Positions 1 through 33,832 of a stretch of DNA of 33,832 nt are shown here, one piece after another. The notes under the pieces are model-generated. The model was not told the origin of the DNA, did no database searches, and saw only the letters and a program-made list of their open reading frames with translations. The DNA comes from Amaricoccus sp. (GTDB lineage Bacteria; Pseudomonadota; Alphaproteobacteria; Rhodobacterales; Rhodobacteraceae). The first letter of the stretch is position 1, and each line of letters starts with the position of its first letter. Position numbers and translations under genes: made by a program. The stretch covers positions 1 to 33,832 of the forward strand of contig NZ_JAGOMQ010000039.1 in the NCBI RefSeq assembly GCF_017993425.1. The letters run 5' to 3'.

Positions 1-1
1 C

Positions 2-121
<120 letters not shown>

Positions 122-138
122 CCGGCCGAGAGGCTGCC

Positions 139-173
139 CGCGGTCGGGGCTCCGTCCCGACCGCGTTTCGTTT
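139..173 (+). terminator. Intrinsic terminator or attenuator between tuf and rpsJ
   Basis: A 10-bp perfect GC-rich stem (CGCGGTCGGG at 139-148 pairing with CCCGACCGCG at 156-165, 7-nt loop) is followed by TTTCGTTT. It lies 18 nt after the tuf stop and about 28 nt before rpsJ. The T-tract is interrupted by CG, so read-through into the S10 genes is likely. No separate promoter is obvious between this hairpin and rpsJ, so it may set the ratio of tuf to S10 mRNA rather than act as a full stop. Confidence 0.75.
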
Positions 174-200
174 CACTGAAAGCCCAAGGGGGCGCCGAAA

Positions 201-509
<309 letters not shown>

Positions 510-520
510 GGGTCCGTGAG

Positions 521-1378
521 ATGCGTTCCGGAGTTATCGCAAAGAAGCTGGGGATGACCCGCCTCTTCATGGAGGACGGGCGGCAGGTTCCTGTCACCGT
601 CCTCCAGATGGAGAACGTGCAGGTCGTCGCGCAGCGCACCGGCGAGAGGGACGGCTACACCGCCGTTCAGCTCGGCGCGGGCGCGGCCAAGGCCAAGAAC
701 GTCACCGACCCGATGCGCGGCCACTTCGCCAAGGCGAACGTCGCGCCGAAGCGCAAGCTGGCCGAGTTCCGCGTGAGCCCCGACAACCTGATCGAGGTCG
801 GCGAGGAGATCACCGCGGACCACTACTTCGCGGGCCAGTTCGTGGATATCGCGGGGACGAGTACCGGCAAGGGCTTCGCCGGCGCGATGAAGCGGCACAA
901 TTTCGGCGGCCTGCGCGCCTCGCACGGCGTGTCGATCAGCCACCGCTCGCACGGCTCGGTCGGCCAGTGCCAGGACCCGGGCAAGATCTTCAAGGGCAAG
1001 AAGATGGCCGGTCACATGGGCGCGGTCCGCGTGACCACCCAGAACCTCCAGGTCGTGCGCACCGACAGCGAGCGCGGCCTGATCATGGTCAAGGGCGCCG
1101 TGCCCGGGACCAAGGGCGGCTGGGTCACCATCAAGGACGCGGTCAAGAAGGCCACGCCGGACAACGTTATCCGTCCGGCCGCGCTGCGGTCGGCGGCCGA
1201 GGAGGCGAAGCGCGTCGCCGAGGCTGCGGCCGCGGAAGCTGCGGCCGCCGAGGCCGAGGCGCAGCGGCTGGCGGCCGAGGCGGAGCAGGCGGCGATCCTC
1301 GCCGCCGAGGAAGAGGCGAAGAACGCGCCGCCGGCCGCCGACGACGCGGCCCCCGAGAGCGGGAGCGAGGAGAAATGA
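521..1378 (+). CDS. rplC: 50S ribosomal protein L3 with Ala/Glu-rich C-terminal tail
   Basis: A 285-residue L3 protein. The core, about residues 1-215, carries the L3 signature region: [17 protein letters not shown], then [26 protein letters not shown]3 folds part of 23S rRNA near the peptidyl transferase centre. Bacterial L3 is usually about 210 residues. Here roughly 65-70 extra residues follow, a charged low-complexity helix built of Ala and Glu ([20 protein letters not shown], then a Pro/Asp/Glu end). I recall such tails from Rhodobacterales. The gene lies 11 nt after rpsJ, and its TGA overlaps the ATG of rplD. Confidence 0.97.
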
Positions 1379-1995
1379 AGACCCAGGTGATCAACCTCGA
1401 CGCCTCGACCTCGGGCGACATCGAGCTCGACGACGCGATCTTCGGGCTGGAGCCGCGCGCCGACATCCTGCACCGGGTGGTGCGCTGGCAGCTGGCGAAG
1501 CGCCAGGCCGGCACCCACTCGACGCTGGGCAAGTCGGAGGTCAGCTACTCGACCAAGAAGATCTACAAGCAGAAGGGCACCGGCGGCGCGCGGCACGGTT
1601 CGCGCAAGGCGCCGACCTTCCGCAAGGGCGGCACCTACAAGGGTCCGGTCCCGCGCAGCCATGCGCATGACCTGACCAAGAAGTTCCGCGTCCTCGGCCT
1701 GAAGCACGCGCTCTCGGCCAAGGCCGGCGCGGGCCAGATCGTGGTGCTCGAGACGGCGACGCTGACCGAGGGCAAGACCAAGGCGCTGGCCGCGGCGGTC
1801 AAGGGCCTCGGCTGGAAGCGGGCGCTGGTGATCGACGGCCCGCAGGTCGACGAGAACTTCGCCCGCGCGGCGCGCAACCTCGACGGCATCGACGTGCTGC
1901 CGAGCGTGGGCGCGAACGTCTACGACATCCTGAAGCGCGACACGCTGGTGCTCACCCGGGCCGGCGTCGAGGCGCTGGAGGCGCGACTGAAATGA
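1375..1995 (+). CDS. rplD: 50S ribosomal protein L4
   Basis: A 206-residue L4. L4 binds 23S rRNA and lines the nascent-peptide tunnel with an extended loop, visible here as [23 protein letters not shown]. In enterobacteria L4 also represses its own operon; nothing in this window shows whether that applies here. The ATG at 1375 overlaps the rplC stop (ATGA), with GGAGCGAGGAG just upstream as ribosome binding site, which fixes the start. A longer open frame reaches back to 967 but only shadows rplC. The end overlaps rplW in the same ATGA manner, so translation is probably coupled. Confidence 0.97.
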
Positions 1996-2288
1996 GCATC
2001 AATCCCGAGCTCTACGACGTCATCCGCCGTCCGATCATCACCGAGAAGGCCACGCTCGCGTCGGAATCCGGCGCGGTCGTCTTCGAGGTGGCGATGGACG
2101 CCACCAAGCCCGAGATCAAGGAGGCGGTGGAGAAGCTCTTCAACGTCAAGGTCAAGGCGGTGAACACCACCGTGACCAAGGGCAAGGTGAAGCGCTTCCG
2201 CGGCCGTCCCGGCACGCGGAAGGACGTGAAGAAGGCCTATGTGACGCTCGCCGATGGGGCCACCATCGACGTGACCACCGGGCTCTGA
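1992..2288 (+). CDS. rplW: 50S ribosomal protein L23
   Basis: A 98-residue L23, typical length. It opens with [14 protein letters not shown] and carries the conserved RNA-binding core [19 protein letters not shown] with the later KKAYVTL strand. L23 sits at the exit of the peptide tunnel, where trigger factor and SRP dock. It overlaps rplD by four bases. Between its stop and rplB lie 57 nt with a small 6-bp hairpin (CGCCCC/GGGGCG, 2308-2322) and no T-tract. Confidence 0.97.
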
Positions 2289-2345
2289 GGCTAAGACTTT
2301 AACGAAGCGCCCCTCCGGGGCGACGAAAACGGAAGACAGCAAGTC

Positions 2346-3185
2346 ATGGCGTTGAAAACGTACAAGCCGACGACGCCGGGCCAGCGTGGGCTGGTTCTGA
2401 TCGACCGTTCCGAGCTGTGGAAGGGCCGTCCCGTCAAGTCCCTCACCGAGGGCCTGACATCCAAGGGCGGCCGCAACAACCTCGGGCGGATCACCATGCG
2501 CCGGCGCGGCGGCGGGGTGAAGCGGCTCTACCGCGTGGTGGATTTCCGGCGGGCGAAGCTCGACGTGCCGGCGAAGGTCATCCGGATCGAGTACGATCCG
2601 AACCGGACGGCGTTCATCGCGCTGATCGGCTACGCCGACGGCGAGCAGGCCTACATCCTCGCGCCGCAGCGGCTCGCCGCGGGCGACACGGTGGTGGCGA
2701 GCCAGAAGGCCGACATCAAGCCGGGCAACGCGATGCTCTTCACCTCGATGCCGATCGGGACGATCGTCCACAACGTCGAGATGAAGCCGGGCAAGGGCGG
2801 CCAGATCGCGCGGGCGGCTGGCACCTATGCCCAGTTCGTAGGGCGCGACGGCGGCTATGCGCAGATCCGCCTCTCCTCCGGCGAGCTCCGGCTGGTGCGC
2901 CAGGAATGCATGGCGACGGTCGGCGCGGTGTCGAACCCCGACAACTCGAACCAGAACTTCGGCAAGGCCGGGCGCATGCGGCTCCTCGGCTACCGGCCGA
3001 AGGTGCGCGGCGTGGTGATGAACCCGATCGACCACCCGCATGGCGGCGGCGAGGGCCGCACCTCGGGCGGCCGGCACCCGGTCACGCCCTGGGGCAAGCC
3101 GACCAAGGGGGCGCGCACGCGGAAGAACAAGGAGACCTCCAAGTTCATCCTGCGCTCGCGTCACCAGAAGAAGAACAAGAAGTAA
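2346..3185 (+). CDS. rplB: 50S ribosomal protein L2
   Basis: A 279-residue L2, full length for the family (about 275). It shows the N-terminal [14 protein letters not shown], a middle OB/SH3-type region, and the hallmark C-terminal stretch [21 protein letters not shown] with the conserved histidine of HPHGGGEG. L2 is needed for subunit joining and peptidyl transferase activity. The gene follows rplW after a 57-nt gap and precedes rpsS by 12 nt. The start is chosen from the conserved N-terminus, which is preceded by GGAAGACAGCAAGTC. Confidence 0.98.
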
Positions 3186-3197
3186 GGAGCCCGGCAT

Positions 3198-3476
3198 ATG
3201 GCACGTTCGGTCTGGAAGGGCCCCTTCGTCGATGCTTACGTCCTGAAGAAGGCGGAGCGCTCGCGCGAGTCGGGCCGCAACGAGGTCATCAAGATCTGGT
3301 CGCGGCGCTCGACGATCCTGCCGCAGTTCGTCGGCCTGACATTCGGCGTCTACAACGGCAAGAAGCACATCCCGGTCTCGGTCTCCGAGGACATGATCGG
3401 GCAGAAATTCGGCGAGTACTCGCCCACCCGCACCTTCTACGGGCATGCGGCTGACAAGAAAGCGAAGCGGAAGTAA
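3198..3476 (+). CDS. rpsS: 30S ribosomal protein S19
   Basis: A 92-residue S19 of normal size. It opens with [12 protein letters not shown] and contains [13 protein letters not shown] and the C-terminal GEYSPTRTF...H, all classic for the family. S19 forms a complex with S13 in the 30S head. A good ribosome binding site (AAGGAG) lies a few bases upstream in the 12-nt gap after rplB. rplV begins 3 nt after its stop. Confidence 0.98.
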
Positions 3477-3479
3477 GCC

Positions 3480-3863
3480 ATGGGCAAGGAAAAGAATCCC
3501 CGCCGCGTGGCGGACAACGAGGCCATGGCGGTCAGCACCATGCTGCGCGTCAGCCCGCAGAAGCTCAACCTCGTCGCCGCGATGATCCGCAACAAGCCGG
3601 TCGACAAGGCGCTGGCGGATCTGACCTTCTCGAAGAAGCGCATCAGCGACGACGTGAAGAAGACGCTGCAGTCGGCGATCGCCAACGCCGAGAACAACCA
3701 CGGGCTCGACGTCGACGAGCTGGTCGTGGCCGAGGCCTATGTCGGCAAGAACATGCTGCTGAAGCGCGGCCGTCCGCGCGCCCGCGGCCGGTTCGGGCGC
3801 GTCGTGAAGGCGTTCAGCCAGGTCACGATCAAGGTGCGGCAGGTGAGCGAGGAGACCGCGTAA
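3480..3863 (+). CDS. rplV: 50S ribosomal protein L22
   Basis: A 127-residue L22. The family features are visible: [24 protein letters not shown] at the N-terminus, [19 protein letters not shown] in the middle, and the tunnel-lining beta-hairpin and C-terminus ([15 protein letters not shown]). L22 contacts all 23S domains and reaches into the exit tunnel near the macrolide site. Its TAA stop shares one base with the ATG of rpsC (TAATG), which implies coupled translation. Confidence 0.97.
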
Positions 3864-4576
3864 TGGGTCAGAAGATCAATCCGGTCGGTCTCCGGCTTCA
3901 GGTCAACCGCACCTGGGACAGCCGCTGGTTCGCCGACGGCAAGGACTACGGCAAGCTCTTGCACGAGGATCTGGCGATCCGCGACTTCGTCAAGAAGAAC
4001 GCGGCGCAGGCCGGCGTCAGCCGCGTGGTGATCGAGCGCCCGCACAAGAAGTGCCGGGTGACGATCCATGCCGCCCGTCCGGGCGTCATCATCGGCAAGA
4101 AGGGCGCCGACATCGAGGTGCTGCGCAAGAAGCTGGCGCAGTTCACGAAGTCGGAGCTGCACCTCAACATCGTCGAGGTCCGGAAGCCCGAGATCGACGC
4201 GGCGCTGGTCGCGGAGAACGTGGCCCAGCAGCTCGAGCGGCGGGTCAGCTTCCGCCGGGCGATGAAGCGGGCGGTGCAGAACGCCATGCGCATGGGCGCG
4301 CTCGGGATCCGGATCAACGTGGCCGGCCGCCTCGGCGGCGCGGAGATCGCGCGGACGGAGTGGTATCGCGAGGGCCGGGTGCCGCTGCACACGCTGCGGG
4401 CGGACATCGACTATGCGCTGGCGGAGGCGAAGACCGCCTACGGGATCATCGGGATCAAGGTCTGGATCTTCAAGGGCGAGATCCTCGAGCACGATCCGCA
4501 GGCCCGCGACCGGCGCCAGTCCGAGCTGCAGGAAGGCGGGGGCATGCGCCCGCAGCGCTCGCGCGAGCGGGCCTGA
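3863..4576 (+). CDS. rpsC: 30S ribosomal protein S3
   Basis: A 237-residue S3. It starts [12 protein letters not shown], has a KH domain around residues 40-110 with the [12 protein letters not shown] loop, and the conserved C-terminal domain [30 protein letters not shown] followed by [16 protein letters not shown]3 lies at the mRNA entry site of the 30S subunit. A short charged tail (DRRQSELQ... ending RSRERA) follows. It overlaps rplV by one base and precedes rplP by 20 nt. Confidence 0.98.
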
Positions 4577-4596
4577 GCCGACAGGGGTAGAATGAC

Positions 4597-5010
4597 ATGC
4601 TTTCACCGAAGCGAACGAAGTTCCGCAAGCAGTTCAAGGGCCGCATCCATGGCGAGGCCAAGGGCGGCTCGGACCTGAACTTCGGCCATTACGGCCTCAA
4701 GGCGACCGAGCCCGACCGCATCACCGCCCGCCAGATCGAGGCGGCCCGCCGGGCGCTGACTCGCCACATGAAGCGCCAGGGCCGGGTCTGGATCCGGGTC
4801 TTCCCGGACGTGCCGGTGTCGAAGAAGCCGACCGAGGTCCGCATGGGCAAGGGCAAGGGCGCCGTCGAGTTCTGGGCGGCGAAGATCAAGCCGGGCCGGA
4901 TCATGTTCGAGATCGACGGCGTCGACGAGGAGGTGGCCAAGGAGGCCTTGCGCCTCGCCGCGATGAAGCTGCCGATCAAGTGCCGCTTCGTGGCCCGCGA
5001 GGACTGGTAA
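4597..5010 (+). CDS. rplP: 50S ribosomal protein L16
   Basis: A 137-residue L16, full length and ending in the conserved [14 protein letters not shown]. It opens [16 protein letters not shown] and contains [26 protein letters not shown], the region that meets the A- and P-site tRNAs. This is the last ribosomal gene before a strong terminator that starts 38 nt after the stop. In most bacteria rpmC (L29) and rpsQ (S17) follow directly; they do not here. Confidence 0.98.
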
Positions 5011-5047
5011 GGGGACGGCGCCTCGGCGCCGGACGGCGAGGATCAGG

Positions 5048-5074
5048 AGGCCCCGGGAAACCGGGGCCTTTTTT
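5048..5074 (+). terminator. Strong intrinsic terminator ending the S10 gene run
   Basis: A 9-bp perfect stem (AGGCCCCGG 5048-5056 pairing with CCGGGGCCT 5061-5069) is capped by a GAAA tetraloop and followed by a run of six T (5069-5074). This is an ideal rho-independent terminator. Its position 38 nt after rplP shows that transcription of the ribosomal genes is meant to stop here. Confidence 0.93.
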
Positions 5075-5099
5075 CTTGCGCGGGGGCAACGGTTTCTTC

Positions 5100-5240
5100 A
5101 GTCGAGCCGGCTGGGTTCGTTCGTAGCATTGCGTTGAGGATGACGAGGAGCTGGCGTCCGGTCGCGATGAGGATGGTCTTTGGAGCTTTGCCCGCGCGGC
5201 GCGCATCCTCTCGCGCATCGCGATGAGCGCCGGGAAGCGA
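5100..5240 (-). pseudogene. IS110-family transposase remnant (C-terminal fragment, frameshifted)
   Basis: Read on the - strand, this stretch encodes RERMRAAR in one frame and then, after a one-base shift near 5190-5200, AGKAPKTILIATGRQLLVILNAMLR. That matches the C-terminal end of IS110/IS1111-type transposases, whose usual form is R-x-AAGK-x-K-x-ALIA-x-RKLL-x-ILNAMLR. Only about 45 residues survive, with no N-terminal DEDD catalytic domain, so it is a relic. The rest of 5240-5440 may be further decayed insertion DNA, but I do not recognise it. The relic lies directly behind the rplP terminator, at the border between ribosomal and accessory genes. Confidence 0.65.
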
Positions 5241-5445
5241 GAGGCGGTGCGCCTCGTGTGTCGCGACATCGGGCCCGAGACACGGAAGGTGCTCGCGGAG
5301 GGGCCTGATTACCGCGGCGCTGGTTCACCCGCTGGATCAGGCCTCGGACCAACTCATACAGACGATAGTCGACGCCACAGGCGAGCGGCAGAGCGGACTC
5401 ATCCTGCAACGAACAATTGGCTTTCACGCGGTGCTCCGGAGAACA

Positions 5446-5461
5446 TGTGACGTAAATCACA
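5446..5461. promoter_or_regulatory. Perfect CRP-type palindrome (TGTGA-N6-TCACA)
   Basis: TGTGACGTAAATCACA matches the E. coli CRP half-sites on both arms without mismatch. No gene start follows it on either strand within a normal distance: the genes to the right point towards it and end at 5629, and to the left lie only the transposase relic and the end of rplP. On the + strand a TATAAC hexamer follows at 5478-5483, about where a -10 box of an activator-dependent promoter could lie. Function unknown. Confidence 0.5.
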
Positions 5462-5569
5462 AGCCGGGCCACGCGCTTATAACTTTACGCACGAGGCCTC
5501 ATCTGACGGCGATCTCGACCTTGATGGTCTTGGCCGGATCTCGCCGGCTCGCACCGCCGTCCCGAAGCG

Positions 5570-5609
5570 CCAGAGGCGCCGATCGGTTTCCACCGATCGG
5601 CGCCCCTGG
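5570..5609 (-). terminator. Large hairpin after the amino acid transporter genes
   Basis: A 12-bp perfect stem (GGCGCCGATCGG 5575-5586 with CCGATCGGCGCC 5593-5604) extends to 16 bp plus one mismatch (CCAG/CTGG flanks, 5570-5609), with a 6-nt loop. It lies 20 nt after the stop of the substrate-binding-protein gene, read leftward. No T-run follows on either side, so it may terminate weakly or protect the 3' end of the mRNA. Confidence 0.6.
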
Positions 5610-5628
5610 CTGCGTCATCTATGGCATT

Positions 5629-6459
5629 TTACGGGATCGGGGTGAACTCGAGCTGGTCGAGGGGGACGACCTTGTCGGTGCGGGTCATCTTGAACTCGGT
5701 CTCCGGGCCGAGCCATTTGTTCCAGAGCTCGTTGATCTGGCCGGCCTCGTCCATGGCGAGGAGCGTCTCGTTGACCTTGGCGAGCAGCGCCGGCTCGCCC
5801 TGCTTCATGCCGATGCCGATCGGCTGGTAGACCATCGGCTCCTCGATCATCTTCAGGGGCACGCCCTTCGTCTGCGACTCGTTGACGAGCTTGGTGATCG
5901 TCATCGTGTTCGCCACCATGCCGCGCGCCTTGCCCTGCTGCACGGCCATGAAGGCCGAGCCGGTGTCCTGGAAGGTGAGCGGGTCGGACTCGTTGAGCTT
6001 GATCGCCATCTCGGAGGTCGAGCCCTTGGTCGAGGCGAGGCGCTTGCCGACGAAGTCGGCCTTGGCGCTGCCCGGATCGTCGGCCTTCACCGCCAGCATC
6101 TCCTTGGCGAGGTAGTAGGGGTCGGAGAACTGGATCTGCTCGGCGCGGCTGAGCGTGTAGGCAAGGTTGGCGATCGTCAGGTCGACGCCGCCGAGCTTCA
6201 CCTCGGGGACCCGGGCCTCGACCGAGAGCGGGTGGATGTCGGCGGCCACGCCCCAGCGCTCGGCGATCGCCTTGCACATGTCGACGTCGAAGCCGACCAT
6301 CTCGCGCGTCGCCGGGTCCGGCGCGGCGAACGGGTTCACGTCGGCGAAGGTGCCGCAACGGAGCACCTTGGCGGCCATGATGTCGTCGAGCTGGTCGGCG
6401 CGGGCCACGCCGGCGGCGCCGGCCGCGAGCACGGCGGCGAGAGCGAGGGTCTTCAGCAT
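5629..6459 (-). CDS. Polar amino acid ABC transporter, periplasmic binding protein
   Basis: A 276-residue family-3 solute-binding protein. Residues 1-22 form a signal peptide (MLKTLALAAVLAAGAAGVARA, cleavage before DQ). The mature part shows LRCGTFADVNPFAAPD, then MVGFDVDMCKAIAERWG, and later DLTIANLAYTLSRAEQIQFSDPYY, the typical ligand-pocket motifs of glutamate/glutamine/cystine-type binding proteins. It captures an amino acid in the periplasm and delivers it to the two permeases upstream. The ATG at 6459 follows AAGGGAGAT and begins the signal peptide; a longer open frame upstream is not credible. It is the last gene of its operon, 26 nt after the ATPase gene. The substrate cannot be read from sequence. 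Confidence 0.9.
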   Translation of the reverse strand: MLKTLALAAVLAAGAAGVARADQLDDIMAAKVLRCGTFADVNPFAAPDPATREMVGFDVDMCKAIAERWGVAADIHPLSVEARVPEVKLGGVDLTIANLAYTLSRAEQIQFSDPYYLAKEMLAVKADDPGSAKADFVGKRLASTKGSTSEMAIKLNESDPLTFQDTGSAFMAVQQGKARGMVANTMTITKLVNESQTKGVPLKMIEEPMVYQPIGIGMKQGEPALLAKVNETLLAMDEAGQINELWNKWLGPETEFKMTRTDKVVPLDQLEFTPIP

Positions 6460-6485
6460 GGGTGGATCTCCCTTGTTGGTTGGTT

Positions 6486-7247
6486 TCAGTGGCGGAGGTC
6501 GGACAGGAAGCGCTGCGCCCGCGGATGTTGCGGCGCGCGGAAGAAGGTCTCGGGGTCGGCCGTCTCGAGGATCTGCCCGGCGTCCATGAACCAGACACGG
6601 TCGGCGACGTCGCGGGCGAAGCCCATCTCGTGGGTGACGCACATCATCGTCATCCCCTCGGCGGCGAGACCCTTCATCACCGCCAGCACCTCGCCGACCA
6701 TCTCCGGGTCGAGCGCGCTCGTCGGCTCGTCGAAGAGCATCGCCGGCGGCTCCATGGCGAGCGCCCGGGCGATCGCGACGCGCTGCTGCTGGCCGCCCGA
6801 GAGCTGGCCTGGATAGGCGTCGGCCTTCTGGGCCAGGCCGACCCGGTCTAGGAGCGCCATCGCCTTCGCGCGGGCGACCTCGCGCTTCACGCCGCTGATC
6901 TTGACCGGCGAGAGCGTGACGTTCTCGAGCGTCGAGAGGTGCGGGAAGAGGTTGAAGCTCTGGAAGACGAAGCCGATGTGGCTGCGCAGCCGATTGAGCT
7001 CGCGCCGGCTCATGGCGGCATGCACGTCCTTGCCGTCGAAGAGGATCGACCCGGAGTTGATCTCCTCCAGCCGGTTGACGGTGCGGATCAGCGTCGACTT
7101 GCCGGAGCCCGACGGCCCGCAGACCACCACCACCTCGCCGCGCTTCACCTCGGCGTTGACGTCGGTCAGGGCTTGGTAGTCGCCGTACTTCTTGTTGACC
7201 TGTCGGAACTCGATCATGGGCGTCGCTCCCGTGGCGGTGGCGTTCAT
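6486..7247 (-). CDS. Polar amino acid ABC transporter, ATP-binding protein
   Basis: A 253-residue ATPase of the GlnQ/GltL type. Visible are Walker [10 protein letters not shown] (about 44-52), the Q-loop [11 protein letters not shown], the signature [15 protein letters not shown], Walker [15 protein letters not shown] and the switch histidine in VTHEMGFA. It powers import through the two permeases. The ATG at 7247 overlaps the stop of the preceding permease gene (ATGA); an internal ATG at 7217 (MIEFRQV) has GGGAG in front and is an alternative start giving 243 residues. No C-terminal regulatory domain is present. Confidence 0.92.
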
Positions 7248-7999
7248 GGCTCGGCGGTCAGGGCGCGGACGCCCAGGCTCGGCGGCATCGGCGGCGCGCC
7301 CCGGCCGGCGCGCTTGTCGGAGATCCGGCGCTCCAGCCAGATCGCGGCGCGGGTCAGGCTCCAGCAGATGATGAAGTAGGTGATCGCGAGGATCGCGAAG
7401 ACCTGGAAGGGCTGGGTCAGCAGCTGGTTGTTGATCTGGTTCGCCGCGAAGGTGAGCTCTGGCACGTTGATGACGTAGCCGAGGGTGGTCTCCTTGATGG
7501 TCGAGACGAACTGGCTGAGGATGCTCGGGATCATGTTGTAGAGCGCCTGCGGCAGGATCACCCAGGCCATCGCCCCGAGATAGGAATGCCCGAGCGAGCG
7601 CGCCGCCTCCATCTGGCCGCGGCCGAGGGCGACGATGCCGCCGCGGATGATCTCGCTGAGGAAGCACGCCTCGTAGATGACGAGGGTGATGAGCATCGCC
7701 ACGAACCCCGGAACCCGGGCGCCGAAGAGGAGCGGCGTGGCGAAGTAGACCCAGAAGATCAGCATGAGCAGCGGCACGCCGCGGGCGAAGTAGACCAGCG
7801 CCGTCGACGGCCAGAACAGCAGCCGCCAGGGCGAGAGCCGGGCGAGCGCGACGAGGATGCCGACCGGGAAGGCGAGCAGGATCGACAGCACCGAGAGGAT
7901 GAGCGTGGCGGCGACGCCGCCGAGCGGGCCGTTCGGATACTGGCCGACGAGGAGCAGCAGCCAGTTGTCGCGGACGATGGCGATGATGTCGGCGATCAT
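7244..7999 (-). CDS. Polar amino acid ABC transporter permease (GltK/GlnP type)
   Basis: A 251-residue membrane protein of the HisM/GlnP permease family, with several hydrophobic segments (for example [24 protein letters not shown] and [13 protein letters not shown]). It contains the cytoplasmic EAA loop [23 protein letters not shown] that docks to the ATPase. A hydrophilic tail follows residue 225. Together with the neighbouring permease it should form the channel. It starts 1 nt after the stop of the other permease gene and overlaps the ATPase gene at its end. Confidence 0.9.
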
Positions 8000-8000
8000 C

Positions 8001-8702
8001 TCAGCGCCCTCCCGCCCGGGCGGCGCGCACCTGCAGGAAGGCGCCGACGGCCATCAGGGCGAGCGAGATCGCGAGGTAGAGAACCGTCGCGATGGTGTAG
8101 GCCTCGAACACCCGGAAGCTCAGGCTTTGCACCTCCTGCACCGCGTGGGTGAGCTCGGAGACGCCGATCGCCATCGCGAGGCTCGAGTTCTTGAAGAGCG
8201 AGACAGTGTGGTTGATGAGCGCGGGCAGCGCGTTCCTGACGGCCTGCGGCATCATGACGTAGCGCATCGCAGAGATGTGGCCGTGGCCGAGCGCCTTCGC
8301 CGCCTCGGCCTGGCCGGCCGGGATCGAGCGCAGGCCCGAGCGCAGGTCCTCGGAGAAGTAGGCCGCCTGGCAGAGGCCGAGGGCGATGACCGCGAAGATC
8401 GTCTCGCCGTTGTTGTCGCTCAGCCAGTACTGCATCGCCGTCGGCAGCAGCGCGAAGATGCCGAAATACCAGAGCATGAGCTGCACCAGCGTCGGCACGT
8501 TGCGGTGGTAGGAGATGTAGGCCGTCACCACCGCGTTCGGCAGCCGGCCGGGCAGCTGGCGGATGACGAGGAGCGTGATCCCGAGGCTCATGGCGAGGAG
8601 CCACGAGCCGACGAAGACGACGAAGGTGAACCGGATGCCCTCGCGCAGCATCGCCGCGTAGTCGGCATTCCCGAGGACTTCCCAGAGGTCGAAGCCTTCC
8701 AT
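8001..8702 (-). CDS. Polar amino acid ABC transporter permease (GltJ type)
   Basis: A 233-residue permease of the same family as its neighbour. It shows GIRFTFVVFVGSWLLAMSLGITLLVI as first membrane segment, the EAA loop EAAKALGHGHISAMRYVMMPQAVRNALPALINH, and a last membrane segment near the C-terminus (TIATVLYLAISLALMAVGAFL). SDR, permease, permease, ATPase and binding protein are transcribed leftward with gaps of at most 26 nt, so they probably form one unit. Confidence 0.9.
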   Translation of the reverse strand: MEGFDLWEVLGNADYAAMLREGIRFTFVVFVGSWLLAMSLGITLLVIRQLPGRLPNAVVTAYISYHRNVPTLVQLMLWYFGIFALLPTAMQYWLSDNNGETIFAVIALGLCQAAYFSEDLRSGLRSIPAGQAEAAKALGHGHISAMRYVMMPQAVRNALPALINHTVSLFKNSSLAMAIGVSELTHAVQEVQSLSFRVFEAYTIATVLYLAISLALMAVGAFLQVRAARAGGR

Positions 8703-8712
8703 CGCCCCGGCC

Positions 8713-9465
8713 TCAGGCGCTGACGGCTTCGGGGCGGGCGGTCTGGAGGCCGCCGGGCACCTGCAGGGTCGGGGTGATCTCCATGTGGCCGATGTTGACC
8801 GCGACGGGGGCGGCGATCGCGAAGGCGATGGCGTCGGCGATGTCCTTCGCTTCGGGCAGCTCGTAGCCGTCGATGAACTTCGCGCGGATCTCCGGGCTGT
8901 CGCCGTGGACGTGGGCGAAGATGTCGGTGGCGACGCGGCCGGGACAGATCTCGGTGACGCGGACGCGATGGCCGAAGGCGTCGATGCGGAGCTGGCGCGA
9001 CAGCATGCTCACCGCCGCCTTGGTGGCGTGGTAGATCGAGTTGCCGCCGAAGTTGTAGGCCCCGGCGATCGACGAGATGTTGACGACGTGGCCCCGGCCG
9101 CGGGCGACCATGCCGGGCACGACCAGGTGGCAGAGGTGGAGGACCGCGCGGAGGTTGACGTCGACGAGGAGGTCGATGTCCGCGGCGTCGCCCTTCAGCA
9201 GGCCCTTCGGCTTGTCGACGCCGGCGTTGTTCACGAGGACGTCGAACTCGGTCTCGCCCGCGAGGCGCGCCAGCGCCGCGGTGTCGCTGACGTCGATGGC
9301 GTGGGGAATGCAGCCCGTGCGTGCGGCGAGATCGGCGAGGGCGCCGGCGGAGCGCGCCAGCGCGTGGACCTGCAGGCCCTCGCGGGACAGGCGCTCGACC
9401 ACCGCGGCGCCGATACCGGAGGAGGCGCCGGTGACGAGAGCGGTCCGGTAATCCGAGAACGGCAT
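8713..9465 (-). CDS. Short-chain dehydrogenase/reductase (SDR)
   Basis: A 250-residue classical SDR. The nucleotide-binding TGASSGIG lies at about 12-19, NNAG at 79-82, and the catalytic Ser 131/132 with Y145-x3-K149 (YHATK). The later segment CPGRVATDIF is typical. It should be an NAD(P)-dependent oxidoreductase; related enzymes act on serine/3-hydroxy acids and sugars, and the substrate here is unknown. The ATG at 9465 has an excellent AAGGAGGT 7 nt before it, so the longer open frame to 9552 is rejected. It heads the transporter unit and is preceded by a Nac-type site. Confidence 0.85.
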   Translation of the reverse strand: MPFSDYRTALVTGASSGIGAAVVERLSREGLQVHALARSAGALADLAARTGCIPHAIDVSDTAALARLAGETEFDVLVNNAGVDKPKGLLKGDAADIDLLVDVNLRAVLHLCHLVVPGMVARGRGHVVNISSIAGAYNFGGNSIYHATKAAVSMLSRQLRIDAFGHRVRVTEICPGRVATDIFAHVHGDSPEIRAKFIDGYELPEAKDIADAIAFAIAAPVAVNIGHMEITPTLQVPGGLQTARPEAVSA

Positions 9466-9540
9466 GGGGGCGACCTCCTTCTGTTGTCCCGATGGTGCGG
9501 CTTCGGACGAAACGGCGCCAACACGGATTGTCACTGTAGC

Positions 9541-9557
9541 CATAAGCGGCACTTATG
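9541..9557. promoter_or_regulatory. Nac-type LysR operator before the SDR/transporter unit
   Basis: CATAAG-CGGCA-CTTATG is a perfect 6-bp inverted repeat with a 5-nt spacer. It contains ATA-N9-TAT, the site known for enterobacterial Nac. It lies between the pxpA stop and the SDR start; its centre is 84 nt before the SDR start codon. Two relatives occur at 14226-14242 and 15238-15254, flanking the LysR gene. Confidence 0.7.
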
Positions 9558-9568
9558 GTGGACGCGCG

Positions 9569-10336
9569 TTACTTGTGCAGTTGCGAAATCGGCGTCACCG
9601 TCCAGCCGGCGTCCTCGACCAGTCGTCTCAGCGCCTTGCCGAGCGCGACCGCGCCCGGCGTGTCGCCGTGCAGCAGGATGCTCTCGGGCTTCGCCGGCAG
9701 CAGCGTCCCGTCCCAGGTCTCGACGACACCGTCCTTCAGCAGCCGCCCGACTCTGGCGAGCACCGCCGCCTCGTCGTGGATCACCGCGCCGGGCTTGCCG
9801 CGGGGCACGAGGAGCCCGTCCTTGTCGCAGGCCCGGTCGGCGAGGAAGGTCGTCGCGACCCGGAGGCCGCAGCGGGCCGCGGCGGCCTCGATCGCCGTGC
9901 TCGGCGACGACGAGATGGTGAGGCCGTCGTCGAAGCGCGCCACCGCCTCGACCAGCGGCCCGGCGAGGGCCGGGTCGGCTGCGGTCATGTTGCCGAGCGC
10001 GCCGTGGAAGCTCATGTGCGTCATCGCGGCGCCCTCGGCGCGGGCGATGCCGGTGAGCGCCCCGAGCTGGTAGGTCACCATCGCCGCGAGCTCGGCGGGC
10101 GCGATCTGCATCGGGCGGCGGCCGAAGCCCTGGCGGTCGGGGAAGCCGACATGGGCGCCGACGTCGACGCCGCGCTCGCGCGCGACGCGGACGGTGCGCG
10201 CCATGATCACCGGGTCGCCGGCATGGAAGCCGCAGGCGACGTTCGCCGAGGAGACGATGGCGAGGAGCGCGTCGTCGTCGCCCATCGCCCAGGGCCCGAA
10301 GCCCTCGCCGAGGTCCGCGTTGAGGTCGATGCGCAT
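9569..10336 (-). CDS. pxpA: 5-oxoprolinase subunit A (LamB/YcsF family)
   Basis: A 255-residue LamB/YcsF protein. The family signature stands at both conserved blocks: DLNADLGEGFG (4-14) and SSANVACGFHAGDP (29-42), followed by GAHVGFPDRQGFGRR and FHGALGN. In bacteria PxpA with PxpB and PxpC opens 5-oxoproline to glutamate at the cost of ATP; PxpA is thought to be the hydrolytic, metal-using part. The ATG at 10336 follows GAGGAGGG at good spacing, so the five extra residues further upstream are not used. It is the last gene of the acc/pxp run, 11 nt after the BCCP-like gene. Confidence 0.93.
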   Translation of the reverse strand: MRIDLNADLGEGFGPWAMGDDDALLAIVSSANVACGFHAGDPVIMARTVRVARERGVDVGAHVGFPDRQGFGRRPMQIAPAELAAMVTYQLGALTGIARAEGAAMTHMSFHGALGNMTAADPALAGPLVEAVARFDDGLTISSSPSTAIEAAAARCGLRVATTFLADRACDKDGLLVPRGKPGAVIHDEAAVLARVGRLLKDGVVETWDGTLLPAKPESILLHGDTPGAVALGKALRRLVEDAGWTVTPISQLHK

Positions 10337-10347
10337 GGGGTCCCTCC

Positions 10348-10743
10348 TCAATCGTTCGGCAGGAAGTCGAACAGCCGGTCGCCGTAGCCGACGAGAGCGC
10401 CCTCCTCCGGCAGGGCCGCCACCACGATCCCGTCCGCCGGCGCCGGTACCGGCACCAGCAGCGCACCGATCCGGAGGAGCGCGATCGGCTGCCCGGCGAC
10501 GACCGCCTCGCCGTCGGCGGCGAGCGGCGCCTCATGGAGCGGATGCGCCCGCAGGAACGTCCCGAGCGACGGCGAGGTCACCGGCGCCACGTCCGGCTCC
10601 GGCAGCGTCGCCGACTCGGCGGCCGCCCCGACGGCGCCGCGCGACAGCGCGAGCGCGAAGTCGGGGCTGGTCAGCTCCAGGCGCCCGATCCCGGCCTCGG
10701 CCATCGCCTCGGCAAGCGCGGCGATCTCGTCCGGTCCCATCAT
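10348..10743 (-). CDS. BCCP-like protein lacking the biotin-attachment lysine
   Basis: A 131-residue protein. Its N-terminus (DEIAALAEAMAEAGIGRLEL) parallels that of the AccB protein encoded 3 kb upstream ([20 protein letters not shown]), and its C-terminal half has the beta-barrel pattern of a biotinyl domain (VVAGQPIALLRIG, then PAPADGIVVAALPEEG). Where AccB has EAMKVFNEI, this protein reads RIGALLVPV: aligning the two places Ala94 at the biotin lysine position. It therefore cannot be biotinylated in the normal way. The start ATG at 10743 overlaps the pxpC stop. A structural or docking role in the carboxylase/lactamase complex is my inference. Confidence 0.75.
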   Translation of the reverse strand: MMGPDEIAALAEAMAEAGIGRLELTSPDFALALSRGAVGAAAESATLPEPDVAPVTSPSLGTFLRAHPLHEAPLAADGEAVVAGQPIALLRIGALLVPVPAPADGIVVAALPEEGALVGYGDRLFDFLPND

Positions 10744-11720
10744 GCGGCCCTCCGTGCGCGGAGGAGAGCGGCGACGCGGCGCACCTCCGCCAGCCATGCC
10801 TCGACCTCTTCCCGCGCGGCCAGCGCGTCGGCCCAGTCGACGCGCCGGAAGCGAAAGCGCGTGCCGATCGGCATCTGCCCCAGGCGCCAGAGATCCGCCT
10901 CGATCACCGCGCCGACCTTGGGATAGCCGCCCGAGGGCTGGGCGTCGCACATCTGCACGATCGGCTGGCCGCTGTGCGGCACCTGGATCACGCCGGGGAC
11001 GATGCCATGCGAGCGCGTCTCGAGCGGCCGCGCGAGCTCCAGCCCCGGCCCGGCGAGGCGGAAGCCGTAGCGGTCGCTCTGCGGGGTGATCTTCCACGCC
11101 TCGTCCCAGAAGCTTTCGAGCGAGGTCGCGGTGAAGGCGCCGTACTCCGACGCCGGCAGCACCCGCACCGCCGGCAGCCCGTCCGCCTCCAGCGGCAGCG
11201 CGAGGCCGGGCGGCACGACGCCGGCGATCGCCGCCGCCTCCGGCGCCTCCCCGGCCGTCAGCCGGTCGCCCTGGCGCAGCATCCGCCCGTCGAGCCCGCC
11301 GATCGCGCCGCGGAGCTGGGTGCTGCGCGAGCCGAGCACCATCGGCACGTCGATCCCGCCCGCCACCGTGAGATAGGCCCGCGCCCCACGCCAGCGGCCG
11401 GCCTGCGGCAGCCCGAGCCGCAGCACCTGCCCGGCCCGCGCCCGGGCGCTCGCCCAGGGCAGGAGCGGCACGCCGTCGAGCGTGGCGGCGCAGTCGGCGC
11501 CGGTGACCGCGAAGGCGAGGTCGGCCTCGAAGCGCACCTCGAAGGGAAAGACCTGCGCCTCGACCCCGGCGGCGTCGTCGGCGTTGCCGAGGAGCAGGTT
11601 GCCGGCGACGAGCGCCAGCCGGTCCATCGCCCCGGCGGTGCCAACGCCCCAGCGCACCGCCTCGAAGCGCCCGAGGTCCTGCACGCTGGCGAAGGCGCTC
11701 TGCGACAGGATCTCGATCAT
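10740..11720 (-). CDS. pxpC: 5-oxoprolinase subunit C (KipA / AHS2 family)
   Basis: A 326-residue protein of the KipA/allophanate-hydrolase-subunit-2-like family. Landmarks are SVQDLGRFEAVRWGVGTAGAMDR at the N-terminus, then GGIDVPMVLGSRST, SDRYGFRLAGP and the C-terminal HGIVPGVIQVPHSGQPIVQMCDAQPSGGYPK. With PxpB it forms the unit that resembles the carboxyltransferase part of urea carboxylase. It overlaps pxpB by four bases upstream and the BCCP-like gene downstream, so the complex is probably made in coupled translation. Confidence 0.92.
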   Translation of the reverse strand: MIEILSQSAFASVQDLGRFEAVRWGVGTAGAMDRLALVAGNLLLGNADDAAGVEAQVFPFEVRFEADLAFAVTGADCAATLDGVPLLPWASARARAGQVLRLGLPQAGRWRGARAYLTVAGGIDVPMVLGSRSTQLRGAIGGLDGRMLRQGDRLTAGEAPEAAAIAGVVPPGLALPLEADGLPAVRVLPASEYGAFTATSLESFWDEAWKITPQSDRYGFRLAGPGLELARPLETRSHGIVPGVIQVPHSGQPIVQMCDAQPSGGYPKVGAVIEADLWRLGQMPIGTRFRFRRVDWADALAAREEVEAWLAEVRRVAALLRARRAA

Positions 11721-12373
11721 TTCAGGATCTCCGCCACGCGGAACACGATGCTGTCGCCGGGCTGCAGCAGCACCGGCGGGTCGCGGGTGGCGTCGAAGAA
11801 CACCATCTCCGTGGCGCCGATGGTGTTCCAGCCGCTCGGCCCGTCCGAGGCCGAGACACCCGTCTGCGCCCCGCCGATCGACACCGCGCCGCCGGGGATG
11901 CGCAGCACCGGCACCTTGCGGCGCGGCGTGGCGATCCGCGGGTCCATGCCGCCGAGGTAGCAGTAGCCGGGATGGCTGCCGAGCGCATAGACCGGGTAGA
12001 CTGGGCCGGCGTGGATCGCGACGATCTCGTCGATCGGGAGGCCGGTATGCGCCACCACGTCGGCCATGTGCGGCCCGCCGTCGCCGCCGTACGTCACCGG
12101 CAGCTCGACCACCCGCCCGTCGAGCGGCAGCGCCACTGCTTCCTCCCAGGCCCCGACGAGCCGCGCCTCCAGCGGCTCCAGGCGCTGCGGCGGCGTGGCG
12201 AGGCTCAGGAGCAGGTTGTTCACCCCCGGCACCGCCTCGCGCACCTCCGGCCAGGTGGCCGCCTCGCGCGACAGCGCCCAGATCCGCTGCTGGCAGGCGA
12301 GGCTCGTCTCGCCCGGAGCCTCGAAGAGCAGCGCGCTCGTCCCGAGGACGCTCACCACCGGCTTGTCGCTCAT
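11717..12373 (-). CDS. pxpB: 5-oxoprolinase subunit B (KipI / AHS1 family)
   Basis: A 218-residue KipI-type protein. It contains [10 protein letters not shown] (the residue block typical of the N-terminal half), [22 protein letters not shown], and the C-terminal signature [42 protein letters not shown]. It partners PxpC. The start ATG at 12373 overlaps the accC stop (ATGA) and is preceded by GGAAGGAGA; an open frame extending much further upstream only shadows accC. Confidence 0.92.
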
Positions 12374-13722
12374 CGCCCGGCGTCTCCTTCCAGCATCCGC
12401 GTCAGGTGGTGGATGTCGACCCCGCCGGCGACGAAGCCCGGGTCCGCCACGATCCGCCGGTGCAGCGCGAGGTTCGTCGCCACCCCGTCGACCCGCGCCT
12501 CGGCGAGGGCGCCGCGGAGCCGCGCCAGCGCCTCGTCGCGGGTCGCGCCGTGGGCGATGACCTTGGCGATCAGCGAATCGTAGTAGGGCGGCACCTTGCC
12601 CCCGGCCGCCATGTGGGTGTCGACCCGGATCCCCGGCCCCCCGGGCATCTCGAACCGCGTCACCGTTCCGGGCGAGGGTGCGAAGGTCTCCGGATCCTCG
12701 GCGTTGATCCGCGCCTCGAAGGCGTGGCCGCGGCAGGCGACGTCTCCTTGAGCGAAGGAGAGCGGCAGCCCCTGTGCCACCCGGATGCCCTCGCGGACGA
12801 TGTCGACGCCGGTCGTCTCCTCGGTGATAGGGTGCTCGACCTGGACGCGGGTGTTCATCTCGATGAAGGCGAAGACGCCGTCCTCGTAGAGGAACTCGAA
12901 GGTGCCGGCGCCCTCGTAGCCGATCTGCCGGCACGCCTCGGCGCAGCGCTCGCCGATCTCGGCGACGAGGCCCGCGTCGAGCCCCGGCGCGGGCGCCTCC
13001 TCCAGCACCTTCTGGTGCCGCCGCTGCAGCGAGCAATCGCGGCTGCCGAGCCAGACCGCCTGCCCGTGGCGGTCGGCGATCACCTGGATCTCGACGTGCC
13101 GCGGATGGGTCAGGAACTTCTCGACATAGATCTCGGGGTTGTTGAACGCGCGTCGCGCCTCCTCGCGGGTGACGACGAGCGCCTCGGCGAGCCCGGCCGC
13201 ATCCTTCACCACCCGCATTCCGCGGCCGCCGCCGCCGCCGGCGGCCTTGAGGATCACCGGGTAGCCGAGCCCCTCGACGATCCCGCGCACCGCGTCGATG
13301 TCGTCGGGCAGGCCGGCGTCCGGCCCGGGAACGCAGGGCACGCCCGCCCGGATCATCGCGCCCTTGGCGGCCACCTTGTCGCCCATGGTGCGGATGCAGC
13401 CGGCCGGCGGCCCGATGAAGGTTCGCCCCGCGCGCGTCACCGCCTCGGCGAAGTCGGCGTTCTCGGAGAGGAAGCCGTAGCCCGGATGGATCGCCCCGGC
13501 CCCGGTCGCCTCGGCCGCGAGCAGGATCGCCGCGGGGTCGAGGTAGGACCGCGCCGCCGGCGACGGCCCGATGCAGACAGCGACGTCGGCGGCCCGCACG
13601 TGCGGCGCCTCGCGGTCGGCCTCGGAGTGCGCCGCGATCGTGCGGAGCCCGAGGGCGCGGGCGGCGCGCTGGATCCGAAGCGCGATCTCGCCACGGTTGG
13701 CAATGAGCACGGAATCGAACAT
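12370..13722 (-). CDS. accC: Biotin carboxylase subunit (AccC type)
   Basis: A 450-residue biotin carboxylase. It opens [17 protein letters not shown], has the ATP-grasp glycine loop GGGGGRGM (162-169) and [14 protein letters not shown] (288-301). With the ATG at 13722, key residues fall at the E. coli AccC positions: K159, H209, E276, E288 and R292. That supports this start over the GTG at 13731 that overlaps the accB stop. The enzyme carboxylates biotin on a carrier protein using ATP and bicarbonate. Its place between accB and pxpB suggests a specialised carboxylase, not the housekeeping acetyl-CoA carboxylase. Confidence 0.9.
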
Positions 13723-13727
13723 GAGCC

Positions 13728-14147
13728 TCACTCGATGCGGAGGAGCAGCTGGCCGGCCTCGACCTCGTCGCCCGACGCGACCTCGATCGCCGCGACCGTC
13801 CCGTCGCGCTCGGCACGGATCTCGTTGAAGACCTTCATCGCCTCGATGACCGCGACCACGTCGCCGGCCGCAGCGCGCGTCCCCATGGCGACGAACGGGG
13901 GCGCTCCCGGGGCGGGGCTCAGGTAGACGAGCCCCGCGAGCGGCGCCCTTACCCCGCCCTCAGCCCCCGGCCGTGCCGGCGCCGCCGGCCGCGGTCGTTC
14001 CGCCCGCCGGGGCCCGGGGACCGCCGCGACGCCGCCGTCCGCCGCGCGCACGAGGCGCAGCGTCCACTCCCCGCGGGTCAGGGTCATCTCCGCCAGACCG
14101 GAGGTGGTGAAAGACGCCATCAGTGCCTTGATCTCGTCGAGGTCCAT
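13728..14147 (-). CDS. accB: Biotin carboxyl carrier protein
   Basis: A 139-residue BCCP. The C-terminal biotinyl domain carries EAMKVFNEI with biotin-acceptor Lys105, preceded by the Pro/Ala-rich linker (about residues 40-65) usual in AccB and a short N-terminal helical part. It should carry CO2 as carboxybiotin from AccC to the PxpB/PxpC unit. It is the first gene of the leftward acc/pxp run; a Nac-type site lies with its centre 87 nt before the start codon. A purine-rich AAAGGGCGCGCG precedes the ATG. Confidence 0.92.
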
Positions 14148-14225
14148 CGCGCGCCCTTTCGGTCGGTCTGCCGGAAGGGTAGCGGACGCCGCCTTGTCCC
14201 CGCCAAGACGGATCGTCTCTGCCTC

Positions 14226-14242
14226 GATAAGCCTCTCTTATG
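14226..14242. promoter_or_regulatory. Nac-type LysR operator before accB
   Basis: ATAAG-CCTCT-CTTAT (14227-14241) is a perfect 5-bp inverted repeat holding ATA-N9-TAT. It lies in the 116-nt gap between the end of the LysR gene and accB, 87 nt (centre) before the accB start, nearly the same distance as the copy before the SDR gene. Confidence 0.7.
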
Positions 14243-14263
14243 TCGGGCGGCGCGCCCCGGCGG

Positions 14264-15220
14264 TCAGGATGGCGGGGCGACCCGCCGCCGTCTCGGCCTG
14301 CGTCCCGCTGGCGCCGGCGAAGCCCCCGGCAGCGCGGCGGCGAGCTCCATCAGCACGTCCTTCACCGCCTGCGCCGGCTCCGACAGTGGCAGTTGGTCCG
14401 ATTGGCAGAGCGCCAGCGGCGCCTCGATCGACGGCTCGACGATCCGCGCCCGCCAGCCGCCGGTCGCCGCCACCACGCGACGCGCCATCGAGGCCGGCAG
14501 GATCGTCGCGCCGAGCCCCTCGCCGATCACCGCGGTCAGGGTCCCGTCCGATTCGATTTCCGCAACGACGTGCGGCGCGAGGCCCGACCCGGAGCAGGCG
14601 TCGTTCACCATCTTGCGGACGATGTTGTAGGGCCGCGGCAGCACCAGGTCGAGATCGACGACGTCGCCGAGCGCCACCGTCTCCCCGGGCTTCTCCATCG
14701 CCCCCGGCCCGACGAGGTAGAGCGGCTCGAGCTGCAGGAGCTGGAACGACAGTCCGTGTACCGCCGTCGTCCCCCCGTAGAGCACCGCGAGGTCCATGCG
14801 CCCGGTCATGATGAGCTCCGAGAGCGTCGTGCCGTAGGTCTCGTTGAGATAGAGCACGATACCGGGATGCCGCTCCCGCACCGCGCGCAACAGCGGCATC
14901 GCCAGGTCGGCCGCCGCCGTGCCCGGCGCGAGCCCGACCGAGACGGCGCCGGAGAGCCCCTGGCCCGCAGCGTTCATGTCCGCCCGCGCCTGCTCCACCT
15001 GCCGCAGGATCAGCTGCGCGTGCCGGTAGAGCGCGGTGCCCGCCGCCGTCGGCGTCACCCCGCGCTTGGTCCGCACCAGCAGCTGCTGGCGCACCTCGGC
15101 CTCGAGCGCGAGGATCTGCTGGCTGAGCGCGGGTTGCGCGACGTGCAGCAGGTCGGCGGCCTGGGTCATGCTGCCGACGTCGACGATCTTCACGAAGCAC
15201 TGCAGGCGCCTGAAGTTCAT
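14264..15220 (-). CDS. LysR-type regulator closely resembling Nac
   Basis: A 318-residue LysR regulator. The N-terminal helix-turn-helix (about residues 18-40) reads MTQAADLLHVAQPALSQQIL, followed by RTKRGVTPTAAG. The start MNFRRLQCFVKIVDVGS and the segment VSVGLAPGTAA are, from memory, very like enterobacterial Nac, the nitrogen assimilation control protein. The effector-binding domain runs from about residue 93; the last 20 residues are Arg/Pro-rich (RRPRRRR), which is unusual. It is transcribed away from the aminotransferase gene and towards accB. A Nac-type site sits 26 nt before its start, fitting autoregulation. Confidence 0.88.
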   Translation of the reverse strand: MNFRRLQCFVKIVDVGSMTQAADLLHVAQPALSQQILALEAEVRQQLLVRTKRGVTPTAAGTALYRHAQLILRQVEQARADMNAAGQGLSGAVSVGLAPGTAAADLAMPLLRAVRERHPGIVLYLNETYGTTLSELIMTGRMDLAVLYGGTTAVHGLSFQLLQLEPLYLVGPGAMEKPGETVALGDVVDLDLVLPRPYNIVRKMVNDACSGSGLAPHVVAEIESDGTLTAVIGEGLGATILPASMARRVVAATGGWRARIVEPSIEAPLALCQSDQLPLSEPAQAVKDVLMELAAALPGASPAPAGRRPRRRRVAPPS

Positions 15221-15237
15221 CCTTCGCCCCGCTCACC

Positions 15238-15254
15238 CATAAGCGATCCCTATG
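15238..15254. promoter_or_regulatory. Nac-type LysR operator between LysR gene and aminotransferase gene
   Basis: CATAAG-CGATC-CCTATG differs from a perfect inverted repeat at one position and keeps ATA-N9-TAT. It lies between divergent genes: 26 nt (centre) before the LysR start on the - strand and 95 nt before the aminotransferase start on the + strand. Such a position would let one bound regulator repress itself and act on the divergent genes. Confidence 0.68.
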
Positions 15255-15340
15255 TAAGCAGAGCGAAGCCGTCTTGGCCACGGCCGTGTCGGCGGGAGTA
15301 GCGTCCGGACATCCAACGGGTCACGACCGGGAGAAGGGCC

Positions 15341-16546
15341 TTGGGCATCCACGTTTCCGAGCGCGTCCGGCGCATCAAGCCGTCGCCGAGCACCGCCGCC
15401 GCCGACCGCGCCAACGCGCTTCGCCGCGAAGGCCGCTCGATCGTCAGCCTCGTCGTCGGCGAGCCCGACTTCGACACGCCCGCCCCGATCCGCGAGGCCG
15501 CCGCGAAGGCGATGGACGCCGGCGCCACCCGCTACACCACGCTCGCCGGCACCCCGGAGCTCCGCAAGGCCATCGCCGACAAGCTCCGGCGCGAGAACGG
15601 CATCGAGTTCGACCCTTCCGAGATCGTCGTGACGAACGGCGCCAAGAGCGCGATCTACGCCGCCTTCGCCGCTACCCTCGACGAAGGCGACGAGGTGATT
15701 GTCCCGGCGCCCTACTGGGTGTCCTACCCCGACGCCGCCCTCGCCTGCGACGGTGTCCCCGTGGCGGTCGCCTGCCCCGAGGAGCAGGGCTTCAAGCTCA
15801 CCTCCGCCCAGCTCGAGGCGGCGATCACGCCCCGGACCCGCTGGCTGGTCCTCAACTCGCCCTCGAACCCGACCGGCGCCACCTACACCGCCGACGAGTA
15901 CCGGGCGCTGGCGAAGGTCCTCGCCCGCCACCCGGACGTCATGGTGATGACCGACGACATCTATGAGCACATCCGCTTCGCCAACGGCGTCGCGCCGCAC
16001 CTGCTCGCCGCCGCGCCGGAGCTCCGCGACCGCACCCTCGCGATCAACGGCGTCTCCAAGACCTACGCAATGACCGGTTGGCGCATCGGCTGGGCCGCCG
16101 GCCCGCGCGACCTCATTCGCGCCCTCGACACCCTGCTCTCGCAGGCGGCCGGCAACGCCTGCTCGGTCAGCCAGGCCGCCGCCGCCGCGGCGCTCAATGG
16201 CGACCAGTCCTTCGTCGCCGAAAGCGTCGCCACCTACCGCGCCCGCCGCGACAAGACCGCGGCCGGAATCAACGCCATCCCCGGCCTCTCCTGCCGCATC
16301 CCCGAGGGCGCCTTCTACCTCTACGTCAACTGCGCCGACCTGATCGGCCGGACCACGCCCGAGGGCAAGCGTCTGGCCGAGGACGGCGACGTCGTCCTCT
16401 ACCTGCTCGAGCGCGCTGGCGTCGCGGTGGTCGCCGGCGCCGCCTACGGCCTCTCGCCCTATTTCCGCCTGTCGATCGCCACGTCGCAGGACGTCCTCGA
16501 CGAGGGCGTGAAGCGCATCGCCGCCGCCGTCGCCGACCTCCGCTGA
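15341..16546 (+). CDS. Class I PLP-dependent aminotransferase (aspartate aminotransferase type)
   Basis: A 401-residue class I aminotransferase. It shows VKP-like RIKPSPSTAA at the N-terminus, LVVGEPDFDTP (substrate/cofactor loop), NSPSNPTGA (173-180), DDIYEH, the PLP lysine K240 in NGVSKTYAMTGWR, and the C-terminal arginine in YFRLSIAT. It should exchange amino groups between an amino acid and 2-oxoglutarate or a similar acceptor. The start is a TTG at 15341 with GGAGAAGGG just upstream; no ATG occurs near, and the N-terminus aligns with the family at this point. A Nac-type site lies upstream. Confidence 0.92.
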   Translation: MGIHVSERVRRIKPSPSTAAADRANALRREGRSIVSLVVGEPDFDTPAPIREAAAKAMDAGATRYTTLAGTPELRKAIADKLRRENGIEFDPSEIVVTNGAKSAIYAAFAATLDEGDEVIVPAPYWVSYPDAALACDGVPVAVACPEEQGFKLTSAQLEAAITPRTRWLVLNSPSNPTGATYTADEYRALAKVLARHPDVMVMTDDIYEHIRFANGVAPHLLAAAPELRDRTLAINGVSKTYAMTGWRIGWAAGPRDLIRALDTLLSQAAGNACSVSQAAAAAALNGDQSFVAESVATYRARRDKTAAGINAIPGLSCRIPEGAFYLYVNCADLIGRTTPEGKRLAEDGDVVLYLLERAGVAVVAGAAYGLSPYFRLSIATSQDVLDEGVKRIAAAVADLR

Positions 16547-16557
16547 GGAATGACCCC

Positions 16558-17214
16558 ATGACCATCGAGAAGAACCCGAGCGCCCCCTCCGTCGCGCCCG
16601 AGCTGCTGGAGCGCCTCCGCGACCTCCAGGTCGCCCTGATCAGCGACCAGCTGCACCGCAACCAGGGCTTCGCCGGCCTCCGCCCCTACCACAAGCCGAG
16701 CCCCCTCGCCGGCACGGCCGTCACCGTGCGCACCCGCGCCGGCGACAACCTCGCGATCCTGCGCGCCTTCGAGTTCTGCCGCCCCGGCGACGTGATGGTG
16801 GTCGACGCCGACGGCGACTGCGCCAACGCGCTCGTCGGCGGCATCCTCACCTTCTACGCCGCCTCGATCGGCATGGCCGGCATGGTGCTGAACGGCGCCA
16901 TCCGCGACACCGCCGAGATCGCCGAGCGCACCTTCCCGGTCTACGCCGCCGGCCACACCCACCGCGGCCCCTACAAGGACGGCCCCGGCGCGATCAACGT
17001 GCCCGTCACCCTCGGCGGCATGACCGTCCGCCCCGGCGACATCGTCGTCGGCGACCAGGACGGCCTCCTCGCCTTCCCGCCGGAGCAGGCCGAGGACCTG
17101 ATTGCCAAGGCGATCGTCCACCGCGAGAAGGAAGAGGCGACCATCGCCGCGATGAAGGCCGGGCGCTGGGACCGCGCCTTCATCGACACGCTCGAAGCCC
17201 GCGCGATCAACTGA
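16558..17214 (+). CDS. RraA-like / HMG-aldolase-family protein
   Basis: A 218-residue protein of the RraA/4-hydroxy-4-methyl-2-oxoglutarate aldolase superfamily. Residues VVDADGDCANALVGGILTFYAA and the block GMVLNGAIRD (R116-D117, the magnesium and oxalacetate-binding pair) are characteristic, followed by PGDIVVGDQDG. Members cleave 4-hydroxy-2-oxo acids or decarboxylate oxaloacetate; others bind RNase E. In this catabolic setting an aldolase/decarboxylase role is likelier. It starts 12 nt after the aminotransferase stop with TGAGGAA as binding site, so it is probably cotranscribed. Confidence 0.85.
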   Translation: MTIEKNPSAPSVAPELLERLRDLQVALISDQLHRNQGFAGLRPYHKPSPLAGTAVTVRTRAGDNLAILRAFEFCRPGDVMVVDADGDCANALVGGILTFYAASIGMAGMVLNGAIRDTAEIAERTFPVYAAGHTHRGPYKDGPGAINVPVTLGGMTVRPGDIVVGDQDGLLAFPPEQAEDLIAKAIVHREKEEATIAAMKAGRWDRAFIDTLEARAIN

Positions 17215-17224
17215 GGAGACGCCC

Positions 17225-18256
17225 ATGCGCGCCGTCGTCATCCACGCCGCCCGCGACCTGCGCATCGAGGAGCGCGCCCCCGAGACGGCCGGTCCCGGCG
17301 AGGTCGAGGTCGCGATCGAGGCCGGCGGCATCTGCGGCTCCGACCTCCACTACTACGCCCACGGCGGCTTCGGGACCGTGCGCCTGCGCGAGCCGATGAT
17401 CCTCGGCCACGAGGTCGCCGGCCGCGTCATCGCCGTCGGCGAGGGCGTCGCCGGCCTCGCCGCGGGCGACCGGGTCGCCGTCTCGCCGAGCCGGCCGTGC
17501 GGCGCCTGCGCCTACTGCCTCGAGGGCCTGCCGAACCATTGCCTCGACATGCGCTTCTATGGTTCGGCCATGCCCTTCCCGCACATCCAGGGCGCCTTTC
17601 GCGAGCGCCTTGTCGCCCGCGCCTCCCAGTGCCACAAGGTCGCGGACGGCGTCGCGATCGGCGAGGCCGCCCTCGCCGAGCCCTTCGCGGTCACCCTCCA
17701 CGCCCTCTCGCGCGCCGGCTCGCTCCTCGGCAGGCGCGTGCTCGTCACCGGCTGCGGCCCGATCGGCGCGCTGGCGATCATCGCCGCCCGTGCCCACGGC
17801 GCCCGCGAGATCGTCGCGACCGACGTCGCCGACGGCGTCCTCGCCTTCGCGCGGAGGGTCGGGGCCGACCGCACCATCAACGTCGCCACCGACGCCGACG
17901 CCCTCGCCGCCTACGGCGCGAACAAGGGCAGCTTCGACGTGCAGTTCGAGGCCTCCGGCAACGCCGCCGCGATCCGCGCCGGCCTCGACGTCCTGCGCCC
18001 GCGCGGCGTCCTCGTCCAGCTCGGCCTCGGCGGCGACATCGCCATCCCGCAGAACCTCGTCGTGGCGAAGGAGATCGAGCTCCGCGGCACCTTCCGTTTC
18101 CATGCCGAATTCGGCCTCGCGGTCGACCTCATCAACGCGCGTCGGGTCGACCTCTCGCCGCTCCTGACCGGCACCTGGCCCGTCGCCGAGGCAGTCGCCG
18201 CCTTCGAGGCCGCCGGCGACCGCAGCCGCTCGATGAAGGTCCAGATCGCCTTCTGA
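17225..18256 (+). CDS. idnD: Zinc-dependent L-idonate 5-dehydrogenase-type alcohol dehydrogenase
   Basis: A 343-residue medium-chain dehydrogenase. Catalytic zinc ligands are C37 (GGICGSDLHYY) and H62-E63 (GHEVAGRV); structural zinc cysteines are C92, C95, C98 and C106. The stretch DMRFYGSAMPFPHIQGAF closely resembles E. coli IdnD (DMRFFGSAMYFPHVDGGF, from memory). A Rossmann GxGPIG motif lies in TGCGPIGALAI. The expected reaction is L-idonate to 5-keto-D-gluconate with NAD(P). It follows the RraA-like gene by 10 nt and has GAGGAG before its ATG. L-sorbitol- or xylitol-type dehydrogenase activity is a less likely alternative. Confidence 0.88.
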   Translation: MRAVVIHAARDLRIEERAPETAGPGEVEVAIEAGGICGSDLHYYAHGGFGTVRLREPMILGHEVAGRVIAVGEGVAGLAAGDRVAVSPSRPCGACAYCLEGLPNHCLDMRFYGSAMPFPHIQGAFRERLVARASQCHKVADGVAIGEAALAEPFAVTLHALSRAGSLLGRRVLVTGCGPIGALAIIAARAHGAREIVATDVADGVLAFARRVGADRTINVATDADALAAYGANKGSFDVQFEASGNAAAIRAGLDVLRPRGVLVQLGLGGDIAIPQNLVVAKEIELRGTFRFHAEFGLAVDLINARRVDLSPLLTGTWPVAEAVAAFEAAGDRSRSMKVQIAF

Positions 18257-18298
18257 CGCAACCGCCGCGCGCGAACCGGCAAGGAGAAGCCTCCGCCC

Positions 18299-19051
<753 letters not shown>

Positions 19052-19067
19052 GCCCGCGATCGTGGTC

Positions 19068-19619
19068 ATGGGGGTCTCCGGCTGCGGCAGGTCCACGGTC
19101 GGGGCCGCCCTCGCCGCGGCGCTCGGCCGCCCTTGCCGCGAGGGGGACGCGCTCCGCCCGGCCGCGAACGTGGCGAGGATGGCCGCCGGCATCCCCCCTC
19201 GACGACGCCGACCGCTGGCCCTGGCTCGACAGCGTCGCCGCGGCCCTCGCCAAGGGCGGCGTCGTCTCCTGCTCGGCGCTGACGCGCAGCTACCGCGCGC
19301 GCCTGCGCGCCTGCGCCCCGGGGAAGCAGCTCCTGGATCGCCGTCCCCTCCGCAGCTATCGCGCGCGCCCGCGCTCCGGCGCAGGACGGCCGGTCGCCTT
19401 CGTGTGCCTGCGCGGGGCTGCCCGGCGCTCCTCGCCGACCGCGTGGGCGCGCGAGCCGGCCACTTCATGCCGCCCTCGCGGCTGGCGCGCCAGCTCGCCA
19501 CCCTCGATGATCCTTCCGGCGAGCCCGGCGCCGTCACCGTCGACATCGACCGCCCCCTCGCCGCCGCCGCAGTCGCCGCCCTCGGCGCCGCTGCCCCTGA
19601 CCCGGAGACCCGCCCGTGA
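19068..19619 (+). pseudogene. Gluconokinase, broken by frameshifts and lesions
   Basis: The region encodes gluconate kinase in pieces. MGVSGCGRSTVGAALAAALG through NVARMAAGIP lies in one frame; an extra C in the C6 run at 19193-19198 shifts LDDADRWPWL and CSALTRSYRARLRACAPG into the next; a further shift near 19415 restores the first frame for ALLADRVGARAGHFMPPSRL to VTVDIDRPL. About 20 foreign residues interrupt the protein near 19320-19380. The Walker A lysine (GCGKST) is Arg. It would have phosphorylated gluconate after IdnO. Several independent lesions make a simple sequencing error unlikely. Confidence 0.85.
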
Positions 19620-20548
19620 CCAAGCCGACCGTCCTCATGACCGGCGCCTATCCCGCCTGGGATCTCGACGACCTCGAGGCCAACTACCGCGTCCTGAAGC
19701 TCTGGGAGGCGCCGGACGCGGACGCCTTCCTCGCCGAGCACGGGGCTGAGGTGCGCGCCGTCGCCACCCGCGGCGACCTCGGCGCCTCGGCGGCGCTGAT
19801 GCGCGCGCTGCCGAAGCTCGAGATCGTCGCCTGCTACGGCGTCGGCACCGACGCGATCGACCTCGCCCATGCCCGCGCCGCCGGCGTCCGGGTGACGAAC
19901 ACGCCCGACGTCCTCACCGCCGACGTCGCCGACATGGCCGTCGCGCTGCTCCTCGCCGCCGCCCGGCTGATCCCGCAGGGCGACGCCGAGATCCGCCGCG
20001 GCGGCTGGGCGATGCCGCTCACCACCCGCGTCACCGGCAAGGCGGTCGGCATCGTCGGCATGGGCCGGATCGGCAGCGCCGTCGCGAAGCGCCTCGCCGC
20101 CTTCGACTGCGACATCGCCTATTTCGGCCGCAGCCGGCGCGACGATGCGCCCTACGCCTTCGAGCCCGACCTCCTCGCCCTTGCCCGGCGCTCGGAGTTC
20201 CTGGTCCTCACCCTCGCCGCCAGCGACGCCACCCGCGGCCTGATCGACGCCGCCGTTCTCGACGCTCTCGGCCCGGACGGAATCCTCGTCAACGTCTCCC
20301 GCGGCTCGACCGTCGACGAGCCTGCGCTCCTGGCCGCCCTGGAAGCCGGCAGGATCAAGGCCGCCGGCCTCGACGTATTCCTGAACGAGCCCGGGATCGA
20401 CCCGCGCTTTGCGGCCCTGCCGAACGTCGCCCTGGCGCCGCACCACGCCTCCGGCACCATCGAGACGCGCAAGGCGATGGGCCAACTCGTCCGCGACAAC
20501 CTCGCCGCCCATTTCGAGGGCCGCGCTCTCGCGACGCCTGTGGCCTGA
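19616..20548 (+). CDS. D-2-hydroxyacid dehydrogenase (GhrB / 2-ketogluconate reductase-like)
   Basis: A 310-residue NAD(P)-dependent D-2-hydroxyacid dehydrogenase. ACYGVGTDAIDL, the Rossmann motif GMGRIG (148-153), NVSRGS with catalytic R229, FLNEP with E258, and APHHASGT with catalytic H276 are all present. Family members reduce glyoxylate, hydroxypyruvate or 2-ketogluconate; next to idnD/idnO, a keto-gluconate substrate is plausible. The GTG start overlaps the gluconokinase stop (GTGA), a relic of coupled translation. It is the last gene of the + strand run that begins at 15341. Confidence 0.88.
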   Translation: MTKPTVLMTGAYPAWDLDDLEANYRVLKLWEAPDADAFLAEHGAEVRAVATRGDLGASAALMRALPKLEIVACYGVGTDAIDLAHARAAGVRVTNTPDVLTADVADMAVALLLAAARLIPQGDAEIRRGGWAMPLTTRVTGKAVGIVGMGRIGSAVAKRLAAFDCDIAYFGRSRRDDAPYAFEPDLLALARRSEFLVLTLAASDATRGLIDAAVLDALGPDGILVNVSRGSTVDEPALLAALEAGRIKAAGLDVFLNEPGIDPRFAALPNVALAPHHASGTIETRKAMGQLVRDNLAAHFEGRALATPVA

Positions 20549-20723
20549 ACGCCGCCGCTGTCCGTCGCCCTCCGCCGAGACGCAGCTCCCCGACGACCAG
20601 AAGGACATGGTCGACTGCACCAGCATCCCCGGCGTCAAGGGCTGCGCCAACGACCAGTTGATCCACCGAGCGAGCGGTGGCGGGAGGGCAGACGCAGACG
20701 CCCTCTGATCCCCCTGGCCGGCC

Positions 20724-20744
20724 TGTGGATAAATCTGTGGGTAA
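20724..20744. other. Pair of DnaA-box-like sequences with AT-rich flank
   Basis: TGTGGATAA (20724-20732) is a perfect DnaA box on the complementary strand (TTATCCACA); TGTGGGTAA (20736-20744) has one difference. They are spaced 12 nt apart and followed by about 40 nt poor in G and C (CTTTATATCAAAGC, then AAAAACAACAACATG), in strong contrast to the surroundings. A third looser copy, TGTGGGATA, is at 20787. No replication gene is near, so an origin is not claimed. The remainder of the 20549-21103 gap holds two hairpins and no recognisable gene. Confidence 0.45.
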
Positions 20745-20816
20745 CTTTATATCAAAGCAAAAACAACAACATGACTAGCGTCACACTGTGGGATATTTCC
20801 CGGAATCCTCACCCCT

Positions 20817-20850
20817 GAGACGGCCCCGATCAAGAGACCGGGGCCGTCTC
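20817..20850. terminator. Hairpin between convergent gene runs
   Basis: A 12-bp perfect stem (GAGACGGCCCCG 20817-20828 with CGGGGCCGTCTC 20839-20850) has a 10-nt loop. It lies between the rightward hydroxyacid dehydrogenase gene and the leftward iolB, so it could end transcription from both sides. No T-run follows on either strand, which weakens the call. Confidence 0.5.
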
Positions 20851-21073
20851 GGCAAGACCGCAGGGGACGCTCCCCGCACCTCGGTCATCTTCCGAGGCGC
20901 CGGGAAAGCGCGGGCCATGGTTGGCAGACGAACTCGGCGTCGGCGTGCATTCCGGTTGGCCAGCGCTGCGGCCGGGTGGCTTGTCGAGGCGGTGCGTCGG
21001 GAGGCGTCGGCCTTCGCCGGGGGCGGTTGAGGCGACGGCGCAGATCCGGTCCGGGGCGGCTTCGAGGTTGTGG

Positions 21074-21098
21074 CGCCCCGGCGGCGTCGCCCGGGGCG
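21074..21098 (-). terminator. Hairpin just after iolB
   Basis: An 8-bp stem (CGCCCCGG 21074-21081 with CCGGGGCG 21091-21098, 9-nt loop) begins 6 nt after the iolB stop read leftward. It is GC-only and lacks a T-run; it may protect the 3' end of the inositol mRNA or be part of a weak terminator. Confidence 0.4.
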
Positions 21099-21103
21099 GG
21101 CGC

Positions 21104-21910
21104 TCAGGCGTCGCGCTTCATGATCCATTCGACCTCGGGGGCGGGGACGAAGCGCCAGTTGCGGCGGGGGCCGGCCATGACGTTGAGGTAGTAGAGCTCG
21201 AAGCCGTAGGGGGCGCCGCAGGGATGGTGGCCGCGGGGGACGAGGGTGACGTCGCCGTCCCTGACCGCCATCGTCTCGTCGAGGAGCCCGTCGTCGGTGT
21301 AGACGCGCTGGATGGCGAAGCCGTCCTGCGGATTCAGGCGGTGGTAGTAGGTCTCCTCGAGGTAGGTGATGCGCGGGAAGTCGTCCTCGTCGTGGCGGTG
21401 CGAGGGGTAGGACGACCAGTTGCCGGCGGGGGTGAACACCTCGGTGACGAGGAGCGCGTCGGCGACGTCCTCGGCCTCCATCGCGATGTTGTTGATGTGG
21501 CGGGTGTTCGTGCCCTTGCCGCGCCGGGTCAGGGTGATCCCGTCCGGCCCGATCCTCCGCGCCGGATGGCCGCCCTTGCCGGGGGCGGCGCAGACGGCGA
21601 GGGTGCAGTCGGTCTCGGCCGTCGCCGCCCACGCGCTGCCGTTCGGCAGGTAGAGGCTGTGCGGAGGGGTCTTCTCGAAGACGCACCGGCGCTCGCCGAG
21701 GACGCCCCAGTCCTGCCCGGCCCCGGTGATCCGCGCCTTTCCCTCGACGACGACGAGGATGACCTCGTCGCCGCCGGTCACGCCGGCGGCGACATCGCCG
21801 GGGCGGAGCCGCCAGAGCGAGAAGCCGACGTGGCGCCAGCCGGCGGAGGCGGGGGTGACCTCGTGGACCTTGCCGCGCGTTCCGAAGGGCTTGCGGAGGA
21901 GCGGGCTCAT
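21104..21910 (-). CDS. iolB: 5-deoxy-glucuronate isomerase
   Basis: A 268-residue IolB cupin protein. Landmarks are VFEKTPPHSLYLPNGSAW in the first cupin half and NWSSYPSHRHDEDDFPRITYLEETYYHRLNPQDGFAIQRVYTDD in the second, with the metal-binding His/Glu cluster (H-R-H, then E-E), ending PRGHHPCGAPYGFELYYLNVMAG. It turns 5-deoxy-glucuronate into 2-deoxy-5-keto-gluconate in inositol catabolism. The start ATG at 21910 overlaps the iolE stop. It is the last gene of the inositol run. Confidence 0.93.
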   Translation of the reverse strand: MSPLLRKPFGTRGKVHEVTPASAGWRHVGFSLWRLRPGDVAAGVTGGDEVILVVVEGKARITGAGQDWGVLGERRCVFEKTPPHSLYLPNGSAWAATAETDCTLAVCAAPGKGGHPARRIGPDGITLTRRGKGTNTRHINNIAMEAEDVADALLVTEVFTPAGNWSSYPSHRHDEDDFPRITYLEETYYHRLNPQDGFAIQRVYTDDGLLDETMAVRDGDVTLVPRGHHPCGAPYGFELYYLNVMAGPRRNWRFVPAPEVEWIMKRDA

Positions 21911-22818
21911 GCGGTCGCCCGCGCGGCATCGAGGCCGACCTCGCGCGCCATCGCCTTCAGCGCCTTCAGGCCCATGCTCTGGTAGGGGAAGGGCTCGCGC
22001 ACGGCGCTGTCCTGCTCCGCCTCGATGACGAGCCAGCCGGAATAGCCGCGCTCGGCGGCGATCCTCAGCACCGGCTCGAAGGCGACGCAGCCCTCGGGAT
22101 CGCCCGGGACGGTGAAGGCGCCGCGGCGCACGCCCTCGAGGAAGGAGAGGTTCTGCGCGCGGACCTCGCGCATGATCGCGGGGCGGACGTTCTTGGCGTG
22201 GATGTGGGTGACGCGGTCCATGTATTTCCGCGCCACCTCCTCCGGGTCGGCGCCGCCGAAGAAGGCGTGGCCGGTGTCGAGGAGGAGGCGCGTATGGGGG
22301 CCGGCCATGGCCATGAAGCGGTCGATGTCGGCGGCGGATTCGATGATGGTGCCCATGTGGTGGTGGTAGCCCATCCTCATCCCCTCGTCGGCGGCGAAGC
22401 GCGACAGCTCCTCGTAGCCCTTCGAGAATCGCTCCCACTCGGCGTCGGTCATGATCGGCCGGTCGTTGACCGCGACCTTGTCGTCGCCATGGACGGTGTT
22501 CGAGCACTCGCAGGCGTTGATGTGGTCGCCGCCGGCGGCGCGGGTGAAGTCGATCCAGGCCCTGAGCCGCGCCGTCTCGGCAGCGAGGTCGTTCGTGAGG
22601 AGGTTGGTCGAGTGCCAGCCGGCGGCGAAGCGCAGGCCGTACTCGGCGAGCCTGCGCCTGAGGGCGTCGCCCGCGTCGGGCATCTTGTGGCCCTTCTCGA
22701 CGCCGTCGAAGCCGATCCGCCGGCAGTCGGAGAGGCAGTCGTCGAGGGAGAGGTGGTCGCCGAGCGTCCAGTCGTCGTCGTTCGACCAGGCGATGGGATT
22801 GGCGCCGAAGAGGATCAT
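21907..22818 (-). CDS. iolE: Myo-inosose-2 dehydratase
   Basis: A 303-residue TIM-barrel protein of the IolE family: GANPIAWSNDDDWTLG at the start, DGVEKGHKMP, MGYHHHMGTIIE, LLLDTGHAFFGG, HIHAKNVR, and WLVIEAEQD near the end supply the metal and substrate residues (Glu, Asp, His, Glu). It dehydrates 2-keto-myo-inositol to the trihydroxycyclohexane-dione. The ATG at 22818 is chosen from this conserved N-terminus; an open frame further upstream only mirrors iolD. It lies 11 nt after iolD. Confidence 0.93.
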   Translation of the reverse strand: MILFGANPIAWSNDDDWTLGDHLSLDDCLSDCRRIGFDGVEKGHKMPDAGDALRRRLAEYGLRFAAGWHSTNLLTNDLAAETARLRAWIDFTRAAGGDHINACECSNTVHGDDKVAVNDRPIMTDAEWERFSKGYEELSRFAADEGMRMGYHHHMGTIIESAADIDRFMAMAGPHTRLLLDTGHAFFGGADPEEVARKYMDRVTHIHAKNVRPAIMREVRAQNLSFLEGVRRGAFTVPGDPEGCVAFEPVLRIAAERGYSGWLVIEAEQDSAVREPFPYQSMGLKALKAMAREVGLDAARATA

Positions 22819-22829
22819 GGGGAGGTCCC

Positions 22830-24662
22830 TCAGTTGCAGACGCGCTGGAGCGGGGCGTTGGCCTCGTATCGCTCGCGCGCTTTCTCGAGGCGTTCGGGGC
22901 CGCCGGCTTGGGGGACGGCGACGTCCCACCAGCAGCCGCCGACGCCGGTTCCGGAGACGGCCTCGGTGTCGATGACGATGACGGAGGGCACGTCGCGGCC
23001 GCGGGCGGCGACGATCTTCGCCTCGAGGTCGGGGATGTCCCGCGCCTTCTCGGCATGCGCCCCCATCGAGGCGGCATGGGCCACGAAGTCGATCTCGGGC
23101 TGGGCCTCGACGGCGCTGTCCTTGTACATGTTGTTGAACTCGGCGCCGCCGCATTCCTGCTGCAGGCGGTTGATGCAGCCGTAGCCGCGGTTGTCGGTCA
23201 GCACGACGGTGAAGGGGACGCGGCGCATGACCGCCGTCGCCAGCTCGGAGTTCGCCATCATGTAGCTGCCGTCGCCGACGAAGCAGATCACCTCCCTCGA
23301 CGGGTCGGCGAGCTTGATCCCCATCGCGCCGGCCACCTCGTAGCCCATGCAGGAATAGCCGTACTCCATGTGGTAGCCGCCCTTAGCCGCCTGCCAGAGC
23401 ACCTGCAGCGCCCCCGGCATGGTCCCGGCGGCGCACATCGCCACGGTCTTGTCGGTGGCGATGCGCTGCACGGCGCCGATCACCTGGGCGTCGGAGGGGA
23501 GCTTGTTGGCGTCCTTCGGCGGCGCGGCGGTGACCGCGGCCACGGCGGCGTGCCAGTCGGTGCGCGCCTTGGCGTCGGCCGCCTCGAAGCGGAGGCCACC
23601 GAGGGCGGCGTCGATCCGCTCCAGCGTCACCTTCGCGTCGCCGAGGACGCCGAGCGCGCCGTGCTTCAGCGCGTCGTAGCCGGCGACGTTGATCGAGACG
23701 AGCCGGCGGTCGGGGTTGGCGAACACCGTCCACGAGCCGGTGGTGAAGTCCTGGAGGCGGGTCCCGACGCCGATGACGAGGTCGGCGCTCGCGCAGGCGT
23801 CGTTGCCGCAGGCCGAGCCCGTGACCCCGGGCGAGCCGAAGTTCATCGGGTGCTCCCAGGAGGTCGCGCCCTTGCCGGCCTGGGTCTCGACGATCGGGAT
23901 GTTGCGCCGCTCGGCGAAGTCGGCGAGGAGCGCCTCGGTGCCGGAGTAGAGCACGCCGCCGCCGGCGACGATCACCGGCGCCTTCGCGGCCCGGATCGCG
24001 GCGACGACGGCCTCGACCTCGGCCGGGTCGGGCTCGGGACGGCGGATGCGCCAGACCCGGGGCTCGAAGAAGCTCTCGGGATAGTCCCAGGCCTCGGCCT
24101 GCACGTCCTGGCAGAAGGCGAGGCAGACGGGGCCGCAATCGGCCGGGTCCGTCAGGGTGCGCAGCGCCCGGGGGAGCGCGGTCAGGAGCTGCTCGGGCCG
24201 CATGATGCGGTCGAAGTAGCGGGTGACCGGGCGGAAGCAGTCGTTGGCCGAGACCGTGCCGTCGTCGAAGTCCTCGATCTGCTGCAAGACCGGGTCGGGG
24301 CGGCGGTTGGCGAAGACGTCGCCGCAGATGAGGAGCACCGGCAGGCGGTTGACGTGCGCCAGCGCCGCTGCGGTCACCATGTTGGTCGAGCCCGGGCCGA
24401 TCGAGGCGGTGACGGCATGGGCGCGGCGGCGGCGCAGGGTCTTGGCGTAGGCGATGGCGGCGTGGGCCATGGTCTGCTCGTTCTGGCCGCGCCACGTCGG
24501 CAGGACGTCGCGGCAGCGGTGCAGCGCCTCGCCGACGCCGGCGACGTTGCCGTGGCCGAAGATCGCCCAGACGCCTTCGATGAACCGCTCGCCCTCTTCC
24601 GTCATCTGCACCGAGAGCCAGCGCACCATCGCCTGCGCCGCGGTCAGCCGCACCGTGCCCAT
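22830..24662 (-). CDS. iolD: 3D-(3,5/4)-trihydroxycyclohexane-1,2-dione hydrolase
   Basis: A 610-residue ThDP-dependent enzyme of the IolD type. The N-terminal ThDP-pyrimidine domain begins VRLTAAQAMVRWLSVQ and has GHGNVAGVGEAL; the middle domain carries APVIVAGGGVLYSG; the C-terminal cofactor domain holds the motif GDGSYMMANSEL with VVLTDNRGYGCINRLQQ. It opens the cyclohexane ring to 5-deoxy-glucuronate. Its start at 24662 follows GGGGAAGG; a GTG 7 codons upstream is possible. The preceding gene iolC ends 17 nt away. Confidence 0.93.
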   Translation of the reverse strand: MGTVRLTAAQAMVRWLSVQMTEEGERFIEGVWAIFGHGNVAGVGEALHRCRDVLPTWRGQNEQTMAHAAIAYAKTLRRRRAHAVTASIGPGSTNMVTAAALAHVNRLPVLLICGDVFANRRPDPVLQQIEDFDDGTVSANDCFRPVTRYFDRIMRPEQLLTALPRALRTLTDPADCGPVCLAFCQDVQAEAWDYPESFFEPRVWRIRRPEPDPAEVEAVVAAIRAAKAPVIVAGGGVLYSGTEALLADFAERRNIPIVETQAGKGATSWEHPMNFGSPGVTGSACGNDACASADLVIGVGTRLQDFTTGSWTVFANPDRRLVSINVAGYDALKHGALGVLGDAKVTLERIDAALGGLRFEAADAKARTDWHAAVAAVTAAPPKDANKLPSDAQVIGAVQRIATDKTVAMCAAGTMPGALQVLWQAAKGGYHMEYGYSCMGYEVAGAMGIKLADPSREVICFVGDGSYMMANSELATAVMRRVPFTVVLTDNRGYGCINRLQQECGGAEFNNMYKDSAVEAQPEIDFVAHAASMGAHAEKARDIPDLEAKIVAARGRDVPSVIVIDTEAVSGTGVGGCWWDVAVPQAGGPERLEKARERYEANAPLQRVCN

Positions 24663-24679
24663 CCTTCCCCCCCTGTCCT

Positions 24680-26605
24680 TCACGCCACCGCCTCCCGCGC
24701 CGCCGCCCGCGCCGCCGACCGCGCCTCGTCCCAGAGGGCGCAGAGCCGGGCGTAGCGCGTCGCCATCGCCGCGACCGCATCCGCGTCGCCGGTCTCGCCC
24801 TTCATCCAGGCCCGCGCCACGTCGCCGAAGATCGTCCGGCCGACGGCGAAGCCCTTCACGAGGTCGAACCCGGCCGCGGTCTCGAAGCTCGCGGCGAGCT
24901 CGGCCTCCGGCGCGTCGAGGCCGAGGACGACGATGCCGCGGGTATGGGCGTCGTGCGCCTCGATCGCGGCGATCGCGTTGGCCCAGGCGGCGCGCGAGGT
25001 CATCGGCTCGAGCTTCCACCAGTCGGGCCAGACGCCCGCCGCGTAGAACTGGCGGATCAGCGTCGCGGTCGTGTCGTCGTCGACGGGGCCGACCTTCGAC
25101 GGGATGATCTCCAGCAGGAACTCGAGCCGGCTGCGGCGCGACGCCTCCCAGAGCCGCCTCACCGTCGCCTCCTGGCCGGCGCGGGTCTCGGCGTCGTCGT
25201 CGGGGTGGCAGAAGCAGAGCGCCTTGACCACGTCCTCGCGCGCCCACTCGCCGAGGCCGCCGCAGTCGAGCCCGAGCTCGGGCTCCAGCGTCAGCGGGCG
25301 GGAGCCCGGCCACTCGCAGGGCCGGCCGATCCAGAGGCCCGTGCCGGAGGCGGCGTGCAGCGCGGCGCGGCCGAGGCGGTTGTCGCAGAGGATGCCGTAG
25401 CCGGGGCGGCCGTCGGCGACCTCGAGGGCCGCCTTGAGGCACAGCTGCTTGAAGGCGCCGATCTTCGGGAGGGTGGCCCCCTCCATCTCCTCGAGCTGCA
25501 TCCGGTGGTCGAAGGCGAAGACCCGCATCTCCGGCCACGCGCCGGCGCGGGTGGTCGACCAGTGGATCTGCTCGAGCGGCTGGTCGTTCCTCAGGTCCGG
25601 GCGCGCCACGCCGCGGTCGAGGAAGAAGGCGAGCTCCGCCGCCGAGGGATAGGCCGGGGTGCAGCCGTGGCGCGAGACGGCGAAGGCGCCGCAGGCGTTG
25701 GCGTATTTCAGCGCCGTCGGCCAGTCGGCGTCCTCCAGCCAGCCCTTGAGCAGGCCGGAGAAGAAGCCGTCGCCGGCCCCGAGCACGTTGAAGACCTCGA
25801 TCGGGAAGCCGGGGCCGGTCTGGCCGTCGTCGAGGCTCCCCGGAATGGCGCCCTCGAAGGCGACCGCCCCCTTCGCGCCGCGCTTGCAGATCAGCGTCGC
25901 GTCGGAAACGGCGCGCACCGCGCGCAGGGCCTCGAGCGTGTCGGTGGAGCCGCCGGCGATGTGGAACTCCTCCTCGGTGCCGACGATCAGGTCGAAGCGG
26001 CGCAGGGCGGACTGGAGCTTCCGCGTCACCTCGGCGCTCTCGACGAAGCGGCTCTCGCCCTCGCCGTGGCCGGCGACGCCCCAGAGGTTCGGGCGGTAGT
26101 CGATGTCGAGCGCCGTCCGCGCCCCGTGCCGCTTCGCGAGGTCGAGCGCCTTCAGCACGGCCGCCTCGGTCCGCTTGTGGCTGAGATGGGTGCCGGTGAC
26201 CACGAGCGCGCGGGCGTCGGCGAGGAGGCCCTCGTCGATGTCGGCCACGGTCAGCCCCATGTCGGCGCAGTTCTCGCGGTAGAAGATCAGCGGAAACCGC
26301 GCGTCGTCGCGGATCCCCAGCAGCACCAGCGCCGTCAGCCGCTCCGGGTCCACCTTCACCCCGCGCGTGTCCACCCCCTCGCGCCGGAGCTGCTCGACGA
26401 TGAACCGCCCCATGTGCTCGTCGCCCACCCCGGTGATGACCGCGGACCTCAGCCCCAGCCGCGCCGCGCCGCAGGCGATGTTGGTCGGCGAGCCCCCGAT
26501 GTACTTCGAGAAGCTCCCCATGTCCTCCAGCCGACCCCCCACCTGATCCCCGTAAAGGTCAACAGACGAACGCCCAATCGTGATAACGTCCAGCGTCTTG
26601 GTCAT
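24680..26605 (-). CDS. iolC: 5-dehydro-2-deoxygluconokinase fused to a DUF2090 (aldolase-like) domain
   Basis: A 641-residue two-domain protein. Residues about 1-330 are a PfkB-type sugar kinase (GRSSVDLYGDQ, YIGGSPTNIACGAARLGL, and the catalytic NVLGAGDGFFSGLLKG); residues about 350-630 form the DUF2090 domain (VFAFDHRMQLEEM, GILCDNRLG, LEIIPSKVG, GFAVGRTIFGDVARAW). The kinase phosphorylates 2-deoxy-5-keto-gluconate; DUF2090 resembles class-I/II aldolases and probably cleaves the product, replacing a separate iolJ. Bacillus IolC has only the kinase part. GGAAGGG precedes the ATG. The first ~330 bp use G-ending codons more than the rest. Confidence 0.92.
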   Translation of the reverse strand: MTKTLDVITIGRSSVDLYGDQVGGRLEDMGSFSKYIGGSPTNIACGAARLGLRSAVITGVGDEHMGRFIVEQLRREGVDTRGVKVDPERLTALVLLGIRDDARFPLIFYRENCADMGLTVADIDEGLLADARALVVTGTHLSHKRTEAAVLKALDLAKRHGARTALDIDYRPNLWGVAGHGEGESRFVESAEVTRKLQSALRRFDLIVGTEEEFHIAGGSTDTLEALRAVRAVSDATLICKRGAKGAVAFEGAIPGSLDDGQTGPGFPIEVFNVLGAGDGFFSGLLKGWLEDADWPTALKYANACGAFAVSRHGCTPAYPSAAELAFFLDRGVARPDLRNDQPLEQIHWSTTRAGAWPEMRVFAFDHRMQLEEMEGATLPKIGAFKQLCLKAALEVADGRPGYGILCDNRLGRAALHAASGTGLWIGRPCEWPGSRPLTLEPELGLDCGGLGEWAREDVVKALCFCHPDDDAETRAGQEATVRRLWEASRRSRLEFLLEIIPSKVGPVDDDTTATLIRQFYAAGVWPDWWKLEPMTSRAAWANAIAAIEAHDAHTRGIVVLGLDAPEAELAASFETAAGFDLVKGFAVGRTIFGDVARAWMKGETGDADAVAAMATRYARLCALWDEARSAARAAAREAVA

Positions 26606-26632
26606 CTCTCTACCCTTCCAGGACGCGGCGCC

Positions 26633-27430
26633 TCAGGCCCGCTCCGTCAGCGCCTCGGTCACGTGCCCCATGCTCGCGCGGAGCGCGGCCTCCGGGTCGG
26701 CGAGCCCCTGCACCTCCTCGGCGAACGGCTCGAAGCTGAACGGGCCGGCGTAGCCGAGGGCGAGGAGCTCGCGGATCTGCGCGACGTTGCCGAGCCGGTC
26801 GGCATCGTCGACGAGAACCCGGTGCGCGTCGAGCATGTCCTCGACGGCCAGGCCCGGGTCGGTCACGCCCGAGATGTGGACGAGGCCGGTGCGCTCCGGG
26901 AAGAACGCCGTCTCGCCCGCGAGCGTGTGGTGGAAGGTGTCGTGCACCAGCCGGTAGACGTCGCCGCCCCCGGCCGCGTCGATCGCGGCCACCGCCTCGG
27001 CCTTGGTCCGCAGCGAGGAGATCGGGAAGCCCAGCGGCTCGACGAGACCCACGAGCCCGCGCTCGCGCAGGATCGGCGCCAGTGCGACCAGCGCCGCGAC
27101 GAGGTCGGCGCGGGCGACCGGCGTCCCGTCGTTGAGCGGGCACATGACCAGCGCCTTCGCGCCGGCGTCCTTCGCGTAGTCGGCGAGCGCCGTCGCGCGC
27201 GCGGGCAGGTCGCCGGACCAGACGTTGAACGGATAGAGCGCGTTGATCGAGACGAGGGTGACGCCGGCCTTCTCCGCGGCAACCTTCACCGCCTCGGGGG
27301 CGACGCCGCCGACGACGTTCGGCGTGTCGTTGCGGACCTCGACCTCGGCGATCCCGAGCTTGCGGGCGAGGGCGAAGAACTCCGCGACGGGGAGCGACGG
27401 CGTGGTGATGTGGTTGAGCGCGAAGCGCAT
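26633..27430 (-). CDS. TIM-barrel isomerase, IolI-like (2-keto-myo-inositol isomerase family)
   Basis: A 265-residue xylose-isomerase-like TIM barrel. MRFALNHITTP at the start, GIAEVEVRNDT, INALYPFNVW, GLVEPLGFP, LVHDTFHH and HISGVTDP follow the order seen in IolI, which interconverts inososes. This would allow use of inositol isomers other than myo-inositol. Start: the ATG at 27430 has GAGG upstream and matches the family N-terminus; an ATG at 27448 would add six residues. It lies 27 nt before iolC in transcription order and 10 nt after iolG. Hydroxypyruvate isomerase is a less likely alternative. Confidence 0.78.
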   Translation of the reverse strand: MRFALNHITTPSLPVAEFFALARKLGIAEVEVRNDTPNVVGGVAPEAVKVAAEKAGVTLVSINALYPFNVWSGDLPARATALADYAKDAGAKALVMCPLNDGTPVARADLVAALVALAPILRERGLVGLVEPLGFPISSLRTKAEAVAAIDAAGGGDVYRLVHDTFHHTLAGETAFFPERTGLVHISGVTDPGLAVEDMLDAHRVLVDDADRLGNVAQIRELLALGYAGPFSFEPFAEEVQGLADPEAALRASMGHVTEALTERA

Positions 27431-27440
27431 GGCTCTGGCC

Positions 27441-28451
27441 TCAGGCATAGAGCGCCGGACGCGCCGGCAGGGTGATCGGGACGATGGCGCCCGGCGTCTC
27501 CTGCGCCTTGAGGCAGGCGTCGGACGAGATCGCGGCGACGTAGCCGTCCCACGAGGTCGGGCCCGAGGCCGTGCCCTTGGCGGCGGCGTCGATGAAGTCC
27601 TGCAGCTCGACGTCGTAGCTCGCGATGAAGCGGTCCTTCCAGTCGGTCAGGATCGCGTTCTGCAGCTTCGCCTCCTTGCGCATGACGATCGCCATCGGCT
27701 CCGGCAGCCGCGCCAGCCCCTCCTCGCCGACCACCTCGCACTGGATGTCGTAGCCGTAGCGGCAGTTCACGAACACCTCGACGTCGATGCGGATGCCCTT
27801 CGCGGTCTCGAGCAGCACCACCTGCGGGTCCTTGAGGTCGCGCGGGGCGTTCGAGGTGCGGCGAGGGAAGACCACCTGCGCCGAGACGTAGTCGTCGTCG
27901 AGCAGCCAGCGCAGCACGTCGATCTCGTGGATCAGCGTGTCGTTGATCGCCATCGGCGTGGTGTAGTGGTCAGGCACCGTCGGGTTGCGGTGCGCTGCAT
28001 GCACCATGAGCGGCGTGCCGATCGCGCTGTCCACGACCGCCTTCAGCATCCGGTAGCCGGCGTCGTAGCGGCGCATGAAGCCGACCTGCACCAGCCGCCG
28101 GCCGGTCGCCGCCTCGGCGTCGACGATGCGCTTGGCGCCCTCGGCGGTGGTGGCGAGCGGCTTCTCGCAGAAGCAGGGCTTGCCCGCGGCGATGGCGGCG
28201 AGAACATAGGCCTCGTGGGTCTGGCCCCACGAGCAGACGAGGACGGCGTCGACCTCGGGCGAGGCGATCAGCTCCTCGCCGGTCGCGAAGACCGTCGCGT
28301 CGGGGGCGATGTCGGCTTTCACCGCCTTCGCGCTCGCGGCGTCGACGTCCGAAAGGGCGGTGATCTTCGCCCCGGTCAGGACCTGATTGATGCGGCGAGC
28401 GTGGTCGCGGCCGATGGCCCCGGCGCCGATGAGGCCGATGCGGAGGGTCAT
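27441..28451 (-). CDS. iolG: Inositol 2-dehydrogenase
   Basis: A 336-residue GFO/IDH/MocA oxidoreductase. The N-terminal Rossmann motif [16 protein letters not shown], the [10 protein letters not shown] motif with the catalytic lysine of [16 protein letters not shown], and the [15 protein letters not shown] region carrying the conserved Asp/His pair are those of inositol 2-dehydrogenase. It oxidises myo-inositol to 2-keto-myo-inositol with NAD+, the first step of the pathway. Start ATG at 28451; a longer open frame upstream mirrors the IolH-like gene. Confidence 0.92.
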
Positions 28452-28459
28452 GTCAGTCC

Positions 28460-29371
28460 TCACTTCCGGAACTTGTCGATGTAGCGCTGCATCTCGGCGC
28501 GCATGAAGCGGCCCGAGGCGTCGGCCCGGTCCTCCCAGGCGAAGACGCAGGCGGTCATGATGCCGTCGAACTCGATCTCGGCGAGCGTGCCGAAGAAGTC
28601 GTCCCACGGCACCTCGCCCTGGCCGATGTCGAGGTGCTGGTGGATGCGGGCCTGCGTGCCCGGCGGGTTCAGGATGTAGCGCAGGCCCGAGGAGGCGCGG
28701 TGGTTGAAGGTGTCGCCGACGTGGACGTGGGCAAGGACGTCGGCGCTCTCCCGCAGCATCGCCACGGTGTCGTCGCCGAAATAGTAGGTGTGCGGCGCGC
28801 AGTAGAGGAACCTCACCCGCCTGGAGTTGACCGTGCGGATGATGTCGAGCGCCGGCTGGATCGTCTCGCACCAGTCCTCGGGGTGGGGCTCGACGTGGAG
28901 GTTGATCCCCTCCTTCTCGAACACCGGCACGAGCTCCTCCATCGACCGCCACCAGGCGTCCTCGCAGGCCTCGATCATGCTGCCGGTGTGGCAGCAGTAG
29001 CAGCTCCCCTTGTCGGGGTGCGGGCCGCGGCCGAACTCGGAGTTCATCGTGTCGACGCCGAGCTCGACCGCGATCTCGATCGCCCGCTTCCAGTGCCGCA
29101 CCGCCGCCTGCCGCTCCGTCTCGTCGTTCGAGGCCCAGCGGTACATCGGCAGGAGCGAGGCGATGCCGACGCCGGCGTCCTCGAAGGCGCGCCTCACCGC
29201 CTTGATCCGCGCCGGGTAGACGCGGGGCGCCTTGAACCATTCGAGGAAGTCGGCGCGGGGGCTGAGCTCCACCCACTCGTAGCCGAGCTCGGCCACCTTG
29301 CCGGGCAGGGCCTCGAGCGACAGGTGGCGGTGCATGAACGGGTCGAGGGCGATCTTCACCGTGGTCTCCAT
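28460..29371 (-). CDS. TIM-barrel sugar isomerase/epimerase, IolH-like
   Basis: A 303-residue xylose-isomerase-like protein. [75 protein letters not shown] and [15 protein letters not shown] are recognisable and resemble Bacillus IolH, whose exact reaction is unsettled. A CYCCH patch (about residues 130-135) is a noteworthy local insertion. The ATG at 29371 lacks a clear binding site; a GTG four codons in (29359) has GGAG before it and matches the family start better, so the true start may be there. It follows the ATPase gene by 23 nt. Confidence 0.8.
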
Positions 29372-29394
29372 TGCGAAAGGGGATCTGGCGCCGC

Positions 29395-30222
29395 TCAGGC
29401 GACGCCGGCGTACTGCTCCTGGGTCTTGGCGCCGGTGATGTAGGCGACCACGTCCTGGCCGTCGGTCTCCTCCTTGCGGAGGTTGGCGCAGATCCGTCCG
29501 CGCCGCCACACGACGATCCGGTCGCAGAGGTCCATCACCTGCCGCATGTTGTGGCTGATGAGGATCAGGGGCTCGCCCTGCTCCTTCAGCGTGCGGATGA
29601 TGTTCTCGACCTGGGCGGTCTCCTGCACCCCGAGCGCCGCGGTCGGCTCGTCCATGATGGTGAGCTTCGAGTGGAAGGTCGCGGTGCGGGCGATCGCGAC
29701 GCACTGGCGCTGGCCGCCCGACATGTTCTGGATGGTGTTGTGGATGTTCGGGATCTTCACTCCGGTCTTCTGCAGCCCGGCGAGCGTCGCGTCGCGCATC
29801 CCCTTGTAGTCGAGGATCGAGAACGGCCCGAGGTTGAGGCGGATCTTCTCGCGCCCGAGGAAGAGGTTGTCGGGCACGTCGAGATGGTCGGCGAGGGCGA
29901 GGGTCTGGAACACCGTCTCGATCCCGGCCTCGCGGGCCTCGAGCGGTCCGGCGAAGTCGACGTACTCGCCGTTGAACCACACCTTGCCTCCGGTCCGCCG
30001 CTCCACGGCGGTGATCTGCCGCACGAAGGTCGACTTGCCCGCGCCGTTGTCGCCCATGATGGCGACGTGCTCGCCCTTCCGGATCTCGAAGTTGCAGTCG
30101 ACGAGGGCATGGACGCCGCCGTAGTGCTTGGTCAGCCCCTCGGTCCGCAGAATGACCTCGCCGAGGGCCTTGTCGGAGTGGGGGGCGTTCTTGCCCGAGA
30201 TGTTGGTCCGGATGTCGCTCAT
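29395..30222 (-). CDS. Sugar (inositol-type) ABC transporter, single-domain ATPase
   Basis: A 275-residue ATPase with one nucleotide-binding domain: Walker [10 protein letters not shown] (57-65), signature [14 protein letters not shown], Walker [13 protein letters not shown], and the ISHNMRQV switch region. Most sugar importers of this CUT2 class have a duplicated ATPase of about 500 residues; the short form as in FrcA of rhizobia is used here. It should power the adjacent permease. GAGGAGAT before the ATG overlaps the permease stop. Confidence 0.9.
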
Positions 30223-30234
30223 GGCTGTATCTCC

Positions 30235-31314
30235 TCACATCCGGGACGAGGCGCGGCGCTGGCGCCACTGGTCGAGCACGACGGCCCCGACGATGATCAC
30301 GCCCTTGACCATCTCCTGATAGTAGGCGTCGAGCTTGAGGAAGGTGAACCCGGAGATGATCACCCCGAAGATCAGCGCGCCGAGCACGGTGCCGAGGATC
30401 GAGCCGCGGCCGCCGGAGAGGCTGACCCCGCCGATCACCGTCATCGCGATGGCGTCGAGCTCGTACATGGTGCCCATGCCGGCCTGCGCGGTCAGGTTCT
30501 TCGACGAGAGGACGATGGCGGCGACGGAGGCGAGGATCGCGGCGATCGCGTAGACCATCACCTTGTGCCGGTCGACCTTGATGCCCGACATCCGCGCCGC
30601 CGCCTCGTTCGAGCCGATGGCGTAGGTGTGCTTGCCGTAGACGGTGTGGCGCAGGATGAGGTGGAAGAGGATGGCCAGCGCGATGAAGATGAAGACCGGC
30701 GTCATCCCCTTGCCGATCGCGGCGTAGCTCTCGGTCGGGAAGCTGATCGGCTCGCCCTTCGACCACCACTTGGCGACGCCGCGGGCGGTGACCATCATGC
30801 CGAGCGTGGCGATGAACGGCGGGATCTTCGTCCAGGCGATCAGGCTGCCGTTGATCAGGCCGGCGACGAGGCCGCAGGCGAGGCCGACGATCACGGGCGC
30901 AAGCACCGAGAGATCCTGCCAGCCCTCGGGCAGCATCATCTTCGGGTTCGGCTGGCCGTTGACCAGCGAAACCTGGGCGAAGCTCATCGCGATCATCGCC
31001 GTGGCGCCGACCACCGAGCCGGACGAGAGGTCGATGCCGCCGAGGATGATCACCTGCGTGACGCCGATGGCGATGATGCCGATGATCGACACCTGCAGGA
31101 TGATGATGTTGAGCCGCGCGGTGTTGAAGATCGAGGTGGCGTTCTCCCGCGTGTTGAACAGGAAGGAGTCGCCCATCAGCAGCCAGCCCAGCGCCTCGAA
31201 GACCGCGACGAGAAGGATCAGGGCAAAGAAGACGTTGAGCTCGGGGGGACGGTGCCGCTTCGATGCATCGAAGGTCAGGCCACCGACGCCATGCGTGGTC
31301 TGGGACTGCGCCAT
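30235..31314 (-). CDS. Sugar (inositol-type) ABC transporter permease
   Basis: A 359-residue CUT2 permease (RbsC/FrcC family). About 30 hydrophilic residues precede the first membrane segment. Family blocks are IGVTQVIILGGIDLSSGSVVG, KIPPFIATLGMMVTARG, YAIGSNEAAARMSGIKVDRHKV (EAA-like loop contacting the ATPase) and TVIGGVSLSGGRGSILGTVLGA. Encoded in the inositol locus between binding protein and ATPase, it most likely imports inositol. The gap to the binding-protein gene contains a strong hairpin. Confidence 0.9.
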   Translation of the reverse strand: MAQSQTTHGVGGLTFDASKRHRPPELNVFFALILLVAVFEALGWLLMGDSFLFNTRENATSIFNTARLNIIILQVSIIGIIAIGVTQVIILGGIDLSSGSVVGATAMIAMSFAQVSLVNGQPNPKMMLPEGWQDLSVLAPVIVGLACGLVAGLINGSLIAWTKIPPFIATLGMMVTARGVAKWWSKGEPISFPTESYAAIGKGMTPVFIFIALAILFHLILRHTVYGKHTYAIGSNEAAARMSGIKVDRHKVMVYAIAAILASVAAIVLSSKNLTAQAGMGTMYELDAIAMTVIGGVSLSGGRGSILGTVLGALIFGVIISGFTFLKLDAYYQEMVKGVIIVGAVVLDQWRQRRASSRM

Positions 31315-31375
31315 GTCGATTTTCCTAGAGTGCGACGCCCTCAGGGCGGGGCCTGTCCGTCGCAGGGGCGGGAGC

Positions 31376-31398
31376 GGGCCGGCGCGCGTCGCCGGCCC
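31376..31398 (-). other. Stem-loop between binding-protein and permease genes
   Basis: A 9-bp perfect stem (GGGCCGGCG 31376-31384 with CGCCGGCCC 31390-31398, 5-nt loop) lies in the 108-nt gap between the binding-protein gene and the permease gene, 24 nt after the former's stop. No T-run follows. Such loops often stabilise the upstream mRNA so that the periplasmic protein is made in excess; partial termination is the other possibility. Confidence 0.55.
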
Positions 31399-31422
31399 CG
31401 GGGAGGCACGCGCTTGCGCGCC

Positions 31423-32367
31423 TCAGTTCTTCTTCAGGAAGTCGCCCATGTTCGCCGGCGTGACGAGCTGGAAGGGGATGTAGACCTTCTGCTCGACGCT
31501 CTCGCCCTTGGCGAGCTTCAGCGCCGCGTCGAGCGCCCCCGAGCCCTGGCCGGCCGCGTCCTGGAACACGGTCACGTCGAGATCGCCCGCCTGCATCGCC
31601 TGGAGCGCGTCCTGGGTCGCGTCGACGCCGCCGACCACCACCGACTTCATGTCGATGCCCGCGGCCTTCATCGCCTGGATGGCGCCGATCGCCGACTCGT
31701 CGTTGTTGGCGATCACCCCGTCGAAGTCGGCGCCCGTCGACAGCCAGTTGGTCATCAGGTTCTGCGCGACGTCGCGCTGCCAGTTCGAGGTCTGCTTGTC
31801 GATGATGTTGACCTTCACGCCGCAGTCGGGCCCGCCGATCACGTCGAGGATGTCCTGGGTGCGCTGCTGCGCCGCCTGGTTCGAGAGCTCGCCCATGATG
31901 ACGTAGACGTTCGCCTCGGTCTTGCCGGCCTCCTTGAACAGCCGGCAGGCCTCGAGGGTCTCGAGCGTCCCGGACTCGCGCTCGTCCGAGGCGACGAAGG
32001 CCTGGTTGTCGGGCAGGCTGTCGACGTTGATCGGCTGGCGGTTGACGAAGACGAGCGGGATGCCCGCGCCCTCGGCCGCGTTCGACATCGCCTGCGTCGC
32101 CGAGGTGTCGACCGGGTTCACGATGATCGCGTCGACGCCCGACGCGATGAAGTTGTTGATCTGGTCGAGCTGCTTGGCCACGTCGTTCTGCGCGTCCTCG
32201 ATCTGCACGTCGACGCCGTCGAGAGTGCCCGCATACTGGATGAGCCCGTTGCGGAGCACGGTCAGGAAGTTGTCGTCGAAGAGCGCCATCGAGACGCCGA
32301 CGTTCGCCGCCGAGGCGCCGCTCGCAATCGAGACGAGCACGGCGGCCGATGCCAGAAGGTTTCTCAT
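31423..32367 (-). CDS. Sugar (inositol-type) ABC transporter, periplasmic binding protein
   Basis: A 314-residue family-4 (RbsB-like) sugar-binding protein. A signal peptide covers residues 1-20 (MRNLLASAAVLVSIASGASA). The mature protein shows VGVSMALFDDNFLTVLRNGL, QIEDAQNDVAKQLDQINNFIASGVDAIIVNPVDTSA, GIPLVFVNRQP and the second-lobe FDGVIANNDESAIGAIQAMKAAG. Its position next to iol genes points to myo-inositol as ligand, as for IbpA-type proteins. GGAGGAAAAA before the ATG is a strong ribosome binding site. First gene of the transporter set. Confidence 0.9.
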   Translation of the reverse strand: MRNLLASAAVLVSIASGASAANVGVSMALFDDNFLTVLRNGLIQYAGTLDGVDVQIEDAQNDVAKQLDQINNFIASGVDAIIVNPVDTSATQAMSNAAEGAGIPLVFVNRQPINVDSLPDNQAFVASDERESGTLETLEACRLFKEAGKTEANVYVIMGELSNQAAQQRTQDILDVIGGPDCGVKVNIIDKQTSNWQRDVAQNLMTNWLSTGADFDGVIANNDESAIGAIQAMKAAGIDMKSVVVGGVDATQDALQAMQAGDLDVTVFQDAAGQGSGALDAALKLAKGESVEQKVYIPFQLVTPANMGDFLKKN

Positions 32368-32593
32368 TTTTTCCTCCGCTGAGCGCCCTCCGGGGGCGAC
32401 CTGTTAATTCTCACGTCAGGGGGACGACGCAGCACGGACCCTCGGTCCGTCATCATTCCCCCGAGCCGGCTCTCGCTTCGCTGGCCCACCCGATGGTTGC
32501 CAGCATGGCTGCGCCCGGTCAATCGACTGCGAGCCGTGTTCCCCATCATTCATGCCGCAAAACGCACCATACAAATGATGTAAGTCCATCACG
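32368..32593 (-). promoter_or_regulatory. Upstream region of the inositol transport/catabolism run
   Basis: This 226-nt gap holds several candidate sites. A 7-bp palindrome (ACGGACC-CTC-GGTCCGT) is at 32434-32450. CATCATT occurs at 32451-32457 and 32544-32550 and its complement AATGATG at 32574-32580. CAGC-ATG-GCTG (32501-32511) lies just downstream of a TTGACC -35-like box on the - strand (32517-32522). A similar arrangement, TTGACC followed by CGC-ATG-GCG, stands before the LacI gene (33669-33688). These are candidate LacI-family operators, not proven. Confidence 0.4.
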
Positions 32594-33622
32594 TCAGAGC
32601 GACTCCGGGGTCCAGAGCTCGAACGGCAGGAACCGCTGGCCAGGCGTCTCCGCCATGCCCTTCTCCACGGCGTGGATCATCAGTGGGATGAGCTCGGCGC
32701 AGAGCTGGGGAAGCGGCGTGCGGAGCACGATCTTGACCGTTCCGTCCTGGAGCGCCTCGCGCGACTCGTCGGTCAGCTCGTTGACCACGAGCATCACCTC
32801 GTTCGCCCGGCCGGACTCGCGCATCGCCGCGATCGCGCCTTCCATGCCGCCGCCCGCGCAGTAGATGCCGGAGAGGTCCGGATGCGATTCGAGCAGGGCG
32901 TGCGTGGCCTCGTAGGTGACCTGGCGCTCCTCGAGGTTCAGAATGGTCCCCAGCATCTCGATGTCCGGGGCGTATTCGCGAAACGAGCTGCGCAGCCCGG
33001 TCTCCCGCAGCTGGTGGCCGTGGAAGCGGTTGCCGCCCACGAACGTCACGACCTTGCCGGGGCGGCGCGCGATCCGGGCCATCAGCCAGCCGATCGCGCG
33101 GCCGACCTTGAGGTTGTTCAGCCCGACATAGCCTTCGCGCACGCCCTGCGCGAAATCGGACAGCAGCGAGAACGTCGGCACGCCGCGGGCGCGCAGGTCC
33201 TCGACGGCGCGCGTGACCTCGTGGTGGTCGAGCCCGGTGGCCGCGACGGCGTGAACCTTGCCCCGCATCCATCCCAGCATCTCGGCGAGCTCGGACGGGC
33301 GGGTGCTCTCCGCGAAGCGGACGGTCGCGCGCAGCCGGTGATCGGCGTGTGCCCGGAGCTGGTCCTCGATCTCGGCCGCGAAGGCCTGGTAGAAGGCGTG
33401 GCCGCCCTTCTGCAGGATGATCCCGAAATGCATCTCGGGAAGGTCCGCCAGCATCCGGCTGTGGATCGCGTTCGCGCCGTGATAGCCGATGCGCCGGGCC
33501 GCCTCATGCACCTTGCGCGCGGTCTCCTCCCGCACCTTCACGCGCCCGTTCAGGACGCGATCGACCGTGGCGACGCTGACGCCGGCTTCGCGCGAGAGGT
33601 CCGCGATCGTCGCTCGCTTCAT
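32594..33622 (-). CDS. LacI-family transcriptional regulator of the inositol locus
   Basis: A 342-residue LacI regulator. The N-terminal helix-turn-helix and hinge are MKRATIADLSREAGVSVATVDRVLNGR followed by VREETARKVHEAARRIGYH; the rest is a periplasmic-binding-protein-like effector domain (MHFGIILQKGGHAFYQAFAAEI, VPTFSLLSDF, GKVVTFVGGNRFHGHQ, LSGIYCAGGGMEGAIAAM). It lies upstream of, and in the same direction as, the transporter and iol genes, so inositol or a breakdown product is the likely inducer. Most alphaproteobacterial inositol regulators I recall are RpiR-type, so a LacI type is of note. Confidence 0.9.
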   Translation of the reverse strand: MKRATIADLSREAGVSVATVDRVLNGRVKVREETARKVHEAARRIGYHGANAIHSRMLADLPEMHFGIILQKGGHAFYQAFAAEIEDQLRAHADHRLRATVRFAESTRPSELAEMLGWMRGKVHAVAATGLDHHEVTRAVEDLRARGVPTFSLLSDFAQGVREGYVGLNNLKVGRAIGWLMARIARRPGKVVTFVGGNRFHGHQLRETGLRSSFREYAPDIEMLGTILNLEERQVTYEATHALLESHPDLSGIYCAGGGMEGAIAAMRESGRANEVMLVVNELTDESREALQDGTVKIVLRTPLPQLCAELIPLMIHAVEKGMAETPGQRFLPFELWTPESL

Positions 33623-33668
33623 GAAACCGGCTCGCCTCGCATGATGCGATCACCTCACGATGATGGGT

Positions 33669-33688
33669 CGCCATGCGCCAGCGGTCAA
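33669..33688 (-). promoter_or_regulatory. Candidate promoter and operator of the LacI gene
   Basis: On the - strand TTGACC (33683-33688) is followed after 17 nt by CATCAT, a weak -10 box. CGC-ATG-GCG, an inverted repeat at 33669-33677, lies within the spacer. The arrangement resembles that before the binding-protein gene, so both may be bound by the LacI protein. GATGATG-type repeats at 33639-33664 add further symmetry. Confidence 0.35.
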
Positions 33689-33785
33689 TCCCTCAAACCA
33701 CGACCCCAGGGTTCCGAACTCATGTGACAGGTGACAGGCGGGGATTTCTCTGAATCGATGCGGCGGCCCTGAATCGGAGCCGCGC

Positions 33786-33832
33786 ATGATCCTCGCCGAG
33801 AGCCTGCCTCGGAAGTCGCGCCTGGCGGCGCT
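33786..33832 (+). CDS. Start of an unidentified rightward gene (partial)
   Basis: An ATG at 33786 preceded by GGAG at 7-nt spacing opens a frame, MILAESLPRKSRLAA, that leaves the window. It would be divergent from the LacI gene. Fifteen residues are too few to assign a function. Upstream is a tandem GTGACAG repeat (33723-33737) but no clear promoter. Confidence 0.35.
   Translation, partial: MILAESLPRKSRLAA

Follow-up and report, generated by a model that had tools for sequence, protein, structure and literature searches.

A conserved composite operator beside a Nac-like LysR regulator suggests a local catabolic switch for three linked operons in Amaricoccus

Background

Nac of Klebsiella and E. 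coli recognizes sites with the consensus ATA-N9-TAT and activates transcription from about -64. LysR activators of the BenM/CatM type, which lie in a divergent position, use an upstream palindrome together with a promoter-proximal half-site that overlaps the -35 element. Local control of pxpABC with a transporter is known from PxpR-pxpTABC of Corynebacterium glutamicum, where PxpR is a GntR repressor and the genes are derepressed by substrate; the authors state that, to their knowledge, the regulation of bacterial 5-oxoproline metabolism was previously unstudied (PMC13274462). The lactam ring is also opened by ATP-dependent hydantoinase/oxoprolinase enzymes (HyuAB, CapAB), a reaction type in common with the Pxp pathway proposed below, and CapAB is described as not similar to PxpABC by sequence (PMC8453981). 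Searches of the open literature showed no report of pxp genes under a LysR or Nac regulator.

The window considered here is the whole stretch of 33,832 nucleotides from Amaricoccus sp. Its regulator has in common with Nac the LysR subfamily NF008410, the HTH and, as predicted, the recognition core ATA-N9-TAT. Unlike Nac, it lacks a sigma54/NtrC promoter, and its predicted operator carries an added GTCTTGG half-site and is confined in relatives to linked promoters; the neighbors also differ, Klebsiella nac adjoining cbl and the window regulator other genes. The window operator would resemble the BenM/CatM type in its predicted recognition and activation sites and its divergent position, but here one rigid composite operator is common to three separate operons and is kept across classes. 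As in C. glutamicum, pxp genes and a transporter would be under local regulation, whereas in the window the regulator is of the LysR type, its predicted site geometry is that of an activator, and AccBC, aminotransferase and aldolase-like genes are present in addition.

A composite operator at three promoters

The original prediction placed three palindromes in the window, and all were found in position: ATAAGCGGCACTTAT at 9542-9556, ATAAGCCTCTCTTAT at 14227-14241 and ATAAGCGATCCCTAT at 15239-15253. Each contains ATA-N9-TAT, which occurs nowhere else in the window (three matches, 0.09 expected; 0 of 100 shuffles reach three). ATAAG-N5-CTTAT with at most two mismatches is also found three times in the window, against 0.65 expected and reached by 3 of 100 shuffles. 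The palindrome could have proved frequent at random genomic places, but its exact form ATAAG-N5-CTTAT occurs only twice in the 4.24 Mb of the organism's own genome, both times within the window. With up to one mismatch it is found at five places, three of them in the window (backwards control 2), and ATARG-N5-CYTAT has four matches, again three in the window (backwards control 0). The bare ATA-N9-TAT was rejected as a genome-wide marker, as its 56 matches in the own genome compare with 47 for the backwards control.

Comparison of the cluster among genomes revealed that the full signal is a 39-bp composite operator, ATARG-N5-CYTAT-N5-CA-N10-GTCTTGG. The second block, which had been missed, lies at +18 to +24 after each palindrome (as GTGTTGG before the SDR gene) and overlaps the inferred -35 element. 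The same cluster is present in alpha-, beta- and gammaproteobacteria, with the operator at the same three promoters. In 23 cluster loci that total 437,376 bases and include near-copies, ATARG-Nk-CYTAT matches 46 times at k=5 and 0 or 1 time at each of the 12 other spacers from 0 to 12. With the window and its Amaricoccus relative left out of its construction, a PWM scores the window sites at 40.2, 37.5 and 35.8; the next window position has -4.3, and the highest score among 100 simulated windows is 10.1. When nine lineages were omitted from the PWM one by one, each recovered its own sites, the weakest being the enteric loci at 17-28. A column count over 40 sites showed the palindrome and GTCTTGG both to be conserved; their placement near -65 and over the -35 is inferred, as are the transcription starts. 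This count omitted the near-copies L022, L023, L025 and L110, the accB site of L027, and weak enteric and Burkholderia sites, which the operator scan shows. The half-sites are both conserved while the N5 core and 5' flank hardly are, and this pattern favors selection over recent copying.

A whole-genome pattern search with up to three mismatches gave exactly three matches in each of four relatives' genomes of 3.1 to 7.9 Mb (two Variovorax, Pseudomonas congelans and a Hyphomicrobiales MAG; backwards controls 1, 1, 4 and 0), and all 12 lie at the three cluster promoters with no more than two mismatches each. Scoring of the own genome, done by pattern, ranked the three window sites best; the next composite match (two mismatches) and one of the four three-mismatch matches proved to be operators of a paralogue. 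The other three are stray matches outside both own-genome clusters, and two of them are copies of one sequence. The paralogue is a Nac-like regulator with hydantoinase A/B, a different ring-opening enzyme, and an AspAT paralogue alongside; its two operators are of the same plan and precede the hydantoinase and transporter operons.

The PWM scan found no strong third site in the three enteric cluster copies. Six distant group-B loci were also scanned: in four of them the SDR site alone exceeds a PWM score of 10, L100 has a 15.1 match only, and L103 has none above 10. None of seven nac-type loci has a PWM match of at least 10, and in the Klebsiella record the composite is not above background (one match at three mismatches, backwards control 7).

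In the window, palindrome centers and start codons are as far apart as originally given: 84 nt for SDR, 87 for accB, 95 for the aminotransferase and 26 for LysR. Across loci, the operator stands 90-99 nt from the AspAT start (12 loci); for the SDR start, 14 of 19 loci have 80-87 nt and five have 99-124 nt, and the accB distance is more variable (87-220 nt, 13 loci). The window's SDR gene has a poor -10 box. An autoregulatory position had also been proposed from the 26 nt in the window, but the distance to LysR is unconserved (26-183 nt over 13 loci), and autoregulation was rejected as a conserved design; it may still occur, but does not fix the position of the site. In one relative, L024, the SDR operon is inverted and the operator is retained.

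Genes of the three operons and the proposed switch

Table 1. Features of the Amaricoccus window; model scores are in bits, followed by the cut-off
Feature	Position	Strand	Evidence
Composite operator 1 (aminotransferase operon)	15239..15277	+	palindrome 15239-15253, CA 15259-15260, GTCTTGG 15271-15277; 0 mismatches; leave-out PWM 35.8
Composite operator 2, before accB	14203..14241	-	palindrome 14227-14241; 0 mismatches; leave-out PWM 40.2
Composite operator 3, before SDR-transporter operon	9518..9556	-	palindrome 9542-9556; 1 mismatch; leave-out PWM 37.5
Nac-like LysR regulator, 318 aa	14264..15220	-	NCBIfam NF008410 439.6 vs 309; HTH 47/65 with Klebsiella Nac
Aspartate-transaminase-type aminotransferase (AspAT)	15341..16546	+	NF004769 685.4 vs 617
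RraA-like protein	16561..17214	+	open frame from 16561, start codon not fixed; PF03737; 3noj 7.6e-28
Zinc alcohol dehydrogenase, L-idonate 5-dehydrogenase-like	17225..18256	+	NF007375 355.5 vs 469, below
SDR oxidoreductase 2	18299..19051	+	NF005711 458.7 vs 413
2-hydroxyacid dehydrogenase, glyoxylate/hydroxypyruvate reductase-like	19616..20548	+	NF009714 210.2 vs 455, below
AccB-like biotin carrier	13728..14147	-	EAMKV biotin site; TIGR00531 96.4 vs 115.2, below
AccC-like biotin carboxylase	12370..13722	-	TIGR00514 628.6 vs 626.5
PxpB	11717..12373	-	TIGR00370 178.6 vs 145.55
PxpC-like biotin-dependent carboxyltransferase-type subunit	10740..11720	-	TIGR00724 310.8 vs 230.2; PxpC equivalog 282 vs 500, below
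Second BCCP-like protein	10348..10740	-	no Met-Lys biotin site; TIGR00531 33.7 vs 115.2, below
PxpA	9569..10336	-	NF003814 (subfamily) 329.2 vs 226
SDR oxidoreductase 1, first gene of transporter operon	8713..9465	-	relatives 67-89% identical, 56% in L103
ABC permease 1	8001..8702	-	PF00528
ABC permease 2	7244..7999	-	PF00528
ABC ATPase	6486..7247	-	PF00005
Family-3 amino-acid-type solute-binding protein	5629..6642	-	PF00497; frame opens GTG 6642, true start probably further in

The locus appears to be not a nitrogen regulon but a local switch for catabolism with three operons. We consider it likely, on sequence grounds, that the LysR protein is a pathway-specific Nac-subfamily activator of three linked operons for lactam uptake and ring-opening; most likely it would be a dedicated activator for a 5-oxoproline-like lactam. 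The operons it would control are aminotransferase-aldolase-like-dehydrogenases, accB-accC-pxpB-pxpC-bccp-pxpA, and SDR plus the amino-acid-type ABC transporter. In the mechanism that we infer, which covers regulator binding, the direction of its control, where transcription starts, and the identity of inducer and substrate, regulator dimers would occupy the composite operator with the palindrome center about 64 nt upstream of the start and GTCTTGG as a second half-site overlapping the -35 box. Upon binding an inducer, for which the ring compound taken up or the product of its opening is the probable candidate, these dimers would contact RNA polymerase at a sigma70-type promoter. The enzymes would import the lactam, the ring would be opened by biotin carboxylase and the Pxp proteins, and the resulting amino acid would be transaminated, with the 2-oxo acid then split or oxidized. 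Of the curated PxpABC models, those for PxpB and the PxpA subfamily are passed and the PxpC equivalog is not; the substrate may therefore be a compound other than 5-oxoproline. The nearest named relatives of the RraA-like protein are 4-carboxy-4-hydroxy-2-oxoadipate aldolases, though it scores 130 bits against 179 for the aldolase equivalog NF006731.

Nitrogen control and other readings

What stands of the Nac-like circuit first proposed is the Nac-family LysR protein, the three promoters, and one operator and geometry across alpha-, beta- and gammaproteobacteria; the nitrogen regulon is not supported and the autoregulatory position is not conserved. A true nitrogen regulon would have an alphaproteobacterial Nac made via NtrC and sigma54 under nitrogen limitation, turning the operons on when ammonium is short, and we regard it as unlikely. 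The NAC equivalog model is passed and the HTH identity to Klebsiella Nac would be in keeping with it, as would the three enteric copies of the cluster, which have sigma54-like elements (10/10, 10/10 and 9/10) and NtrC-like sites before the regulator (12/12 in Rahnella and 10/12 in L091, both above chance; L094 has 9/12, a score that 52 of 300 simulated sequences also attain). Upstream of the window regulator, however, neither element rises above chance: the best sigma54 match with both core dinucleotides required is 6/10, no better than what 376 of 500 simulated sequences offer (7/10 in a looser scan without the core rule), and the best NtrC match is 7/12, reached in 300 of 300. The seven nac-type loci reach 8-10/10 and 10-11/12, respectively, before the regulator. 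Nitrogen control is thus unsupported, since the window regulator is without the elements of enteric nac genes. Confinement of the operator to one cluster in the four relatives' genomes also argues against it, as does genome G870, which carries a nac-type copy besides its cluster-linked copy; with operators at three window and two paralogue promoters plus the strays, a genome-wide nitrogen regulon is not seen in the own genome either. The wiring differs between lineages, given that the enteric copies combine sigma54-like and some NtrC-like sites with the lack of a strong third operator. Among other non-enteric cluster loci, L020, L110, L026 and L111 have sigma54 matches of 8/10, equalled in 15, 27, 43 and 61 of 500 simulated sequences, respectively; these were not counted as promoters. 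In L020 and L111 the match is 12-13 nt before the start codon, and Pseudomonas L026 or rhizobial L110 may have a sigma54 promoter.

The three sites might instead be the visible part of a global regulator binding ATA-N9-TAT elsewhere, an improbable reading for which the 56 own-genome matches could be cited; the backwards control already gives nearly as many, only the three strays lie outside the two paralogous clusters, and relatives have exactly three operators each. We give still less credence to the palindromes being sites of another regulator, or a chance-spread repeat, with the LysR protein unrelated. LysR binding is a prediction, and because the operators of the hyu paralogue resemble those of the window, the binding partner cannot be told from sequence alone; but wherever this LysR subfamily has moved, on plasmids and across several classes, the sites have gone with it, in gaps beside the regulator gene, and the column pattern argues for selection over copying.

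The regulator subfamily and its relation to Nac

The predicted resemblance to Nac is borne out by the NF008410 score and by residues 1-65, the HTH; in the beta/gamma cluster-linked copies, 56-59 of these 65 residues are identical to Klebsiella Nac. The own hyu paralogue also passes NF008410 (313.6 bits), which therefore spans several functions. In the tree, seven nac rows form their own clade (99/93) and the window regulator falls in another (99/97), not with Klebsiella/E. coli Nac. The free tree nests Nac among catabolic regulators, grouping nac with the three enteric cluster-linked rows (99/97); a constraint joining all 22 cluster-linked rows is not rejected (p-AU 0.078; 0.126 in an earlier tree). 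The outgroup of the first tree, Cbl, was too distant, and later trees used others. L100, a long branch in the first tree, was omitted from both later trees, and L093, unlabelled at first, was then counted with nac because it adjoins amn- and MatE-type genes, amn being a neighbor of nac. Genomes G563, G730, G783, G802, G867 and G870 (group f187) are called enteric since they carry nac-type genes.

The ancestor of the enteric global Nac may, we suggest tentatively, have been a local activator serving lactam-opening catabolism. The window would represent the older state with no nitrogen input. In enteric bacteria a sigma54/NtrC promoter would have been added to the regulator gene at a time when it was part of the cluster (Rahnella, G730, G870), and the free-standing global Nac would have arisen from a duplicate, the regulator-aminotransferase core being also recruited to hydantoinase A/B, an unrelated ring-opening enzyme. 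A possible route is thereby outlined for a global nitrogen regulator evolving from a local one. With the operator, this subfamily gains a well-defined signal and a testable regulon. Its members are entered in databases as 'nitrogen assimilation regulator NAC', a name that is probably misleading for those of alpha- and betaproteobacteria. The operator also offers a handle on the substrate of the biotin carboxylase-Pxp module present in several classes. In the gene neighborhoods, yeeO was seen near nac.

A composite operator at the cluster promoters

A pattern search of the window confirmed the noted palindrome, ATAAG-N5-CTTAT (or CCTAT), at all three places claimed for it, the promoters of the SDR, accB and aminotransferase (AspAT) genes, and these are the only occurrences there of the Nac core ATA-N9-TAT, of which 0.09 were expected. 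In the genome of 4.24 Mb, of which the window contig (33.8 kb) was taken whole, exact ATAAG-N5-CTTAT is found twice, both times inside the window, and the bare core 56 times vs 47 for the pattern reversed, i.e., at background level. It is therefore a longer motif, not the core alone, that carries the information. Stacks anchored on the palindrome reveal a further conserved stretch, at a constant distance in each of the three promoter classes: CA occupies +6/+7, and GTCTTGG spans +18 to +24 (variants include GTGTTGG and GTCTTAG, and GTCTTAT in enteric SDR promoters). Over 40 rows, the information content of the half-site columns is 1.4-1.8 bits (1.1 where CT alternates with CC), that of the N5 core 0.1-0.5, and that of the 5' flank at most 0.4, save its last base (0.9). 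Across 23 loci, near-copies included, ATARG-Nk-CYTAT occurs 46 times at k = 5 and 0 or 1 times at each other k from 0 to 12.

With up to three mismatches, the 39 bp composite has eight matches in the own genome vs none for the backwards control (the reversed pattern in the same DNA): three in the window, two at the operons of a second Nac-like regulator (the "hyu paralogue"), one sequence present in two copies, and one on contig C59. A matrix made without the window and Amaricoccus scored the window sites at 40.2, 37.5 and 35.8, the next-best window position at -4.3, and the best position among 100 simulated windows at 10.1.

Relatives were drawn from named genomes (15 loci, nine of them with the pxp cluster, L019-L027), a plasmid collection and further genomes; the closest named relative of the cluster is in an Amaricoccus MAG, with a LysR protein 85% identical. 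The composite stands at all three promoters in 11 of the 17 near (group A) loci: the window's own, L019, L020, L021, L022, L024, L026, L027, L105, L106 and L111, from Amaricoccus, Variovorax, Hyphomicrobiales, Bradyrhizobium, Microvirga and Pseudomonas congelans. In Microvirga (L106) an RraA-like gene comes first in place of the aminotransferase. L023 and L025 have two composites each, their SDR promoters lying past the contig end; Burkholderia L107 has two strong sites and two decayed ones, the latter before AspAT and alcohol dehydrogenase. Each of the three enteric loci (L108, L091, L094) carries two strong sites; L091 and L094 have an extra weak one in the intergenic region ahead of the binding-protein/pxpB operon, oriented away from that operon. 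Among six more distant (group B) loci, the SDR site is present in four (L101, L102, L104, L110), L100 has a single match (score 15.1), and L103 gave no matrix match of 10 or more.

Searches of whole genomes at up to three mismatches found exactly three matches each in two Variovorax, P. congelans and a Hyphomicrobiales MAG; each of these 12 lies at a cluster promoter and has two mismatches or fewer (backwards controls 1, 1, 4 and 0). Counts vs controls were 1 vs 7 in Klebsiella, 2 vs 7 in G783, 3 vs 5 in G730 (one of the three away from the cluster) and 2 vs 1 in G870 (both at the cluster), and for plasmids 3 vs 2 in Bradyrhizobium, 4 vs 0 in Microvirga, 4 vs 0 in Burkholderia and 2 vs 1 in Rahnella.

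Placement of the operator

Measured from the palindrome center, and with starts extrapolated from tblastn, the start codon of the aminotransferase lies 90-99 nt away in 12 loci, that of SDR 80-124 nt in 19 loci (80-87 in 14) and that of accB 87-220 nt in 13 loci. The "autoregulatory position" proposed 26 nt before the regulator is not conserved, the distance ranging from 26 to 183 nt in 13 loci; with spacing tight toward the aminotransferase and loose toward the regulator, it is the aminotransferase promoter that sets the position of the divergent site. In 13 of 13 stacked loci, counting the RraA-like gene of L106, ATAAG is the half-site distal to the aminotransferase and CCTAT the promoter-proximal one. 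As judged from the stacks, a TTGGCN-like -35 likely overlaps GTCTTGG, with a TA...T box some 18-19 nt on as -10 (poor in the window's SDR promoter), which would place the palindrome center some 64 nt before the inferred transcription start.

Relation of the regulator to Nac

The description of the regulator as Nac-like stands in part: it passes the NAC equivalog profile (NF008410) and matches Nac at 47/65 positions of the HTH (56-59/65 in beta/gamma cluster-linked copies), but it lacks the sigma54 and NtrC elements of nac and lies in a separate clade. The hyu paralogue, with other neighbors, also passes the profile, so that the model spans regulators with different jobs; in G870 a nac-type copy (L092) coexists with a cluster-linked one (L091). 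Seven nac-type genes have sigma54-like elements at 8-10/10 and NtrC-like sites at 10-11/12, and the enteric cluster-linked Rahnella copy resembles them (10/10 and 12/12). L091 has 9/10 and 10/12, and L094 10/10 and 9/12, the latter matched by 52 of 300 simulated sequences. Upstream of the window regulator nothing exceeds chance, the best sigma54 element (6/10) being equalled in 376 of 500 simulations and the best NtrC site (7/12) in 300 of 300; a few other non-enteric loci (L020, L110, L026, L111) reach 8/10 for sigma54.

In an outgroup-rooted tree nac groups with the enteric cluster-linked copies (support 99/97) and the window regulator falls in a separate alpha/beta clade (99/97). Constraining every cluster-linked row into one group gives a tree that the data do not reject (p-AU 0.078). 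Nac may thus derive from a catabolic regulator of the cluster-linked kind.

Distribution

Within the class, two genomes out of 289 exceed the NAC cut-off. Matches at 1e-60 occur in 3 of 248 genomes of the family, the two others being 44% identical and the same-genus genome in that listing (G417) giving none, and in 17 of 398 of the phylum, 12 of them in a group (f187) taken as enteric. At 1e-60 the plasmid collection yielded 231 records, some chromosome-sized (e.g., Klebsiella and E. coli, 4.8-5.4 Mb), with 12 at 60-80% identity. Because the distribution is patchy, we read the cluster as a cassette moving between replicons.

Gene content and possible substrate

Features of the window and of related loci (coordinates without prefix refer to the window)
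Feature	Location	Description
Transporter operon		SDR gene, two permeases, ATPase, family-3 binding protein
Carboxylase operon		accB, accC, pxpB, pxpC, second BCCP-like gene, pxpA
Aminotransferase operon		aspartate-transaminase-type gene, RraA-like, alcohol dehydrogenase, second SDR, glyoxylate-reductase-like 2-hydroxyacid dehydrogenase
Second BCCP-like protein	10348-10740	in pxp operon; without Met-Lys biotin site (AccB retains EAMKV)
Ribosomal protein genes	521-4576	L3/L2/S3 kind, close to the catabolic cluster
Sugar- or inositol-type cluster	21907-33622	xylose-isomerase-like TIM barrels, PfkB-DUF2090 fusion, ABC importer, LacI regulator
Partial composite, own genome	C59:103861-103899	three mismatches; 629 nt from a LysR-like match with two internal stops
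Fourth composite-like site, Microvirga	L106:19840-19878	148 nt before second SDR gene; possible regulon gain
Cluster of Bradyrhizobium sp. Gha	L027:9001-11690	accB/accC matched piecewise, partly inverted; SDR match limited to residues 1-160; regulator match frameshifts near its end; three operators persist
hyu paralogue locus, own genome (C98)	L098:3981-16366	adjoins AspAT paralogue, Liv-type transporter genes, hydantoinase A/B, HpcH-type aldolase; two operators on the same composite plan

AccC, PxpC and AccB match parts of the urea carboxylase model TIGR02712, which points to a split biotin carboxylase-carboxyltransferase that would work with PxpA on a ring amide; PxpC scores below the cut-off of its own equivalog. 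In PMC13274462 a GntR-type PxpR is described in Corynebacterium, and bacterial regulation of 5-oxoproline metabolism is called previously unstudied, to its authors' knowledge. Our literature search, with most subscription papers outside its reach, found no report of LysR/Nac control of pxp or hydantoinase clusters.

Among the eight hyu-type loci, an AspAT homologue adjoins the regulator in six (L030-L033, L098, L099), with none seen beside it in L028 and L029; an HpcH/HpaI-type aldolase gene is present in six, the other two (L029, L099) ending just past hyuB; and two composite-like operators each are found in six, with none in L029 and L099. In place of that aldolase, many pxp clusters encode an RraA-like protein; the closest relative with a solved structure is a 4-carboxy-4-hydroxy-2-oxoadipate aldolase. 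No RraA-like protein was seen at Pseudomonas L026, Rahnella L108 or L094. We hypothesize, at well below even confidence, that the substrate would be a hydroxylated 5-oxoproline-type lactam yielding a 4-hydroxy-2-oxo acid, a route that would suit the steps of ring opening, transamination and aldol cleavage together with the glyoxylate-reductase-like enzyme. The hyu-type record L033 is labeled Frankia, and its regulator differs very little from the one in Bradyrhizobium L030 (tree branches 0.014 and 0.041); the label may be wrong.
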